Program-made: the position numbers and the translations under genes
Assembly: GCA_001404055.1 (NCBI GenBank)
Contig: CXTY01000014.1
Location: forward strand, 124,001 to 188,000
Direction of reading: 5' to 3'
DNA from: Roseibium album
Lineage (GTDB): Bacteria > Pseudomonadota > Alphaproteobacteria > Rhizobiales > Stappiaceae
Length of the DNA: 64,000 nucleotides
In this document: positions 1-64,000 of the stretch, one piece after another
Position numbering within the stretch: position 1 is the first letter of the stretch
Layout: each line of letters begins with the position of its first letter
The notes under the pieces: generated by a model
Told to the model about the DNA's origin: nothing
The model's database searches: none
Seen by the model: the letters and a program-made list of their open reading frames with translations, nothing else

Positions 1-88
1 CAGATAACGGCTCCGGAACTGTCTCGGACAGTTCCGGATAGGTCTCAAATACCTGACTTGCTTTTGTAAAGCGGATACGAGATCCCAA
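1..88 (-). CDS. partial CDS after vgrG, DUF6931-like N-terminus
   Basis: An open frame runs off the left edge. From a possible TTG start at 88 (GGAG about 8 nt upstream) it reads LGSRIRFTKASQVFETYPEL and continues. Its pattern (R-F-x-x-A-x-x-V-F-E-x-x-P-E-L) resembles the N-terminus of DUF6931 proteins, which I recall as small T6SS-neighbourhood proteins of unknown function. It is the next gene downstream of vgrG on the same strand, about 50 nt from the vgrG stop. The frame stays open back to the vgrG stop, so the start is uncertain. It contains a perfect 12-bp inverted repeat (12-38). Only about 29 residues are visible, so the family call is tentative. Confidence 0.4.
   Translation of the reverse strand, partial: MGSRIRFTKASQVFETYPELSETVPEPLS
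12..38. repeat. perfect inverted repeat, 12-bp arms
   Basis: Arms TCCGGAACTGTC and GACAGTTCCGGA flank a 3-nt centre. It lies inside the putative partial reading frame, so it may be a coincidence of coding sequence, a strong mRNA hairpin, or a sign that the frame is not coding. Confidence 0.6.
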
Positions 89-136
89 CTGCCCTACTCC
101 ATCACTAATTGTTGCAGCAAATTCCGGGTCACGGTG

Positions 137-1963
137 TTAGTTGATAAGGACCAATCCGCCCTTCAGTTTCAACAAAGCACTGCCTTCTACATTCGTCATT
201 GTGCCTTTTGCATTGAGTGTGCCAAAGGCGGTCACATCAATCATCGGCGACTCGATCTTTATCGACGCAGGTGTCATCACGATTTTGCTGGCACCGCAGA
301 TAAATTCAATCTTAACCCCTGCGGTCACCTTCCAGTTCATGCCTATTTCTTCAGTCGTATTCATGCCGACCGTCTCAGTGCGGTCGACGTCAATTTGTGT
401 TTCACGGCAGTTTTTGACATGTAATTTTTCGTCATTTTCAATGACGGTCTCCATGTCCTTTTGCGCGTGAGTGCCGATGAGCTCCTGACCTGAGGAGTCA
501 TCGAAAATAAACTCATTGTATCCACCGCCGCCAACGGTCGTATTGGATTTAACGCCGGATATGTTTTTATCGCCAGGCAAGGAATACGGCGGCATGTTGT
601 CCCCATTATAGACCGTTCCGATAACGATCGGCTGGTCGGGGTCTCCCTCCAGAAACTGAATGATGACCTCCTGGTCGATCCGAGGAATGTAGACACCACC
701 CCATTGTTTGCCGGACCACACTTGAGCCACACGCACCCGTCTGGATTGCGTTTTGTCACGATCCCAATGGAATTCGACCATGATCTGCCCATACTCGTCC
801 ACATCAATTTCACCCTGACCAACGACTTTGGCAGTTTGTGGCCCTGGGATCCGCGGTTTCCGCGTCAGCGCCGGTGTCCTGAACGGGATATCGGTCGAAA
901 GTACGTCATAAGTTCCGGTGTAGGCTTCGCCTTGTGCACCCCCACTTCCGGATCTGTATTGTTCGGTAATGATCTTGTGGCTCGCTCTTACTACAAGGTA
1001 CTCCTTGTTTTGAGGTCCGTGCGAATGATCCTTGAGCGTGAACAATCCGCCAGCGAATAGGCGCGGAACTTCACCCGCTGTCTCTATGCGTTTGTCAGCA
1101 GCCTGTTCAGCTTCAAGTCGAATGTTACTGAATTTGGTACCCTTGTCTTTTTCGATGTAACGGCCAGGATAATCGTAGTGCTCCAGAGACCCTGCCCTGT
1201 AGGCAGATCCAGCATCACGATCAGCTTCAAGCGATGCACTTGGCTTTTCGAAATCGTAATCGTTTACAGCAAACTTCCCAGTCCGGAATTTTCGCGAAGG
1301 TACCCAATGATTGAAATGTTCCTCGTCCCGCTGGCTATCGCCACCGAGGGGAATAAAGGGAATTGTCGGATCGCCCTTGATCGGGCTGTAGGACGACTTT
1401 GAATCCGCCAGGATCATGGTGTGCTTACTGTCTTTGTGTTCAAAGAAATAGGAAATGCCGAATTCTTCCATCAGGCGGCAACAAAAATCGTAGTCGGACT
1501 CCCTGTACTGAACGCAATAGTGAATTTCATCATAGGATTCTGTCAGTTTATCGCTGTGATCCGCGAAGTCATGTTCGCCAAGAACTTCGGAAATGATGTC
1601 GGGAGCTGATTTATCCTTGAAAATCCTGCAATTGGCATTCTTTGTCAGTAACCAGAACCAGGGCCGGAGTGTGAGCTTGTAGATGTAATAGGAATCCTTG
1701 TGCCCCATCCATCTGGCGTCTGTCAGAAGACCGTCGAAAAACCGCTCATCGCCATTGTTGGTGACCACTTTAACAGTCATGTGTGTCGCGATCGCCTGGT
1801 CAAAGTCCAGATCTTCCTTCTGACTGACAACTTCGAGGCGGATTTCAAAATCGTTGCTCACACCTTCGTCGCATTCAATGGTGACGACGGAGAGCTCATC
1901 CTTGCCAAACACCGAAGTCAGCTCGGCCATCCGGTTCTTTTGTCTGAGTTGTCCTAAGGCCAC
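137..1963 (-). CDS. vgrG: type VI secretion tip protein VgrG (TssI)
   Basis: 608-residue spike protein that caps the Hcp tube and carries effectors or PAAR tips out of the cell. The N-terminal gp27-like part covers roughly residues 10-370 (PWFWLL at about 101-106, LFTL near 307). It is followed by the gp5-type OB fold at about 385-460 (QVWSGKQWGGVYIPRIDQEV) and a beta-helix needle to the C-terminus. There is no extra C-terminal effector domain, so this is a plain VgrG that would rely on PAAR or adaptor-linked cargo. The start is GTG at 1963, chosen because GAGGAG lies 6 nt upstream. The gene is divergent from the OmpA-like gene and the main T6SS operon. Length is near the usual 600-650. The family call is very secure; the cargo is unknown. 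Confidence 0.95.
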   Translation of the reverse strand: MALGQLRQKNRMAELTSVFGKDELSVVTIECDEGVSNDFEIRLEVVSQKEDLDFDQAIATHMTVKVVTNNGDERFFDGLLTDARWMGHKDSYYIYKLTLRPWFWLLTKNANCRIFKDKSAPDIISEVLGEHDFADHSDKLTESYDEIHYCVQYRESDYDFCCRLMEEFGISYFFEHKDSKHTMILADSKSSYSPIKGDPTIPFIPLGGDSQRDEEHFNHWVPSRKFRTGKFAVNDYDFEKPSASLEADRDAGSAYRAGSLEHYDYPGRYIEKDKGTKFSNIRLEAEQAADKRIETAGEVPRLFAGGLFTLKDHSHGPQNKEYLVVRASHKIITEQYRSGSGGAQGEAYTGTYDVLSTDIPFRTPALTRKPRIPGPQTAKVVGQGEIDVDEYGQIMVEFHWDRDKTQSRRVRVAQVWSGKQWGGVYIPRIDQEVIIQFLEGDPDQPIVIGTVYNGDNMPPYSLPGDKNISGVKSNTTVGGGGYNEFIFDDSSGQELIGTHAQKDMETVIENDEKLHVKNCRETQIDVDRTETVGMNTTEEIGMNWKVTAGVKIEFICGASKIVMTPASIKIESPMIDVTAFGTLNAKGTMTNVEGSALLKLKGGLVLIN

Positions 1964-2355
1964 GGAGTTCTCCTCGGAAATACAGCGATTTATAACTTTG
2001 GCGGCGAAATGCAGCCATCAGTCAAATACCTATGGCGTTTCCGACTAAAATAATGTGCTCAACAACACAATTGTTGCAAATACTTTAAACACCATTCGGA
2101 TAGCCAACCAAGCGTTCAGTCACAAATTACGCAAATGAACTGGATGCATCATCCAGATTATGCTGGTAAATTGGCCATCATAGCGAGATCATAGTCGGGC
2201 CAATGCTCTTGCTTCTTACTAAGAAAACGACATACTGAATTCAAAATGCATTTTAGTGACTTTCGCCACATTAATATTCACTCAATCTGGCATGATGATT
2301 ATCGAAACGCATTGCGATCTCGCTTTCGCGCACTCCAAAAGGGAGGATTGAATTC
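1964..2355. other. divergent intergenic region between vgrG and ompA-like gene
   Basis: This AT-rich 392-bp region holds no convincing gene. It must carry the outward promoters for vgrG and for the OmpA-like gene. It includes an interrupted palindrome at 2140-2156 (CTGGATG-CAT-CATCCAG) and a 12-bp palindrome at 2243-2254 (AAAATGCATTTT). GGGAGG at 2341-2346 is the ribosome binding site of the plus-strand gene. I found no convincing sigma-54 -24/-12 pair. Confidence 0.6.
2140..2156. promoter_or_regulatory. candidate operator palindrome
   Basis: CTGGATG and CATCCAG are exact 7-bp inverted arms separated by CAT, about midway between the divergent vgrG and ompA-like genes. The position suits a regulator of both. 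No known binding consensus was recognised. Confidence 0.3.
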
Positions 2356-3057
2356 GTGAGCAATATCATTCATTCATCAAGCCGGAAAATCTCCTGGCAC
2401 ACCAACGCTGGCCGCTTCCTGGTACCAGTTGCTTTATCCTTGGCAGTCGCTGGTTTTGCCACAATGCCACAAACCGCTGTTGCACAGGATGCTACATACT
2501 CGGCTGATGAAGTCAGTCGCCATTTCAAGCAGCTTAAAACACGTTCCTTGAAACCGACAGGAACAACACGCGCCCTGTGTATCGGTACGCGGGATGAGTG
2601 CGATCAGAACGACGCGCGAGAAGGTAGTGGCCAAATTGCGGTTACACCGGAAGCCTCTGGCTCAGCAGACAATCAGTCAGCAAACGCGCTTACGCCTGAC
2701 CCTGAAACGAAGGCGATTGGAGAAGGGTTTAATCTCCTTGTTTCCTTTGAATATGCATCCGCCCGTCTTAGCCCGACAGCAAGAGCTAACCTGCGTGAAT
2801 TTGCCAAAGGGATTGGCGATCCGGACTTATCCGGTACAGCATTCGTCATTGAAGGTCACACCGATGGTATTGGGTCGGTCTCCTACAATCAACGCCTATC
2901 GGAAGACCGGGCCCAGGCAGTTACGGAATATCTAGTCTCATTGGGAATTGGCCGGAATCGTCTGAAAACAGTCGGTTATGGAAAAACAAGGCCAAAAGTT
3001 GCAGACATTAATGATCCCACCAACAGGCGGGTCGAGAGCAAGATGGTTCTCGAATAG
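2356..3057 (+). CDS. OmpA-family peptidoglycan-binding protein
   Basis: 233-residue exported protein. Basic N-terminus, then a hydrophobic stretch at about 20-40 ending AVAQ, consistent with a signal peptide cleaved near 43. The middle (50-115) is variable and hydrophilic with two cysteines. The C-terminal OmpA-like domain (about 118-233) carries EGHTDGIGS at 166-174 and NRRVE at 223-227, the classic diaminopimelate-binding motif region. It should sit in the periplasm bound to the wall. It starts at GTG 2356, with GGGAGG 9 nt upstream. As the first plus-strand gene of the T6SS run it could anchor the apparatus to peptidoglycan, as TagL-type domains do elsewhere; that role is inferred from position only. 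Confidence 0.85.
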   Translation: MSNIIHSSSRKISWHTNAGRFLVPVALSLAVAGFATMPQTAVAQDATYSADEVSRHFKQLKTRSLKPTGTTRALCIGTRDECDQNDAREGSGQIAVTPEASGSADNQSANALTPDPETKAIGEGFNLLVSFEYASARLSPTARANLREFAKGIGDPDLSGTAFVIEGHTDGIGSVSYNQRLSEDRAQAVTEYLVSLGIGRNRLKTVGYGKTRPKVADINDPTNRRVESKMVLE

Positions 3058-3078
3058 GAATACAAACGACATAAAATG

Positions 3079-3100
3079 CCAGCCGGATTATTCCGGCTGG
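3079..3100 (+). terminator. hairpin between ompA-like gene and tssA
   Basis: CCAGCCGG-ATTATT-CCGGCTGG forms a perfect 8-bp stem 22 nt after the ompA-like stop. No T-run follows, so it is better read as an attenuator or mRNA 3'-end stabiliser than a full terminator. It could lower expression of tssA relative to the OmpA-like gene. Confidence 0.45.
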
Positions 3101-3125
3101 TCGCGTCTCGGGCTGGGGAAAACGA

Positions 3126-4409
3126 ATGAAATTTGATCCAGAGAGCTATGGCACAGAGATTTCTCCGGGCGCCGGCTGCGGACCAGATCTCTATGACACA
3201 GAACCTGCTTTCGCGGCACTCATGGATTCGTGCGAGGAGATGCTGCCCGAACGGTTCAGTGATTTTGATCGCTCCGAAATCGACTTTACAGATATTTTCA
3301 CGCAGATGGATGGGTTTCTGAAGCAGTCCAGGGATCTGAGGCTCCTCATCCTGCTAGCTCAATTTGCGCTCCTCAGCGGTCAACTGCACCTTTTTGCAAA
3401 CGCCGTCCGAATCGTCCGCAAGCTTCTTGAGAATCACTGGGATGAGGTTCATCCGACTGACGCGGACTTCGGGCACATGGAACGTATGGGCGCACTGGAA
3501 GCGCTCAACAATCGTCCGACTGTTACGCTGCCCCTTGAGTCTGCCCCATTGCTCAAGACCCGCAGAAGCGGCCCCATCAGCTACCGTGCCATCCAGATTG
3601 CTGCCGGACACGCCACGGCTCGTCCCGACGAACACACGATTTCTCTCGGCGCCATCGAAGCTGCGCTTACTTCTGGTGAACTGGAGCAGGAAACAATTGA
3701 CGAGTTGTTGGCAGACCTCGCAGATATTCCAAGCGAACTGCAGGCAATTGCGGAAATCAGCACCAAAAAGCTCAAGGAAGCAGAAGCCAAGGCGGCACCT
3801 CCAGATTATGAGCATCTCTGTACGCTCCTTCAGGAGATCAACACGGAGTTCAATACACGCCTGGGCCGGTTATCGCCCGAAAGTGAAGAAGAGGAAGGTG
3901 AAAGCGACGAAGACCGGAGTGGGTCGGAGGATGCAGAAGGTATAACAGCTCAGACGGATATCCAAAATGCGGCGCAGGCAAAATTAATCCTTGAAGCCAT
4001 CGAGGAATATTTCGCATCAAGAGAACCTTCGCACCCCGCCCTGTTTCTGGTCCGTGAGGCCCGTGGTCTTGTCGGCAAGTCATATCTGGATGCGTTGAAA
4101 ATCCTGATGCCACGTAGATTTGACGATGTGGCTCTATTGCTCGGGACTAGCGGCCTTCAATTATCCAATGACCGTCTGACCGACCTCAACGAAAGCGGGT
4201 CGGAAGACCTCGGAGACATTGATGGCTTCGCAGTGATGGTCATTGAAAACCGAACAGAAGCCATGCGCGGAATATCGGCGGTCAAGGGCTATTATTCAGC
4301 AAACGAACCCACAAGCCCAATTCCACTTCTACTGGATGAAGCACAAAATATGAGTTCAGGTTCTTTCACGGGTCTTCTCAACCTCTTTCTGCGACCAGAG
4401 GATGAATAG
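3126..4409 (+). CDS. tssA: type VI secretion system protein TssA (ImpA family)
   Basis: 427-residue cytoplasmic T6SS protein. TssA proteins contact the baseplate and membrane complex and help prime or cap tube/sheath polymerisation. The N-terminal ImpA domain (about 1-150) has the expected pattern of acidic start, long helices with a QFALLSGQ core, and NHWDEVHP near 103-110. A strongly acidic low-complexity linker spans about 251-272, ahead of a C-terminal helical part (280-427) containing SHPALFLVREARGL. The linker length and acidity are unusual. It begins at ATG 3126, 68 nt after the OmpA-like gene, and precedes tssB by 276 nt with a possible new promoter between. Confidence 0.9.
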   Translation: MKFDPESYGTEISPGAGCGPDLYDTEPAFAALMDSCEEMLPERFSDFDRSEIDFTDIFTQMDGFLKQSRDLRLLILLAQFALLSGQLHLFANAVRIVRKLLENHWDEVHPTDADFGHMERMGALEALNNRPTVTLPLESAPLLKTRRSGPISYRAIQIAAGHATARPDEHTISLGAIEAALTSGELEQETIDELLADLADIPSELQAIAEISTKKLKEAEAKAAPPDYEHLCTLLQEINTEFNTRLGRLSPESEEEEGESDEDRSGSEDAEGITAQTDIQNAAQAKLILEAIEEYFASREPSHPALFLVREARGLVGKSYLDALKILMPRRFDDVALLLGTSGLQLSNDRLTDLNESGSEDLGDIDGFAVMVIENRTEAMRGISAVKGYYSANEPTSPIPLLLDEAQNMSSGSFTGLLNLFLRPEDE

Positions 4410-4466
4410 AATGAAAATGGATCAATAAAATCAATCATCCTACCCCAGGGTTCAGAAGCTTCTTTC

Positions 4467-4497
4467 TTGACACGGCGGACTAACAGGTCCTCAATAT
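4467..4497 (+). promoter_or_regulatory. possible sigma-70 promoter for tssBC
   Basis: TTGACA at 4467-4472 is a perfect -35 match. The -10 is weak: CAATAT at 4492-4497 with a 19-nt spacer, or CTCAAT with 17. It lies in the 276-bp gap before tssB, about 190 nt from the start, which also holds GATCA/TGATC arms at 4522-4539. Moderate to low support. Confidence 0.3.
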
Positions 4498-4685
4498 TTA
4501 AACAAAAAATTCTAAAGCGGCGATCATGTGACTGTGATCACTTTCTACACTCAAAATTCGCAGTACATAGAGAACAACGAAGCAAGGCGCATAAACAAAA
4601 ATTAAAAACATTACATGCCCTGCGTGAGTATTTGACTGAATTTGGCCAACACTGGATCAGGCCAAGAAAATGAAAGGCAAGTACA

Positions 4686-5240
4686 ATGGCATCGAACAGC
4701 GGGCAAAGCTTTATTAAACGCAACAGGCCACCGCGGGTTCACATCTTCTATGAAGATCCATTCGACGCGGAACAGAAAGTCGAATTGCCCTTTGTCATGG
4801 GCGTCATGGCAGACTTATCCGGTGACAACCCAGGCGTTGATAAATCGGACATCGATGAGCGGAAATTGCTCGACATCGACATGGACAACTTCACCAAACG
4901 AATGGAAGCCATTGAACCTGGTACTTCCTTCACGGTGAAAGACAAGATTTCCGGTGAAGACAACACAAAGATGAGTGTCCAGCTTCGCTTTAAAAGCATG
5001 GATGATTTCACACCGGGGAAAGTTGCTGAACAGGTCCCGGCACTGAAGAAACTCCTGGATGCACGGCAGAGCCTTGCCGCTCTGCGCACCATGATGGACG
5101 GGCGTGTTCAGGCAATCAGCCAGTTGGAGGAACTGACGCGCGATCCGGCTTTGATGCAAGCTCTGGCTCAACAGATAGAGACAGAGCAGCCAAAATCCGG
5201 CGACGAAGCTGCAAATGGCGACGATACCGAGGAGGCGTAA
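4686..5240 (+). CDS. tssB: type VI secretion sheath small subunit TssB (VipA/ImpB)
   Basis: 184-residue protein forming, with TssC, the contractile sheath around the Hcp tube. Visible family features are the RVHIFYED-type start (PRVHIFYEDPFDAEQK), the LPFVMGVMADLSG segment near 37-49, and the KMSVQLRFKSMDDFTPGKVA block near 96-115. Helices and an acidic C-terminal tail complete it. ATG at 4686 gives a normal length (usually 160-185). The stop directly abuts the tssC start with no gap, which suggests translational coupling and matched amounts of the two sheath subunits. Confidence 0.95.
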   Translation: MASNSGQSFIKRNRPPRVHIFYEDPFDAEQKVELPFVMGVMADLSGDNPGVDKSDIDERKLLDIDMDNFTKRMEAIEPGTSFTVKDKISGEDNTKMSVQLRFKSMDDFTPGKVAEQVPALKKLLDARQSLAALRTMMDGRVQAISQLEELTRDPALMQALAQQIETEQPKSGDEAANGDDTEEA

Positions 5241-6764
5241 ATGAGCAACACTGACACAAGCGCTCAAACAGGTGGCGCAGCTGCTGGCGAAGTCGCGGGT
5301 GAAAAAAGCCCTGAGGATTTTGCCTCTATCCTGAAACAGAATTTTCGCATCAAGAGCGAAAACGACACAGCGAACCAACTCGTTGACAACGCGATGTCGA
5401 CATTCCTGGCGGAGGCTCTCTCAGACCAGGCGCTCATCAAGGATGATGTCTATGACACCATCGACGAGATGATTGCCAAGCTGGACGAAAAACTGTCGTC
5501 GCAAGTGAACGAGATTATCCACGCACCGGAATACCAGAAGCTTGAGAGTTCCTGGCGCGGACTGGATTATCTGGTCCATCAATCGGAAACCGACGCGACT
5601 TTGAAACTGCAGTTCTTAAACATCTCCAAAAGTGAACTGGCAGGCGTGTTCAAAAGTTATCGTGGCGCCAAATGGGATCAGAGCCCGCTGTTCAAACAAA
5701 TCTATGAAGCTGAATTTGGTCAGCTTGGCGGACAGCCCTATGGTTGCCTCGTTGGTGACTATGAGTTTTCCTATGATCCGCAGGACATTACAGTTCTCCG
5801 TGGCATGGCAAAAATTGCAGCAGCAGCGCATGCACCTTTCCTGGCGGCAGCAAATCCGCAACTGATGCAGATGGAAAGCTGGACCGAACTTCCGGCCAAA
5901 CGCGACCTTTCCAAGATCTTCGACACTGAAATTCATGCCCAGTGGCGAACTTTGCGGGAATCCGAAGACGCACGTTACCTCGGCTTGTCCTTGCCACGGG
6001 TACTGGCACGCCAACCCTATGGCGCCAAGTCCGACCCGGTCGAGGAATTCGCGTTCGAAGAAGAATTCGAAGAGGAAAGCCACGACAATTACGCCTGGAT
6101 GAATTCCGCCTATGCGATGGCTGCAAACATCAACCGCGCCTACAAGGAATACGGTTGGACCGTGCGCATTCGCGGTGTCGAGAGCGGCGGGTTGGTTGAA
6201 GAACTACCTACTCATGTTTTCGAAACAGATGACGGCGGTGTTGATCAGAAGTGTCCTGCTGAAATTGCTATTTCAGATCGACGCGAACACGAGATTTCCC
6301 GCTTGGGTCTGATCCCGCTGATCCATCGCAAGAATACGGACCAGGCTGCCTTCCTGGGGGCCCAATCTGTGTTCAAACCCCGGCAGTTCTCCGGGCCCAA
6401 CGGTAAGGATGCCACTGCATCTGACAATTTGTCCGCACGGTTGCCGTATATGTTCGCGACCACCCGTTTCGCCCATTACCTGAAGGTTATGGTGCGTAAC
6501 AAGATCGGATCAACCAAGGAATCTGCGCAACTGCAGAGATGGTTGAACGACTGGATCATGGACTATGTCGATGGTGACCCAGACAATTCGACAGAGGAAA
6601 CCAAGGCACGCAAACCACTTCGGGAAGCCAAGGTTACCATCGTCGATGACGAAGAAAACCCGGGTTACTACAGAGCGCAGTTCTTCCTGCGTCCACACTA
6701 TCAACTGGAAGGCATGGACATCGGTATGAGCCTTGCTTCTCGCATTCCACAAGATGGAACCTGA
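5241..6764 (+). CDS. tssC: type VI secretion sheath large subunit TssC (VipB/ImpC)
   Basis: 507-residue sheath protein recycled after contraction by ClpV. Family blocks are clear: SSWRGLDYLVHQSE (near 95), FGQLGGQPYGCLVGDYEF (about 155-172), LAAANPQLMQM, YLGLSLPRVLARQPYG, and a C-terminal YLKVMVRNKIGS with AQFFLRPHYQLEGM. Length is typical. Its start codon follows the tssB stop immediately, and the next gene, hcp, lies 205 nt downstream after a strongly structured leader. An acidic stretch (EEFAFEEEFEEES) sits near residues 269-281, where the protein normally has a surface loop. Confidence 0.96.
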   Translation: MSNTDTSAQTGGAAAGEVAGEKSPEDFASILKQNFRIKSENDTANQLVDNAMSTFLAEALSDQALIKDDVYDTIDEMIAKLDEKLSSQVNEIIHAPEYQKLESSWRGLDYLVHQSETDATLKLQFLNISKSELAGVFKSYRGAKWDQSPLFKQIYEAEFGQLGGQPYGCLVGDYEFSYDPQDITVLRGMAKIAAAAHAPFLAAANPQLMQMESWTELPAKRDLSKIFDTEIHAQWRTLRESEDARYLGLSLPRVLARQPYGAKSDPVEEFAFEEEFEEESHDNYAWMNSAYAMAANINRAYKEYGWTVRIRGVESGGLVEELPTHVFETDDGGVDQKCPAEIAISDRREHEISRLGLIPLIHRKNTDQAAFLGAQSVFKPRQFSGPNGKDATASDNLSARLPYMFATTRFAHYLKVMVRNKIGSTKESAQLQRWLNDWIMDYVDGDPDNSTEETKARKPLREAKVTIVDDEENPGYYRAQFFLRPHYQLEGMDIGMSLASRIPQDGT

Positions 6765-6776
6765 TTTTACGAATTG

Positions 6777-6941
6777 CCGATAGGACGGTGTCCCGCCCTA
6801 TCGGTAGGCATCCCACGCGGATGCAGCCCGGCCTGCCGGGCGGAGGTACAAACGAGACGCGAATGCGCCTAGGGGTTTGGACCGCGTGGTCCGAGGTAGT
6901 TGTCAGAAATAGGAAGCACGTCTCCAGGGAAAAACCCCTGG
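6777..6941 (+). promoter_or_regulatory. structured tssC-hcp intercistronic region with four hairpins
   Basis: Four separate inverted repeats lie in 165 nt: 6777-6804 (CCGATAGG/CCTATCGG, inner CGG/CCG), 6826-6841 (GCCCGGC/GCCGGGC), 6879-6892 (GGACC/GGTCC) and 6924-6941 (CCAGGG/CCCTGG). The last ends 28 nt before the hcp start. None has a T-run, so simple termination is unlikely. A processing, stabilising or translational-control element giving hcp a different expression level from tssBC fits, since Hcp is needed in large excess. Confidence 0.5.
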
Positions 6942-6969
6942 TCGTCAACAACTTAAAGGATCTTTTAAA

Positions 6970-7455
6970 ATGGCTGTCGATTTTTTTCTTGAGCTTGAAG
7001 GTATCAAAGGCGAAGCACAGGACAAAACCCATAAGGACAAGATTGATGTCCTGTCCTGGTCCTGGGGCGCATCCCAGTCCGGCACCACCCACATGGGCGG
7101 CGGCTCTGGTTCAGGCAAAGCACATTTTCAGGACTTGAGCATCACAAAATACGTCGACAAGTCGACACCTGTGCTGCTGCAACATGTATCCACCGGTAAG
7201 CACATCACCAAAGGTACAATGTTTGTACGTAAGGCTGCTGGTGATACTCCGTTGGAATACATCAAAATTGAAATGAAGGACATTATTGTTACCAACGTTT
7301 CAACCGGCGGCAGCGGCTCAGATGACCGCATTACAGAAAGCGTTACGCTTAACTTCGGTGAATACAAGTACATCTACACCGAACAGAAGCCAGACGGTTC
7401 AAAAGGTGCTGCACCAGAATTTGCCTGGGACATCGCATCAAACGAGAAAAAATAG
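6970..7455 (+). CDS. hcp: Hcp family type VI secretion tube protein (TssD)
   Basis: 161-residue tube protein that stacks as hexameric rings inside the sheath and is secreted. The sequence starts AVDFFLELEGIKGEA, followed by the SWSWG motif in VLSWSWGASQSG, then the FQDLSITKYVDKSTPVLLQH core and a C-terminal SVTLNFGEYKYIYT strand pair, all typical of Hcp. Length is normal (about 160-172). An AAAGGA ribosome binding site stands 9 nt before ATG 6970. It follows tssC and precedes tssE, with a structured leader upstream and 146 nt without a gene downstream. Confidence 0.97.
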   Translation: MAVDFFLELEGIKGEAQDKTHKDKIDVLSWSWGASQSGTTHMGGGSGSGKAHFQDLSITKYVDKSTPVLLQHVSTGKHITKGTMFVRKAAGDTPLEYIKIEMKDIIVTNVSTGGSGSDDRITESVTLNFGEYKYIYTEQKPDGSKGAAPEFAWDIASNEKK

Positions 7456-7601
7456 GTTTCTCCAAATGTTGGTTGTCGCCTGCTGTGCGGCAGCCAGTTC
7501 CCTCGAAAAATGGTCCGGCGGTCCTGTCCAAAATTCTGGATTTTCTGCTGCCGGCCATTCAAGTTACCATTTCAGGGCAGCTGCAAGCGTGGGGTTAGCC
7601 A

Positions 7602-8153
7602 ATGGCTAAATCAAAAGTGAAAATGCACTCCCCGTTGATGTGGGCCTTCCGAGCAATGGACGACCCGGACTTCAAGGCGGCGCAAGCTCGCCAAAAGGAG
7701 GATGAGGCCGGAAAGAAACTTCGATCCGGTCGGCGCCTTTCTCGGGCATTCGGTATTTCTGAACATACTCTTCTCTCCGAAGTTCGCCGCGACCTTCAAG
7801 CACTCCTGAATACCGTCAATCTAAACTCATCTCAGAACCTGTCCGATTTTCCAGAGGTTGCAAACTCCATCATCAACTTCGGTCTGCCGGATCTGTCTGT
7901 TCATATCGTCGACACAGTTCGAATTTCGAAGCTCGCTGAGGATATTCATCAAGCGCTTGTCCGATTTGAACCGAGAATGAACCCGCGCACCCTCAAAGTC
8001 GAACGAGATGAAGCAATTGAAAGCGATACTTTTAAAGTTCGTTTTCTAATCAAGGCCGAAATACGATGTGACCCTGTTCGCGTCAGCAGCGAATTTATAG
8101 CAGATGTCGATCCAGCCTTTGGTCGGATCAAAATTATTGGGGCGACTGCATGA
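7602..8153 (+). CDS. tssE: type VI secretion baseplate protein TssE (gp25-like)
   Basis: 183-residue baseplate wedge subunit related to phage T4 gp25, linking baseplate to the first sheath ring. The gp25 domain covers about 55-165: LLSEVRRDLQALLNT, then PEVANSIINFGLPDL, then the RFEPRMN-type and FLIKAEIRCD blocks. About 50 N-terminal residues are basic and variable. The stop overlaps the tssF start by ATGA, so tssE and tssF are translationally coupled. No strong ribosome binding site is seen before ATG 7602. Confidence 0.93.
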   Translation: MAKSKVKMHSPLMWAFRAMDDPDFKAAQARQKEDEAGKKLRSGRRLSRAFGISEHTLLSEVRRDLQALLNTVNLNSSQNLSDFPEVANSIINFGLPDLSVHIVDTVRISKLAEDIHQALVRFEPRMNPRTLKVERDEAIESDTFKVRFLIKAEIRCDPVRVSSEFIADVDPAFGRIKIIGATA

Positions 8154-10147
8154 ATCGGGAATTTCTGGATTTATACAATCAGGAACTTACTTATTTGCGT
8201 GAACAGGGCGTGGCTTTCGCCGAGGCCTATCCTGCTGTAGCTGAGCGATTAGGTGGACTGCTGGAAGACCGGACGGATCCCATGCTTTCTGGCCTTCTTG
8301 AAGGTACAGCATTTCTGGCGGCACGCGTTCAGCTGAAGATGAAACACGAATTCTCCGAATTTACGTCGAACCTGTTCGAGCAGCTCTATCCGTCTGCACT
8401 TGCCCCGATTCCCTCCATGGTTCTAGCTAGCGTCACCCCAAAATATGGCGATGCCAATTTGCGCAACGGCATCAAGATCAATCGGCATGCACCAATGGAA
8501 GCTGTCTTTCGAGAACGCCAGGGGGAAGTCCGTTGCCGCTTCACGCTCACTTCTCCAATCACGCTGACACCACTTGAACTGACTGATGCCAAGTATCTTA
8601 GTTCGGCTGCTCAGATTTCCGGTCTCGGCGCCGAAATGGCAGAAGACCGCCGGGCAAGAGCGGGATTGTCATTAACACTGACCCACAGAATGGCCGAAGA
8701 CCCTGAGAACGAGGTTTCGCCCGAAAAAGCGCTGAAAAAGCCTGAATATCAGGTCGCTGGTTGCAGGATTGATGACCTGCCCATTCGGTTGACCGGACCG
8801 CAGGACTTGGCGGCAAAAGTCTATGAACAAATTTTTGGCCATACCATCGCCCTTTACCTCAGAACGGAAGATGCATTCGGTCAGGCGAGCTTGCAACGCT
8901 TGCCAGTAAATGCGATCGGACAGCTTGGCTTTGATGAGGAAGATGCGCTTTTGCGCAACGACCGAAGGTTGTTTACCGGCTTCGACTACCTCCGCGACTA
9001 TTTCAATTTCCCGCGCAGTTTTCTTGGGTTTAACCTCACCGGCTTGCGTAAGTATCTGGACCGCGTCAATGCAAAGTCCTTTGATCTGGTGTTCATTTTC
9101 GATGAGGCAGACACTCGCCTGCCTTCACATGTAGAACACAAGATTTTTTCCCTCCACACCGCGCCAGCAGTGAATTTGTTTGAACGGCAAACAGATCGGG
9201 TCCCAATCAAAAAGGGGCAACACGAATTTGCCGTCATTACTGATCGAACACGCCCACTGGATTATGAAGTTCACGCGGTCACGGAGGTGAATGCTCATTT
9301 TTCCGGCGGTGAAAAACGGGCAGTTGAACCGCTTTACAGTGTTGCGCCAGACACCGATAAGGCTGGGCACGAATGGTTCTATACCATCCGCCGCCTGCCC
9401 AGGCGGCAGTCTTCCACCGAGATTCGGCGCATGCAACCAAGTCCATATATCGGAACGGAGACATTCATCACGATCTCCAGTGGTGCGCAAGCAGCCGCAC
9501 TGCTTCAAAGTGGCGACAAAAAACTTGCAGAGCTTTCCTTGAAAGTAATGGCGTCAAACAGGTCAATCGCTGCGGATCTCCCGGTCGGGAACAATCAGGG
9601 CAAAGGCGAAATTGGCGACTTTCGTATTCTTGAAGATGTCAGCCTAAAGGTCGAATGCGTTTCCGGACCGACAGCTCCAAGGCCGCCTCTCCTTTCCTAT
9701 AATGAAAGACTTGGCGAAGAAGGCCACTCCGGCGCTATTGCCTGGCGTTTGATCAATATCCTTGCGCTCAACCACACAGGCCTGGTTCACGATGCAGCCG
9801 GTCAAGACGGGAGCTCATTCCGGGACATCTTGAGTGTCTTTGCGCCGTTATCGGAGAATGTCGCGGATAGGCAGGCTCAGTCTGTGCGTTCAGTTTCAAC
9901 GCGCCCGGTCGTTAGAAGGCTTCAGCAGAAGTCCGGCACCGGTGTGGCACGTGGTCTGGAAATCACAATAACTCTGGACGACAAGGCGTTTGAAGGCACC
10001 AGCGCCTTCCTCATGGGAGCAGTATTGGACAGGTTTGTCGCCGAATACGCGTCGATCAATCATTTCACGCAATGTGTGATTGCAACGACCGATCGCGGCA
10101 CTATCATGAAATGGCCGCCCAGAATAGGAGCGCAAGGCATCCTATGA
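8150..10147 (+). CDS. tssF: type VI secretion baseplate protein TssF (ImpG/VasA)
   Basis: 665-residue baseplate component forming the wedge with TssE, TssG and TssK. The N-terminus is diagnostic (FLDLYNQELTYLREQGVAFAEAYPAVAERLGG), as is DPMLSGLLEGTAFLAARVQLKMKHEFSEFTSNLFEQLYPS. Later family blocks include LPVNAIGQLGFDEEDALL and PRSFLGFNLTGL. It is longer than the common 590-620, with extra sequence around residues 165-200. It overlaps tssE upstream and tssG downstream, each by an ATGA junction, which marks a tightly coupled tssEFG block. Confidence 0.95.
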   Translation: MNREFLDLYNQELTYLREQGVAFAEAYPAVAERLGGLLEDRTDPMLSGLLEGTAFLAARVQLKMKHEFSEFTSNLFEQLYPSALAPIPSMVLASVTPKYGDANLRNGIKINRHAPMEAVFRERQGEVRCRFTLTSPITLTPLELTDAKYLSSAAQISGLGAEMAEDRRARAGLSLTLTHRMAEDPENEVSPEKALKKPEYQVAGCRIDDLPIRLTGPQDLAAKVYEQIFGHTIALYLRTEDAFGQASLQRLPVNAIGQLGFDEEDALLRNDRRLFTGFDYLRDYFNFPRSFLGFNLTGLRKYLDRVNAKSFDLVFIFDEADTRLPSHVEHKIFSLHTAPAVNLFERQTDRVPIKKGQHEFAVITDRTRPLDYEVHAVTEVNAHFSGGEKRAVEPLYSVAPDTDKAGHEWFYTIRRLPRRQSSTEIRRMQPSPYIGTETFITISSGAQAAALLQSGDKKLAELSLKVMASNRSIAADLPVGNNQGKGEIGDFRILEDVSLKVECVSGPTAPRPPLLSYNERLGEEGHSGAIAWRLINILALNHTGLVHDAAGQDGSSFRDILSVFAPLSENVADRQAQSVRSVSTRPVVRRLQQKSGTGVARGLEITITLDDKAFEGTSAFLMGAVLDRFVAEYASINHFTQCVIATTDRGTIMKWPPRIGAQGIL

Positions 10148-11667
10148 CCGGCGCAGACGATAAGGATCAAACCACCAAGCAAAAGAAGCGGAAGCGCGCG
10201 TCAAAGCGCGATAAAACCGTTGTCGAATTTTCGGGTTCAAAGTCAGTGGTTTGGCCAAGTGAAGAGGATAACTCCTACTCTGAAATCGTGACCTCAGAAA
10301 TCCAACAATCGGCGACAGAACCCGACAAAACGATAATATTGCGCACGCCTAAATCGGACGCTTCTTCAAAGGCAAAAGTTCCGGAAACACCGTCGCACTC
10401 CTCGGCATCTGAGGAAACATCACCCTCACCTGCCCCTCCGGACAGTGAAACCAATACGCCAGTGGAAGTTCGCCAGGAGCCCGAAGAAGAAACGCCGCCT
10501 TCCGAACCCAGGATAGAGGTCCCGGTTCAACATCAGTATGCATCCCTGTTGGCAGCTCTAAGCGCACGAATTGAAAAGCACCCGGGCGGACATGATCTAC
10601 TAGCGGTCCTGCGCATGCTTGAGGGCCAAACAGCACCCGGCGCCAAGACTTCGGGCATCGACAATAAAAAATCTGACGAACCGGCCCCGCCACGGATAGG
10701 AAAAAGCCGCCGCTCAATGGAGGACATTGTCCGCTTTGGCCAGGACCCATCAAGTGAATTTGCACCTTCGACCATCGAACGCGCCACGCGCGACGGCGAT
10801 GGTGGTCTGGTCCTGCTGGAACGTTTCCTCGGTCTCCTAGGTCCTCAGGGCGCCCTGCCTTCTGCCTTCACGGACGAAGCAATCATGCGGGGACTGAAAG
10901 GCGAAGATAGTTTCCCGCGGTTCCTGGATGTCTTTAATAATCGTTTCATTCAGCTGTTTTTCAGGGCTTGGGCGGACGCCCGACCGATTGTTCAGCATGA
11001 CCGTCCGGACGATGACCGCTTTCTTGCCTACATTGGATCGTCCATCGGTGTGGGTTCTCCGATTTACCGCGACCTTGACCGCGTCGATGATCGATTGAAG
11101 CTGCTTTATGCCGGACTGACCTCCGCCAAATCCAAGAGCGCAATCCGCCTGAAATCGCTGATTACTGGTGTCTTCGGTGTCAAAGTCGAGGTGGATCAGT
11201 GCGTTGGCACATGGCTTCATCTGGACAAGGACGATCAACTCAGTTTGGGCGGGTTCGGGCCGGGCGGCGCAGGACAGCTCGGAGCTGATACAATTGTCGG
11301 TGCCAGGGTTTACAGCGTAAGCGACAAGATCCGAATACGGATATTCACTGGTTCGCTTGACGAATACCGGAAGTTTCTACCGCCAACGCGAACCAAACCC
11401 AATCCATGGACCGAAAAACTCTTCGATCTCATCGACTTTTATCTGGGTCTCGAGATTGAGTACGAAATTGAACTTGCCCTGCCAAAGCGGTGTTCCTCTG
11501 CGGTTCAAATGAACCGGAACAATTCCGCAACGCTTGGGCATATCGGGTGGTTGAAGCCTGCCGCCGCAGAAACAGATATCTTGGAAGAAGCGGAACTTGA
11601 AGACGAAGAAATGCTGACTGACACACGCTTCCGGCCGGTGCGCCGGCACACCACCGTTTATCAATAG
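10144..11667 (+). CDS. tssG: type VI secretion baseplate protein TssG with long N-terminal extension
   Basis: 507-residue TssG (ImpH/VasB). ATG 10144 overlaps the tssF stop. Family sequence begins near 132 (LLAALSARIEKHPGGHDLLAVLRMLEG) and continues with PRIGKSRRSMEDIVRFGQDPSSEFAPSTI (183-210) and RDLDRVDDRLKLLYAGL; the normal protein is about 330-360 residues. Residues 1-130 are an added, apparently disordered tail: a lysine/arginine patch (12-23), then Ser/Thr/Pro/Glu-rich sequence with DKTIILRTP at 61-69. A phospho-dependent or baseplate-tethering role is conceivable but not shown. A second small insertion lies at about 160-185. Confidence 0.92.
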   Translation: MTGADDKDQTTKQKKRKRASKRDKTVVEFSGSKSVVWPSEEDNSYSEIVTSEIQQSATEPDKTIILRTPKSDASSKAKVPETPSHSSASEETSPSPAPPDSETNTPVEVRQEPEEETPPSEPRIEVPVQHQYASLLAALSARIEKHPGGHDLLAVLRMLEGQTAPGAKTSGIDNKKSDEPAPPRIGKSRRSMEDIVRFGQDPSSEFAPSTIERATRDGDGGLVLLERFLGLLGPQGALPSAFTDEAIMRGLKGEDSFPRFLDVFNNRFIQLFFRAWADARPIVQHDRPDDDRFLAYIGSSIGVGSPIYRDLDRVDDRLKLLYAGLTSAKSKSAIRLKSLITGVFGVKVEVDQCVGTWLHLDKDDQLSLGGFGPGGAGQLGADTIVGARVYSVSDKIRIRIFTGSLDEYRKFLPPTRTKPNPWTEKLFDLIDFYLGLEIEYEIELALPKRCSSAVQMNRNNSATLGHIGWLKPAAAETDILEEAELEDEEMLTDTRFRPVRRHTTVYQ

Positions 11668-11692
11668 ATCGCAAGTTTGAAAGGCCGACACC

Positions 11693-14509
11693 ATGAGTGA
11701 CATTCTGGTAGAAACCGTTGCCAACAAACTCACAACCGTAAGCTACGAGTGCCTTGAAAAGGCGATGCGGCTTACCAAGAGCTCCGGCCATCGCCACCTG
11801 GAGGTCTTGCATTGGCTCTACTACCTTGTACGGGACGAAAACACCGACCTGGTTCATATTCTTGGGCATTTCGGGATCGACGCAGGTGTCGTTCACACAG
11901 ATCTACAGCAGTCCATATCTGAGTTGAAAATCAATCAGACCGAGCTACCCTCAATGGCAGCACCTTTCCAGGAATCGCTTGAACGCGCCTGGTTTGAAGG
12001 GACACTTCGCTATGGGGACTATAAAATCCGCTCAGCCTACGTCCTTATCGCAGCCATGGGCGACAAGACCACATGGCGTCAGTTCCTCAGCTATTCCTCA
12101 GCCCTTGCGGACATCAACCGGGATGTCTTGGTTCGCAATCTGGATAGCATTGCCGGTGCATCCGGTGAGACAGCTGCCCGCCCCATTGATGGCTCTGGTC
12201 CGAAGGCTGCGGTGCAAGGCGGTGCAGGTGATGGCGCTGAAAGTGCTCCCGGCAGTGGTGTGGGTGAGGACGCACTTGCGCAGTTCACTGTGGACTTTAC
12301 CGCGCGTGCACGTGCAGAAGAGTTCGACCCGATAGTCGGGCGCGACGAGGAAATTCGCCAGGTCATCGATGTTCTGATGCGCCGGCGGCAAAACAATCCA
12401 ATCCTGACCGGTGAAGCAGGCGTCGGCAAAACGGCCATCGTTGAGGGTTTTGCGCAGAAAATCGTCGCCGGCGATGTCCCGCCTTCCTTGCTTGGCACAC
12501 GGTTGTGCGCACTTGATCTTGGGCTGCTGCAAGCGGGTGCATCGATGAAAGGCGAGTTTGAAAAACGCCTGCGGGCCGTCATTGATGCTGTCCATGCATC
12601 CATCGTACCCACTATCATCTTCATTGACGAAGCGCATACGCTTGTTGGTGCCGGTGGCGCTGCTGGTACCGGCGATGCCGCCAACCTTCTAAAACCGGCA
12701 CTGGCACGTGGAACATTGCGCACTGTTGCCGCGACAACCTGGTCTGAGTACCGCCAGCATTTCGAAAAAGACCCGGCTCTCACCCGACGTTTCCAACCCG
12801 TCCAGGTGGATGAGCCGGATGAGGAGAAATGTTTTGCCATGGTACGTGGCCTTCTCGGACCTATGGAAGAACACCATCAGGTTCGCATTCTGGACACCGC
12901 AGTACGATCTGCCGTATCGCTATCGCATCGATACATTCCCGCCCGGCAGCTGCCGGACAAAGCAGTCAGCGTGCTCGACACGGCCTCGGCGCGCGTCAAC
13001 ATCTCTCAAGCGGCACAACCGGCCAAACTTTCTGATCTTGTCGCTAAAAAAGGTTTCCTGGAGACAGAAAAGCAGGCGCTCACCAACGATACGGAACTGG
13101 GAATGGAGCATCAGGAACAGCTTGATGCACTGGATACCGCGATCGAAGGAACAGAGACAGACATTGAAAACATCCGCGGCGAATGGGAGCGAGAGCGCAA
13201 ACTGGTCGCCGGTATCCGCAGGTTAAACGCCGCACTGACGAAATTGAAAGGCGGTGATCCAGCGCCCCATCCAGAAAGCGCGGATATCGAAGATCCGGAG
13301 CATGATGGACAGGCTCTTGTTTCCATTGACGAGATTGATCTCGACCTGGATGTCGACCTGGAGAGCGAAGACGACATTCGAACCGCGCTGAAAGATATGC
13401 GCGCTGAACTTTCAGAAATCCCGGAAGACGACCGCATGGTCTACGCCTATGTAGACGACGAAGCAGTTGCCAGCATCATATCCGACTGGACCGGAATTCC
13501 GGTTGGACGCATGGTTCAAGACGAAATGCAGACTATCTTGAATCTCACCGAGAGCCTGAACAAGCGGGTGGTCGGCCAGGCCCATGGGCTGGCAATGATT
13601 TCCAAGCGCATTGAGACCAGCAGAGCGCAACTTGGCAACCCGGACAAGCCAATTGGCGTATTCATGCTCTGTGGGCCGTCCGGGGTCGGCAAGACTGAAA
13701 CCGCGCTGGCGTTGGCTGAAACACTCTATGGTGGTGAGGAAAGCCTGATCACCATCAATATGTCGGAGTTTCAAGAAGCGCATTCCGTTTCCGGCCTGAA
13801 AGGAGCACCTCCCGGATATGTAGGATACGGTGAAGGTGGACGCCTGACGGAAGCCGTTCGGCGCAAACCTTACTCCGTGGTGCTGCTTGACGAGGTTGAG
13901 AAAGCCCACCCGGATGTGCACGAAATTTTCTTCCAGGTTTTTGACAAGGGCTGGATGGAAGACGGCATGGGCCGGAGGATCGACTTCCGGAATACGCTTA
14001 TCCTGCTGACTTCAAATGTTGGCACCGACACCATTATGAGTGCTGCCAGTCACATGTTGGATGCACCAATTTCCGACGACCCCTCTCAGGCGGCATCGGA
14101 CCCCAATGCACCTGATCCTGAACAGCTGGCCGAGTCGTTAAGACCCGCGCTACTGGATGTTTTCCCACCTGCCCTCCTGGGGCGCATTGTGACAATCCCC
14201 TATTACCCATTGTCACCCTCCATGCTCGGCTTCATTGTTCGGCTGCAGCTCAATCGGATTGTCAAACGCGTCAGGGAAAACAGGGAGGCAGAACTATCCT
14301 ACGGTGATGATCTGGTTGCCTACATCGTCTCGCTCTGCCGCGATCCGGACAGCGGTGGGCGCATGATTGACAACATCCTCACCAACGACCTCCTGCCCAA
14401 ACTCTCGCGCACATTCCTGACTGCACAAATGAATGGTGAGGAAGTTAGTGGAGTCTCGCTGAAGGCTGGCGATGAAGGGATTGAGATGACGCTTGATGGG
14501 GTCGACTGA
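11693..14509 (+). CDS. clpV: type VI secretion AAA+ ATPase TssH (ClpV)
   Basis: 938-residue unfoldase that disassembles contracted sheaths. A ClpN-type N-domain (1-165) is followed by AAA-1 (Walker A GEAGVGKT at about 240-247, Walker B IIFIDEA near 308), a coiled middle domain (about 430-520), and AAA-2 (GPSGVGKT near 660, VVLLDEVEKAH near 730). A C-terminal D2-small domain ends it. Both ATPase sites look intact. Between the middle domain and D2 lies a very acidic insert at about 525-575 (ADIEDPEHD, EIDLDLDVDLESEDD), longer than I expect for the family. It follows tssG by 25 nt and ends the plus-strand T6SS run. Confidence 0.95.
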   Translation: MSDILVETVANKLTTVSYECLEKAMRLTKSSGHRHLEVLHWLYYLVRDENTDLVHILGHFGIDAGVVHTDLQQSISELKINQTELPSMAAPFQESLERAWFEGTLRYGDYKIRSAYVLIAAMGDKTTWRQFLSYSSALADINRDVLVRNLDSIAGASGETAARPIDGSGPKAAVQGGAGDGAESAPGSGVGEDALAQFTVDFTARARAEEFDPIVGRDEEIRQVIDVLMRRRQNNPILTGEAGVGKTAIVEGFAQKIVAGDVPPSLLGTRLCALDLGLLQAGASMKGEFEKRLRAVIDAVHASIVPTIIFIDEAHTLVGAGGAAGTGDAANLLKPALARGTLRTVAATTWSEYRQHFEKDPALTRRFQPVQVDEPDEEKCFAMVRGLLGPMEEHHQVRILDTAVRSAVSLSHRYIPARQLPDKAVSVLDTASARVNISQAAQPAKLSDLVAKKGFLETEKQALTNDTELGMEHQEQLDALDTAIEGTETDIENIRGEWERERKLVAGIRRLNAALTKLKGGDPAPHPESADIEDPEHDGQALVSIDEIDLDLDVDLESEDDIRTALKDMRAELSEIPEDDRMVYAYVDDEAVASIISDWTGIPVGRMVQDEMQTILNLTESLNKRVVGQAHGLAMISKRIETSRAQLGNPDKPIGVFMLCGPSGVGKTETALALAETLYGGEESLITINMSEFQEAHSVSGLKGAPPGYVGYGEGGRLTEAVRRKPYSVVLLDEVEKAHPDVHEIFFQVFDKGWMEDGMGRRIDFRNTLILLTSNVGTDTIMSAASHMLDAPISDDPSQAASDPNAPDPEQLAESLRPALLDVFPPALLGRIVTIPYYPLSPSMLGFIVRLQLNRIVKRVRENREAELSYGDDLVAYIVSLCRDPDSGGRMIDNILTNDLLPKLSRTFLTAQMNGEEVSGVSLKAGDEGIEMTLDGVD

Positions 14510-14520
14510 AGACGAGACGC

Positions 14521-14564
14521 TTGAATACAGGCCACCTAAAGACAGGCGGCCCTTGCCTATTCAA
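14521..14564. terminator. possible bidirectional terminator between clpV and PAAR gene
   Basis: TTGAATA and TATTCAA are exact inverted arms 30 nt apart, with GGCC/GGCC pairing inside, in the convergent gap between clpV and the PAAR gene. The structure is loose and lacks a clear T-run. Confidence 0.3.
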
Positions 14565-14622
14565 AATTGCATTGCGATTGTTACAACTGGTTTCTCAAAC
14601 CTAGGCTTGAGCATCGGCGTCT

Positions 14623-14919
14623 TTAGCCGCCGATGAGAACGGTAAATTCACCCGTTGTAATCACTCCGCCCTTCAGGGTTGGATCTCCGATCCGGGCCGC
14701 CAGTAATTTGCCGATCAGCACAGTGACGGATCCCATCACGATCGGATCAACATTTGCAGGTGGTGGTCCAACGCAAGCACATAGGTCCGTCACCCTGGCG
14801 GCAGGACGTTTGCCAATCAGAACATTGACCATGCAGGGTGGCAGGATCGGCAAGCCTGGTGGCACTGGCGTCATGGCACACATATGGAAATCGCCCAAAC
14901 GGGCAGCTGGACGGGACAT
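14623..14919 (-). CDS. PAAR domain spike-tip protein
   Basis: 98-residue PAAR protein that sharpens the VgrG spike. It shows PAAR hallmarks: MSRPAARLGD at the start, repeated GKRPAARVTD and GKLLAARIGD turns, VTVLIG strands, and Cys/His residues (H12, C14, C30, C48, C50) suited to metal binding. No fused toxin domain is present. AAGGAG stands 9 nt before ATG 14919. It is convergent with clpV. With one VgrG in this locus the pair could form the tip, but no effector or immunity gene is adjacent. Confidence 0.93.
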   Translation of the reverse strand: MSRPAARLGDFHMCAMTPVPPGLPILPPCMVNVLIGKRPAARVTDLCACVGPPPANVDPIVMGSVTVLIGKLLAARIGDPTLKGGVITTGEFTVLIGG

Positions 14920-14976
14920 GACTGGCTCGCTCCTTTTTCCAAAAACAGGATCTTAACCCACAGCATAGTCATTTTA

Positions 14977-15006
14977 TCCTGTGATGTTGAGATTTGCATC
15001 ACAGGA
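14977..15006. terminator. strong inverted repeat between PAAR and M23 genes
   Basis: TCCTGTGATG and CATCACAGGA are perfect 10-bp arms around a 10-nt loop, 31 nt past the M23 peptidase stop and 58 nt before the PAAR start. It probably ends or attenuates transcription of the upstream operon. No clean T-run follows on either strand, so an operator role for PAAR is an alternative. Confidence 0.5.
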
Positions 15007-15036
15007 TGGTCATTTCCAAAGCTCCGCCCTCCCCAA

Positions 15037-17031
15037 CTACTGCGTACTCAATATGCCTCCGATAGCGGTCCGGTAGTCTTTCAGATCTCTGCTTGCGACC
15101 GATTGGGGCGCGTCCGTCCCAGCTTCCATTTCAAATTCAAGAGGATCCGTCGGTTCACCCCGCAACCGGATTTCAAAATGCAGATGCGGACCGGTAGAAA
15201 GGCCTGTCGTTCCAACATAACCGATCAGATCACCTGCCTGAACAACTGACCCCAACTCGACGCCATCAGCATACTCGTGCATATGGGCGTAGCGGCTGGT
15301 CGTTCCACCTTTATGCGTGAGTTCGATAAAGTTGCCGTAGCCGCCTCTGACGGCGCGATAACTGACTTTTCCTGAAAACGCAGCCCGGATAGGTGTCCCT
15401 GTCGGCGCTGCCCAGTCCACACCAGCATGCAATCTCTGGGTCTTTTTGATCGGGTGGAAACGCATTCCGAACTTGGATGTCAAAACACCCTTTACCGGAA
15501 CCAGCATGGCGCCGGAAAGGCTCACCTTTCCGCCTTCACTCACACAGGCAAAACCCCTGTTGCCGGGCGCCTTGAGAACGTAACAGCGTACTGACCAGTT
15601 ATCGCCACGACGCACGCCTGCAAACAACACTCTTCCGCCGCCACGTTTTTCATCACGCGCAGCATCTGTGAAAACCAGTGTGAAACGTTCATCAGGCTTC
15701 ACGGAGCGTTTGAGGTCAGTCATGGGGGCAAGGTATGCAATTGCCTCTCCAACGATTGACGCAGGCACAGCGTTCCGGACAGCCGTTGCATAAAGGCCGT
15801 CGATCAATCTGTGTTTTTTGGCTGGGGCTGCGTCTTTATTACTGTCAACTTTTTGCTCCGCAACGGTTTTCCCGAACCAGGGATCAGCCCCATGAACGTA
15901 ACTCTCTCCCTGTCTGGCGGTAGAGAAAGCTGCTGTTCCGACATACCCTTCTTTGGAATAGAGCGAGACCTGGACTGGGCGGTAATAGTCGCCAATGCGA
16001 CCGAGTTTATTCGGAAGTCGTACACCTCGCACAGCGATCCTGTCGCCTGCGGTCAAATCGCCCTTTCTGATTTCACTCGATACAAATTCCAGCAAAGGTT
16101 TTGCGGCATCCTCGTCAAACCCGTTCTCCTTCAAGAAGGTCATGAGGCTCGTCGCTTTCTCGATTTTTTTCCGGATTTCTATTCTGCTCGGTCCTTGCCC
16201 GATAGGCCGTTCAGACAAGAAGAGGTTCAGCGTATCTGTAGGTGGTTTTAGAAATACCGGCATATTCGAGGTATTGTCATCAGTGGCGCTGGCAGGTTCA
16301 TCAATCATGAGACTGTCAGTGTCTTCGCCTCCGCCAAAATTGCCAAACTGGAAATCGGCCTCATTTCCGGGTGCACGGATTACCAATTCACCGTCCTCAC
16401 CAAGCATCTGACTATCAAGGACATAGGCATTTATTGTCGGGAAAGACACTGCTTTACTCGAACCAGCGTTTTCAGGGATCATGCGCTCAGACAATTCGAT
16501 CCGCCGCGCGGCCGCATCCGATTTTAGCAGAACCGGGTCACCGGCGAGCGGAATAACAGCAGAGACCGCCATATCGAAAAATGGATCAGCTGGAACATCT
16601 ATCTCGTCTCCGGTCGCGAGTTGGTTTTCCAACTCCACAGACTCTGAAGATGCGTCGAGAGAACTGCTCGTCTCCGCAACCGCTGACGTATCCTGTTGGC
16701 CGCTTTGCGCCACAGGAGTTTCTTGATCCGTTAAATCTACTTCTTCCGGGTTTGTCTCAGGAGTTGGTGGCGAAAGCGATATCGCGCCGGAGGTTATCAG
16801 ATGCGTAACACCACCAAACACGCCTCCTAGAATCAAAAATCCCAACGCCAGCGCCACATACCGATATTTGGTAAAACCTCGCCGCGGCAGACTGGGCCTG
16901 ACCATATCTGATGGTGCCGGATCGCGTTGATCTCCAGATCGTTCGGCAACCGGTCTCGACGAACGAATGACGGTCCTGTCAAATTCAGGACGCCGACCGC
17001 CCGGGTTATGATTGTCAGGCCGATGAACCAT
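15037..17031 (-). CDS. membrane-anchored M23 (LytM) peptidoglycan endopeptidase
   Basis: 664-residue envelope protein. A basic, proline-rich cytoplasmic tail (1-56) precedes one membrane segment (57-79), a long acidic/Ser-rich periplasmic stretch, an internal domain rich in R-S-V-K-P-type sequence, and a C-terminal M23 metallopeptidase. The zinc site is complete: HAGVD at 535-539 and HLHFE at 616-620, with GLSTGPHLHF context. It should cleave peptide cross-links in peptidoglycan. It follows the CHASE2 gene by 103 nt and is the last gene of the minus-strand set beside the T6SS genes. A wall-opening role in T6SS assembly is inferred from position. General cell-division or growth hydrolase is the alternative. 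Confidence 0.88.
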   Translation of the reverse strand: MVHRPDNHNPGGRRPEFDRTVIRSSRPVAERSGDQRDPAPSDMVRPSLPRRGFTKYRYVALALGFLILGGVFGGVTHLITSGAISLSPPTPETNPEEVDLTDQETPVAQSGQQDTSAVAETSSSLDASSESVELENQLATGDEIDVPADPFFDMAVSAVIPLAGDPVLLKSDAAARRIELSERMIPENAGSSKAVSFPTINAYVLDSQMLGEDGELVIRAPGNEADFQFGNFGGGEDTDSLMIDEPASATDDNTSNMPVFLKPPTDTLNLFLSERPIGQGPSRIEIRKKIEKATSLMTFLKENGFDEDAAKPLLEFVSSEIRKGDLTAGDRIAVRGVRLPNKLGRIGDYYRPVQVSLYSKEGYVGTAAFSTARQGESYVHGADPWFGKTVAEQKVDSNKDAAPAKKHRLIDGLYATAVRNAVPASIVGEAIAYLAPMTDLKRSVKPDERFTLVFTDAARDEKRGGGRVLFAGVRRGDNWSVRCYVLKAPGNRGFACVSEGGKVSLSGAMLVPVKGVLTSKFGMRFHPIKKTQRLHAGVDWAAPTGTPIRAAFSGKVSYRAVRGGYGNFIELTHKGGTTSRYAHMHEYADGVELGSVVQAGDLIGYVGTTGLSTGPHLHFEIRLRGEPTDPLEFEMEAGTDAPQSVASRDLKDYRTAIGGILSTQ

Positions 17032-17134
17032 GACTTAGTCGAACGCCTGTAATGCCGTTAAGACTCATTTGTTGGACTTGATGATGCCGGATAGCTCAGG
17101 AAGATGCAAAACGTGACACTGCCTCACTCAGGTT

Positions 17135-19078
17135 TCAACTTTTCCGGCGGAACTTGAGGAGTTGGGAACGACCAGACTTAGTTGTCGCTTCAGAAGTTGG
17201 ACCTGTCTTCTCCATGTACATTTCCGGCACATCCAGCGTAAAGACGGAAATATCCGTACTGAGACCGCGTAATTGCCCGGTCCAGATCTCAGTGACCGGA
17301 TAGGATCTGGGCAATTGATCTGCAACTGACTGGCTCACGGCCAAACGCACTTTCTTGTCCTTCGCGACAGCTTCGACCCGGCTTGCCGTGTTCACAGTTG
17401 TTCCCATGACAGTAAACGACCGTCGATGTTCGCCGCCGATATCCCCAACCAGGACGGGCCCGGCATTGAGTGCAATTCTTAAGTCCAGTGCATGCTGACC
17501 GGTAATTTCCCTTATTCTTTCAAGCAAACCGACAATATCAATGGCCGCGTCCACCGCGGCTTGCTCTGGCCTTTCAACGCTGTTTGGCGCATTCCAGACT
17601 GCCATGATCGCGTCACCGATGTATTTGTCGATATATCCGTGGTGAGACGTGATCGCCTGACCGATTGCATCAAAACAGGAATTGACCACGCGAACGACAT
17701 CCTGGTCGGCAAGTTTTTCGGACATTTTTGTAAAGCCGACGATGTCGATAAAGGCAACGACAACATGACGGGTCTCGCCGCCGAGCTCCGGCAGCTGTTC
17801 TGACTGCGCCATCTGCTTGATGACGTCTTTTGCAAGATAGTGCCCGAACAATCTGACCAGCGTGCGCTGTCTGCGCTGCAAAATCCCGACCTTGCTCACG
17901 GAGGCAACAACCATCGCGCTTACGCACGATACCGGCATGACACCAGGGGCTAACAAAACGCCGAGTTCGAGGCCGATCAATGTGAAGCCGAGACCAGCCA
18001 AGACACCGAAAAAGGCAATAAGTGGCAAAGCGATGAGCGGCAAATAAAGTCCGGCCAACGCGCCTGCAACTGCAAAGGCGAACGCCAGAGCAGGCAAACT
18101 GCCTGGAGGTGGTTCGATGGCAATTCGTTCCGACAGCGCAGAGCCAATGAATTCCGCCAAGACAAGGACCCCTGCGGTATCAAGCAGGGGAACAGGAGGC
18201 CTGCCACTTGCACCGGTTTCTGCGTTTTCTGCTGGCGTGTGAGGCAAGAACCGGTCGGAAAACCGGTGTTCATCTTCGTAAGGCAGCAAACCACCGAACA
18301 TTACAACCCGCCCCTTCACAAAGCGGCCCAGGTCGGCCCTGCCCTCCTCGGTTTCCAACATTTCCAAAACGTCGATCAAGGAAAGATAAGGCAAGGATGT
18401 TGCTAGTCTTGACGAAGGTATGGGTGTGTAATTTTCAGAGACCGTTGCGCCTGCTGCATCCAGCAAAGCATCGATGAGATAGGGAGATTGAGCGAGTGGT
18501 GTGCTCGGCGCGTGCCAGCGCACGACGCCATCACTGTCCGGTACAACCTGAACAGACCGCACGCCGCTCGCTCCAGCTGCGCCAGAGAAACTCCGGTGAG
18601 GAACACCAACCTCGGTGTGGGCAACAAATATCTTGCCCCTGTTTTGAAACAAGAACCGTTTGAAGGGCTGGTCGTAATTCAGCAGCCGCTTTTCGCCGGA
18701 GCTGGGGTCGACAAATGTGTCAGCGCTATAGGCAAAAACAAAATCAAAGCCCAGCGCAACTGCACCAGCATCCAATACTGCCTGCCCGGCTTCGGCCAGA
18801 ACTGGTGTCATCAGTACGCGGGGGACGGAAGATAGTCGCTCAGAGTCCAATGATCTCTGGTCCAGACCAATAACTGCAACGGGAGACGTCGCAGTTTCCT
18901 GCGGTCCCTTCACGATGGCCCGGATCTGAAAGAGCTGGTCTGTTACCCAGCCTTCCCAGATGGCCTTTTTCGCAGATAAGCCGATGACGGTGCCTGCAAG
19001 TATTGCGACAAACGCAATGAGTAGAACAAGCTGTTTTTTGCCAAGGGCTGCATCTGCAAACGGCCCGCTTGATGTCAT
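17135..19078 (-). CDS. CHASE2-domain adenylate/guanylate cyclase receptor
   Basis: 647-residue membrane sensor. One N-terminal membrane segment (about 17-36) is followed by an extracytoplasmic CHASE2 domain (about 40-320), then closely spaced membrane helices (about 327-395) and a class III nucleotidyl cyclase domain (about 435-600). Catalytic residues are visible: metal Asp in FIDIVGFT (D444) and in YIDKYIGDA (D489), a purine-binding Lys in the same block (K485), and VNTASR (N563, R567). The Lys favours ATP, hence cAMP. The start overlaps the preceding small exported-protein gene by ATGA, suggesting that protein and receptor work together. The ligand is unknown. A fused cyclase beside T6SS genes is uncommon. 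Confidence 0.9.
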   Translation of the reverse strand: MTSSGPFADAALGKKQLVLLIAFVAILAGTVIGLSAKKAIWEGWVTDQLFQIRAIVKGPQETATSPVAVIGLDQRSLDSERLSSVPRVLMTPVLAEAGQAVLDAGAVALGFDFVFAYSADTFVDPSSGEKRLLNYDQPFKRFLFQNRGKIFVAHTEVGVPHRSFSGAAGASGVRSVQVVPDSDGVVRWHAPSTPLAQSPYLIDALLDAAGATVSENYTPIPSSRLATSLPYLSLIDVLEMLETEEGRADLGRFVKGRVVMFGGLLPYEDEHRFSDRFLPHTPAENAETGASGRPPVPLLDTAGVLVLAEFIGSALSERIAIEPPPGSLPALAFAFAVAGALAGLYLPLIALPLIAFFGVLAGLGFTLIGLELGVLLAPGVMPVSCVSAMVVASVSKVGILQRRQRTLVRLFGHYLAKDVIKQMAQSEQLPELGGETRHVVVAFIDIVGFTKMSEKLADQDVVRVVNSCFDAIGQAITSHHGYIDKYIGDAIMAVWNAPNSVERPEQAAVDAAIDIVGLLERIREITGQHALDLRIALNAGPVLVGDIGGEHRRSFTVMGTTVNTASRVEAVAKDKKVRLAVSQSVADQLPRSYPVTEIWTGQLRGLSTDISVFTLDVPEMYMEKTGPTSEATTKSGRSQLLKFRRKS

Positions 19079-19761
19079 TTCACGATGACAACCGCAGTTT
19101 TGCGACCGACTTTAATCGGATCGATGGTGAACTTACGCATCACAACACCAAAGTCTGGTGCCTTGCCTTGCAAAAACAACTCGACATCAACGGCTTCATC
19201 ATCATCTTCACGAGCTGGCATGTCCGTCAGAATGTTGTCCATCACGTCAAACCGTTTTGGCGCACCACCCTCAAATGAAACAAAAACCGTGTCGTACTGG
19301 CTGCGTAGATCATCGTCGAAGCGAAGCATCAAGGCGGCAGCTTTCTTGTCCGAGAGACTAAGGCCACGCAACGTGACGGTTAGCCCCTTGGCCGCGGAAT
19401 CGGTATTTGCATCAGCATCAGCCTTCAGGCAATTGCCAGCGCGCAAAACCTTTTCTTCGCCGCCTTCATGCACATACCCAGAGGACGCAACAGTGATGAT
19501 ACCGGACTTGACGCGCACTTCCTGGCAAGCGGCATAGTCGAGCAAATCGATGTGCCCATCCGGGCCAAGATCAACGACATCTCCAGGCAACAACTCTGTA
19601 AAAGCCGAAACCTCGATTCCTTCTGATTTATCCAGGATCAGCGCTACAGGTTCGGCAAATGCAGCGCTTGAGAGTGTCGTTACACCCATTGTCAACGCGG
19701 TAGCTATTCCTGTGGTCTTCAAACATCGCCGTACACGGGCGCATGCAAGCGAATGTGTCAT
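19075..19761 (-). CDS. exported FecR-like protein of unknown function
   Basis: 228 residues with a clear signal peptide (basic n-region, hydrophobic 18-34, cleavage after AFA at 36). The mature part starts with a segment resembling FecR-type beta modules: EVSAFTELLPGDVVDLGPDGHIDLLDY, then a Cys-containing EVRVKSGIITVASSGYVHEG. The second half (about 130-228) is acidic and unrecognised. It is coupled by ATGA to the CHASE2 receptor, so it may supply or present the signal to that receptor. AGGAG lies 7 nt before ATG 19761. FecR similarity is by pattern only and should be treated as weak. Confidence 0.6.
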   Translation of the reverse strand: MTHSLACARVRRCLKTTGIATALTMGVTTLSSAAFAEPVALILDKSEGIEVSAFTELLPGDVVDLGPDGHIDLLDYAACQEVRVKSGIITVASSGYVHEGGEEKVLRAGNCLKADADANTDSAAKGLTVTLRGLSLSDKKAAALMLRFDDDLRSQYDTVFVSFEGGAPKRFDVMDNILTDMPAREDDDEAVDVELFLQGKAPDFGVVMRKFTIDPIKVGRKTAVVIVK

Positions 19762-19857
19762 GACGGTCTCCTAAGTCTTTGGTCCAGCAGCGACAGGAAC
19801 TCATTCGCGCCCAGCGCTGTCTCTATAGCCTAATTCTATCAGAGGACGGCGATATGA

Positions 19858-19875
19858 GTGTGGCCATGGTCACAC
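19858..19875. promoter_or_regulatory. candidate operator upstream of the exported protein-CHASE2-M23 genes
   Basis: GTGTGGCCATGGTCACAC is an 18-bp palindrome with one mismatched pair, about 97 nt upstream of the exported-protein start in the 169-bp gap after the caspase gene. It suggests separate control of the downstream three genes. No regulator consensus was recognised. Confidence 0.35.
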
Positions 19876-19930
19876 ATAAGAGCTTTATACCGCAATAGGA
19901 TACATGAGAACCCGCCTGCAAGGTACGTGT

Positions 19931-21559
19931 CTATCCGGCTGGCTCTGTATAGACCCCTGTTATCCCAACACCATCTGCAGAGTTTCGAATCAACTTCAGC
20001 AGACTTTTGGTGAGGTTCTCGTCCAGCGGTTGACCATCCAGCGCAGCAAGCACGCCTACAAGTTTTGGCATGGGTTCAGAAGACTGAACCATTACAATAT
20101 GATCTGCTCCAAACGGGAGGGCTGCGCGAAGGTTCAACGTGTAGGATTTATTCGCGACTAAAGTGGTGTCCTTGCCTAGCGGATCAGCCTTCTTGTCGGG
20201 AGCAAGCAACCGAAGTGTGCCATCTGCTTCCAGCGCAAAAACAGACATGTATCCGTCTTGTTCAGACGTCAGCCCCACCCTGAGAGGCGAACCTTCCGGG
20301 ATATGGCCAACAGCGGGACGCAATGTCCCTTCGATAGGCTGAAGATCGCGGGATAGTTCATAGAGATCAGAGAGGAACACCCATTTCGTCACAACGTCCG
20401 ACAGACGATCAGCATCTCGGGCTTCCCTTCTCAGCACGACGTCGCCAAACTTTGTCAGAACGTCTCCTGCCTCGACATCCCAGTAGAGATCAGAGCTACC
20501 GGTTCCCGTAACACTCAGCCTTCCTTTATGGCGTTGTGAAAGCTTGTTCAAGACAGGTACTGCGGCATCGGTGCTCGCAGACAGGGTTAGCTTGCCCGTA
20601 TCGCTATTGAAAATGTCGTCGTTAACACGCGGGAGCACTGCAGAACGTGTCTCACCGCCGATACTCAGGCTTGGGGTTTGCCGTCCTTCGGTGGCTACCC
20701 TCACCGTTTCCTTCAGAAATCGGCTCAGCTCCGCCATCGAAATCCCACCATCCCGGTCCAGATCTGCACGTCCTTCTACGCCGCGTGCGAAGGACCAGCT
20801 CAGGGCACCTCTTGGTTCACCTGCAATAATCAACTCAGGGATCACCTGCCCATCGACTGTCGCACCTACATAAACGACATTTGGCAGCTGCTGCAGATCC
20901 TCTTCTTTTCCCTTCGAACTCACCAGCACCGAATGAGGAGCCCGTGTGCGCAAGACGTCGTTCTCAAAGGGAGGTAATCCAACCAACCTGGTACCCAGCC
21001 TCTTGATGCGTGGATCAACGGACCTTGTCATCGTACCGGAATGGCAACTGTCCGCCAGGATAAGCACGCTGCGTTCACCTGCCGCTCTCAGCATCGCCGC
21101 AATATCGTCATCACGCAGCCGTTCACCATTTCCGGGTGCGGAAACATCAAAGCCTGCCAACAGAAAGACTTCATCAAATCCGTCTTCTTCCGATCCCTCG
21201 ACCCATTCGCGTTCCTGAGCGCCGTGACCAGCGTAGGACAAAACAAGAACATCATCAGATTCAGATCGGGCGATCAGATCCTGCCATGCGTTGAGGACAC
21301 CTTCTCTCGAGGCCTCCCCATCATATAGAGTAGTCAGATCCTGAACACCCGCCGCCTCCAAGGTGGAGGCGATGTCTCTTGCATCATTAACAGCGCCATT
21401 TAATGGCGACACGTGCTGATAGGCATCAATGCCAATCACCAGCGCGCGCCATTCTCCTGCGACCGCCGAAACTGACAAGGAGAACAAGCACAAGACCGCG
21501 CCAAGAATACAGGATTGGGCCGCGCGCACGGTATTGCTATGCTTCGACAATCTATTCAT
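19931..21559 (-). CDS. exported caspase-like (C14) protein with EF-hand loop and DUF4384
   Basis: 542 residues. A signal peptide (about 1-34) leads to a caspase/metacaspase fold with both catalytic residues: His112 in SYAGHGAQE and Cys172 in ADSCHSG. Residues 266-277 (DLDRDGGISMAE) match an EF-hand calcium loop, so calcium control is possible. The C-terminal part (about 420-510) reads like DUF4384: GSPLRVGLTSEQDGYMSVF, then LLAPDK and a final HIVMVQSSEP strand. The protein should act in the periplasm or envelope. It follows the Gly-rich lipoprotein by 22 nt. Its substrate is unknown; together with the larger caspase gene it forms a pair. Confidence 0.85.
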   Translation of the reverse strand: MNRLSKHSNTVRAAQSCILGAVLCLFSLSVSAVAGEWRALVIGIDAYQHVSPLNGAVNDARDIASTLEAAGVQDLTTLYDGEASREGVLNAWQDLIARSESDDVLVLSYAGHGAQEREWVEGSEEDGFDEVFLLAGFDVSAPGNGERLRDDDIAAMLRAAGERSVLILADSCHSGTMTRSVDPRIKRLGTRLVGLPPFENDVLRTRAPHSVLVSSKGKEEDLQQLPNVVYVGATVDGQVIPELIIAGEPRGALSWSFARGVEGRADLDRDGGISMAELSRFLKETVRVATEGRQTPSLSIGGETRSAVLPRVNDDIFNSDTGKLTLSASTDAAVPVLNKLSQRHKGRLSVTGTGSSDLYWDVEAGDVLTKFGDVVLRREARDADRLSDVVTKWVFLSDLYELSRDLQPIEGTLRPAVGHIPEGSPLRVGLTSEQDGYMSVFALEADGTLRLLAPDKKADPLGKDTTLVANKSYTLNLRAALPFGADHIVMVQSSEPMPKLVGVLAALDGQPLDENLTKSLLKLIRNSADGVGITGVYTEPAG

Positions 21560-21581
21560 GGCGAATTGCTCTCAGTATCGC

Positions 21582-21845
21582 TTAGCCCCAGGAGCCGCCG
21601 CCGCCGCCACCTGGACTGTCGTTGCCACCGCCGCCGCTGTCGTTGCCACCTCCGCTGTCATTGCCGCCACCATTATCGCTACCGTTGGAACTAGGATCAT
21701 TAATCGGATCCACTGGTAGCGCTGCTGCGGGTTGAGTTTTGGTTTTTGCTGCCGGTGTTGTTTGGGTGGCTGTTTGCGTCTGGCATCCAGCCAACAGCAA
21801 AGCCAAAACACCGGCGACCGGCAAAACGAATTTCAATGAAATCAT
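21582..21845 (-). CDS. small Gly/Asn/Asp/Ser-rich lipoprotein
   Basis: 87 residues. A signal sequence ends in a lipobox (LLAGC, Cys at 21). The mature chain is Thr/Gln/Ala-rich, then low-complexity repeats of the type GGGNDS from about 56 to the end, finishing in a glycine tract. No outer-membrane retention signal is seen beyond a neutral QTQ at +2. It sits between the two caspase-like genes (18 nt and 22 nt gaps), so it is almost surely co-expressed with them. It could be a tether, a calcium-binding linker or a caspase substrate; nothing in the sequence decides this. Confidence 0.8.
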   Translation of the reverse strand: MISLKFVLPVAGVLALLLAGCQTQTATQTTPAAKTKTQPAAALPVDPINDPSSNGSDNGGGNDSGGGNDSGGGGNDSPGGGGGGSWG

Positions 21846-21863
21846 GAGTTCTCTCCTTACCCC

Positions 21864-24575
21864 TTAAAACAGATCGTAACGCGGACGGTTCTGTTCCCAC
21901 TGGTGTTTCACCAATGCAATTAGTGCTGCGTCCCCTTGCACGGAATCGCGACCGGAGGACTGAAAGAAATTAGCAAGTGCTTGCCGTGTTTTACGACCAG
22001 GTTGGCCGTCGACAGGCCCCGGTTCAAATCCCAGATCAGTCAGGGCTTGCTGCACCACTTTGGCCTTTATCGCTTTCGCTGTTTTTCCTAGGCCGTCTTT
22101 CGCTTTTTCAGCTGCCTGAGATGATGGGTCTACAGCAACAGCCATCGCCAACATTCTTGCGCGGTCACGACCGGCAGCCTCTCCTGATTGCTTTCCGAGC
22201 ATGAATGCAGTGTTGTATGCGCCCCAGGCATCGCCCCGCTGAGCACTTTCACGGAACCATTTGGTAGCTTCTTCGGGGCTTTTCTCAACACCATTGCCAT
22301 TGAAATAAAGCAATCCTATCGCAGTACCTGCAGCCGGATGGCCACCGTCATGCGCCTTCCTGAACCATCCAAGCGCAGCTTCATAGTCTTTGGGTACGCC
22401 CCTGCCATCCCTGTACAGAGTACCCATGTTCAAGAAACCATAGATGTCATTTCGCGCAGCTGAACGATTATAGTAGTAGACAGCCCTGTCGGTGTTCTCG
22501 GCAACATGGTCACCATTCAGGTAGAAGCCGCCTATCGCGTTGTAGGAAAAGGTGTGCCCCGCTTCTACAGACTGAAGAAGTTTTTCAAGACCGGACGTTT
22601 CGTTCTTTGACGTTCCTTCACCCTTGATTTCTGCCATACCGAGTGAGTGAAGCGCATAGGCATCGCCGCGTTCGGCGGCTTTCTGGTAAAGCTCAACTGC
22701 CTTTTCTCGGTCCCGGTCAATACCAGCACCCAGATAGTACATGCGCCCCAGGACTTGACCTGCCCTTACATGACCCATCTGGTTCGCTTTTCCGAAAAAC
22801 TCGATTGTCCGCTCAAGGTCGCCAGAAGCGAACGAACCGCGGCCACGTTGAAATACAAACCTTCCAATCGCAGGATATTGCGCCATGGCTTCTGCGCAGG
22901 CCTTATCAACCGCAACCGGATCAAGATCATTGGCCAGACGGCCTTCGGTCACTGCCTGAAGATCAAAGGGTTGCGTCGCCAATTGATCGCATTGCGTCAC
23001 GCGTGGCTGTACGATCTGGGCGATTGTTTCGGCAGGCACATCTGAATTGGCAGGCAATTCCAGTGAAAACTGTCTCGCTTCCTGCTCGCTGCCGATCTGG
23101 GGACGAACTGTTAGCGATGCAAGCGCAGCGATTGGAAAGCGATCGCCTTCCCGGAGAAGACGGCCATCAGAAGAAAGTTGCAGGTCACTGTCAACTGAGC
23201 GAATCTTGACCCAGGCACTGGATGCCGGAAGACCTTCTGCGGGTGCTTTGGGATAGACGGCAACCGGTCCAACGCCGATGTCTGCTTCTACTACTCCTGT
23301 CGCAGCCTCCGACAGCCAGGCTCGCAACTGATCCAGTTGCCTGTTTTGGTCTTCGGCTGAAGTATCTTCAGGAACCGGTGTTGAAGACTGGGCAATTGTT
23401 ACGGAGGCAATGGCTGAAACTGTGCCGCCCCACTGATCTTTTACTTCGTATCCAATCAGTTCAACATCACCTGCGCTTGAACTGGTCGGTACAAATTCAA
23501 GGCTGGCAAGCTCGCTTGCCTTTATCACATCCCCTTCAGAAACAGATTCTCCTCCAGGGAGCCTCAACTCCCCCTTTTCAGGAGAGAGGTTCAAAGTCAC
23601 TTGCAAAGAACCGCCTTCGGGCTGAACGGGCTCTGGGATAGAAAGAGCAAACGTTTCACTATCGATCGGCACACTTACCCGGTGATGCGCCGTAACGATC
23701 GGCTCGGGTTTTGGCGGCACAAAGTAGAAATTGGTTACAAGCGTAGAATCTTCATAAGGGATTTGCTGACCACCGGTTTTCCGCACGACTTCATCGCGAA
23801 CCCGTGTCATGAGATCCTTGATCTCAAGCGACGGGTGAAGTGCGTTGCTGACGACCGACGATGTAAATGGGCTCATCGGGCCTTCGCCGTCGAAAGCCAC
23901 CTGACCAGGCCGCGTTGCGTAGGAAATAAAGGCACCCAGCTTGTTCGGGATGCGCCTCAAACCTCTTGTCTTTCCAAGAGAATATTCCTGTTCGCCCCAA
24001 AACAAACTGCCAATTTCAAAAGGATTATCGCGACAGGCGTCAAGCATGACGATCTGCAAACTCGATGCCGCTTTCATGTAATCCAGGAGGTGCGAGACCT
24101 TCAGACTTTCAAATTCAAGGTCATACTGAGAGCTCAGTTTTGCATCGATTGGTAAAATGAAATTTGCTTCACCAACCTGTAGAGCATGGCCTGAATAGTA
24201 GAAAAGAGCCGTGTCACCTTCATTGAGTTCACGCAGGAATCGCCTGACAACCTGCTCCAGATCCTTCTTCGTCAGGTTGAGACCCACAGTAACGTCGAAA
24301 TCCGACTCTTGAAGAACCCGTGTTATTTCTTTGGTATCGTTCAGCGGGTTTTCCAGGGGTTCAACATACTTGTAGTCCTGGTTTCCAATAACGAGTGCCA
24401 CCCGACGACCTTCATCAGTCGTTGCCGCCAAACTGGCCCCACCGGCACAGCTTATTCCAAGTGGCAGACTGACGAGACCGACCTGCAGGAAACGCCGTAA
24501 CCGTCTCGCGACCGGTTTTGAAACCGCATCGCGTGCCAAGTGTGGAAACACGGGTATAACATCCTGTTTTTGCAT
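21864..24575 (-). CDS. caspase-like protein with cadherin-like, Sel1 and peptidoglycan-binding domains
   Basis: 903-residue multidomain protein. A basic N-terminus and hydrophobic stretch (about 30-50) suggest export or membrane anchoring. The caspase p20-like domain covers about 57-290 with His130 (YYSGHAL) and Cys181 (LDACRDNPF). Two similar beta modules follow (about 335-363 and 463-492) with the spacing seen in bacterial cadherin-like repeats. Sel1 repeats fill about 600-790 (for example GRMYYLGAGIDRDREKAVELYQ), and a C-terminal peptidoglycan-binding helix set at about 838-875 (QQALTDLGFEPGPVDGQPG). This links a cysteine peptidase to the wall. It is the first gene of the minus-strand set. 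Confidence 0.88.
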   Translation of the reverse strand: MQKQDVIPVFPHLARDAVSKPVARRLRRFLQVGLVSLPLGISCAGGASLAATTDEGRRVALVIGNQDYKYVEPLENPLNDTKEITRVLQESDFDVTVGLNLTKKDLEQVVRRFLRELNEGDTALFYYSGHALQVGEANFILPIDAKLSSQYDLEFESLKVSHLLDYMKAASSLQIVMLDACRDNPFEIGSLFWGEQEYSLGKTRGLRRIPNKLGAFISYATRPGQVAFDGEGPMSPFTSSVVSNALHPSLEIKDLMTRVRDEVVRKTGGQQIPYEDSTLVTNFYFVPPKPEPIVTAHHRVSVPIDSETFALSIPEPVQPEGGSLQVTLNLSPEKGELRLPGGESVSEGDVIKASELASLEFVPTSSSAGDVELIGYEVKDQWGGTVSAIASVTIAQSSTPVPEDTSAEDQNRQLDQLRAWLSEAATGVVEADIGVGPVAVYPKAPAEGLPASSAWVKIRSVDSDLQLSSDGRLLREGDRFPIAALASLTVRPQIGSEQEARQFSLELPANSDVPAETIAQIVQPRVTQCDQLATQPFDLQAVTEGRLANDLDPVAVDKACAEAMAQYPAIGRFVFQRGRGSFASGDLERTIEFFGKANQMGHVRAGQVLGRMYYLGAGIDRDREKAVELYQKAAERGDAYALHSLGMAEIKGEGTSKNETSGLEKLLQSVEAGHTFSYNAIGGFYLNGDHVAENTDRAVYYYNRSAARNDIYGFLNMGTLYRDGRGVPKDYEAALGWFRKAHDGGHPAAGTAIGLLYFNGNGVEKSPEEATKWFRESAQRGDAWGAYNTAFMLGKQSGEAAGRDRARMLAMAVAVDPSSQAAEKAKDGLGKTAKAIKAKVVQQALTDLGFEPGPVDGQPGRKTRQALANFFQSSGRDSVQGDAALIALVKHQWEQNRPRYDLF

Positions 24576-24866
24576 AACGACCTCAGTGCTCTAATCGCAC
24601 TACATTTTCGCGTCTGAGAAATATTCAGTCTGTGACAAAACACACATGCGGGCCGAACCCGCGTCAAATTCCCGTCATCAACTTGCAGAAAACTTCCCTA
24701 AAGTGATGCACACTTGGGGGCAGGACGCAAGCTGGATAGTTCCTGCAGGAACGGATCCGGGGACCTGCTGTCCGAAACCGGTTCGGAGTTGAAGGATTTC
24801 AATTCCAACCGAGTCGTTTTACGCTTGGCAGCCAGCCGACAAGCTCACCGCTATATTGGGATCCAG

Positions 24867-25718
24867 ATGTCAAATACTCTAACATTTCGCCATTTACGGG
24901 AAGACGAAATTCATATTCCCCTCAACATGGCCATGGAAGAAGGCTGGAACCCAGGACTTGAAGATGGGCCGGCTTTTCACGCTGCTGATCCAAGAGGCTT
25001 CTTCGCCGGAGAAATCGACGGGAAGCTTATCAACGTGATTTCGGCTGTGCGCTATGGAGAATCCTTCGGTTTCATCGGGCTCTATATCTGCAAACGCGAA
25101 CTCAGGACCAAGGGCTACGGTCACCAGATCTGGGACCATGCGATGAAGTATCTGGGTTCACGTTTATCAGGCCTGGATGCCGTCAACGAGCAGACCGCGA
25201 GCTATGCAGAGCATGGTTTCAATTCCATTTACCGGAATATCCGCAACACAGGCGTTTCCATGTGCGATACGCCCATGGATCCTCGCATATCCCCGCTTGG
25301 GCAGGGCATATTTGCCTCGATCGAGGACTACGACCGTCGTTTTTTTCCTGCCCCGCGCACAGAGTTCCTGAAACTCTGGACAGCGCCAATGCTTGAAACC
25401 CGCCGGGGCTTTGCCTTTGTGGAAGATGGAACGGTGAAAGGCTACGGCGTCATACGCAAATGCCATGAAGGCTTCAAGATCGGACCACTTTTTGCTGACA
25501 CCCCAGAAATTGCAGATACGCTTTTTCGGGCGCTCGCCGGCCAGGTGAAGGGTCAGACAGTCATACTGGATACCCCTGAGCCGAATGCAGCGGCTCTTAT
25601 GCTGGCAGAAAAATACGAGTTGTCGCCTGAATTTGAAACTCACCGAATGTACCGCGGTGCCGTACCAGACCTTCCGCTCGACCAGATGTATGGCATTACG
25701 ACATTTGAGTTGGGCTAG
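24867..25718 (+). CDS. GNAT-family N-acetyltransferase with YitH-like C-terminal domain
   Basis: 283 residues from ATG 24867; an upstream in-frame TTG at 24714 would add an unconvincing tail. The N-terminal GNAT domain (about 1-135) shows FRHLREDEI, then FFAGEIDGKLINVISAVRYGESFGFIGLYIC and the acetyl-CoA loop region RTKGYGHQIWDHA. The second half (about 150-283) matches the extra domain of YitH/HolE-type acetyltransferases (GYGVIRKCHEGFKIGPLFADTPEIA, then CoA-side ILDTPEPN). It probably acetylates a small amine; the substrate is unknown. It is divergent from the caspase gene and converges on the ornithine-cyclodeaminase-family gene 6 nt away. Confidence 0.85.
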   Translation: MSNTLTFRHLREDEIHIPLNMAMEEGWNPGLEDGPAFHAADPRGFFAGEIDGKLINVISAVRYGESFGFIGLYICKRELRTKGYGHQIWDHAMKYLGSRLSGLDAVNEQTASYAEHGFNSIYRNIRNTGVSMCDTPMDPRISPLGQGIFASIEDYDRRFFPAPRTEFLKLWTAPMLETRRGFAFVEDGTVKGYGVIRKCHEGFKIGPLFADTPEIADTLFRALAGQVKGQTVILDTPEPNAAALMLAEKYELSPEFETHRMYRGAVPDLPLDQMYGITTFELG

Positions 25719-25724
25719 CCTGAT

Positions 25725-26669
25725 TCAGCCATTTACGTTTCGATAGGCCAGCATTGCACCAGCTAGATCTTCAAGCGCAGCGCCAACTGACTTGAACATA
25801 GTGACCGCATCGCTGGATGTACGGCCTGAATGTTCTTTTTGGCAGAGTTCAAAAAGATCGGCGTTGATATCCGCTTCTGAAATTACACCCGATTGCAGAG
25901 GTTGAAATATGTCCCCACCCTCTGACAGGCATCCCTCTCGCGTATCGACGTAAATTTCCGCGCGTTTGACAAGCGCATCATCACTTTCACGCATGTTCGG
26001 TTTGAAGGCACCAACCAGATCCACATGCGTACCGGGCTTCAATAGCTCCCCTTTGACCAGAGGTTCAGATGACAAGGTCGCGGCGCTAACGATATCTGCT
26101 GTTTTGAGCGTTTCATCCAGATCTTCTGCAATTCCCGCTTTCACACCAAGTTGTTCGGCAACCTCGCTTGCCAACTTCTCAGCACTTTGCGCGGATCTGC
26201 CCCATACGGTGACTTCTTTGATCGGACGAACGCACATGTGAGCGGCAACAAGATTTTGTGCGACACGTCCGGTGCCAAGCACAAGAAGGTGGCTTGCGTC
26301 CGGCCGCGAAAGATATCTTGATGCCAGAGCGGACGCCGCTGCAGTGCGCCTCGCTGTCAACTCACCGCCGTCCACCAAAGCCAGCATTTCGCCTGTTTTA
26401 CCGTCTGACAGCAAATATTGTGCAGCAACAGCGGGAAGTTTCCTATCCGAGTTCCCCGGCATGACATTGACCACTTTTACACCAACGAACTTTCCTGGCA
26501 CCCATGCCGGCATCAACAACATGGTTGCATCAGGTTCGCCGTGAACTTCCATGTCATGGTGATGGCGCTTGGGCATCACGCAACCGACCCGAAACATTTC
26601 CTCGAGGGCATTGATCAGATCTGGAAAGGGAAGCGCGCTGCGGGTCTGTTCTTCGGACAAAAGCTGCAT
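25725..26669 (-). CDS. ornithine cyclodeaminase / mu-crystallin family protein
   Basis: 314 residues from ATG 26669 (MQLLSEEQT); a TTG 13 codons earlier is less likely. Family blocks are FRVGCVMPKRHHHDM, the GVKVVNVMPGNSDRKLPAV region near 70-90, and the Rossmann dinucleotide loop LVLGTGRVAQNLVAAH near 125-140, then DLVGAFKPNMRESDDALV. Members act as ornithine cyclodeaminase, alanine dehydrogenase or pyrroline-2-carboxylate reductase, all NAD(P)-linked. Which one cannot be told. The C-terminal TSSDAVTMFKSVGAALEDLAGA block is typical. Confidence 0.87.
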   Translation of the reverse strand: MQLLSEEQTRSALPFPDLINALEEMFRVGCVMPKRHHHDMEVHGEPDATMLLMPAWVPGKFVGVKVVNVMPGNSDRKLPAVAAQYLLSDGKTGEMLALVDGGELTARRTAAASALASRYLSRPDASHLLVLGTGRVAQNLVAAHMCVRPIKEVTVWGRSAQSAEKLASEVAEQLGVKAGIAEDLDETLKTADIVSAATLSSEPLVKGELLKPGTHVDLVGAFKPNMRESDDALVKRAEIYVDTREGCLSEGGDIFQPLQSGVISEADINADLFELCQKEHSGRTSSDAVTMFKSVGAALEDLAGAMLAYRNVNG

Positions 26670-26768
26670 TGGGAGCCATTTTGATTGAGTGATAGGCCGG
26701 GGTACCAAATTTTGCGCAAGCGGACCACGGGTTTCAAATTAAGGAAGGGATGTAACTCGCCGCGTTCT

Positions 26769-27869
26769 TCACGACAAATCGAAAATCATCATTACGTAGG
26801 CAGCAAACAGGGCGAGATGAACCGCTCCTTGCAAATAGTTGGTTGTTCTGGAACCAAAGGTCAGGAGGCTGACAAACAACGTCAATACCAGCAAGATGAT
26901 GTCGGAAAGTTCCAAACCCAGTTCGATCTTGTAACCAGTCACCCAGCCAACCAGAAGAACTGCGGGGACCGTAAGACCGATTGTCGCCACGGCTGATCCA
27001 AGACAGATATTGACCGCGCGCTGCAATTTGTTTTCCCGCGCAGCTTGAAGAGCACTCAAACCTTCCGGCATCAGAACCAGTGCAGCAACGATGAAACCGC
27101 TTAGCGCTAGTGGCGCGCCCAGACCGGCAATTCCAAATTCGACGTAAAGCGCCAGTTTTTTGGAAAGAAGTATAATCGGCAGCAATGCGCCAAACAGACC
27201 GATGACATGATAGGGAATGGACCGGACAACAACATCATGATGACCATGATCATCGTCTTTCGCATCGGGTTGGCGGAATATGTCGCTATGGGTGACGGTC
27301 TGAATTGCCAGAAAGACACCGTAAAGCAGGATCGACATCACGACTTCGAAAGTCGCCTGTAGCGCCGACAATTCGCCGCCAGGCGCAGAGTGGGTCACAC
27401 GTGGCAAAACCAGCGCAAAGATCGCCAGCGGTACGAGAACGGAAAGAAAGGCGTTGGCACCTTGAAGGTTATAGGTCTGGTTTTTATGGCGCAGGCCACC
27501 AGCCAGCAGACACACCCCTATGAGCCCGTTCAAGACGATCATCACCACCGAGAACATTGTATCCCGGGCCATTGTCGGCACCGCATCCCCTGACAACATG
27601 ATTGCCACGATCAAAGCGACTTCGATGCCAATGACTGCCAAAGTCAGGATCAGGGTTCCAAATGGCTCACCCAGGATTGTGGCAAGGCACTCTGCATGAC
27701 GCACTACTGAAAAAGCGCACCACATGACAGTTGCAAAGATAATTGCGAGCAGGAGAAGCGAAGGGCCAATACCCAACTCATCCGGCTTCAGTGAATCGCC
27801 TGCAAGGAAAAACGCAGCAAAGACCAAAAAACCAGTCAGACTGGGGAGTTCGGATTTTATAATCTTCAA
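26769..27869 (-). CDS. chaA: calcium/proton antiporter (ChaA/CaCA family)
   Basis: 366 residues taken from TTG 27869, which has a GGTGG-type ribosome binding site; an earlier TTG at 27893 has none. About 11 membrane helices are visible. The two CaCA alpha repeats are recognisable: AECLATILGEPFGTLILTLAVIGIEVALI near 60-88 and MPEGLSALQAARENKLQRAVNICLGSAVATIGLTVP near 265-300. A cytoplasmic His/Asp-rich loop (DAKDDDHGHHDVV) lies in the centre and may bind cation. It should export Ca2+ (or Na+/K+) in exchange for protons. It stands alone, 100 nt from the ornithine-cyclodeaminase gene. Confidence 0.88.
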   Translation of the reverse strand: MKIIKSELPSLTGFLVFAAFFLAGDSLKPDELGIGPSLLLLAIIFATVMWCAFSVVRHAECLATILGEPFGTLILTLAVIGIEVALIVAIMLSGDAVPTMARDTMFSVVMIVLNGLIGVCLLAGGLRHKNQTYNLQGANAFLSVLVPLAIFALVLPRVTHSAPGGELSALQATFEVVMSILLYGVFLAIQTVTHSDIFRQPDAKDDDHGHHDVVVRSIPYHVIGLFGALLPIILLSKKLALYVEFGIAGLGAPLALSGFIVAALVLMPEGLSALQAARENKLQRAVNICLGSAVATIGLTVPAVLLVGWVTGYKIELGLELSDIILLVLTLFVSLLTFGSRTTNYLQGAVHLALFAAYVMMIFDLS

Positions 27870-28246
27870 AAGACACCACCAGTCAAAATGCAAAAACGAT
27901 TCAGTGCCAAACTATAGGCTTCTGCTGCGTTTTACTGCAACACGCTGTTTTTGGTCTTGTGGTAGTCAATGAATGCCTAGGTGGCGTCCAATTCCAATGC
28001 GAGATGTCGCGGAAAGTAGATGCGGTGATACCACAAACCCGATAGGCAACTTTTCCATCAATGGATGTCTTGCTGCACCAACTGAGCCAATCACCTATTC
28101 AAGATTTTTGAATTTTGTCAAAAGCGCGCCAACTTGGGTCCTGACCCTAGTTCATCCGGATTGATACTGGCCAGGTCGGCCATACGACTTTTTGGCCTTC
28201 AAAAACTCTTATCGGATTTTTGAAATGTCAGTGATAGAATTAGCAG
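27870..28246. other. intergenic region before the cytochrome P460 gene
   Basis: No supported gene lies in this 377-bp stretch between the divergent antiporter and P460 genes. A small open frame at 27973-28164 has no ribosome site or family likeness. The stretch holds the GGCC-AGGTC-GGCC repeat near 28169-28183 and the TTCAAAAA/TTTTTGAA inverted repeat described separately. Confidence 0.5.
28198..28224. repeat. inverted repeat upstream of P460 gene
   Basis: TTCAAAAA and TTTTTGAA are exact 8-bp arms with an 11-nt centre, ending 22 nt before the P460 start. It could be an operator or an mRNA leader hairpin. Confidence 0.4.
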
Positions 28247-28744
28247 ATGGCCTGCTCATTCAAGACAATGATTACGCTTTTCGTCGCCGTCTTGTTCTGT
28301 TTCGTTGGCGTTATTACCGCGCAATCATCAGACCTGTGCCCCCCTGAAAAATTGACTTTTTCAGAATGGGAGGATTGGCAGCAGATAACTCGAAAACCGG
28401 TCAAATCTGCAGCCCACGGTAACGATTGGGTCCGCATATTCGTCAATAAATTGGCCAGAAACATCTACCTTAAGGCAGGCTCCCTCTACCCTGAATGCGC
28501 CGCAATCGTAAAACCCATCTATGCAGGTCCTGAGGGGCTGCATGTCAAGAAACTGACGATCATGGTCAAAATGGCTGCCGGGTTTGACGAAAACAACGGC
28601 AATTGGTGGTACGCTTCATCTGACCCGTCTGGAACCAGGGTCGTGCCAAAGGTTCGGCGAAGCGAATGCATTGCCTGCCATGAACAAGCCGTCGACACTG
28701 ACTATTTATTCTCAGAAGACGTCTTGGAGGCATTAAAAGAATAA
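28247..28744 (+). CDS. cytochrome P460-family c-type haem protein
   Basis: 165 residues. A signal sequence (about 1-25) precedes a P460-type beta domain with VRIFVNKLARNIY, LYPECAAIVKPIY, LTIMVKMAAGFD and NWWYASSDPSG. A single c-type haem motif CIACH stands at about residues 143-147, followed by DTDYLF. It should be periplasmic. Founding members oxidise hydroxylamine or nitric oxide with a lysine-crosslinked haem. No nitrogen-oxidation genes are nearby, so detoxification or an orphan redox role is more likely. The start is ATG 28247 with weak ribosome binding. Confidence 0.82.
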   Translation: MACSFKTMITLFVAVLFCFVGVITAQSSDLCPPEKLTFSEWEDWQQITRKPVKSAAHGNDWVRIFVNKLARNIYLKAGSLYPECAAIVKPIYAGPEGLHVKKLTIMVKMAAGFDENNGNWWYASSDPSGTRVVPKVRRSECIACHEQAVDTDYLFSEDVLEALKE

Positions 28745-28870
28745 ACGCAACTGCCAAAGCGAACGCCTCTCTGGAACAGGCCGCAAGTTCCTCAAAACTA
28801 TCCATCGTCAAGACCAAAAACTTATTCTGTTGCTTTTAGCTCTCCATGCGGCCTTCGATCTTGTGCCAAC

Positions 28871-28903
28871 AAAAAAGGCTGGCGCAATGCACCAGCCTTT
28901 TGT
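28871..28903 (-). terminator. livF: Rho-independent terminator of the liv operon
   Basis: On the minus strand AAAAGGCTGG pairs with CCAGCCTTTT around a 9-nt loop and is followed by a T-run. It is symmetric enough to stop plus-strand transcripts from the P460 gene too. It lies 20 nt past the livF stop. Confidence 0.85.
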
Positions 28904-28922
28904 TTCAACAACACAAGAAGTG

Positions 28923-29702
28923 TTAAATCGCAAGGTACTCCTGGCGCAGTTCAGCGTTGTCGAGAACATCCTGCGCTGAGCCGTCAAATACGACTTCGCC
29001 CATGTCCAGAATCACGGCCCTGTCGGCAAGGTTCAATGCCGCAATAGCGTTCTGTTCAACGATAATGGTCGTGATTCCAAGCTCTTTCACGCCTTCCAGA
29101 ATCCGCTCGATTTCCTGCACAATTACAGGTGCAAGTCCTTCGTAAGGTTCATCTAGAAGAAGGAGTTTGATGTCCCGGGCCAGGATCCTGGCGACGGCAA
29201 GCATTTGCTGTTCGCCACCTGACATTGTGACAGCATCCTGAGACCGTCTTTCAGCAAGGCGCGGAAAGTGCTCATATATGCGTTCGAGAGACCAACCCTT
29301 GGGTTCTGCGATCTGCGACAGCTCGAGGTTTTCCTGGACTGTTAGACCCTGAATGATCCGGCGATCTTCCGGCACCAGGCCAACGCCAAGGCGAGCAGCC
29401 TGATAGCTTTGCATTTCATGCAGTGGCTGATGATCCAACCAGATTTCACCGCGGGTCAAATGCGGATTGTCCATCCGTGCAATTGTACGCAAGGTTGAGG
29501 TTTTGCCGGCACCATTTCGGCCAAGCAGTGCCAGGATCTCGCCTTCGCGGACATCAAAATTGACACCCTGTACAATATAGCTCTCGCCGTAATAGGAGTG
29601 CAGGTCCCATGCTGAAAAAAATGCAGGAGCGGTACCGGCTGCTTTTTTCGGTTTGATACCTGGCGCTGTCTTGCCAGAGAACTGATCTTCAACAATGGTC
29701 AC
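28923..29702 (-). CDS. livF: ABC transporter ATP-binding protein, LivF type
   Basis: 259-residue ATPase of a branched-chain-amino-acid-type importer. Walker A GRNGAGKTST, signature SGGEQQM, Walker B LLLLDEP and the switch His region (IIVEQN) are all present. LivF proteins lack the long insertion found in LivG, as here. An N-terminal extension of about 20 residues is unremarkable. The GTG start (29702) overlaps the livG stop as GTGA, giving coupled translation. It is the last gene of livKHMGF and is followed by a good terminator. Confidence 0.94.
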   Translation of the reverse strand: MTIVEDQFSGKTAPGIKPKKAAGTAPAFFSAWDLHSYYGESYIVQGVNFDVREGEILALLGRNGAGKTSTLRTIARMDNPHLTRGEIWLDHQPLHEMQSYQAARLGVGLVPEDRRIIQGLTVQENLELSQIAEPKGWSLERIYEHFPRLAERRSQDAVTMSGGEQQMLAVARILARDIKLLLLDEPYEGLAPVIVQEIERILEGVKELGITTIIVEQNAIAALNLADRAVILDMGEVVFDGSAQDVLDNAELRQEYLAI

Positions 29703-30454
29703 AGATGTGCTCCTCCGAGATAAGCTTCCTGAACTCGCGGATCGCCTTTGATATCTTCTGGTTTGCCCTCAGCAATGATCGCGCCCTGTGCAAGAACAGT
29801 GACTTTGTTGGCCAGGGAAAACACCACGTGCATGTCGTGTTCAATAACCACCTTGGTGATACTGCGGTCGCCAATACGCTTCAAAAGGTCGATGGTGTTG
29901 TTTGTGTCCGCCCGGGACATGCCGGCGGTCGGCTCATCAAGCAGCAGCAGCTTGGGATCCTGTGACAAACACATCGCAAGTTCCAAACGCCGTTTGTCAC
30001 CGCGAGACAGGGAGCCTGCAATCACAGTCCTCTTGTCCGCCAGACCTACTTCTTCCAGCATATGCATCGACTTATCGAGGATTTCCTTGTCCTGATCGAG
30101 CCTCTTGAACGCATGGAGCGCAAATACGCCGTCACGCTTTGCCATGGTCGGGATCATGATGTTTTCCCAGAGCGACAAATCAGTAAAGATTTCCGGGGTT
30201 TGAAACACCCGAGATACCCCGACCTGGTTGATCTCATAAGGCTTCATACCTGTCAGAGAAATATCTCCGAACATGACACTTCCAGTATCAGGGGCCAGCC
30301 TGCCGATCATACAGTTGAGGAACGTCGACTTTCCGGCACCGTTTGGACCGATAATGGCGTGAACGTCACCCTCTTCAACAGAGAAGTTCACATTGTTGAG
30401 GGCTCGAAGTCCGCCGAACGACTTGTTGACGCCCTCTACGCGTAAGATTTCCAT
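29699..30454 (-). CDS. livG: ABC transporter ATP-binding protein, LivG type
   Basis: 251-residue ATPase partner of LivF. Walker A GPNGAGKST, signature LSRGDKRRLELAM (a variant of LSGGQ with R-G-D), Walker B LLLLDEPTAGM and IEHDMHVV are visible. The C-terminal EGKPEDIKGDPRVQEAYLG tail is the standard LivG ending. It overlaps livF and lies 11 nt after livM. It powers import of the substrate delivered by the Tat-exported binding protein. Confidence 0.94.
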   Translation of the reverse strand: MEILRVEGVNKSFGGLRALNNVNFSVEEGDVHAIIGPNGAGKSTFLNCMIGRLAPDTGSVMFGDISLTGMKPYEINQVGVSRVFQTPEIFTDLSLWENIMIPTMAKRDGVFALHAFKRLDQDKEILDKSMHMLEEVGLADKRTVIAGSLSRGDKRRLELAMCLSQDPKLLLLDEPTAGMSRADTNNTIDLLKRIGDRSITKVVIEHDMHVVFSLANKVTVLAQGAIIAEGKPEDIKGDPRVQEAYLGGAHL

Positions 30455-30465
30455 ATCTGTATCCC

Positions 30466-31605
30466 TTACTCAGCTGGGGCAGTGGCAGAACCACTTTTTT
30501 CGGACTTGTTGGATGAGCGCTTCAACACGCGCCCGATCCGAGCAAACCCTTCCATCAAGCCACCAGGCAAGAAGATCACAATCAACATGAACAGCACACC
30601 AAGTGTAAGGTGCCAGCCTTCACCGACAAACAGGCCAGAAACCGCGACGACCGGCGCCTCAAGGAAATCAGGCAGAAACCCGAATATCTCGTGAAGTGTC
30701 TGTTCGTTGAACGCTGAAAAGATGTTCTCGAAGTATTTGATGAGCGCCGCCCCAAAAATTGGGCCCAGGAGTGTTCCGGCGCCGCCGAGAATGGTCATGA
30801 GAACGACCTCGCCCGAAGCTGTCCACTGCATGCGCTCAGCACCGGCGAGCGGATCGGTGATACACATCAAGGCACCGGCCAACCCCGCATACATGCCAGA
30901 GATTACGAATGCAGCAAGCGTGTATGGGCGCGGATTAAGCCCGGTATAAGTCATCCTGTTCTGGTTGGTCTTCACCGCCCGCAGCATGATACCGAAAGGT
31001 GAGCGGAAAATTCGTTGCGCAATGAAGAAACCGATCAGCAGAACCACTGCGCAGAAGTAGAATCCTGCATATCCGGTCATTTCAATACCAAAAAGGTTTG
31101 AAATAAGCGGGCCATCTGTTGCCCCGCCACCATCGAGGATCCGTGGATCGCTTTCGAGAACGCGCAGCCCGGTTTCACCATTGGTGATTGGTGTCAGAAC
31201 AGAATACGCAAGATTATAGGACATTTGTGCAAAGGCGAGTGTCAGGATCGAGAAGTAGATGCCCGACCGGCGAAGAGACACATACCCGATAGCAAGCGCA
31301 AAAACTCCTGATGCTACGACCGCGAGAACCGCAGCCGGGATTGGATTCATGCCAAGCAATTTGAATGACCAAACCGCAGTGTAGGATCCGACACCCAGAA
31401 AAGCTGCGTGACCAAAGGAAAGATATCCGGTCAGGCCGAAGAGTATATTAAACCCTGTCGCAAACAGCCCGAAGATGGCGAACTTCTGGAGCAGATCCGG
31501 GTAACCGGCACCGATCGGTGCCAACCAGATCGGCATAGTGAGCACAGCGGCGGCGAAGACCAGAAAATAGACGAGGTCCAGCGCCGGAGATGTTTTTGTG
31601 AACAT
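30466..31605 (-). CDS. livM: ABC transporter permease, LivM type
   Basis: 379-residue inner-membrane permease with about 10 helices. The LivM-type coupling region reads [44 protein letters not shown] near 215-260. A long periplasmic loop (about 140-180) and a Lys/Ser-rich C-terminal tail ([13 protein letters not shown]) are specific to this copy. It is spaced 4 nt from livH. With LivH it forms the transmembrane channel. Confidence 0.93.
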
Positions 31606-31609
31606 GTTC

Positions 31610-32638
31610 TTAGTTCTCCATGACGCCTTTGCGGCCCATTAGCCCGCGCGGACGCACGAGAAGAATGACCACTGCAACGAGATAGATGATGATCTGATCA
31701 ATGCCTGGGAGAACCGCTTTTACCTCATTCATCGAGGCAAAGGATTGCAAAATCCCAAGCAGGAAGCCGGCAGCAACAGCGCCAGGCAGCGATCCCATAC
31801 CACCAACGACAACCACAACGAAAGACAGGACGAGGAAGTCCATTCCCATGTGATAATCGGGCGGCAGAATGGGCGTATACATCACACCGGCAACACCAGC
31901 GACAACAGCGGCAATTGCAAAGACGACTGTGAAACGGCGTTGGATGTTGATGCCAAGCAAACCGACGGTGTCACGGTCTGCCATACCCGCGCGCACCACC
32001 ATACCGAATGTGGTGAATTGCAGGAAAGCAAAGACAGCGCCGATTACGGCAGCGGCAAAACCGAGATAAACCATTCGCCAGTAGGGGTAGACGATTATAC
32101 CGGGGTCATAACCGAAAACTGCCCCAACATCTGCCGCGCCGCGGACCAATTCAGGTGCAGATTGCGGTATCGGGTTCGCGCCAAACATCGACTTGATCAC
32201 TTCTTGAATGACAATTGCCAAACCGAAAGTCACCAGAATTTGGTCTGCATGCGCCCGATTGTAAAAATGCTTGATCAGGCCGCGCTCCATTATGAAGCCG
32301 ACCAGCAGCATTACCGGGATCGCGAAAAGGATCGAGACCGGAACGGAATAGTTGAGGACCCATGCGCCGAAATCGCCGAAGTAAACCTCAATATAAGGTG
32401 TCCGGATTTCAAGGGGCGATCCCCAAGCAGTTGTCTTGGTCGGATCTGTAGTCACGATCTCAAGACTTAGAAACTTGTTGAAAGTTACAGCACAAAAAGC
32501 GCCAAGCATGAACAACGCGCCATGGGCGAAGTTGACGACCCCAAGGGTCCCGAAGATCAGGGTCAGGCCGAGCGCGATCAGTGCATAAGCGCCGCCCTTA
32601 TCCAGCCCGTTGAGCAGTTGTAGAAGAATCACATCCAT
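31610..32638 (-). CDS. livH: ABC transporter permease, LivH type
   Basis: 342-residue permease. The opening [44 protein letters not shown] is the classic LivH signature. Later [38 protein letters not shown] is the cytoplasmic coupling helix, and [17 protein letters not shown] closes the second half. A loop of about 35 residues near 55-90 is longer than average. It follows livK by 88 nt across a strong hairpin. Confidence 0.94.
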
Positions 32639-32682
32639 GGTTTTGCCGCTAGTTGCAGAGCCTTAGTGCTCATTCATGAAAA

Positions 32683-32713
32683 CAGCCGCCGGCGCACGAA
32701 ACCCCGGCGGCTG
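32683..32713 (-). terminator. attenuator hairpin between livK and livH
   Basis: On the minus strand CAGCCGCCGG pairs with CCGGCGGCTG and is followed by TTTTC. It lies 13 nt after the binding-protein stop. Partial termination here would give much more binding protein than permease, a common arrangement. Confidence 0.7.
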
Positions 32714-32726
32714 CTTTTAGGTTGGC

Positions 32727-34079
32727 TTAAGCGCCGTTGTTGCATGTTCCGAGGTCGCCCTGGACATCGGCCATATCAGGTTTGTACTCAACCTGTGAAC
32801 GCGGAGTGACTTCCACAACTTCAAGCAGATCGAACTGTGACTGGGGAGCTTCTTTACCCTTCACAACCAGAACGTCCTTGAAGCACTGGTGATCAGCGCC
32901 ACGATACAATGTCGGACCGTTGCCGAGACCGTCGAAATCGAAGTCTTCGAGAGCATCCTTAACCGCACAAGGCTGGAATGTTCCTGCCCGCTGACAAGCA
33001 TCCGCATACAGGAGTGCCTGACAGTAGGTCGTGTGCGCAGCCTGGCTCGGTGGGAAACCGTATTCCTGACCAAACGACTTGACGAACGCTTTGGAGCCTT
33101 CGTCCTGCAGCGACCAGTTCCAGTTCGTGGAACCGAAGATGCCCTTGATGTTTTCACCAGCACCTTGAGCCATCAAACGGGAGAACAGCGGAACGACGAT
33201 TTCGAACTGCTTGCCGTTAACGGTCTTGTCACGAAGGCCAAACTGAACTGCCTGTGTCAGGGAGTTCACCATGTCCTTGCCGTAGTGGTTCAGAACCAGA
33301 ACGTCAGCACCGGAGTTCAGAACCGGCGTGATGTACTGTGAGAAGTCGCCTGCGCCGAGCGGTGTACGAACGGCAGCAACTGTGTCCCAACCGATGTCTT
33401 CGGTGTACTTTTTGATCGAACCTTCTTGCGACCAACCCCAAGTGTAATCGGCAGTCAGGTGATACGCACGACGCGCAGTACCGAAAGCGTTTTTCAGCAC
33501 CGGTGCCAAAGCAGCGCCGGTCATTTCCGTGTTAAAGAAATGACGGAAACCGTTGGCACGGCGATCTTTACCAGTGGTGTCGTTGGAGTGCGTCAGGCCA
33601 GCCATGAAGATTACGCCAGCTTCCTGGCAAAGTGACTGAACGGCGATAGCCACACCAGATGACGAACCACCTGTGATCATGATAGCGCCGTCTTTTTCGA
33701 TCATGCGCTTCGCAGATGCGCGGGCGGCATCAGACTTGGTCTGCGTATCGCCAGTCACATAGGCGACTTTTTTGCCATTGATGCCGTTTCCGCCGAGAGC
33801 TTTCGACGTAAAGGTGTTCAGCATACCGCCGTCACCTTCACCATTGATGTGCTTTACGGCAAGCTGATAAGCGCGCAGTTCATCTGCACCCTCATCGGCG
33901 TACGCTCCGGTTTGCGGTACGTTGAAACCGAAAACAACTTCAGAACCTGTCGGCTCATTCAAGTAGCCTGCCGACCAGGCCCGGCTGGTAAAAATGGTTG
34001 GGGTTGCCAGAGCGGCACCACCCATTGCGCCAGCGCGCAAAATAGAACGTCGATTGAGGGGTTTACGAATTAAGCTCAT
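32727..34079 (-). CDS. livK: Tat-exported periplasmic binding protein, branched-chain amino acid/amide type
   Basis: 450 residues from ATG 34079, chosen because GGGAGGAAAG precedes it; an upstream in-frame extension lacks support. The N-terminus carries a twin-arginine signal (NRRSILRAG, hydrophobic AALATP, SAW-SAG cleavage near 34), so the protein is exported folded. The mature domain is a Peripla_BP_6 fold: VVFGFNVPQTGAYADEGADELRAYQLAVKHING, then ITGGSSSGVAIAVQSLCQEAGVIFMAGLTHS. The ligand is not predictable; members bind branched-chain amino acids, amides, urea or aromatics. It heads the liv operon. Confidence 0.9.
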   Translation of the reverse strand: MSLIRKPLNRRSILRAGAMGGAALATPTIFTSRAWSAGYLNEPTGSEVVFGFNVPQTGAYADEGADELRAYQLAVKHINGEGDGGMLNTFTSKALGGNGINGKKVAYVTGDTQTKSDAARASAKRMIEKDGAIMITGGSSSGVAIAVQSLCQEAGVIFMAGLTHSNDTTGKDRRANGFRHFFNTEMTGAALAPVLKNAFGTARRAYHLTADYTWGWSQEGSIKKYTEDIGWDTVAAVRTPLGAGDFSQYITPVLNSGADVLVLNHYGKDMVNSLTQAVQFGLRDKTVNGKQFEIVVPLFSRLMAQGAGENIKGIFGSTNWNWSLQDEGSKAFVKSFGQEYGFPPSQAAHTTYCQALLYADACQRAGTFQPCAVKDALEDFDFDGLGNGPTLYRGADHQCFKDVLVVKGKEAPQSQFDLLEVVEVTPRSQVEYKPDMADVQGDLGTCNNGA

Positions 34080-34565
34080 ACTTTCCTCCCAGAAAGGCAT
34101 GGTGGACCCACCTTGGGTGCACCTGCAGTAGCTGTACAGCGGCAAGCAATTCTGGCCTGTTCCCCGTCCGGAAATCCGGCTCCACCACACCAAAACTGCA
34201 AGCTGCACTGAATGTAGAAAAATCAAGCACTAAACAGCAATACGACTATTGGAGCGCTCCTTTAGACGCACTCATTAGACTTTCGAAGCAACCACACTAA
34301 TTTATTGTCAGGAAAGCATACACCTGCTGCTTTGCACAAATTATTTCTTGTCATAATTACAATCACTTATCTTATAGTCATATGGCAGCGCACAGTTCCC
34401 TTAACGTAATGGTCAAAACTCACGTCACACACGTGAGTTAGACCAAAGTTGAAAGCTTTTTGAACTCGTTTGGTAAACGGCACCAATTTGACGAGTATTC
34501 ATTTGCAACGCTATGATTGCCATACCCTACGCCTTCCAGATTTTTGCCAATCCCGGAAAATTTTC
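34080..34565. other. divergent regulatory region between livK and PPOX gene
   Basis: No gene is supported in this 486-bp AT-rich gap. It should hold the livK promoter (minus strand) and the promoter of the plus-strand flavoprotein. Its most striking part is the inverted repeat at 34411-34444. The GGGAGG ribosome site of livK is at its left edge. Confidence 0.55.
34411..34444. promoter_or_regulatory. long interrupted palindrome in the livK-PPOX gap
   Basis: AACTCACGT and ACGTGAGTT are exact 9-bp arms 5 nt apart (34417-34439). Outer GGTC/GACC arms extend the symmetry to 34411-34444. The position between divergent genes suits a dimeric repressor or activator site. A transcript hairpin is the alternative. 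Confidence 0.5.
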
Positions 34566-35174
34566 ATGACAATTTTGAAGTCGGTCGAAGACTTGGAATC
34601 CCATTACGGAACCATAGGTGAAGCCTCACTTATCAAGGAAATCAGCCACCTCAGTGCCGCATACAGGAGGATTATCGAATCCTCGTCCTTCTGTGCGTTG
34701 TCGACCTGCGGTCCTGAAGGCCTGGATTGTTCGCCACGAGGTGATGATGGAAAGGTGGTGCGGATTCAGGACGAGAAAACGCTCTTGATGCCTGACCGGC
34801 GCGGAAACAACAGGATTGATTCCCTTCGTAACATTGTCAGAGATCCCAGGGTGTCGCTCATGTTCATGGTCCCGGGATGGAACAATGTCCTGCGAATCAA
34901 CGGGAAAGCTGAAATCTCGATCGCGCCAGATCTGCTTGCCACGTTTGAAAAAGAAGGCAAACAGCCGCGTTCCGTTATCGTCGTGACAATCGAGGCGGTT
35001 TACTTCCAGTGTGCCCGGGCAATCATCCGTGCCGACCTTTGGAACTCAGACAAACAAATCGCTAAAGAGGACATGCCGACCCCGGGGATGATCATGCAGG
35101 AAATCAAACAGAGCTTCGACGGCAGATCCTACGATGAAGAATGGCCTCATCGCGCATCCAAGAGCATGTGGTGA
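34566..35174 (+). CDS. pyridoxamine 5'-phosphate oxidase-family FMN-binding protein
   Basis: 202 residues from ATG 34566. It has the PPOX split-barrel pattern: FCALSTCGPEGLDCSPRGD near 43-61, LLMPDRRGNNRIDSLRNIVRDPRVSLMFMVPGW near 74-106 and LRINGKAEI, as in MSMEG_1061-type proteins. It should bind FMN or F420 and reduce or oxidise an unknown small molecule. The DPRVSLMFMVPG block is characteristic. It precedes a DUF2306 membrane protein by 9 nt and may be co-transcribed with it. Confidence 0.82.
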   Translation: MTILKSVEDLESHYGTIGEASLIKEISHLSAAYRRIIESSSFCALSTCGPEGLDCSPRGDDGKVVRIQDEKTLLMPDRRGNNRIDSLRNIVRDPRVSLMFMVPGWNNVLRINGKAEISIAPDLLATFEKEGKQPRSVIVVTIEAVYFQCARAIIRADLWNSDKQIAKEDMPTPGMIMQEIKQSFDGRSYDEEWPHRASKSMW

Positions 35175-35183
35175 ATTCAGCAG

Positions 35184-35585
35184 ATGTCATTCGCGCCACT
35201 TCTGGAAGCCGGCTGGCTGATCGCAAGTCACGCCGTTGCAGCCATGTCTGCATTCCTTCTTGGGAGTATCCAACTTGCAGCTCCTAAAGGAACACTCCCT
35301 CACAAAACGCTTGGATATGTCTGGTGCAGCCTAATGGTCTGGGTAGCTGGCTCCAGCCTCTTCATTTTCGATATTCGCCTTTTGGGGCCATTCAGCCCGA
35401 TACATCTCTTGTCGCTGTTAACATTGGCAGGCGTTTGCGGAGCAATTCTTGAAGCAAGGCGTAATGACATTAAAAAACACAAACGTACGATGATTGCGCT
35501 TTATTCTGGCGGACTGATAATCGCTGGTATTTTCACATTTCTACCCGGTCGGGTAATGCACGCCGTATTGTTTGGTAGTTCGTGA
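35184..35585 (+). CDS. DUF2306-type membrane protein
   Basis: 133 residues with four membrane helices (about 8-30, 45-65, 70-90, 103-125). The second and third segments with LPHKTLGYVW and a following KKHKRTMIALYSGGLIIAGIFTFLPGR match DUF2306 proteins, whose conserved histidines (H16, H36, H73, H99) may hold haem or metal. Function is unknown. It starts 9 nt after the PPOX gene. Confidence 0.72.
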   Translation: MSFAPLLEAGWLIASHAVAAMSAFLLGSIQLAAPKGTLPHKTLGYVWCSLMVWVAGSSLFIFDIRLLGPFSPIHLLSLLTLAGVCGAILEARRNDIKKHKRTMIALYSGGLIIAGIFTFLPGRVMHAVLFGSS

Positions 35586-35652
35586 CTTGGAACTACGCAG
35601 TATTCGCTCCATATGTGGCTCAAAGGCCTCCTACTCGTTTCCGAGGATCAAA

Positions 35653-37695
35653 ATGACAACCAATCCACTACTCACTGACTGGACGACCCCGTTCGAATTG
35701 CCTCCTTTTGCGGACATCGACCCTTCCCATTTCGAAGAAGCATTTGAATCGTCCATGGATGAGGGTCGTCGTGAGATAGAACAAATTGCAAACCAGGATG
35801 CGAAGCCCAGTTTCGAAAACACCATTATCGCACTCGAAACATCCGGGAAGCAGCTGACGATGGTTGCCCGCACCTTTTTCAATTTGACCGGTGCCGATAC
35901 CAATGAGGCGCTGCAGAAAATTGAACGGGACATTGCACCGAAGCTGGCCAAACACTCTTCTGACATGCTTTTGAATGCGCAACTCTATGACAGGGTCGCC
36001 ACACTCTGGGAGATACGGGGGACACTCGGCCTAACTGCGGAGGAAGAAAAGGTTCTGGAACGTTATCAAAAAATGTTCCAGCGCGCAGGTGCTGGCCTTG
36101 ACGAGGGGAACAAGGCACGCATGGCCGATATTTCTCAACGTCTTGCAACGCTCGGCACCAGTTTTTCACAAAACGTTTTGAAAGATGAAGCAGACTACCA
36201 ACTGGTTCTGGAAACTGAAGAAGACCGTGCTGGGCTTCCCGATTTCTTGCTTGCCGCCGCTTCCGCGGCAGCAAAGGATCGAGGACTCGAAGGCAAACAT
36301 GTCATCACGCTTTCACGCTCTTCAATCGAACCGTTCCTGCAATTTTCAACAAATCGCAACCTGCGTGAAGAAGCCTTTAATGCCTGGTCAGCACGTGGGG
36401 AAAATGCCGGGGATACCGACAACCGAGACATCATTGCCGAAACATTGTCATTAAGGTCCGAGAAATCCAACTTGCTCGGCTTCAAGAACTTTGCCGAGTT
36501 CAAGCTCGATGACACAATGGCAAAAACGCCAGAAAACGTTCGGGCGCTTTTGACAAAGGTCTGGACGCCAGCTGTTTCGCAGGCACATGAGGAAGAAGCC
36601 AAACTGGAAGCCATGGCACTAAGCTGTGGCGAAAATCACAAGATCCAAGCCTGGGACTGGCGTTTCTACTCGGAAAAAGTGCGCAAGGCGGAGCATGATC
36701 TCGATGAGGCGGAACTGAAACCCTATCTTCAGCTCGACAGCATCATTCAGGCCGCATTCGACACTGCAAACCGGCTGTTCGGCCTTTCCTTCAAGGAACT
36801 AGATGGTCTTCCTGTATATCATGCAGACGTTCGCGTGTTTGAGGCCCTGGATTCAAAGGGCGCCCATATCGGACTATTCCTGGGTGACTACTTTGCGCGT
36901 CCGTCAAAGCGCTCGGGTGCCTGGATGAGCGCCTTCCGGTCGCAGCATAAATTGGACGGCAACGTCACACCGATTATCGTCAACGTGATGAATTTTTCCA
37001 AGGGAGCCCCTGGCGAAGCTGCACTGCTGACGTTTGATGACGCCCGCACCCTCTTTCATGAATTCGGCCATGGGCTGCATGGTCTCTTGTCAGATGTGAC
37101 ATTCCCGATGATCTCTGGAACAAGTGTCGCGCGCGATTTTGTCGAGCTCCCTTCTCAACTCTACGAGCATTGGCTGGCAGAACCCGAGGTCCTTTCGAAG
37201 TTTGCGGTTCATTATAAGACCGGCGAGCAGATGCCTTCTGAATTGCTGGCCAAGCTTCTGGCTGCAGCCAACTTCAACAAGGGGTTCGACACCGTCGAAT
37301 ATACAGCCTCAGCATTGGTGGATCTTGAATTGCACCTTCTGGACAATCCGGAAACTCTCGATGTAGCGGCATTTGAAATTCAGGAACTTGAGAAAATCGG
37401 AATGCCGGAAGCTATTACGATGCGCCACCGCATTCCACATTTCCAACATGTCTTCTCCGGCGACGGTTATTCGGCGGGCTATTACAGCTACATGTGGTCT
37501 GAGGTCATGGACGCAGATGCCTTCGGAGCCTTCAAGGAAGCAGGAGATGTTTTCGATCCTGAAACCGCAGAAAAGCTGCTGAAACACATCTATTCCGCAG
37601 GCGGGCGCCCTGACCCTGAAGAAACTTATATCGCGTTCAGGGGCCGTGCTCCAAAAATTGATGCGCTTCTGGAAAAACGGGGATTCGCAGCTTAA
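35653..37695 (+). CDS. M3-family oligopeptidase (dipeptidyl carboxypeptidase / oligopeptidase A type)
   Basis: 680 residues from ATG 35653, preceded by GAGGA; an upstream in-frame start at 35572 overlaps the previous gene. The zinc motif HEFGHGLHGL lies at about 469-478 with downstream Glu in VELPSQLYEHW. N- and C-terminal helices (NPLLTDWTTPFELPPFADIDPSHF; HRIPHFQHVFSGDGYSAGYYSYMWSEV) are diagnostic of M3 Dcp/PrlC enzymes. It should cleave short peptides in the cytoplasm. A stop hairpin follows it. Confidence 0.93.
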   Translation: MTTNPLLTDWTTPFELPPFADIDPSHFEEAFESSMDEGRREIEQIANQDAKPSFENTIIALETSGKQLTMVARTFFNLTGADTNEALQKIERDIAPKLAKHSSDMLLNAQLYDRVATLWEIRGTLGLTAEEEKVLERYQKMFQRAGAGLDEGNKARMADISQRLATLGTSFSQNVLKDEADYQLVLETEEDRAGLPDFLLAAASAAAKDRGLEGKHVITLSRSSIEPFLQFSTNRNLREEAFNAWSARGENAGDTDNRDIIAETLSLRSEKSNLLGFKNFAEFKLDDTMAKTPENVRALLTKVWTPAVSQAHEEEAKLEAMALSCGENHKIQAWDWRFYSEKVRKAEHDLDEAELKPYLQLDSIIQAAFDTANRLFGLSFKELDGLPVYHADVRVFEALDSKGAHIGLFLGDYFARPSKRSGAWMSAFRSQHKLDGNVTPIIVNVMNFSKGAPGEAALLTFDDARTLFHEFGHGLHGLLSDVTFPMISGTSVARDFVELPSQLYEHWLAEPEVLSKFAVHYKTGEQMPSELLAKLLAAANFNKGFDTVEYTASALVDLELHLLDNPETLDVAAFEIQELEKIGMPEAITMRHRIPHFQHVFSGDGYSAGYYSYMWSEVMDADAFGAFKEAGDVFDPETAEKLLKHIYSAGGRPDPEETYIAFRGRAPKIDALLEKRGFAA

Positions 37696-37700
37696 AAAGC

Positions 37701-37721
37701 CTGGCCAGTTCATCTGGCCAG
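37701..37721 (+). terminator. hairpin after M3 peptidase gene
   Basis: CTGGCCAG-TTCAT-CTGGCCAG forms an 8-bp stem 5 nt past the stop. No T-run follows, so efficiency is uncertain. Confidence 0.45.
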
Positions 37722-37754
37722 CGCCTCCCTCAAGTCTCGACGAGTTCAATAATC

Positions 37755-38141
37755 ATGTCCTTACCCCAAGTGCCGACAGCAGGACTTTTGAGGGCCTGCC
37801 TGGCCCTGAGTGGACTATCGGGTGCCACTGGTGTTATTTGCCTGGCCTTGTCCGCACATGCAGGTTCAACGGCACTTCTTGGAACCGCCGGCCAGATGTT
37901 GCTGGCACACGCACCGCTGTTCCTCGGCGTTGGAATTCTGTCACAAATTCGAAGAATTAAATTCCTGCCGGTGGTCGCTGCTTGTCTGACACTTGGGCTT
38001 ATTCTTTTCAGCGGAGACCTGATTTCGCGTTCATTTTTCGAACAACGGTTTTTTCCGATGTCTGCGCCGATAGGCGGTCTGCTGATTATCCTGGCCTGGC
38101 TGACGCTGGCGCTCAGCGCTTTACGTGTTAAGCCCAAGTGA
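37755..38141 (+). CDS. DUF423-type small membrane protein
   Basis: 128 residues and four helices. The LSGLSGATGVICLALSAHAG segment near 18-37, GTAGQMLLAHAPLFLGVG near 43-60, and the SFFEQRFFPMSAPIGGLLIILAWLTLALSAL ending match the DUF423 family, which has no established function. It lies 59 nt after the M3 peptidase stop and 58 nt before the P450. Confidence 0.75.
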   Translation: MSLPQVPTAGLLRACLALSGLSGATGVICLALSAHAGSTALLGTAGQMLLAHAPLFLGVGILSQIRRIKFLPVVAACLTLGLILFSGDLISRSFFEQRFFPMSAPIGGLLIILAWLTLALSALRVKPK

Positions 38142-38199
38142 CTACAAGCACATTCTTGAGGTAATCATGGGTCGGCATTCGCAAACTTAGGCAATTTTA

Positions 38200-39627
38200 G
38201 TGACTAACTCAGTTTCAGTTCCCGTGCGCGTCAAGGACGCAGAAATTTTGGCTGTAGAGCCCGAAGAAGACTTTGTACCGCCCTACCCGTTTCGATACGA
38301 AAAGACGCCGCCGGTCTGGACCCTGATTGGCCTGGCGAAACGAAACTTTTTAGCTATCTGGGGACTTGAAGATTTTCAAAGTCGATTGAGAAGCAAAAAG
38401 ATATTTTCACGCGAGTTGATTGTCTGTAACCGGCCCGATGTTGTTCGCGAGGCTTTTCAAACCAATCACGAAATCCTTCAACGCAAAAGTCCCCAAATGC
38501 GCCATGCGCTTGAACCGCTGCTTGGCGACGGTCTGTTCATTAGCGACAGCGAGACCTGGACAAAACGAAGAAAGGTCGTTGCGCCGATTATCCATGGGTC
38601 GCGCGTTAAAGGTTTCGCGCCGATCATGATAGACACCATTGAAGAAAAACGTATCGAGTGGGCAGGCTTGGGCGAAGGCGCAGAGGTCGATGCACTCGCT
38701 GAAATGGCGCATCTGACCGCAGAAATTATCAGCAGGACCATTTTTGGCCGTCAGCTTGGCAAAAATTACGCAGCTGAGGTCGTCGAAGGCTTCTCGGACT
38801 ACCAGCGTCACATCAACCAGACCGATCTTTTTTCACTTCTCGGATTACCGGAATGGTTGCCGCGATTTCGCGGTCGGGCGATTAAGAATCCCGTCAAACG
38901 GATCACATCTGTGCTCGATGAAATCATCGACAGTTACGAGTTACAAAAAGAAAATGGCGAAGCATCAGTCATCGGTGGTCTGCTTGAAGCACGTGATGAA
39001 GACGGCAATCCTTTAAGCCGTGATGCTATCCGTAGCGAAGCCGCAGTCATTTTCATGGCCGGTCACGAGACAACAGCCAACACACTCGCCTGGGCCTGGT
39101 ATCTGTTGTCACAAAGCGGCACGGCCAGAAGAAAGTTACAGAACGAGCTCGATACCGTACTGGGAGGACGCACGCCGACCTTTGCGGACGTAAAAAACCT
39201 AAGTTTTACCAAGGCAGTAATCGAAGAGACATTGCGCCTCTACCCGCCAGTGCCAATTCTGGCTCGTGAAGCAATGGCCAACACCACAATTGGCGGCAAG
39301 CCAATCGCAAAAGGCTCTTTGGTGCTGGTGGTTCCCTGGCTGATGCACCGCAATCCGGTCCTGTGGTCGAAACCGGATGTTTTTGAACCTGAAAGGTTTC
39401 TCAATCCCAAAGCAAAAAAGCCGAACAAATACGGCTATGTTCCCTTCAGTATTGGGCCACGGATCTGCGCTGGACTGCAATTCGGCATGACCGAGGCAAT
39501 ATTGAGCCTGGCGATCCTTGCCCAAAAGTTCGACTTGAAGCTCAAGGATGGAACGAACGTCCAACCGGTTGCAAGATTGACCCTGCGCCCGGGTGAAAAT
39601 CTACCAATGACCCTGCATTCACGTTAG
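38200..39627 (+). CDS. cytochrome P450
   Basis: 475 residues, GTG start. P450 landmarks are in order: I-helix oxygen motif AGHETTANTLAW near 287, ExxR in EETLRLYPP near 342-345, and the haem loop FSIGPRICAG with Cys near 423. No signal peptide or membrane anchor is obvious, so it is soluble like most bacterial P450s. Its redox partners are not in the window. It is 2 nt from the next gene, an LpxL-like acyltransferase. That points to a lipid or fatty-acid substrate, though this is inference. Ribosome binding before the GTG is weak; an upstream start was not found. Confidence 0.92.
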   Translation: MTNSVSVPVRVKDAEILAVEPEEDFVPPYPFRYEKTPPVWTLIGLAKRNFLAIWGLEDFQSRLRSKKIFSRELIVCNRPDVVREAFQTNHEILQRKSPQMRHALEPLLGDGLFISDSETWTKRRKVVAPIIHGSRVKGFAPIMIDTIEEKRIEWAGLGEGAEVDALAEMAHLTAEIISRTIFGRQLGKNYAAEVVEGFSDYQRHINQTDLFSLLGLPEWLPRFRGRAIKNPVKRITSVLDEIIDSYELQKENGEASVIGGLLEARDEDGNPLSRDAIRSEAAVIFMAGHETTANTLAWAWYLLSQSGTARRKLQNELDTVLGGRTPTFADVKNLSFTKAVIEETLRLYPPVPILAREAMANTTIGGKPIAKGSLVLVVPWLMHRNPVLWSKPDVFEPERFLNPKAKKPNKYGYVPFSIGPRICAGLQFGMTEAILSLAILAQKFDLKLKDGTNVQPVARLTLRPGENLPMTLHSR

Positions 39628-39629
39628 CC

Positions 39630-40706
39630 ATGAGCAAACCGGTTCGACTGGAAGACATCCCGTTTGAAGAAACGATGGCCGATGAGCCTGCGGCTCCTTC
39701 CTTTCTCGAAGTATTTGAAGAGGAAAAGCAGCGCCGAGAAACCGCTCGTCGCTACTGGTTTCGCCACACCAAAGACGGGCTGATTAACACCGCCTTTCAT
39801 AACTTATTGAAATTATTACCTTGCCGGTTTGTGTCCGATTTTGGCAAGGCTCTCGTTCCATTGGCACGCTGGTCTTACCGCGACAAGGTTTTCCCCAATA
39901 GGATAGCGCGAAATTTTAGAGCTCTGACACCGACCCGTTGGACAAATGAGGTCGACGAACAAGCGGGACTGGACAGGTGGTGGATTAATATTGGCAGGAC
40001 CATCTCCGAATATTGTGTTCTCAATCGTTTCTGGAAAGAAGGCCGTATCGAAGTTGAGGGTATGGACCATTATGAGGCAGCCTGCCGACTGGGTGGTCCT
40101 CCGATTTTCGCCACCGTTCATCTTGGTACTTGGGAAGCAGTGCTAGGCTCCATAAATGAGGGCATTGCTGGTCCAAATATTGCGACATATCAACCAGAAC
40201 CAAATCGCTTTAAGAATCGCATCGTCCATGCGATCAGAAAAAAACGAAACCAGTACGTGTTCCCGCCTGGGCAACGCAGTGCGTTCCACCTTCACCGTCT
40301 AATGAAAACGGGACAGTACTCGTTGACAATTTTTATCGATGAAGTCCGCGACAATCAGATTCACCTTCCACTTTTTGGTCGCAAGGTGCCTGATAAAGGA
40401 AATGCTGTTATTGCCGTCAAATTGGCAAATGTGAGCGGTGGAAACCTGATGCCAACCTACCTGACCAGGTTGGGACCATCTCGATTTAGATTGACCATAC
40501 TGCCAGCGCTTCGACGTCCCGAAGGTCAATCAACGTATGACATTCGCGGCACGGTGCAGGCGCTCAATGATGTGTTTGAACCCATCATCCTCGATCATCT
40601 CGAAGAATGGTACATGCTAGGCGAATTGCGGCTGCCTAAAAACTTCGAAGAGGGAACCTATGCCAAGGCCCTTGCACAGAAAAACGCCGAAAAGCGAATG
40701 ATCTAA
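39630..40706 (+). CDS. LpxL/HtrB-type lysophospholipid acyltransferase-family protein
   Basis: 358 residues. The catalytic HX4E motif is at about 163-168 (HLGTWE) in the FATVHLGTWEAVLGS block. The later FIDEVRDNQIHLPLFGRKVP and ARNF and YDIRGTVQALNDVFEPIILDHLEEWYML segments fit the LpxL family. No obvious membrane helix precedes the domain, unlike enteric LpxL, and about 30 acidic N-terminal residues are extra. It is only 2 nt after the P450 stop. It may add acyl chains to a lipid that the P450 modifies. Its stop overlaps the convergent fghA stop. Confidence 0.82.
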   Translation: MSKPVRLEDIPFEETMADEPAAPSFLEVFEEEKQRRETARRYWFRHTKDGLINTAFHNLLKLLPCRFVSDFGKALVPLARWSYRDKVFPNRIARNFRALTPTRWTNEVDEQAGLDRWWINIGRTISEYCVLNRFWKEGRIEVEGMDHYEAACRLGGPPIFATVHLGTWEAVLGSINEGIAGPNIATYQPEPNRFKNRIVHAIRKKRNQYVFPPGQRSAFHLHRLMKTGQYSLTIFIDEVRDNQIHLPLFGRKVPDKGNAVIAVKLANVSGGNLMPTYLTRLGPSRFRLTILPALRRPEGQSTYDIRGTVQALNDVFEPIILDHLEEWYMLGELRLPKNFEEGTYAKALAQKNAEKRMI

Positions 40707-41530
40707 CTTCTCAGACGCTCGGCATGCCAGGCAACGTGGTCACGTGCGAACGTGGATACGAAATAATAGGAATGATCGTACCCTTCGTGGAACCTGTAAG
40801 TGTGAGACGTTCCGGAATTGATCAAAGCCGATACCAGCGTATCTGGTTTCAATAAAGCGAGAAACTGATCGTCCACGCCCTGGTCAACCAGAACATCACT
40901 GCTCCATCCAGTGTCCTGCAAAAGAAGCGAAGCGTCATGCGCTCGCCAGACCTGCTCATCGCTTCCCAAATACGCGGAAAGTTGCTTGCGACCCCAGTCC
41001 GACTGAGTTGGATTGGCAATCGGCGCGAAGGCAGAGAGCGACTGGTAGTGCCCCGGATATTTCATCGCCAGCGTCAACGCGCCGTGCCCCCCCATGGAGT
41101 GCCCGGTTATGCCGTGGTGAACTGATATTGCGAATTTTTCCGTAACCAGGTCACGGAGCTCACTAGCTATGTACGTTTCCATCTGAAAATGAGACGCCCA
41201 CGGCTCCTCTGTTGCATTTAAATAAAACCCGGCACCCTGCCCGAGGTCATACGCTTCGTCATTGGCGACATCCTCCCCCCTGGGACTGGTGTCAGGATAT
41301 ACAACTGCCAGACCAAACTCGGCAGCGTGGGCTTGAAGCCCCGCTTTGGTCATGGCGTTTTCGTGGGTGCATGTCAGTCCGGAAAGATACCAAAGGCACG
41401 GCACAGGACCATTCTTGGCCTGAGGCGGCATAAAAACCGCGAAAGTCATCTCGAAACCGCAAGCCTCGGACATGTGGCTGTAGACGCCTTGGATGCCTCC
41501 AAAAGCCCTATTTTCAGAAATGGTCTTCAT
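40703..41530 (-). CDS. fghA: S-formylglutathione hydrolase
   Basis: 275 residues from ATG 41530. An esterase D fold with the nucleophile elbow GHSMGGHGAL near 145-154 and the C-terminal catalytic Asp/His (DQGVDDQFL, EGYDHSYYF). MSEACGFEMTFAVFMPP and CLWYLSGLTCTHENAMTKAG are highly specific for FGH. It hydrolyses S-formylglutathione to formate and glutathione, after AdhC. It is co-directional with adhC and 152 nt downstream, across a hairpin. Its stop overlaps that of the convergent acyltransferase by 2 nt. Confidence 0.94.
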   Translation of the reverse strand: MKTISENRAFGGIQGVYSHMSEACGFEMTFAVFMPPQAKNGPVPCLWYLSGLTCTHENAMTKAGLQAHAAEFGLAVVYPDTSPRGEDVANDEAYDLGQGAGFYLNATEEPWASHFQMETYIASELRDLVTEKFAISVHHGITGHSMGGHGALTLAMKYPGHYQSLSAFAPIANPTQSDWGRKQLSAYLGSDEQVWRAHDASLLLQDTGWSSDVLVDQGVDDQFLALLKPDTLVSALINSGTSHTYRFHEGYDHSYYFVSTFARDHVAWHAERLRS

Positions 41531-41636
41531 TAGCAAAGGCCCTTGCTGCTTGCGCATTCAACAAATTGCTGGATGCAAACAATCCGTTTCAAAACCGGGT
41601 CCGCTGTCGTTGCACCCGTTGCTTGAAAAGTTTCAA

Positions 41637-41658
41637 GGCCCCCGCATGCGCGGAGGCC
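41637..41658 (-). terminator. GC-rich hairpin between adhC and fghA
   Basis: On the minus strand GGCCTCCGC pairs with GCGGGGGCC (one G-T pair) around GCAT, 24 nt past the adhC stop. A second repeat, CTTGAAA-AG-TTTCAAG, sits next to it (41622-41637). Attenuation between the two formaldehyde genes is likely; a T-run is lacking. Confidence 0.5.
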
Positions 41659-41682
41659 CCGATGTTAAGTTAGATCAGTGCG

Positions 41683-42795
41683 TTAATATAGGACAACTGA
41701 GCGAATTGACTCACCAGCGTGCATCAAATCAAAACCCTTGTTGATGTCTTCCAGCGGCATGGTGTGCGTGATCATCGGATCAATCTCGATCTTGCCGTCC
41801 ATGTACCAGTCCACGATTTTCGGCACATCTGTTCGACCTCTTGCGCCGCCGAAGGCAGTCCCTCTCCAGGACCTTCCGGTGACAAGCTGGAACGGGCGGG
41901 TGGAAATCTCAGCACCTGCAGGGGCTACGCCAATGATAATGCTCTCTCCCCAGCCTTTGTGCGCAGCTTCAAGAGCTGTTCTCATCACCTGCACATTGCC
42001 GGTTGCATCAAACGTATAGTCCGCGCCACCCTTGGTAAGGTTGACCAGGTAAGGCACAAGATCGCCTTCAACTTCGCTTGGATTGACGAAATCCGTCATC
42101 CCGAAGCGTGTTGCCATTTCGATCTTCGCCGGATTGAGGTCAACACCAACGATCTGGTCGGCACCTGCAAGCCGCAGCCCCTGAATCACATTGAGACCAA
42201 TGCCGCCTAGACCGAAAACGATGGCCCGAGAACCTATTTCCACCTTCGCCGTGTTGATCACCGCTCCAATGCCAGTGGTCACCCCACAGCCAATATAGCA
42301 GACCTTGTCGAAGGGAGCGTCCGGACGGATTTTTGCCAAAGCGATTTCCGGGACCACCGTGTAGTTGGCAAAGGTTGAAGTGCCCATGTAGTGCAGAATC
42401 GGATCACCATCGAGCGTTGTGAAACGTGACGAGCCATCCGGCATCAATCCCTGCCCCTGGGTCGAGCGGATCGCCTGACATAGATTTGTTTTTGGATTGA
42501 GGCAGTATTCGCAGTTCCGGCACTCCGGCGTATAAAGCGGGATCACGTGATCGCCTGGCTTAAGCGTGGTCACACCCGGCCCGACTTCCACGACAACTCC
42601 CGCTCCTTCATGGCCGAGGATTGCGGGAAACAGACCTTCCGGATCGGCTCCGGACAGCGTGAACTCATCCGTGTGGCAAATGCCCGTTGCCTTGACTTCA
42701 ACCAGCACTTCAAAAGCGCGCGGGCCTTCCAGATTCACGGTCGTGACTTCGAGAGGTTTGCCGGCACCAACGGCAACAGCAGCACGAACTTCCAT
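41683..42795 (-). CDS. adhC: S-(hydroxymethyl)glutathione dehydrogenase / class III alcohol dehydrogenase
   Basis: 370 residues from ATG 42795 with GGGAG upstream. Zinc-dependent MDR enzyme with [27 protein letters not shown], and the structural-zinc cysteines in [15 protein letters not shown]. The Rossmann loop is [12 protein letters not shown]. The final [49 protein letters not shown] is the class III signature. It oxidises S-hydroxymethylglutathione, formed from formaldehyde, to S-formylglutathione, which fghA then hydrolyses. Formaldehyde from the adjacent sarcosine oxidase is a likely source. Confidence 0.95.
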
Positions 42796-43184
42796 GGATG
42801 AATCTCCCTGATTTCTTGTTTGGAGGAGAGTTACCGGCCATCGCGTCAATTGCAAGAACTGAAGCGGCATCTCGTGTCAGAATTACGCAATTACACAGAA
42901 TAACCAATCAAACCCATTCCTTGCCGAGCGATAAAAATACCTTGGTTGCCAAGCCCTTCACTTCAATTTTTTCGCTAGGCAACACGTCTTCCGACACCCA
43001 TGTCGTATTCTGACAAGCAAGCGACTGAAACCAGATACGCAAACGCCTGCACAGTCGCGAATATGCGCCGCAATGGACGCACGCCATCTGTATTCGCTAT
43101 GGTCAAGTCCTGAAAACACTTCCAGACAGGCCATAACTCAGCGTCGCTGTTGGTAATTGGCTGAAACGTGCGGAGCCGCTCACT
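42796..43184. other. divergent region between adhC and sox operon
   Basis: No gene is supported in this 389-bp gap. It must contain both promoters. ATTCTGACA at 43008-43016 and GTCAGAAT at 42876-42883 are inverted half-sites about 130 nt apart, a weak hint of looping. GGAG before the soxB start is the only clear translation signal on the plus strand. Confidence 0.4.
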
Positions 43185-44438
43185 ATGAAGCGATATTCCT
43201 TCCTGGAACTGGCGAAAAACGCCTTTTCAGCGCACCAGAACTGGGGCCGTCAATGGCGCGCCCCTGAGCCAAAGGCCGAATATGACGTGGTCATTGTCGG
43301 CGCTGGAGGGCATGGGCTTGCAACGGCCTACTACCTTGCCAAGGAACATGGCATTCGCAACATTGCCGTACTTGAAAAAGGTTGGCTCGGCGGCGGCAAC
43401 ACCGGCAGAAACACGACAATCGTGCGCTCCAACTACCTTTGGGAAGAAAGTGCAGCGCTCTATAATCACGCCATTGGTCTTTGGCAGAACCTGTCTCAGG
43501 AGTTGAACTACAACGTCATGTACTCTGCGCGTGGCGTAATGATGCTTGCCCACACAGTGCATGATGTCCAGGTTGCTCAGCGTCACATTCACGCCAATAG
43601 ACTTGCAGGTGTTCAAAACGAATGGCTGACACCTGAGCAAGCCAAGGAGTATTGCCCCCCGCTCAACATCTCCAAAAACATCCGCTATCCAGTGATGGGC
43701 GCTGCGCTTCAGCGTGTCGGCGGCACAGCGCGACACGATGGTGTTGCATGGGGCTATGCACGCGGTGCAGACGACCTCGGCGTTGATATTATCCAGAACT
43801 GTGCAGTTACAGGAATTCGCCGTAGTGCGGACGGGGCTGTTGAGGGAGTCGAGACGGCTAAAGGCTTCATCAAGGCCAAGAAGGTTGGCGTGGTGGCAGC
43901 CGGTCATACTTCGGTCGTCATGGACATGGCTGGCGTTCGACTTCCACTGGAGTCCTTCCCATTGCAGGCGCTGGTTTCAGAGCCAGTAAAACCCGCCTTC
44001 CCTTGCGTGGTCATGTCCAACACGATCCACGCCTACATCTCCCAGTCCGACAAGGGAGAACTGGTTATTGGAGCTGGTACAGATCAGTTTGTGTCCTATG
44101 CCCAAGCCGGTGGCATCCATATTACCAACCATACAATCGATGCTATCTGCGAGCTGTTCCCACATTTCCGGCGCATGCGCATGTTGCGGAACTGGGGTGG
44201 TATCGTGGACACAACACCGGACCGCTCACCGATCCTCTCAAAGACCCCGGTTCAGGGCCTTTATGTCAATTGTGGTTGGGGCACCGGTGGTTTCAAGGCG
44301 ACGCCAGGCTCGGGACATGTCTTTGCTCACACAATCGCAAAAGACGAGCCGCATCCGATCAATGCACCATTCACAATCGAGCGCTTTCGCACTGGTCGTC
44401 TTATCGACGAAGCTGCCGCTGCCGCTGTAGCCCACTAA
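43185..44438 (+). CDS. soxB: sarcosine oxidase beta subunit
   Basis: 417-residue FAD/FMN subunit of heterotetrameric sarcosine oxidase. The N-terminal dinucleotide fold is [21 protein letters not shown] near 35-55, with [22 protein letters not shown] next, typical of SoxB. Residues up to 30 are a short lead. It oxidises sarcosine to glycine and, with SoxA, passes electrons to oxygen and the one-carbon unit to tetrahydrofolate. First gene of soxBDAG, with GGAG 11 nt before ATG 43185. Confidence 0.95.
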
Positions 44439-44451
44439 GGGGAACACCAAT

Positions 44452-44757
44452 ATGTTGTTGATCTATTGCCCCTACTGCGACGTTGAACGGGCAGAAACCG
44501 AATTTCATTGTGGTGGCGAGGCTCATATCGCACGGCCCTCTGATCCAAGCCAGACAAGCGAAGAGGAGTGGGTTGAATTCCTCTACATGCGCAGCAACAC
44601 CAAGGGTGTTGCCGCAGAACGCTGGCGTCACATTCACGGTTGTGGCCGCTTTTTCAATGCCGTTCGCGATACCGTTAGTGACAAATTCCTGAAATTTTAC
44701 AAGGCCGGAGAAACGATGCCGGATCTTGAAAAAATCTCCAAGGAGGCCGGCAAATGA
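44452..44757 (+). CDS. soxD: sarcosine oxidase delta subunit
   Basis: 101 residues. The zinc-binding N-terminus CPYCDVERAETEFHCGGEAHIARP is the hallmark, as is CGRFFNAVRDTVSDKF near the C-terminus. It bridges and stabilises the complex. It starts 13 nt after soxB and its stop overlaps the soxA start by ATGA. Confidence 0.95.
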   Translation: MLLIYCPYCDVERAETEFHCGGEAHIARPSDPSQTSEEEWVEFLYMRSNTKGVAAERWRHIHGCGRFFNAVRDTVSDKFLKFYKAGETMPDLEKISKEAGK

Positions 44758-47756
44758 GCCAGCCATTCCGCACCGAAAAAGGTGGGCGGATCGACCGCAA
44801 CGAACAACTGACCTTCACCTTTGATGGTGAGCAAATGCAGGGCCACAAAGGCGACACGCTAGCCTCAGCTTTGCTTGCAAACGGTGTGCATCTCGTTGGC
44901 CGGTCCTTCAAGTATCATCGCCCCCGCGGGATCATCAGCTCCGGGTCTGAAGAGCCGAACGCCTTGGTTGGCATTTACCGGAACGGTGATCAGACACCGA
45001 ACCTGCGCGCAACACAGGTAGAGCTGTACCAGGGTCTTGAAGCCATATCCCAAAACCGTTTCCCCTCGCTCGGTTTTGATATTGGTGCCATCAACGACCT
45101 GATGTCGCCGTTATTTCCGGCAGGGTTCTACTATAAGACATTCATGTGGCCCAAGTCGTTCTGGGACCGGGTTTACGAACCCGTTATCCGGGCTGCTGCC
45201 GGTCTCGGGAAACCACCCAAAAAACCGGACCATGACTTTTACGGCAACCTCTATGCGCATTGCGATGTACTCGTCGCCGGCTCAGGCCCCTCCGGTCTGG
45301 CGGCTGCGCTTGCTGCTGCGGAGACGGGTGCAAAAGTAATTTTATGCGATGAACAGGCAGAGTTTGGCGGCTCTTTATTATCGGAAAATAGCGCCAGCGT
45401 TGATGGCAAGGAACCAGCAGACTGGGTGGCAGTGACACTCGCTCGACTTGGCGCTATGGACAACGTCACATTGCTGCCGCGCACCACTGCTTTCGGCTAC
45501 TTTGCGCATAATTACGTTGCTCTGGCGGAACGGATCACCGACCACATCGCGAACCCGGACCCCAAACTGCCCCGCGAACGGCTGTGGCAGGTTCGTGCCA
45601 AGGAAGTTGTCATCGCGGCAGGCGCAATCGAGCGACCGTTGGTGTTTCCGGAAAACGACAGACCTGGCATCCTTTTGGCTGATGCCGGACGTACTTATCT
45701 CAATCGGTATGGCGTCAAAGTCGGACACAAGGTTCTCGTCGCAACTGCAAGCGACAGCGCCTGGCAGGCCGCTTTCGATATGGCTGACCATGGCGTTGAA
45801 GTAGCTGCAATCGTCGACCTGAGAGAAACACCTCCTAAAAACCTGATGGCAATCGCAGAAGCGCGAGGCATCAGAGTAGAAGCTGGTTGCGTGGTAACCG
45901 GCACTCTGGGTCGCAAACGCGTCAAGGCCGCTCTTCTGGGACGATTAATGACATCTGGTCAGGTCGCCTCCGGCGGTCAGGTCGAGTGCGACGCGTTGCT
46001 CATGTCTGGTGGCTGGACCCCTACAGTCAGCCTCTATTCCCAGTCACGTGGCAAAGTTGTCTGGGATGGAGACAAAGGCGCATTCGTGCCCGGAAAGTCC
46101 GTGCAGCACGAACGCTCCACCGGCGCTTCCAAGGGATTATATGGACTGCAAGCTACACTGGAAGATGGCTATGCCGCCGGTGAAAACGCGGCAAAAGCTG
46201 CAACAGGAAAATCAGCTAAGATCGCCTATTCCACGGCAACAGGCGGGGAAGCCAGTAACGGCGGCACTCTTGGCGCCCTGCCCCATGATCGCAATGCCTC
46301 ACGCGTCAAGGCCTTTGTCGATTATCAAAATGATGTCACAGCCAAGGATGTGAAACTGGCGGTGCGCGAAGGTATGCATTCTATTGAACATATCAAGCGC
46401 TATACCACCACCGGCATGGCGACTGATCAGGGCCGTCTTTCGAACATGAACGCGCTCAAGATTGCATCTGGAGCGCTTGATCGCCCCTTGACGGATGTCG
46501 GTCTGACAACATTCCGCCAACCTTTCACGCCCACCACATTCGGTCTGTTTGCAGGGGTTTCGCGCGGGGATTTTTTCGATCCGGTTCGCAAGACGCCGTC
46601 CCATGATTGGGTGGTCGAAAACGGCGGTGTCTTTGAGGATGTCGGTCAGTGGAAGCGCACGTGGTATTTCCCGAAGAATGGCGAGGACATGCATGCCGCC
46701 GTCGCGCGCGAGTGCAAGATCGCGCGCGAAAGTGTAGGACTGTTTGACGCCTCGACGCTCGGTAAAATCGAAGTCGTTGGACCGGATGCGGCCGAATTCC
46801 TGGAGCGTATGTACACCAATCCATGGAAGAAGCTTGCAACGGGCCGCTGCCGCTACGGATTGCTTCTGAACGATGCCGGTTTCATCACCGATGACGGCGT
46901 TATCGGTCGTTTGGCCGAAGGCCGTTTTCACGTGACGACTACAACCGGCGGTGCACCGAGCGTCTTTGCCAGGATGGAAGATTACCTTCAGACGGAATGG
47001 CCGGATCTGGATGTCTGGATTACCTCCACAACTGAACAATACGCAGTTGCTGCTGTTCAAGGACCGAAAGCCCGCGAGGTCATAGCTCCCTTTATTGAGG
47101 GTATTGATCTTTCTGCGGAAAACCTCCCGCATATGAGTGTCAGGGAAGGCACATTTTGCGGCGTTCCCTGCCGTCTGTTCCGCATTTCCTTTACCGGCGA
47201 GCTCGGGTTTGAAATCAACGTCTCGCGCCGACACGGCAAGATGATGTGGGAAACGCTTGCGAAGGAAATCGAAAAACACAGCGGCACAGCCTATGGCACT
47301 GAAACGATGCACGTTCTTCGTGCCGAGAAGGGCTACATCATCGTCGGTCAGGACACCGACGGCACAGTCACACCGCAAGACGCAGGTATGACCTGGGCAA
47401 TCGGTAAGAAGAAGCTCGACTTTGTCGGTAAACGCGGACTGGAACGGCCCGACCTGAAGGCCGACGGTCGCCCCCAATTTGTTGGTTTGCTCACGACGGA
47501 CCCGAAGGTGAAGTTAGAAGAAGGCGCACAGGTGACAGTCGCTGAAAACCCGGCCACGGGCACTTCGGCTGAAGGCCATGTGACGTCGTCGTACTACAGC
47601 CCTGCCCTGGACCGCACAATCGCCCTGGCAATGGTGAAAAACGGTCAGGCACTGGAAGGTAAGACCCTTTATGTGCCCATGCCTGAAGGCAGTATACCTG
47701 TCGAGGTTACCGGCACAGTGTTTTATGACAAGGAAGGAGCGCGCATCAATGTCTGA
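44754..47756 (+). CDS. soxA: sarcosine oxidase alpha subunit
   Basis: 1000 residues, normal for SoxA. Order: a 2Fe-2S-like N-domain without the cysteines (about 1-100), an NAD-binding pyridine-nucleotide oxidoreductase domain (VLVAGSGPSGLAAALAAAETG near 171-191), and a C-terminal GcvT-like folate domain (about 610-990). The GcvT part transfers the methyl-derived carbon to tetrahydrofolate. Without folate the product is formaldehyde, which links it to adhC/fghA. It overlaps soxD and soxG at both ends. Confidence 0.95.
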   Translation: MSQPFRTEKGGRIDRNEQLTFTFDGEQMQGHKGDTLASALLANGVHLVGRSFKYHRPRGIISSGSEEPNALVGIYRNGDQTPNLRATQVELYQGLEAISQNRFPSLGFDIGAINDLMSPLFPAGFYYKTFMWPKSFWDRVYEPVIRAAAGLGKPPKKPDHDFYGNLYAHCDVLVAGSGPSGLAAALAAAETGAKVILCDEQAEFGGSLLSENSASVDGKEPADWVAVTLARLGAMDNVTLLPRTTAFGYFAHNYVALAERITDHIANPDPKLPRERLWQVRAKEVVIAAGAIERPLVFPENDRPGILLADAGRTYLNRYGVKVGHKVLVATASDSAWQAAFDMADHGVEVAAIVDLRETPPKNLMAIAEARGIRVEAGCVVTGTLGRKRVKAALLGRLMTSGQVASGGQVECDALLMSGGWTPTVSLYSQSRGKVVWDGDKGAFVPGKSVQHERSTGASKGLYGLQATLEDGYAAGENAAKAATGKSAKIAYSTATGGEASNGGTLGALPHDRNASRVKAFVDYQNDVTAKDVKLAVREGMHSIEHIKRYTTTGMATDQGRLSNMNALKIASGALDRPLTDVGLTTFRQPFTPTTFGLFAGVSRGDFFDPVRKTPSHDWVVENGGVFEDVGQWKRTWYFPKNGEDMHAAVARECKIARESVGLFDASTLGKIEVVGPDAAEFLERMYTNPWKKLATGRCRYGLLLNDAGFITDDGVIGRLAEGRFHVTTTTGGAPSVFARMEDYLQTEWPDLDVWITSTTEQYAVAAVQGPKAREVIAPFIEGIDLSAENLPHMSVREGTFCGVPCRLFRISFTGELGFEINVSRRHGKMMWETLAKEIEKHSGTAYGTETMHVLRAEKGYIIVGQDTDGTVTPQDAGMTWAIGKKKLDFVGKRGLERPDLKADGRPQFVGLLTTDPKVKLEEGAQVTVAENPATGTSAEGHVTSSYYSPALDRTIALAMVKNGQALEGKTLYVPMPEGSIPVEVTGTVFYDKEGARINV

Positions 47757-48324
47757 GCTTCTGGCAAACGATCTGATCACGCCGGATGCCGGCGAAAGCC
47801 CGCTTCTGAGTCTGAGTGAAGTCTCGATCCTGAAGGCCGCACCTCTCACGCGACTTTCTCTGCGCGCTCGCGATGCGTCACTTAAAGATGCAGGCAAAGC
47901 CTTCGGCGCTGCGCTTCCGGTCAATCCACTTTTGGCTGAAACAAGCAAAAAACGGGCAGCGCTCTGGATGGGACCGGATGAGTGGACACTCCTGGCACCT
48001 GAAGAAGATTGTCAGGCGCTGTTCACAGCGATTGAAGAAAAACTTGGCGACCAACCTCATTCTCTTGTCGACATTTCAGATCGCTCTGAGGCGATCATAG
48101 TGAGTGGCGAAAAGGCTTCTTGGCTGCTCAATACCGGAATTTTCATTGATTTTTCGATTGAATCGTTTCCGGTAGGAACGGTAACACGCACTGTGTTTCA
48201 CAAGTCTCCCGTGATGGTCTGGCGCACAGGCACCGACACATTTGTGGTCGAAGCATGGGTATCCTTCATGGAGTATGTCACCGGTCTGCTTGTACAGTCG
48301 GCCCAGGAGTTGGAGGTGGCCTGA
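47749..48324 (+). CDS. soxG: sarcosine oxidase gamma subunit
   Basis: 191 residues from ATG 47749, which overlaps the soxA stop by 8 nt; GGAAGGAG lies 11 nt upstream inside soxA. The sequence shows the SoxG pattern LLSLSEVSILKAAPLTRLSLRAR and LWMGPDEWTLLAPEEDC, LVDISDRSEAIIVSGEKASWLLNTG, and ends SFMEYVTGLLVQSA. A longer upstream frame was rejected. It completes soxBDAG. Confidence 0.93.
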   Translation: MSELLANDLITPDAGESPLLSLSEVSILKAAPLTRLSLRARDASLKDAGKAFGAALPVNPLLAETSKKRAALWMGPDEWTLLAPEEDCQALFTAIEEKLGDQPHSLVDISDRSEAIIVSGEKASWLLNTGIFIDFSIESFPVGTVTRTVFHKSPVMVWRTGTDTFVVEAWVSFMEYVTGLLVQSAQELEVA

Positions 48325-48415
48325 CGCAACATTTGATTGGTTGTTTCTCTGGTGACACTTCATTTTAAGAAACATCAGTGACCCTGCGAGTAACTTCAAT
48401 CGCCTGGGGTCGTTG

Positions 48416-49777
48416 ATGACTGTTCAAAATTCAAAACAGCTCCGTCTTGCAGAATTGCTTGGTGCTCTCAGCCACGCGCTTGATATCACTGAAGGCCAGC
48501 CACGTGGCCATTGCGTGCGTTGTTGCTGGATCGGCGTCAACATCGGCCGGCATATCGGCCTGAGCGAGACGCAGCTCAGCGACCTTTATTACACACTTTT
48601 GTTGAAGGACCTGGGCTGCTCCAGCAATGCCGCCCGGATATGCGAGCTTTACCTTACCGACGACCTGAGTTTCAAGCACGACTACAAAACGGTGAATAAC
48701 AGCCTGCCCGCTGCACTTCGGTTTGTTCTTTCCCATACGGGTCTGAAGCACGGTTTTGCCGAGAGGGTCAGGGCAATTGTCAATATCATGCAAAATGGCG
48801 GCGATATCGCCAACGAAATGATTGAGACACGCTGTCAACGTGGGGGAGATATTGCCCGGCAGATGCATTTTTCCGAAGCAGTCGTAGACGGTATTTACAG
48901 TCTTGATGAACACTGGGATGGAAAAGGCCATCCCCATGGACTGCAGGGTAGTGCGATCCCGACATTTTCCCAGATAGCGCTTCTGGCACAGGTCATGGAC
49001 GTTTTCCAAATAAACGCCGGCCGGGACAGTGCATTGAACGAGCTTCGCGATCGGGTGGGCAACTGGTTTGACCCGGCTTTGGTGGAAGCCGCTGAATTTG
49101 TGGCCAATGACCCGCAATTTTGGACCGTACTGCAGTCAGATAATCTCGACCAGACCGTCTATGCGCTAGAACCTGCACAAAACGTCAGGTTTGCCGACGA
49201 TGAGCAGCTGGATGATATTGCTCACGGCTTCGCCCTGGTGATCGATTCAAAGAGTCCATTTACCGCTGGTCACAGCGAAAGGGTCATGCTGTACACGGAC
49301 ATGATTTCAGAAGAAATGGGTTATAGCGCTCAAGACTGTCAACATTTGAGGAGAGCGGCTCTTCTCCATGATATTGGCAAATTGGGCGTGAGTAATTCCG
49401 TGCTGGACAAGCCTGGCAAGCTGAACGATCAGGAATGGGCGCAGATCCGCATGCACCCGGTCTACTCCGATGAAATCCTCTCAAGGATCGACGCATTTAA
49501 GCAATTGTCTCCAATCGCCCGTGGCCATCATGAGAGACTTGATGGTCGCGGATATCCCGACGGGTTGACGGCGAGCAATATTTCCATGGAAACCCGGATT
49601 GTCACGACAGCTGACATATTTGATGCCTTGACCGCCGAGCGTCCCTATCGTAGCGCAATGCCATTGCCAAAGGCCCTCGGTATCATAGAAGCTGATGTAG
49701 GAGCTGCTATCGATCCCAAGTGCTTCCAGGCCCTAAAACACGCAACGGAACGCATGGATCAATACAAAGCTGCTTAG
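48416..49777 (+). CDS. double HD-GYP-like protein, first domain degenerate
   Basis: 453 residues from ATG 48416. The C-terminal half (about 270-450) is a canonical HD-GYP phosphodiesterase: HSERV, HDIGKLG near 318, and HHERLDGRGYPDG near 370. The N-terminal half (about 10-235) repeats the same layout but with HD replaced (LLKDLG near 62-67) and GYP replaced (EHWDGKGHPHG near 163-173), so it is likely non-catalytic and regulatory. HD-GYP enzymes degrade cyclic di-GMP or related nucleotides. No signal peptide or receiver domain is seen. It stands alone after the sox operon. Confidence 0.88.
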   Translation: MTVQNSKQLRLAELLGALSHALDITEGQPRGHCVRCCWIGVNIGRHIGLSETQLSDLYYTLLLKDLGCSSNAARICELYLTDDLSFKHDYKTVNNSLPAALRFVLSHTGLKHGFAERVRAIVNIMQNGGDIANEMIETRCQRGGDIARQMHFSEAVVDGIYSLDEHWDGKGHPHGLQGSAIPTFSQIALLAQVMDVFQINAGRDSALNELRDRVGNWFDPALVEAAEFVANDPQFWTVLQSDNLDQTVYALEPAQNVRFADDEQLDDIAHGFALVIDSKSPFTAGHSERVMLYTDMISEEMGYSAQDCQHLRRAALLHDIGKLGVSNSVLDKPGKLNDQEWAQIRMHPVYSDEILSRIDAFKQLSPIARGHHERLDGRGYPDGLTASNISMETRIVTTADIFDALTAERPYRSAMPLPKALGIIEADVGAAIDPKCFQALKHATERMDQYKAA

Positions 49778-49866
49778 TTAGTTGAATTAAAAAGTCTCGT
49801 CACACACGCATTCTTAGTCTTGCGGGCCCTTGCCAAGTCCTGCCCAAAACCACCAATCTGTAAGTC

Positions 49867-50583
49867 ATGCTCAAAATAGGTTCCTACAATATTCAAAAGG
49901 CAATAGGCGTGGACGCGCGCCGTCGGCCAGCGCGGACATTAAAAGTCATTCAGGAGCTGGATTGCGATATCCTGGCTCTTCAGGAAGCTGACAAACGCTT
50001 TGGTCTTCGCGACAGCACATTGGATCGCCATAACATATTGTCCGATACCGACTACCGGCCAGTGCCATTTGCCACCAGCGACCGTAGCCTTGGTTGGCAT
50101 GGCAATGCGATCCTCGTGCGCAACTCTATCGATATATTGGATCATCGCCGAATTGATTTGCCAACGTTGGAACCGCGCGGAGCGGTCGCTGTCGATCTAA
50201 ACATTGCTGGCGAAAAAATCCGTGTTGCCGCCATGCACCTGAGCTTGGTCAGTCATTTTCGCAAGAAACAGGTGAGCTCGCTGATGCACCAACTGCATGA
50301 GCATCTGGATTATCTGCCAACAGTGCTGATTGGCGACCTGAATGAGTGGCGGGTGTCATCAAAAAGCACCCAACTGTTCGAAGAACGCTATGAAGTGACG
50401 ACACCTGGTCGAAGCTTTCCCAGTCCCATGCCCGTCGGGAGCCTTGACCGGATTATCACAAGCCCCGAATTCACGGTTAAGCAAGCTGGCGTTCACAAAT
50501 CCAAAACCGCGCGGGTCGCTTCCGATCATCTGCCGGTCTGGGCCAGGCTTTCATGGGAGCCCACGGGCCATTTGCCAGCTTAG
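49867..50583 (+). CDS. endonuclease/exonuclease/phosphatase (EEP) family protein
   Basis: 238 residues. EEP landmarks: YNIQKAIGVDARRRPARTLKVI at the start, LALQEAD near 38-44, HGNAILVRN near 80, MHLSL in the middle, GDLNEW near 157-162, and SDHLPVWARL at the end. It could cleave DNA, a phosphoinositide-like lipid or a small phosphodiester. No membrane segment or signal is obvious. It converges with the first PiT gene, leaving a 17-nt gap. Confidence 0.85.
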   Translation: MLKIGSYNIQKAIGVDARRRPARTLKVIQELDCDILALQEADKRFGLRDSTLDRHNILSDTDYRPVPFATSDRSLGWHGNAILVRNSIDILDHRRIDLPTLEPRGAVAVDLNIAGEKIRVAAMHLSLVSHFRKKQVSSLMHQLHEHLDYLPTVLIGDLNEWRVSSKSTQLFEERYEVTTPGRSFPSPMPVGSLDRIITSPEFTVKQAGVHKSKTARVASDHLPVWARLSWEPTGHLPA

Positions 50584-50600
50584 CGTTCGTGAAATGCTGG

Positions 50601-52094
50601 TCAGGAGATCAGCTTGATCATCACGAAATAAAGCGCACCGGAAATAATAGCTGCTGCTGGTACAGTAATGACCCAGGCGGCGATAATCGTCATGAAATGA
50701 GCACGGCGAACAAGGTGACGACGTGCCTGTTCCTCACGGTTGCGTATGGGGCGGACGGGATCCTGGCTGATGTCCTGTCTCTTGTTGACGTATTCCAGTC
50801 GACGTTTGGAGCGCTCAGTGTACCACTCACGGAAAAACCCAACGCCAAACACGGCGCCAACAGCAATATGCGTGGAGCTCACCGGAAGTCCCAGACCAGA
50901 TGCGATAATAACGGTAATCGCGGCTGACAAGGATACGCAATAGGCCCTCATCGGGTTGAGTTTGGTAATCTGCTGGCCAACCATGTTGATCAGTTTCGGG
51001 CCAAACAGCAGTAGACCAAAGGAAATGCCGAACGCACCGACAGCCATCACCCAAAGGGGTATGCTGACCTTGGTGGCGACTTCTCCCAATTCAGCTGTAT
51101 GAACGATTGCAGCAAGGGGGCCGACAGCATTTGCGACATCGTTGGCACCATGCGCAAAGGACAAAAGCGCAGCTGAACAAACCAACGGAATGGAAAACAG
51201 GATCCGCAAGGACTGGTTGCGGTTTTCCAGGCCTTCTGACTGACGCCGAATGAGCGGCCGCACAGCAGCCCAGACAACGAGGCCGACTGCTGCGCCGATC
51301 AGCAGCGAAGTCGGCATGTCGATCTTTATGATTTTTTTCAGGCCCTTCAGGGCCAGATAGCTGGCAAATGCTCCTGCCATCACAGCGATCAGAACCGGCA
51401 CCCAGCGGCGGGCTGCAGCGATCTTATCATCCTGATAGATGATGAAAGACTTGATAAACGCCAGGAAACCGGCAGCAATTACACCACCAAGGAAAGGTGA
51501 TATAACCCAACTCGCTGCGATGCTTGCCATCGTCACCCAATTCACGGCAGCGAAACCAGCGGCCGCGATTCCAGCTCCCATGACGCCACCAACAATTGAG
51601 TGCGTTGTCGAAACCGGAGCGCCGACCCACGTTGCCAGATTGATCCACAATGCCGACGACACCAACGCTGCCATCATCGCCGCCATGAACACGGAGGCAT
51701 CTGAAACGGCATTTGGATCGATGATACCCTTGGAGATGGTTCCAACGACATCACCGCCCGCGATCAACGCACCTGCACTCTCGAATACTGCTGCAATGAT
51801 CAGAGCGGTAACCAATGTCATGGCTCGTGACCCAACGGCTGGCCCAACATTATTGGCCACATCGTTGGCACCGATATTCAGCGCCATATAAGCGCCGATT
51901 GCAGCGGCGGCAATTATGAGCACGCCACCTGGCGCGTCGGACATTGTAGCGCCCGCAGCCAGTGCACAGATCACAATAAAGACGAGAGCAATACCCGGAG
52001 CAATCAGACCACGACCAAGTGAGCCGGCTGCTTCTTCCATGTAACTGAATTTGTCGAGATCTTTGTCGAGCGTCGGTTTTTTCAAGTTTTGCAT
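50601..52094 (-). CDS. pit: PiT-family inorganic phosphate transporter, copy 1
   Basis: 497 residues from ATG 52094; an earlier ATG at 52175 is rejected because the paralogue at 52888-54396 starts at the matching place. Proton- or sodium-coupled phosphate permease with both PiT signatures, GANDVANNVGPAVG in the N-half and FAHGANDVANAVGP in the C-half, about 12 helices. A 40-50-residue cytoplasmic tail with LDKDLDKF precedes the first helix. It is about half identical to copy 2, and each follows a NUDIX gene on the minus strand. No DUF47/PhoU-like partner is present. Confidence 0.93.
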   Translation of the reverse strand: MQNLKKPTLDKDLDKFSYMEEAAGSLGRGLIAPGIALVFIVICALAAGATMSDAPGGVLIIAAAAIGAYMALNIGANDVANNVGPAVGSRAMTLVTALIIAAVFESAGALIAGGDVVGTISKGIIDPNAVSDASVFMAAMMAALVSSALWINLATWVGAPVSTTHSIVGGVMGAGIAAAGFAAVNWVTMASIAASWVISPFLGGVIAAGFLAFIKSFIIYQDDKIAAARRWVPVLIAVMAGAFASYLALKGLKKIIKIDMPTSLLIGAAVGLVVWAAVRPLIRRQSEGLENRNQSLRILFSIPLVCSAALLSFAHGANDVANAVGPLAAIVHTAELGEVATKVSIPLWVMAVGAFGISFGLLLFGPKLINMVGQQITKLNPMRAYCVSLSAAITVIIASGLGLPVSSTHIAVGAVFGVGFFREWYTERSKRRLEYVNKRQDISQDPVRPIRNREEQARRHLVRRAHFMTIIAAWVITVPAAAIISGALYFVMIKLIS

Positions 52095-52228
52095 GGGCGC
52101 TTTTGGGTCCGCATCCGTCTTGCGGAAAGACCCGCAAATATTGGCAAGTGATTTATGCGCCTTGCCATAGCCCATCGCCCAGAAAGGTCAACCTCACTGG
52201 CCAGAAATCATAAATTTTTATGAATTGG

Positions 52229-52705
52229 CTAACTCTTAAGCTTGAGGAAGACTTTCGCCATGCTCGGTTCATCGGTCAACTTGATCGCTTCATCAATCGA
52301 CACCCAACGAACATCCCGTTTGCCGTATTCCGGGAATTCTGTGGTGATGCTCTCGACATCAATCAGAAAAACAAGAACTTCTGTTCTGATCTTGAAACCC
52401 GCCTCGCCGCCCTTGTGGGACTGAAAACTGGCAAACGGCTTTCTTCTGGCCGTACCGATCACGCCCGCTTCCTCAAAAGCCTCAATCGCAGCCGTGCGAT
52501 GCGCGTTGTAACTGAGGATAGGCCAGCCTTTTGGCAAGATCCACCTACGTGTGGATTTCGAGGTGATCAGCAACACCTCCTGGTTCCCATCTCGCTCGCG
52601 TTTACACAGCGCCGCAATTTGCAGTCTTGCCGGTCGCCGGAACATGCCCGTCAAACTCTGCAACCAGGAAGGGCGTTCAGTGATCGTGTCGTATGAGATG
52701 GTCAT
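52229..52705 (-). CDS. NUDIX hydrolase, copy 1
   Basis: 158 residues from ATG 52705, chosen because the paralogue aligns at that Met and a promoter lies about 27 nt upstream; an ATG at 52726 adds seven residues. LQIAALCKRE and RWILPKGWP resemble diphosphoinositol-polyphosphate or diadenosine-polyphosphate hydrolases (DIPP type). The Nudix box reads GWPILSY...AIEAFEEAGV: the usual Arg of REUXEE is Ile and the first Glu is Tyr. The catalytic Glu pair is kept. It precedes pit copy 1 by 134 nt. Confidence 0.82.
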   Translation of the reverse strand: MTISYDTITERPSWLQSLTGMFRRPARLQIAALCKRERDGNQEVLLITSKSTRRWILPKGWPILSYNAHRTAAIEAFEEAGVIGTARRKPFASFQSHKGGEAGFKIRTEVLVFLIDVESITTEFPEYGKRDVRWVSIDEAIKLTDEPSMAKVFLKLKS

Positions 52706-52738
52706 TAAGAATGCATTCGATTTCATAAAGGGTTGATA

Positions 52739-52767
52739 TACATACGCTTACGCAGCAAATGTGTCCA
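52739..52767 (-). promoter_or_regulatory. sigma-70-type promoter of NUDIX copy 1
   Basis: On the minus strand TGGACA, 17-nt spacer, TATGTA. Copy 2 has TGGACG, 17-nt spacer, TATATA at the same distance from its start. The agreement of two duplicated genes supports both promoters. Confidence 0.65.
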
Positions 52768-52772
52768 GAAAA

Positions 52773-52787
52773 TGCGCACTATGTGCA
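52773..52787. promoter_or_regulatory. palindrome adjacent to the -35 of NUDIX copy 1
   Basis: TGCGCACTATGTGCA is a near-perfect dyad just upstream of the -35 box. It matches GTGCACAATGTGCAC at the same position in copy 2 (shared core GCAC-WATGTGCA). Likely a binding site for a dimeric regulator. Confidence 0.6.
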
Positions 52788-52887
52788 TTTGTAGCTGGCA
52801 TCAAACAGAAATGATTGCTTTTAGGTAGCTCGACCTTGACGTCGAATAACGTCTTCACCTGTACGTTTCCCAGGCAATGTAACCTTG

Positions 52888-54396
52888 TCAGAAAAGCATC
52901 AGCGCAAGAACGGTGTACAACGAACCGGCCAGCAATGCCGCACAAGGTACCGTCACGACCCACGCACCTACAATCGTAATCAGGTTGGAACGACGAACCA
53001 GCAACCTGCGTCGTCGCTCCTCCTTGTTACGCAACATCTTGCGTGGTTTTAACTGACCGCCTTCAGCGTAATAACGATTGCGATGCCATTCACGGTAAAA
53101 GCCGACCCCAAACACTGCACCGACCGCGATGTGTGTTGAGGAAACCGGCAATCCCATTCCCGATGCGGTCAATACCGTGGCAGCGGTTGAGGACGTGACA
53201 CAGAAAGCTCGGACAGGACTGAGTTTGGTGATCTGCTTGCCAACCACCATGATCAGACGTCTGCCAAACAGCAACAATCCGGCAGAAATCCCAAATGCAC
53301 CAACAGCGCTGACCCAGATTGGAACCTCCGGATTAAGGGTCCCCATAAACCAGAAGCTTAAATCGGTAAAATCATTCGACTGGCTCTGGACGATGGCAGC
53401 AAGAGGCCCGATTGCGTTGGCCACATCATTGGCCCCATGCGCAAAGGAAAGTAGCCCTGCGGTCAGCATGAGCGGAATTGCGAAAAGGGATCGCAGGGAT
53501 TTCATACTGTTTTCAAGTTCGGACATCTGTAACGAGACCACGCGGCGGTAGATCCACCACACTGCAAAACCAGTCGCAAGGGACAGACTGATCACCAGCG
53601 AGTTCGGAATGACCAAAAGCCGGTCACCTGTCTTGACCGAAAGGAAGGCAACAAATGTCGCGGCCATGGCGCCAAGAAGCAATGGCAGCCAATATCGGGC
53701 TGCTTCAAGCTTGTCCTCCGCATAAATCAATCGATTGGTGATAAAGGCCATCAATGCAGCGGCAATAACGCCGCCAAGGACGGGAGACACCACCCAGGAT
53801 GCTGCAATCGTTGCGATGGTGGTCCAGTTAATCGCCGAAAATCCACTTACCGCAATACCTGCGCCTACAACCCCGCCGATTATGGAATGCGTTGTGGAAA
53901 CCGGAGCGCCAATCAAAGTTGCAAAATTGATCCATAGCGCAGACGCGGCCATGGCTGTCAGCATTGCGAGCATGAACGATTTGTTGTCGGAAACGTCACT
54001 CGGGCTCAAAATGTTTCCGGAAATCGTGGAAACGACATCACCACCTGCGATCAAAGCTCCAGCGCTTTCGCACACAGCTGCGATAAGCATTGCTGTTGTC
54101 AGACTGACGACGCGTGCGCCCACGGCCGGCCCAACGTTGTTCGCGACATCGTTGGCACCGATGTTGAGCGCCATATAGCCACCAACAACCGCTGCTGAAA
54201 TCAGAAATAGCGCATTCGACATGCCCGCCGAAACAACATGTGAGGCGGCCACTACTGCGCATAGCGCCAGGAAAATGATCGCAAGTCCGGGACCGGTTAA
54301 CCTGCGCCCCATCGCTTCAGCAGCGTCGCCAACAAACCCGATCCTGTCGAGATCCTTGTCCAGTGCTTTGGGTTTCAAATCCTTTTTGGATAGCAC
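52888..54396 (-). CDS. pit: PiT-family inorganic phosphate transporter, copy 2
   Basis: 502 residues. Same architecture as copy 1: cytoplasmic lead with LDKDLDRIGFVGDAAEAMGRRL, N-half GANDVANNVGPAVG, C-half FAHGANDVANAIGP, about 12 helices. It differs mainly in the central cytoplasmic loop and near residues 335-355, where a short insert (QSQSNDFTDLS) appears. Gap to the upstream NUDIX copy 2 is 143 nt. Two neighbouring PiT copies suggest different affinity or regulation, but the sequence does not tell which is which. Confidence 0.93.
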   Translation of the reverse strand: MLSKKDLKPKALDKDLDRIGFVGDAAEAMGRRLTGPGLAIIFLALCAVVAASHVVSAGMSNALFLISAAVVGGYMALNIGANDVANNVGPAVGARVVSLTTAMLIAAVCESAGALIAGGDVVSTISGNILSPSDVSDNKSFMLAMLTAMAASALWINFATLIGAPVSTTHSIIGGVVGAGIAVSGFSAINWTTIATIAASWVVSPVLGGVIAAALMAFITNRLIYAEDKLEAARYWLPLLLGAMAATFVAFLSVKTGDRLLVIPNSLVISLSLATGFAVWWIYRRVVSLQMSELENSMKSLRSLFAIPLMLTAGLLSFAHGANDVANAIGPLAAIVQSQSNDFTDLSFWFMGTLNPEVPIWVSAVGAFGISAGLLLFGRRLIMVVGKQITKLSPVRAFCVTSSTAATVLTASGMGLPVSSTHIAVGAVFGVGFYREWHRNRYYAEGGQLKPRKMLRNKEERRRRLLVRRSNLITIVGAWVVTVPCAALLAGSLYTVLALMLF

Positions 54397-54539
54397 TCAG
54401 TTGGCCTCATGTTCCAGGTGTCGCTTCGACCCCACTAAAGCCGGACGATCCTCAACTCATCAATCAAATGAAATGTCAGGCACGAAACAGCGCTCTGTAA
54501 GTCGTTAGTTGCTCGTGCTCTATCAACAGCGCGGCGATA

Positions 54540-55025
54540 TTAAACCAGTTCGTGTTGATTGCGACGCAGGAAACGCCGCAAAGACAGTTCGTCCAGCATA
54601 TCCAGCGCATCTGCCAAGGGCACCCAGATGCATTTTCTTTGTCCGAATTCCGGGAAGTTCTCATGTTGTTTTTCAAATCGAATTTTGAAAACGACCACTT
54701 TGGTCCGCATTCTAAGGCCGTTGGACAAGCCCTTGAAAGAACGGAAGCTACCCATTGATCTCATTTCCGCTTTTCCAACAACGCCTGCTTCTTCATAGGC
54801 TTCTATGACCGCGGTTTCAAAAGCAGGCTTGTCCTTTTCCGGCCAGCCCTTTGGCAATATCCACCTTCCCGTGCCCCGCGTGGAAACGAGAAGAATTTCA
54901 GGGCCTGTTTCACCGGTCCGGAAGCACAGAGCAGCAATCTGCAGACGCAGGGGTTTGATAAACAACCCTGCAAAGCCCTGCAGCCACGACGCATCTCTTA
55001 AGGAAATCGGCTTTGCGAATCCCAT
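54540..55025 (-). CDS. NUDIX hydrolase, copy 2
   Basis: 161 residues from ATG 55025; the Met aligns with that of copy 1 (12 residues before the shared SWLQ). RWILPKGWP and IEAYEEAGV are shared. The Nudix box lacks the usual Arg and first Glu, as in copy 1. About 45% identity to copy 1 by eye, with most difference in the C-terminal third. It leads a second NUDIX-PiT pair and has its own promoter and palindrome. Confidence 0.82.
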   Translation of the reverse strand: MGFAKPISLRDASWLQGFAGLFIKPLRLQIAALCFRTGETGPEILLVSTRGTGRWILPKGWPEKDKPAFETAVIEAYEEAGVVGKAEMRSMGSFRSFKGLSNGLRMRTKVVVFKIRFEKQHENFPEFGQRKCIWVPLADALDMLDELSLRRFLRRNQHELV

Positions 55026-55056
55026 CACCAACCTGTTATTGAAAAGGGTAGACGGC

Positions 55057-55085
55057 TATATAGTCACTTAGGTCGGGCTCGTCCA
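55057..55085 (-). promoter_or_regulatory. sigma-70-type promoter of NUDIX copy 2
   Basis: On the minus strand TGGACG, 17-nt spacer, TATATA, ending 32 nt before ATG 55025. It matches copy 1 in both spacing and position. Confidence 0.65.
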
Positions 55086-55092
55086 GATAAAA

Positions 55093-55107
55093 GTGCACAA
55101 TGTGCAC
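55093..55107. promoter_or_regulatory. palindrome adjacent to the -35 of NUDIX copy 2
   Basis: GTGCACAATGTGCAC is a perfect 7-bp-arm dyad around a central A, 7 nt upstream of the -35 box. Its counterpart upstream of copy 1 differs at a few bases. Confidence 0.65.
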
Positions 55108-55138
55108 ATTCATGCAAGACCCAGGGTTTTGTACACAG

Positions 55139-56029
55139 CTAACCTTTAACGACCGATATATTTTCTGCGGTCCATCCGCCCGGCCAGACCTCAGCACTTC
55201 CCGATTTCAAATCGCGCATCTGATTAACTGGAACGGTTGCGATCAAAAACGGTTCTTCACCGCTTTTACCGTCTGTAGGTGAAACTTCGTCGGCAATACC
55301 CGAAAACCCGAATTCCTCTTCACAGGGCAGATACAACGCTGCGCCGGAAACATTGGTATCGTTTTGTGTCGTGCCTTTTGAAGTACCCACCGTACCGCAA
55401 ACAGCAACTGCACACATGAGTTCGATCGCCCGAGCTTTCGCACAACCATAAACGCGGTGATATCCGGAGTGCTTTTCAGTCATTGAAGGAACCAATAACA
55501 AATCGAGTTCGTGACCAGCTAAAAGGCAACTAAGTGCAGGCATTTCAACATCAAGGCAAATCAGGATCGCCACCCTTACGCCCTCAAGTTCAAAGACCTG
55601 CAGATGCGAGCCTGGTGTGAGATGCCAGAAGTCGGGATTTTTCTCAAAAGGGGTCAGGCTTAACTTGTCTTGCTGGATTTGCCTGCCGTCTGTCGTCAGC
55701 AGGATAGCGGTGTTGGTTATGCCTTTGGCACGCTTGACCGGCATGGATCCAGCCAGCAATGAAACATCGTATTTTTCAGGTAGCGGGGATAATGACGAGA
55801 CCAGTTCTACCCCGACATCAGCCAGAAACGACATCTCTTCTTGTGGCTTCAACCCATCGGGTTTGAAGGCCAGACAGCATTCGATGAGATACTCCGGCAA
55901 AACCAATAGCCGAGCGCCCTCACCTGCTGTGCGTCTTACACCTTCTTCAATCTGCTCTACGAACATGTGGACAGAGGTGGGTGCCCGACCGAGATTGAAG
56001 GACCAAAGTGCGATTGGAAAATCCGTCAT
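55139..56029 (-). CDS. carbon-nitrogen hydrolase family protein
   Basis: 296 residues. The nitrilase-type triad is visible: Glu in LLVLPEYLIEC near 46, Lys in DKLSLTPFEKN near 130, Cys in ILICLDVEMP near 155-165. Members hydrolyse nitriles, amides or carbamoyl compounds in the cytoplasm. It has no signal peptide. It is upstream of the NUDIX-PiT genes on the same strand, 107 nt from copy 2; a functional link is not evident. Confidence 0.85.
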   Translation of the reverse strand: MTDFPIALWSFNLGRAPTSVHMFVEQIEEGVRRTAGEGARLLVLPEYLIECCLAFKPDGLKPQEEMSFLADVGVELVSSLSPLPEKYDVSLLAGSMPVKRAKGITNTAILLTTDGRQIQQDKLSLTPFEKNPDFWHLTPGSHLQVFELEGVRVAILICLDVEMPALSCLLAGHELDLLLVPSMTEKHSGYHRVYGCAKARAIELMCAVAVCGTVGTSKGTTQNDTNVSGAALYLPCEEEFGFSGIADEVSPTDGKSGEEPFLIATVPVNQMRDLKSGSAEVWPGGWTAENISVVKG

Positions 56030-56110
56030 GACGTCTGCTGAGTTCCTGTTTCACAAGCAACAGACATAGAAGAACGTGACGGAAGAGATCAAGTCGGAAG
56101 GAGTTATCAA

Positions 56111-56302
56111 TCAGTCAAGGAACAACGCCAGGAAAGTCACGAACACAACGATCAATCCAGTAACGACACCAGCGGATTTCGGTTCCCTCGGCAGAGAGTA
56201 GAGTTTTGCTGACCTTCGAACTTCCCGGATACCCTTCAGGGCCCTGTCCGCGCGCCGGTCAATTTCCGCGAAATACGGTGAAAGCTCATTCTGAGCAAGC
56301 AT
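56111..56302 (-). CDS. small hypothetical membrane protein
   Basis: 63 residues with one C-terminal helix (about 44-62, VVTGLIVVFVTFLALFLD). The N-half is charged (EIDRRADRALKGIREVRRS). It has no known family that I recognise. Start ATG 56302 is short of a strong ribosome site. Upstream of the carbon-nitrogen hydrolase by 81 nt on the same strand and downstream of recJ by 100 nt; it could be a short regulatory or structural membrane peptide. Confidence 0.5.
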   Translation of the reverse strand: MLAQNELSPYFAEIDRRADRALKGIREVRRSAKLYSLPREPKSAGVVTGLIVVFVTFLALFLD

Positions 56303-56402
56303 ACCTAACCCCTACGATTCCTTCGTGGGCTCAGACGCTAGGGCAAGACCTTTAGGGTTTGGTTAATTGCCGTTTACCGTGTTTTTTTTCCGCAGACGTT
56401 AT

Positions 56403-58223
56403 CTACAGTCTGGTTCTTTGGGGATCAGCAACGTCCAGCACGCGAAGCTGCACTTTTGGCGACCCCTGCCATGTGTCAATCGAAAGTGTGCCGGCAACGT
56501 GCAGATTACGTCCCCGCCCTTCCAAAAGCATCTGGCCATGCGGTTTATCAGAAGACTTGAAACAGATTGCCTTCAAGGCAGAGCCATCGCCGGAAGCCAG
56601 CGTCGCCCTGACGTGACCATTGCCGACCACGTCGGCAAATGAAATCCTGTGCGAGGGAAACGCAAAAACAGGCTCGGAGTGCCCGGCGCCATAGGGGCCG
56701 GCCTTTTCCAGCAAGGCCAAAAGATCGAGGGTTGCACCTGTTGCAGTCAACGCTGCGTCTATCTTGACTTCGCGATGCGCAGTGGCTTCTTCAACATCGT
56801 CTTTTAGGACAGTATTGAAAAAGGTCTCAAGTTCTTCGGATTTTTCACGTCGAACGGTCAAACCGGCAGCCATCGCATGGCCGCCTCCTTTTTCCAGCAG
56901 ACCCTGCTCGACTGCCTGCCGGACTGCCTTGCCCAGGTCAACACCAGGTACGGACCTGCCAGAGCCTGTTCCCTTGCCCGTTTCGTCATAGGCAACAGCA
57001 AAAGCGGGCCGTCTGTGCGCTTCCTTCAGGCGGGAGGCTATCAGGCCCACGATGCCAGGATGCCAATCATCGGACCCTGTTAGCAGAACTGCCGGGTCTC
57101 TGCGGTCAACAGCAACAGCGGCTTCCGCTGCGGCCTGCTCCAGCATGACAGCTTCCATGGCCTGTCGTTCAGCGTTGAGTTGATCGAGCCGCTCAGCGAT
57201 TTGCCGCGCTTCTTGTGGGTCATCAGTCGTCAAAAGACGGGCACCAAGAGCAGCGTCTCCTATACGGCCACCGGCATTGATCCGCGGGCCGACGAGGAAC
57301 CCCAGATGATACGGAGCCGGTTTACCGCTAACGCGTGCCACATCCGCAAGCGCGGTGAGCCCGTAATTGCTCCGCTGATGCATGACGGCTAGCCCCCGCA
57401 TCACGTAGGCCCTGTTCAGGCCTTGCAAGGGAACGACATCGCAAACAGTGCCAAGCGCAACAAGATCCAGAAGCGCCATCAGGTCGGGCTGTTGCCGACC
57501 ATCGAATATGCCGCGTTGGCGCAACTCACGATTCAAGCCAACGAGAAACAGGAAGGTCACGCCAACAGCGGCCAGATGCCCCTGGCCGGAAAGATCATCC
57601 TGACGGTTGGGATTGACCAATGCATCAACGTTCGGCAGCGTTTCACCGACCTGGTGATGGTCAATGACCACGATATCCAGACCGAGTTTCTTTGCGACCT
57701 CAAAAGCTTCGAATGACGTGCTACCGCAGTCGAGCGTTACCAGTAGGTCTGCCCCACCTGCGCGAAGGTTTTCAATCGCAGGGCCATTGGGCCCGTATCC
57801 TTCGATAATCCGGTCAGGGATATGAATGACAGGATCGTGGCCGAGCCATTGGAGATATTTCGCAAAAATGGCTGAAGACGTCGCACCGTCCACGTCGTAA
57901 TCGCCGAAGATTGCGATCTTTTTTCCAGCTTGCAGTGCGTCTGCGACCCGTGCAACGGCAGTATCCATATCAACAAGCGAGGATGGATCGGGCATTAATG
58001 AGCGAAGAGACGGGTCGAGAAATTCTTCAGCATGATCAGGCAGCACCCCACGCGCTGCCATGACCCGCGCCAGAACATCCGGCAAACCGTTCAACTGCGA
58101 GATGGTCATGGCCGCGCGGCTTTCCGCAGCGCTCAGGCGTTCCCGCCATGCGTTGTCATTCGCAGAACGAGCGACCCCTAATACGAGCCGCCTCTCACCA
58201 TCTTCACCGGGTTCTCCAACCAT
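56403..58223 (-). CDS. recJ: single-stranded-DNA-specific exonuclease RecJ
   Basis: 606 residues. DHH-family motifs include GDYDVDGATSSAIF near 106-119 and IDHHQVGE near 185-192, then the DHHA1-type end with GGGHAMAAGLTV. RecJ degrades 5' single strands in recombination and mismatch repair in the cytoplasm. It is 11 nt past glpX and ends the aminotransferase-hom-glpX-recJ run. Length is typical (560-610). Confidence 0.94.
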   Translation of the reverse strand: MVGEPGEDGERRLVLGVARSANDNAWRERLSAAESRAAMTISQLNGLPDVLARVMAARGVLPDHAEEFLDPSLRSLMPDPSSLVDMDTAVARVADALQAGKKIAIFGDYDVDGATSSAIFAKYLQWLGHDPVIHIPDRIIEGYGPNGPAIENLRAGGADLLVTLDCGSTSFEAFEVAKKLGLDIVVIDHHQVGETLPNVDALVNPNRQDDLSGQGHLAAVGVTFLFLVGLNRELRQRGIFDGRQQPDLMALLDLVALGTVCDVVPLQGLNRAYVMRGLAVMHQRSNYGLTALADVARVSGKPAPYHLGFLVGPRINAGGRIGDAALGARLLTTDDPQEARQIAERLDQLNAERQAMEAVMLEQAAAEAAVAVDRRDPAVLLTGSDDWHPGIVGLIASRLKEAHRRPAFAVAYDETGKGTGSGRSVPGVDLGKAVRQAVEQGLLEKGGGHAMAAGLTVRREKSEELETFFNTVLKDDVEEATAHREVKIDAALTATGATLDLLALLEKAGPYGAGHSEPVFAFPSHRISFADVVGNGHVRATLASGDGSALKAICFKSSDKPHGQMLLEGRGRNLHVAGTLSIDTWQGSPKVQLRVLDVADPQRTRL

Positions 58224-58234
58224 TCAATGCCGTC

Positions 58235-59230
58235 TTAATCCAGAAGGAACTTCTCTGAGTCCGGGTGCTGGGCCTTGATGTAACGAACCGTTCCAGTCGA
58301 GGACCGCATTACGACAGTGTGTGTTGTTATGTGCTCACGGCCGAAACGGACACCTTGCAGAAAGTTTCCATCGGTCACGCCGGTCGCTGCAAACAGGACG
58401 TCGGGGCCTGCCATCTCTTCCAAAAGGTATTTCTTCTTGATGTCTTCGATGCCCATGCGATGCGCACGTTCGACCTGCTCTTCGCGGGTAATCACAAGCC
58501 GGCTTTGCATCTGTCCACCGATACAGCGCAGCGCAGCAGCAGCCAACACACCTTCAGGCGCGCCACCGATACCAGTATAGATGTCAATGCCTGTCTCGTC
58601 GGGGTCGGTCGTATGGATAATCCCTGCGACATCACCGTCGCCGATCAGGCGAATGGCTGCACCTGTGGCCCTAATGTCTTCGATCAAGCGCGCATGACGC
58701 GGGCGGTCCAATACACAAGCCGTGACGTCTTCAACCTTGACACCCTTTTCCTTTGCAACCGCTGCAATGTTGTCCGCAATCGGCGCATCAATATCGATCA
58801 GGCCAGCAGGATATCCAGGCCCGATTGCAAGCTTGTCCATATAGCTGTCAGGGGCGTTCAGAAGGTCGCCTTCCGGTGCCAACGCAATTACGGCCAGGGA
58901 GTTCGGCAGGTTTTTCGCGCAAATGGTTGTGCCTTCAAGCGGGTCCAGCGCGATATCGACCTTTGGTCCCTGCTTGGTGCCAACGTTTTCGCCGATATAC
59001 AGCATCGGAGCTTCGTCGCGTTCGCCTTCGCCGATCACCACGGTGCCATCAATCGGCAGGCGATTCAGTTCCCGGCGCATTGCGTCCACCGCAGCCTGGT
59101 CAGCCGCCATTTCGTCGCCGTGACCACGCAGCCGCGCAGCAGAAACAGCCGCTCGTTCACTGACGCGAGCCAGTTCAAGCGTCAAAATACGGTCCAGGCC
59201 GCTCGACGACTGATTTTCGGTATTGGACAT
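58235..59230 (-). CDS. glpX: class II fructose-1,6-bisphosphatase GlpX
   Basis: 331 residues from ATG 59230, where GGAG lies 6 nt upstream; an ATG two codons earlier is too close to it. Signature blocks: VVIGEGERDEAPMLYIGENVG near 65, DIALDPLEGTTICA near 92, RPRHARLIEDIRATGAAIRLIGDGDVAG near 165, and GIGGAPEGVLAAAALRCIGGQMQ near 220. It makes fructose 6-phosphate in gluconeogenesis. It is downstream of hom by 50 nt. Confidence 0.95.
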   Translation of the reverse strand: MSNTENQSSSGLDRILTLELARVSERAAVSAARLRGHGDEMAADQAAVDAMRRELNRLPIDGTVVIGEGERDEAPMLYIGENVGTKQGPKVDIALDPLEGTTICAKNLPNSLAVIALAPEGDLLNAPDSYMDKLAIGPGYPAGLIDIDAPIADNIAAVAKEKGVKVEDVTACVLDRPRHARLIEDIRATGAAIRLIGDGDVAGIIHTTDPDETGIDIYTGIGGAPEGVLAAAALRCIGGQMQSRLVITREEQVERAHRMGIEDIKKKYLLEEMAGPDVLFAATGVTDGNFLQGVRFGREHITTHTVVMRSSTGTVRYIKAQHPDSEKFLLD

Positions 59231-59280
59231 CAACATCTCCAGTCTCTCCCCCGCAAGACGCCTGGGTGGGCAGTAACACT

Positions 59281-60603
59281 TCAGTTCAGTTTTTCAATTC
59301 GGATCATTTGCGGCTGTTCGGCAACAACGCCCTTGGACATTATCACTTCCAAAGCCTGCTTGATCGCGACTTCTGTTGTTTCATACGTGATCAAGATGAC
59401 AGGCTGTGGCACGTCGGCATCATATTTTGCCGGTGTCTCGTCAAGCGCGTGCCGTTTCTGGACAATAGATTCAAGCGAGATACCTGCATCGCCCATACAG
59501 CGCGCTATTTCGGCGAACGCGCCCGGACGATCAAACACCGACAAGCGGATGTAATAACCACCTTCATGCAAACGCATGCGTGCCCTCTGATAGTCCTTGA
59601 GGTCGGAGGCAGGCATTCCAAGAACCGGTGTTTCGTCACCGCGCGCGATGTCAGATATATCTGCGACCACCGAAGATGCGGTCGCATTGCCGCCAGCGCC
59701 TGGGCCGACCAGAACGATTTCGCCGACATAATCACCGTCAACCGCAACAGCGTTCAAAACACCGTCGATACCTGCAATCGCAGACGTCTTCGGCACCATT
59801 GTCGGATGCACGCGCTGTTCAATGCCGGTTTCGGTGCGCTGAGCAACACCGAGTAATTTGATACGGAAACCCAATTCGTCAGCAGCCTGGATATCCGCAG
59901 TCGTAATGGAGGTGATGCCCTCCAGATAGATATCCTCATCGGCGATTTTCGTACCGAAAGCCAGACTGGTCAGGATAGCGAGCTTATGGGCTGTGTCGTT
60001 TCCCTCAATGTCAAATGTCGGATCAGCCTCTGCATAACCGAGCCGTTGAGCATCTGCGAGACAATCCTCAAAGCTGATGCCCTCAGCCTCCATCCTGGTC
60101 AGGATGTAATTACAGGTTCCGTTCAAGATGCCATAGACGCGACTGATGTCATTCCCGGACATGGATTCCCGCAAGGTTTTCACGATCGGAATTCCACCAG
60201 CAACCGCCGCCTCATAATTCAGGCAAGCATTGTTAGCTTCAGCCAGCCCGGCCAGATCGACGCCGTGCTTTGCCAACAAAGCCTTGTTCGCCGTCACAAC
60301 GTGAATACCTCTGGCAAGGGCTGCACGAACGCAGTCTTCAGCAGCGCCACTGTCGCCGCCAATCAATTCGACAAGAATATCGATATCAGCATTTTGAGCC
60401 ATCGCCACAGGATCAGTGAACCAAGCGAAGGTGGAAACGTCGAAACCACGGTCCTTGGATTGATCGCGCGCGCAAACAGCTGTCACGGTTACTGGCCGTC
60501 CGGCCTTCCGCGCCATTTGCGCTCCGTGTTTTGCAAGGAGTTGCACTACAGACGCGCCAACGGTTCCAAGACCGGCGACGCCTACTTTCAATGCTTCAAC
60601 CAT
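59281..60603 (-). CDS. hom: homoserine dehydrogenase
   Basis: 440 residues. The NAD(P) loop GVAGLGTVGASVVQLL is at 8-23, the catalytic block GGIPIVKTLRESMSGNDISRVYGILNGTCNYILTRME near 137-173, and a C-terminal ACT domain (about 355-430) that senses threonine. It reduces aspartate semialdehyde to homoserine for threonine and methionine. It follows the aminotransferase gene by 22 nt; the two are probably co-transcribed. Confidence 0.95.
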   Translation of the reverse strand: MVEALKVGVAGLGTVGASVVQLLAKHGAQMARKAGRPVTVTAVCARDQSKDRGFDVSTFAWFTDPVAMAQNADIDILVELIGGDSGAAEDCVRAALARGIHVVTANKALLAKHGVDLAGLAEANNACLNYEAAVAGGIPIVKTLRESMSGNDISRVYGILNGTCNYILTRMEAEGISFEDCLADAQRLGYAEADPTFDIEGNDTAHKLAILTSLAFGTKIADEDIYLEGITSITTADIQAADELGFRIKLLGVAQRTETGIEQRVHPTMVPKTSAIAGIDGVLNAVAVDGDYVGEIVLVGPGAGGNATASSVVADISDIARGDETPVLGMPASDLKDYQRARMRLHEGGYYIRLSVFDRPGAFAEIARCMGDAGISLESIVQKRHALDETPAKYDADVPQPVILITYETTEVAIKQALEVIMSKGVVAEQPQMIRIEKLN

Positions 60604-60625
60604 TCGGAAATTAATCCAGTTCTAT

Positions 60626-61843
60626 TCAGCCAGAGGTCTCGAGCGGGATGACGTTGTGCAGCTTTTGGTCCGCAGTTTCAAGGAAGCGACGGATATTTCT
60701 TGCTGCTTGACGGAGTCTTTGTTCGTTTTCCACCAGACCGATGCGAACATATTCGTCTCCATGCTCACCAAAACCAATTCCGGGTGCAACAGCAACATCG
60801 GCTCGCTCGAGCAACAGTTTTGAATATTCAAGGCTTCCAAGGGAACGGAATTTTTCCGGGATTGGCGCCCAACAGAACATGCTCGCTTCGGGAGCCGGGA
60901 TGGTCCACCCCGCGCGGGTGAAGCTGTCAACCACAACATCCCTGCGGCGCTTGTAAACGCCCCGTGTTTCCTTGATGCAATCTTCCGATCCATTCAGTGC
61001 GGCCGTCGCAGCTACCTGAATTGGTGTGAATGCACCATAGTCGAGATACGACTTCACACGCGCCAGTGCGGAAATCAGCCGATCATTGCCGACTGCAAAT
61101 CCCATCCGCCATCCAGGCATGGAAAACGTCTTGGAGAGCGACGTGAATTCTGCCGTAACCTCCATCGCCCCTGGCACCTGCAGCACTGAAGGAGGAGGTG
61201 TTTCACCGAAATAGATTTCCGAATACGCAAGGTCGGACAGGATGAAGATCTCATGCTTGCGGGCAAAAGCGACGACATCCTTGTAAAATTCCAGATCGGC
61301 GCAGCAGGCAGTCGGGTTCGCCGGGTAGCATAATATGATTGCGATCGGTTTGGGCACTGAGTGGATGACGGCCCGTTCCAGTGCGTGAAAGAAATCCGGC
61401 CCAGGCTCAGCTGGAATATTGCGTATCGAAGCCCCGGCCATGAGAAAGCCGAACGTGTGAATTGGATAGCTCGGATTTGGGCTCAAGATCACGTCACCCG
61501 GCGCAGAAATTGCCTGGGCCATATTGGCAAAACCCTCTTTCGATCCGAGGGTAGCTATGACTTGGGTATCCGGGTCCAGTTTCACGCCAAATCGACGACC
61601 GTAATAGGCAGCCTGCGCTTTGCGAAGTCCCTGAATACCCTTGGAGGCGGAGTAGCGGTGAGTGCGCGGGTCCTGCACAACTTCAGTCAGCTTGTCGACG
61701 ATGTGCTGCGGTGTCGGCAAATCCGGGTTGCCCATGCCGAGATCAATAATGTCTGCCCCATCCGCGCGCGCCTTCGCTTTCAGACGGTTGACCTGTTCGA
61801 ACACATACGGCGGCAGCCGTTTGATCTTGTGGAATTCCTCCAT
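60626..61843 (-). CDS. class I/II aminotransferase, AlaC/LL-diaminopimelate-aminotransferase-like
   Basis: 405 residues. Fold-type I PLP enzyme with GMGNPDLPTPQHIVDKL near 40, NPSYPIHTFGFLMAGA near 125, the YPANPTA block, and the PLP lysine in SLSKTFSMPGWRMGFAVGN near 237. It often sits before hom in this group and is usually annotated as an alanine or LL-diaminopimelate aminotransferase. The exact substrate cannot be fixed. AAGGA lies 8 nt before ATG 61843. Confidence 0.9.
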   Translation of the reverse strand: MEEFHKIKRLPPYVFEQVNRLKAKARADGADIIDLGMGNPDLPTPQHIVDKLTEVVQDPRTHRYSASKGIQGLRKAQAAYYGRRFGVKLDPDTQVIATLGSKEGFANMAQAISAPGDVILSPNPSYPIHTFGFLMAGASIRNIPAEPGPDFFHALERAVIHSVPKPIAIILCYPANPTACCADLEFYKDVVAFARKHEIFILSDLAYSEIYFGETPPPSVLQVPGAMEVTAEFTSLSKTFSMPGWRMGFAVGNDRLISALARVKSYLDYGAFTPIQVAATAALNGSEDCIKETRGVYKRRRDVVVDSFTRAGWTIPAPEASMFCWAPIPEKFRSLGSLEYSKLLLERADVAVAPGIGFGEHGDEYVRIGLVENEQRLRQAARNIRRFLETADQKLHNVIPLETSG

Positions 61844-62094
61844 GGCGCGGTTCCTTGCAAGTTATCAACACTGTTCGCGTGGTTCATCAGGCGCGACGCC
61901 CACACGGCGGGGCCCTTTTAGCAGCCTCCTGACCATTGCGCACCAGTCTTTACGCACCTAGTCGCCTAAATTTGCAGCGATTTTTAGAACAACTTTCCAT
62001 CATGACAATATCGCCCACCTGACACCCATAAACAGCGTCGAACCAATAGGAAGAGAGTGCGCGCGTTTTAATCGTTTGAAACCTGAATATCTGG

Positions 62095-62385
62095 TTATCC
62101 AGTTACAGCTTGCCCACTTTTGAGCCGGTTTTTCACGAAAAACGCTCGCTCTGCGACCATGGCAAGAATTGTGATCATCGCAATCCGAATTACGAGCAAA
62201 CAGAGGGGGAAAACATAAGACTGAAGCGACGCGAGAAAATTTGAGTAGGCGAACGTGTTGTAGTGAAGCAGGGTCCCAACATACGCCAAGCACTCTACCA
62301 ACGAAGTGACCCCGTAAATGCTCGGCAAATACAGATTCTCCTGATTGTGTCGCATCGCAATCCGAGCGGCCCAGAACACAAGCAT
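62095..62385 (-). pseudogene. truncated copy of the GGDEF-protein membrane sensor
   Basis: 96-97 residues from ATG 62385 (GAGG 8 nt upstream). It reads as three hydrophobic segments that match residues about 140-220 of the adjacent 411-residue GGDEF protein: RHNQENL versus RQNPEKL, VECLAYV versus IEFAAYV, LLHYN versus LHQN, FLASLQ versus FLSVFPQ, then MVAERA versus MVIERA. It ends just where GGDEF would begin. Homology continues upstream of the start without an in-frame Met back to the neighbour's stop. It may be a decayed paralogue or a working short sensor. Confidence 0.6.
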
Positions 62386-62432
62386 CGCCATCACCTCATG
62401 AAAGAGGCAAAGTACTGTTGCAACGTGTTTGA

Positions 62433-63668
62433 TTAGGCAGCGCTGCGTTTTAGAGAAGAAAACTCTCCGGTTGCCAAGGTTTTTTTCAAGTTACCATTCG
62501 GTGCAAGGTCCATTGCCATGATCTGCCCCCTGCCCTTACTTTTGGCACTGGAGAGACCACGATCAACGGCCTCCAGTACTCTTTCAAGCGGAGAATCCGT
62601 TGTTGCAGTCACCAGGCCCGCGCTTACGGAAACCGCAAGTTTTCCATCGGATGCATCCTGACAGGCGACACTGAGCTTCCGGCAAATTCTCTGTGCCGTC
62701 AAAAAACTCATTTCGCGATTCACTTTTGGCAGGAAGACAATAAACAGTTCACCTTCGACACGGCCTGGTAGTGCTGTTTCTCCCAATGTCTCTTTCAGGA
62801 TACGGCCAAACAATTGCAGCACGGCGTCTCCCATTGCATTGTTGAAACGGTCGTTAACAGCTCTGAGATCGTCCACGCCAAACATGATCAGACTATATGC
62901 GCTGGCCGGGTCTGCATGCTCGGAAATCCAGTCCTCGACGTCGTTGAGAACAGCTCTTCTGTTTGGAAGTCCGGTCAGAGCGTCTTGCAATGCCTGTTCC
63001 TTGTAGCGCAGCGACGCGCGTTCAATCACCATGCAGGCTGGCAAAACAATGGTCATGATGATCGAGAACAGTATCGTAATCAGATAGATCGTCATGAAGT
63101 TTTGCGGAAACACAGACAAAAACGTCGGAAATTCGAGCAGATTCTGGTGAAGCACAAACCATACGTAGGCTGCAAATTCGATCATGTTTGTTGCGCCAAG
63201 CATCCGGACAGATTTCAGTTTTTCCGGATTTTGCCGGAAGGCCATCCAGATGACCCAAAGAGAGCTCCCGATCAGGGAGGCCTGAATAAAATTCACACGT
63301 GAAAGAAAGCTGTCCAGGAATGGTGTGTAGAAACAAAGCGCCAACCAAATACCCGCTATGGCAACATAAAGACCGACCAGTCTGGGGCGACCGAGAAAGG
63401 CAGCAAATCCGGCGCGTCTGAGACCAGTGCCCAATAAAATCAGAATGTTTGCAAGGATGATGCTGAATTCATCCGGAACGGTTCCACGCAGGCCAACAAG
63501 GACTGTGCCGTTACCGGTTATAAAAAGACCTGCAGACCAAAGGAGCAGACTTTGTGAGCAAGCCCGACTGCGTGTTCTCCAGATAAAATGGAACAGCAGC
63601 AGGATCGCGCTACCGGCAAACCCTGCGATCGTCACACATAAAAACAGAGTCGGTGTATCGAACGCCAT
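62433..63668 (-). CDS. membrane GGDEF-domain protein with altered signature
   Basis: 411 residues. About seven membrane helices (8-28, 40-60, 67-85, 95-112, 128-145, 160-180, 195-215) resemble an MHYT/7TM-type sensor. The cytoplasmic GGDEF domain (about 230-385) contains DALTGLPNRRAVL, VDDLRAVND and MGDAVL. The active-site motif, normally R-x-G-G-D/E-E-F, reads RVEGELF, so the catalytic Glu is missing and diguanylate cyclase activity is doubtful. It could bind GTP or c-di-GMP or act as a scaffold. It is 47 nt upstream of the truncated copy. Confidence 0.85.
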   Translation of the reverse strand: MAFDTPTLFLCVTIAGFAGSAILLLFHFIWRTRSRACSQSLLLWSAGLFITGNGTVLVGLRGTVPDEFSIILANILILLGTGLRRAGFAAFLGRPRLVGLYVAIAGIWLALCFYTPFLDSFLSRVNFIQASLIGSSLWVIWMAFRQNPEKLKSVRMLGATNMIEFAAYVWFVLHQNLLEFPTFLSVFPQNFMTIYLITILFSIIMTIVLPACMVIERASLRYKEQALQDALTGLPNRRAVLNDVEDWISEHADPASAYSLIMFGVDDLRAVNDRFNNAMGDAVLQLFGRILKETLGETALPGRVEGELFIVFLPKVNREMSFLTAQRICRKLSVACQDASDGKLAVSVSAGLVTATTDSPLERVLEAVDRGLSSAKSKGRGQIMAMDLAPNGNLKKTLATGEFSSLKRSAA

Positions 63669-63800
63669 AGAGGACTGGGACCTGGAATATTACACCGGTG
63701 ACTTTAAATATGATTTGTAAAGGAAGGTTTAGCTTCAAGATCTTTCACAGATGCAAAAAGGGATGCGATCACCCAAGTTGGGTTTGGGCAGAGTGCAGGT

Positions 63801-64000
63801 TCATTGGTTTGCAAGCGACTCCAGGTAAGCTTCTGTCGCCTTGCGGTCTTCAGGATTAATCAAACCGGAAGACACTCCGGGATAGGCAGCCCCCCCATAC
63901 CCCTCAGGAGTGGGTACGTTGGAATTCACGTTCCCAGGTCGGCTCTTCAAGGCATCAACAAGTGGTGTTCCTGGCCCCACTGCACAGGCAGAGAGAAGTG
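63801..64000 (-). CDS. small lipoprotein, 5' end outside the window
   Basis: The visible 66 codons run from a lipobox (LLSAC, Cys near the window edge) to TGA at 63801-63803. The mature part starts AVGPGTPLVDALKSRPGNV and is Gly/Pro-rich with YGGAAYPG, then a short helix (DRKATEAYLESLANQ). The family is not recognised. The start codon lies beyond 64000. A 6-bp repeat ACCCAA-G-TTGGGT at 63771-63783 is a weak candidate terminator. Confidence 0.6.
   Translation of the reverse strand, partial: LLSACAVGPGTPLVDALKSRPGNVNSNVPTPEGYGGAAYPGVSSGLINPEDRKATEAYLESLANQ

Follow-up and report, generated by a model that had tools for sequence, protein, structure and literature searches.

A composite locus of exported caspases, a CHASE2 receptor cyclase and a T6SS in Roseibium album, with CRP-type boxes common to its promoter regions

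To our knowledge, the role of exported bacterial caspases is largely unknown. In Roseibium album, two such proteins are encoded next to a T6SS core, together with a lipoprotein, a receptor cyclase and a cell wall peptidase, which raises the question of what holds these genes together. The question was followed in a window of 64,000 nucleotides (G000:C14:124001-188000), the whole stretch of DNA that was analysed, which is part of a genome of 5.99 Mb. A first-pass annotation had described six co-directional genes beside the T6SS core and had read them as one envelope-sensing and proteolytic control system. The six genes are indeed intact; they all lie on the minus strand and converge with the T6SS core, and the PAAR gene follows them as a seventh co-directional gene (14919-14623). 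The features are:

137..14509, T6SS genes in the window: vgrG on the minus strand; ompA-like, tssA, tssB, tssC, hcp, tssE, tssF, tssG and clpV on the plus strand
14623..14919, minus strand, PAAR spike protein, the last co-directional gene (Pfam PAAR 7.9e-14)
15037..17031, minus strand, M23 (LytM-type) peptidase, membrane-anchored (Pfam M23 3.8e-31)
17135..19078, minus strand, CHASE2/class III receptor cyclase (Pfam Guanylate_cyc 5.5e-25, CHASE2 4.2e-15)
19075..19761, minus strand, exported partner protein of 228 aa, of no known family
19931..21559, minus strand, CASP2, exported caspase carrying DUF4384 and a loop that resembles an EF-hand (Pfam C14 2.1e-18, DUF4384 3e-6; EF-hand matches below the cut-off)
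21582..21845, minus strand, LIPO, Gly/Asn/Ser-rich lipoprotein of 87 aa, called from the sequence, with the lipobox LLAGC followed by Q
21864..24575, minus strand, CASP1, exported protein with a caspase domain, four Sel1 repeats and, at its C-terminus, a PG-binding-like domain (Pfam C14 1.7e-40, Sel1 4.7e-29, PG_binding_1 1.5e-4, the last just below the cut-off)

The genes tssG, clpV, tssA and ompA-like were assigned by family search and the other T6SS genes, except tssC, by reading. We judged by eye the signal peptides, the membrane anchors and the -10 elements, and likewise assigned the transmembrane segments of the CHASE2 cyclase by inspection.

Both CASP1 and CASP2 belong to the Peptidase C14 family, with the domain above the cut-off and the His-Cys dyad present. 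The intact catalytic residues expected for the two caspases were confirmed on their orthologues, with His and Cys kept in 25 of the 25 readable CASP1 sequences (26 rows were compared, one being gapped at the site, and G209 lay outside the set) and in 27/27 CASP2 sequences; export was judged by eye. CASP2 additionally contains a loop of the type D-[LF]-[DN]-[RK]-D-G-G in 27/27 orthologues. Metacaspases are Ca2+-dependent, and the D-x-D/N-x-D-G-G loop of CASP2 agrees with such a dependence. The predicted structure of CASP2 was unusably poor (pLDDT 56.4). Of the 15 named relatives that CASP2 retrieved, eight are 69-76% identical, seven filed under Roseibium or Labrenzia and one as a Rhodobacterales bacterium. 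A pattern search identified the lipobox reading frame of LIPO in 22 of 26 loci, and BLAST added G176 and G200. A third caspase, CASP3, is encoded outside the window (G000:C14:105555-107108), and five Roseibium genomes contain a second, distant caspase2-like gene of nearly full length (32-35%).

In the accessible part of the literature on prokaryotic caspase homologues (PMC3501461), Peptidase C14 proteins are described with a His-Cys dyad and with Sel1 repeats in 6.0%, and one metacaspase-CHASE2 fusion was reported for Trichodesmium. Roseibium differs from what is given there in having two separate exported caspases and a lipoprotein in one operon, with a CRP-type box and beside a T6SS. CASP1 was also compared with ExoR and rejected as a member, with 29 bits against a cut-off of 450. 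According to the available text of PMC3460628, periplasmic ExoR breakdown regulates an alphaproteobacterial T6SS, so that a periplasmic protease beside a T6SS has a precedent in kind.

The small exported protein was proposed to be coupled by ATGA to the CHASE2 cyclase, and this 4-bp overlap was found again in 26 of 27 genomes, the CHASE2 frame being split in G194. The cyclase is a CHASE2 receptor cyclase by its CHASE2 domain and its class III catalytic residues, and the motifs KYIGDA[IV] and MGTTVN are present in 38/38 sequences. Its K...T residue pair presumably confers adenylate rather than guanylate specificity, and the protein is probably an adenylate cyclase. For the exported partner, no Pfam or NCBIfam match was obtained. 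An assignment to FecR (PF04773) was rejected, with no match in 12/12 members and hhalign probabilities of 0.3% and 0.5%. The model of the partner is of low confidence (pLDDT 63.7) and with it no PDB fold was matched at E <= 0.001; the protein is probably all-beta. FecR-domain genes were identified within 6 kb of 18 of the 40 CHASE2 genes in 21 genomes (0.33 expected), which makes an exported protein beside CHASE2 a recurrent arrangement.

Comparable circuits have been described for other bacteria. In Sinorhizobium meliloti, the CHASE2 receptor cyclases of the CyaD1/CyaD2/CyaK-Clr system act via a CRP-family regulator, and clr, cyaD1, the FecR-domain gene smc02177 and the exported-protein gene smc02178 are neighbours (PMC5498481, PMC13001267). 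In the available portions of these two papers no caspase or T6SS is named for the circuit; the relaxed Clr box given there (HGTYHCNNNNGRWACA) differs from the Roseibium box, and S. meliloti has a FecR-domain neighbour, whereas the Roseibium partner is not a FecR protein by test. In the BiofilmReg operon of Burkholderia, a FecR/LysM exported-protein gene adjoins a CHASE2-kinase gene (PMC5192318, accessible part). The output there is a kinase, in contrast to the cyclase of Roseibium, whose partner is without a FecR match.

The claim that the six genes form one module did not hold, since the exported-protein/CHASE2 pair was found without a T6SS and the M23 gene goes with the T6SS island. Distributions were compared in a family sample of 87 genomes, the own genome included, among which one genus accounts for 45. 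The exported-protein gene was identified in 39 of the 87 (in two pieces in G153). Of these, 32 belong to the genus, and the 7 from other genera have no VipB match in the genome. The pair directly faces CASP3, with no T6SS between, in three genomes of the genus (G206, G180, G212), where VipB is encoded elsewhere in the genome, and in four of other genera (G158, G154, G156, G157); in G116 and G155, CASP3 lies on a different contig from the pair. Facing CASP3 without a T6SS in these seven genomes, the exported-protein/CHASE2 pair appears to be old. The caspases beside CHASE2 in the T6SS-free loci had been considered as CASP1; only the caspase domain matches, and they are CASP3.

Between CHASE2 and CASP3, the M23, PAAR and T6SS genes make up an island with a length of about 35 kb. 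An M23 orthologue (at least 62% identity) was found in 29/87 family genomes, the same 29 that carry the island, and its metal motifs are kept in 29/29; the remaining M23 matches are paralogues of 30-37%. The slot between M23 and clpV differs among genomes. G206 and G196 show 96% DNA identity on both sides, with about 35 kb extra in G196. This insert spans the CHASE2 3' end to the CASP3 3' end, and the island therefore occupies the CHASE2/CASP3 junction. The empty site was found in G206, G180 and G212, and we think that one gain with later loss is the simpler reading of the tree. Outside the window, the island codes for DUF6931, Fha, TssK, TssL, TssM, TagF, a PP2C phosphatase (PppA) and a Ser/Thr kinase (PpkA), and further on for two ExbD-like proteins, an ExbB-like protein and DUF1036, followed by CASP3.

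The CASP1/CASP2 pair was identified in 27 of the 87 family genomes, every one an island carrier of the same genus. Within this genus it is present in 27/29 island carriers, the two without it being G196 and G199, and in 0/16 of the others; ten of these 16 island-free genomes contain another VipB, yet no caspase pair. The six-gene order was seen in 26 further genomes, so that the expected recurrent linkage with this T6SS was found in 27, two of them (G207, G209) cut by contig ends. CASP2 and tssC are 13.1-15.3 kb apart on the same contig in 26/27 and on separate contigs in G207. The genus represents one lineage, and the 27 genomes are not independent events. With the 27 caspase genomes as one clade in the exported-protein/CHASE2 tree (38 genomes), an AU p of 0.529 was obtained; a single origin of the caspase pair is thus possible, and its 27/27 tie to the T6SS may represent one event that was kept. 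In the trees of the caspases, the T6SS, M23 and the cyclase pair (25/27 genomes), 16-19 of 22 splits are common pairwise, which suggests that they mostly descended together. As judged by these comparisons, the locus consists of three units brought together, the cyclase pair, the M23/PAAR/T6SS island and the caspase pair, and not of one.

Outside the family, a general tie of caspases to T6SS was not found. In a sample of 149 other genomes of the order, with a cut-off for caspase2-like genes of E at most 1e-10, a caspase2-like gene was identified in 30, VipB in 20 and both in 2 (4.0 expected); VipB is thus present in 2/30 caspase genomes vs 18/119 others (Fisher p 0.37). The co-occurrence of the caspase homologues with T6SS that the first-pass annotation would have led one to expect is therefore missing in the order sample, and since other Roseibium T6SSs are also without the pair, the caspase2 family as such was rejected as T6SS-linked. 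In 20 caspase2-like loci (L035-L054, up to 20 kb each), no gene was labelled as tss; by label, 17 of the loci include an OmpA-like gene and 13 a second caspase2-like one. At L035, L036 and L038, the caspase2-like genes have as neighbours a CRP gene, a gene for a CHASE2 cyclase and DUF928. DUF928 is present at L039 too, where the contig end truncates a cyclase gene, and L040 and L042 each contain a CRP gene. CHASE2 was found near caspase2-like genes of other families in 3/20 loci (0.14 expected) and by family search in none of the other 17, among which some contigs are short and G036 has a cyclase fragment at a contig end. The proximity of CHASE2 and caspase2-like genes belongs to a few families.

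What the units of the Roseibium locus have in common was found in their promoter regions, as a conserved 16-bp candidate box of about TGTGA-N6-TCACA. The candidate sites, with one further palindrome, are:

2054..2069, no strand given, TGTG-N8-CACA palindrome in the vgrG/ompA divergent region with other inner half-sites, exact in 28/29 genomes and with one mismatch in G199
2255..2270, plus strand, ompA-tssA CRP-type box AGTGACTTTCGCCACA, with one deviating base in the outer half-site, in 29/29 island genomes
4527..4542, plus strand, tssB-tssC-hcp-tssEFG-clpV CRP-type box TGTGACTGTGATCACT, in 29/29 island genomes
19859..19874, minus strand, exported-protein/CHASE2-operon CRP-type box TGTGACCATGGCCACA, in 37/38 genomes
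24631..24646, minus strand, caspase-operon CRP-type box TGTGTGTTTTGTCACA, in 27/27 caspase-pair genomes

The count for the exported-protein/CHASE2 box leaves out G153, and the one genome without the box is G177. Eleven genomes with this box are without CASP1/CASP2, six of them from outside the genus, and the alignment upstream of the exported-protein gene likewise revealed a TGTGACCATGGCCACA-like box in genomes with and without caspases. The gap of 169 bp between CASP2 and the exported-protein gene contains a conserved promoter-like region that is also present in caspase-free genomes; a single six-gene transcript is therefore unlikely, and one co-transcribed operon of six genes was discarded as a candidate. 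A -10-like element follows the box by about 19-21 bp at tssB, ompA, CASP1 and the exported-protein gene, as judged by eye. We take class II CRP promoters to be spaced in this way. At tssB and ompA, conservation is higher in the box than in the flanking sequence. For CASP3, the exact TGTG-N8-CACA was found in 0/6, and with a weight matrix 13 of the 16 loci showed the one-base variant TGTGA-N6-TTACA, located at -118 to -121 and scoring 6.5-15.1. A CRP-type operator at a consistent promoter position was thus obtained, of which ompA and CASP3 carry one-base, lower-scoring variants. The palindrome at 2054 was rejected as a CRP-type box, since its 13 variants had a median at the 24th or 52nd percentile of random TGTG-N8-CACA, depending on the training set.

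The weight matrix was trained on the CASP1 and exported-protein boxes, so that independent cases are provided by the T6SS and CASP3 promoters. Prediction of one training set from the other is only moderate, with medians at the 83rd and 80th percentile of random TGTG-N8-CACA. The 300 bp upstream of 14 genes were scanned in the 29 island genomes, with the weakest CASP1 box as threshold (13.5). This score was reached at ompA-tssA in 25/29, at tssB in 7/26 (median 13.1), at vgrG in 4/29 and at PAAR in 1/10, as compared to 2% of random 300-bp windows; CASP3, scored separately, reached it in 1/16. The score was reached in none of the regions upstream of hcp, tssE, tssF and clpV (0/28 each), tssA and M23 (0/29 each), tssC (0/19) and CASP2 (0/26); these low-scoring regions lie mostly inside operons and are weak promoter controls, hcp, M23 and PAAR being the more telling ones. 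In the window, five sites score at least 13, where shuffles average 1.13 (maximum 3 of 30), four at the listed promoters and one in a coding frame (36625). Loose TGTG-N8-CACA is mildly enriched in the window (4 vs 1.16 expected), with 5 of 100 shuffles equally high.

Boxes of this kind were also found at the caspase2-like loci of other families. In 23 such loci (402 kb), the canonical TGTGA-N6-TCACA occurs 6 times, as compared to 0.25 on average in shuffles (maximum 3 of 40). Three of the boxes are located upstream of OmpA-caspase or CRP-cyclase genes, at distances of 88-127 bp (two at L038 and one at L040), and a fourth is 283 bp away from a CRP gene (L042). The loose TGTG-N8-CACA showed no enrichment in the other-family loci, with 11 in 442 kb where about 8 were expected from the window rate. 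The five CRP genes of these loci code for RE[SA][VI]NR in the recognition helix, which reads likewise in CRP itself. Among eight other T6SS loci, the canonical box was found in one, about 50 bp before hcp.

On balance, we lean towards a composite locus held by one transcriptional switch, in which a CRP-family activator together with cAMP would drive the cyclase, the caspases and the T6SS. The CHASE2 receptor cyclase with its exported partner would sense an envelope or neighbour-derived signal and produce cAMP, with which a putative CRP-family activator would bind the class-II-type boxes. The activator would raise the cyclase operon itself, as a positive feedback, the CASP1-lipoprotein-CASP2 operon and CASP3, and the T6SS operons beginning at ompA-tssA and tssB. 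In the T6SS-on state, the exported caspases would act as envelope cysteine proteases and M23 would cut the wall for the T6SS, with firing set separately by PpkA, PppA, Fha and TagF. Since CRP-type regulators can be global and at least eight class III cyclase matches are present in the genome, the neighbouring cyclase need not be the source of cAMP. The first-pass reading survives in part: a CRP-type box is common to the caspase, the cyclase and two T6SS promoter regions, which makes a co-control of caspases and T6SS at the expression level likely, and the part that did not stand is the six genes as one module. A related case is Vibrio cholerae, in which hcp needs crp and cya (PMC2726435, available part); the cyclase there is Cya, whereas the neighbour in Roseibium is a CHASE2 receptor, and exported caspases have the same kind of box.

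The common boxes have to be weighed against a purely historical reading, to which we give a smaller share of our belief, namely that the T6SS island landed by an older cyclase/caspase stress system and that a global CRP with a large regulon regulates both with no specific link. The seven loci in which CHASE2 adjoins CASP3 without a T6SS fit this reading, as do the empty sites set against the 35-kb insert and the failure of caspase2-like genes to follow T6SS in the order. However, other upstream regions of the same loci seldom reach the box score, the four best non-coding sites of the window all lie at the locus (two of them trained the matrix), and the family genomes showed the caspase pair nowhere but beside the island, in 27 of them. 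A control of firing, as the first-pass annotation had suggested with a module that licenses or ends it, would have caspases and lipoprotein act post-translationally, as an envelope sensor to PpkA that replaces TagQRST or RtkS, and we regard this as unlikely. The T6SS TPP pathway is represented in the island by all four members, PpkA, PppA, Fha and TagF, and TagQRST genes were not noticed in a general Pfam annotation of the island; with the lipoprotein and exported proteins present and the linkage kept in 27 genomes, a sensor of this kind could be accommodated. On the other hand, G196 and G199 keep the T6SS without CASP1/CASP2, and related caspase loci free of neighbouring T6SS genes occur in other families and in the five Roseibium genomes that carry the second caspase2-like gene. 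According to the accessible part of a T6SS review (PMC10482370), in which caspases are not mentioned, the PpkA/PppA/Fha/TagF threonine-phosphorylation pathway sets firing elsewhere; licensing or ending of firing by the module found no support.

Two further readings are very improbable. The caspases or M23 might be T6SS cargo, for which the PAAR gene adjoining M23 and the variable M23-clpV slot could be named; the caspases, however, have Sec-type signal peptides and M23 has an N-terminal membrane anchor (by inspection), and M23 is kept in all 29 island genomes. For a Pycsar- or caspase-type anti-phage cell-death system, to which we give just as little weight, the PADLOC models for PycC (cyclase) and caspase match in a scan that covered six proteins. 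The PycC matches are however confined to the cyclase domain (within residues 398-612), the caspases look exported, and no Pycsar effector was identified among the genes as annotated.

A more specific form of the transcriptional switch is a retaliation programme, which we consider rather doubtful. Here, CHASE2 would sense envelope damage or the signal of a neighbour and raise cAMP, and the CRP-type activator would build the T6SS together with Ca2+-responsive periplasmic caspases anchored to the wall and the outer membrane. Proteins of the envelope, such as regulators or effectors coming in, would be their targets, and the cleavage would protect or prime the firing cell. In the open-licence literature, a link of caspase, CHASE2-cyclase and T6SS is not described among the matches listed, and the word 'caspase' is absent from the available text of a paper on the Pseudovibrio T6SS (PMC4811931).

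With a CRP-type box common to the caspase, receptor-cyclase and T6SS promoter regions, the locus gives exported caspases a testable place. The box is conserved across 27-38 genomes, and related caspase/CHASE2/CRP clusters are present in a few other families. If the proposed switch is true, bacterial caspases would be part of an envelope or contact-killing programme under the control of cAMP.

The features considered here lie in the window or, for the last, elsewhere on the same contig of the R. album genome (G000:C14):
2054-2069, palindrome TGTGCTC-N3-AACACA, conserved between the divergently transcribed vgrG and ompA-like genes
14510-15036, slot between M23/PAAR and clpV, with counterparts at loci L100, L102, L103, L107, L108 and L110
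28247-28744, cytochrome P460-like protein
G000:C14:107207-111785 (L122:7207-11785), two ExbD-like genes, an ExbB-like gene, a gene for a 602-aa protein and DUF1036, within the T6SS island

The palindrome is the second conserved one identified in the vgrG/ompA region, and its outer bases are exact in 28 of the 29 genomes. Its half-site differs from that of the CRP-type box; it is perhaps bound by another regulator. In a T6SS of another family, a canonical CRP box was identified about 50 bp upstream of hcp (L079:9474).

For the ExbD/ExbB-like set, inspection by eye revealed resembling reading frames in the related Roseibium genomes G196 and G199. The 602-aa protein of R. album gave no Pfam match. 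To our knowledge, energy-transducing genes are unusual content for a T6SS island.

An additional CHASE2 gene, adjoined by three consecutive FecR-domain matches, is present in the R. album genome at G000:C14:243609-248117. In the related genome G194 (L104), CASP1 and CHASE2 are each split into two frames, which reflects either decay or sequencing error.

The content of the slot between M23/PAAR and clpV differs among genomes: LCCL-domain proteins occur there, as do a PG-binding protein and several others without an assigned family, and it is possible that this slot serves as a cargo site.
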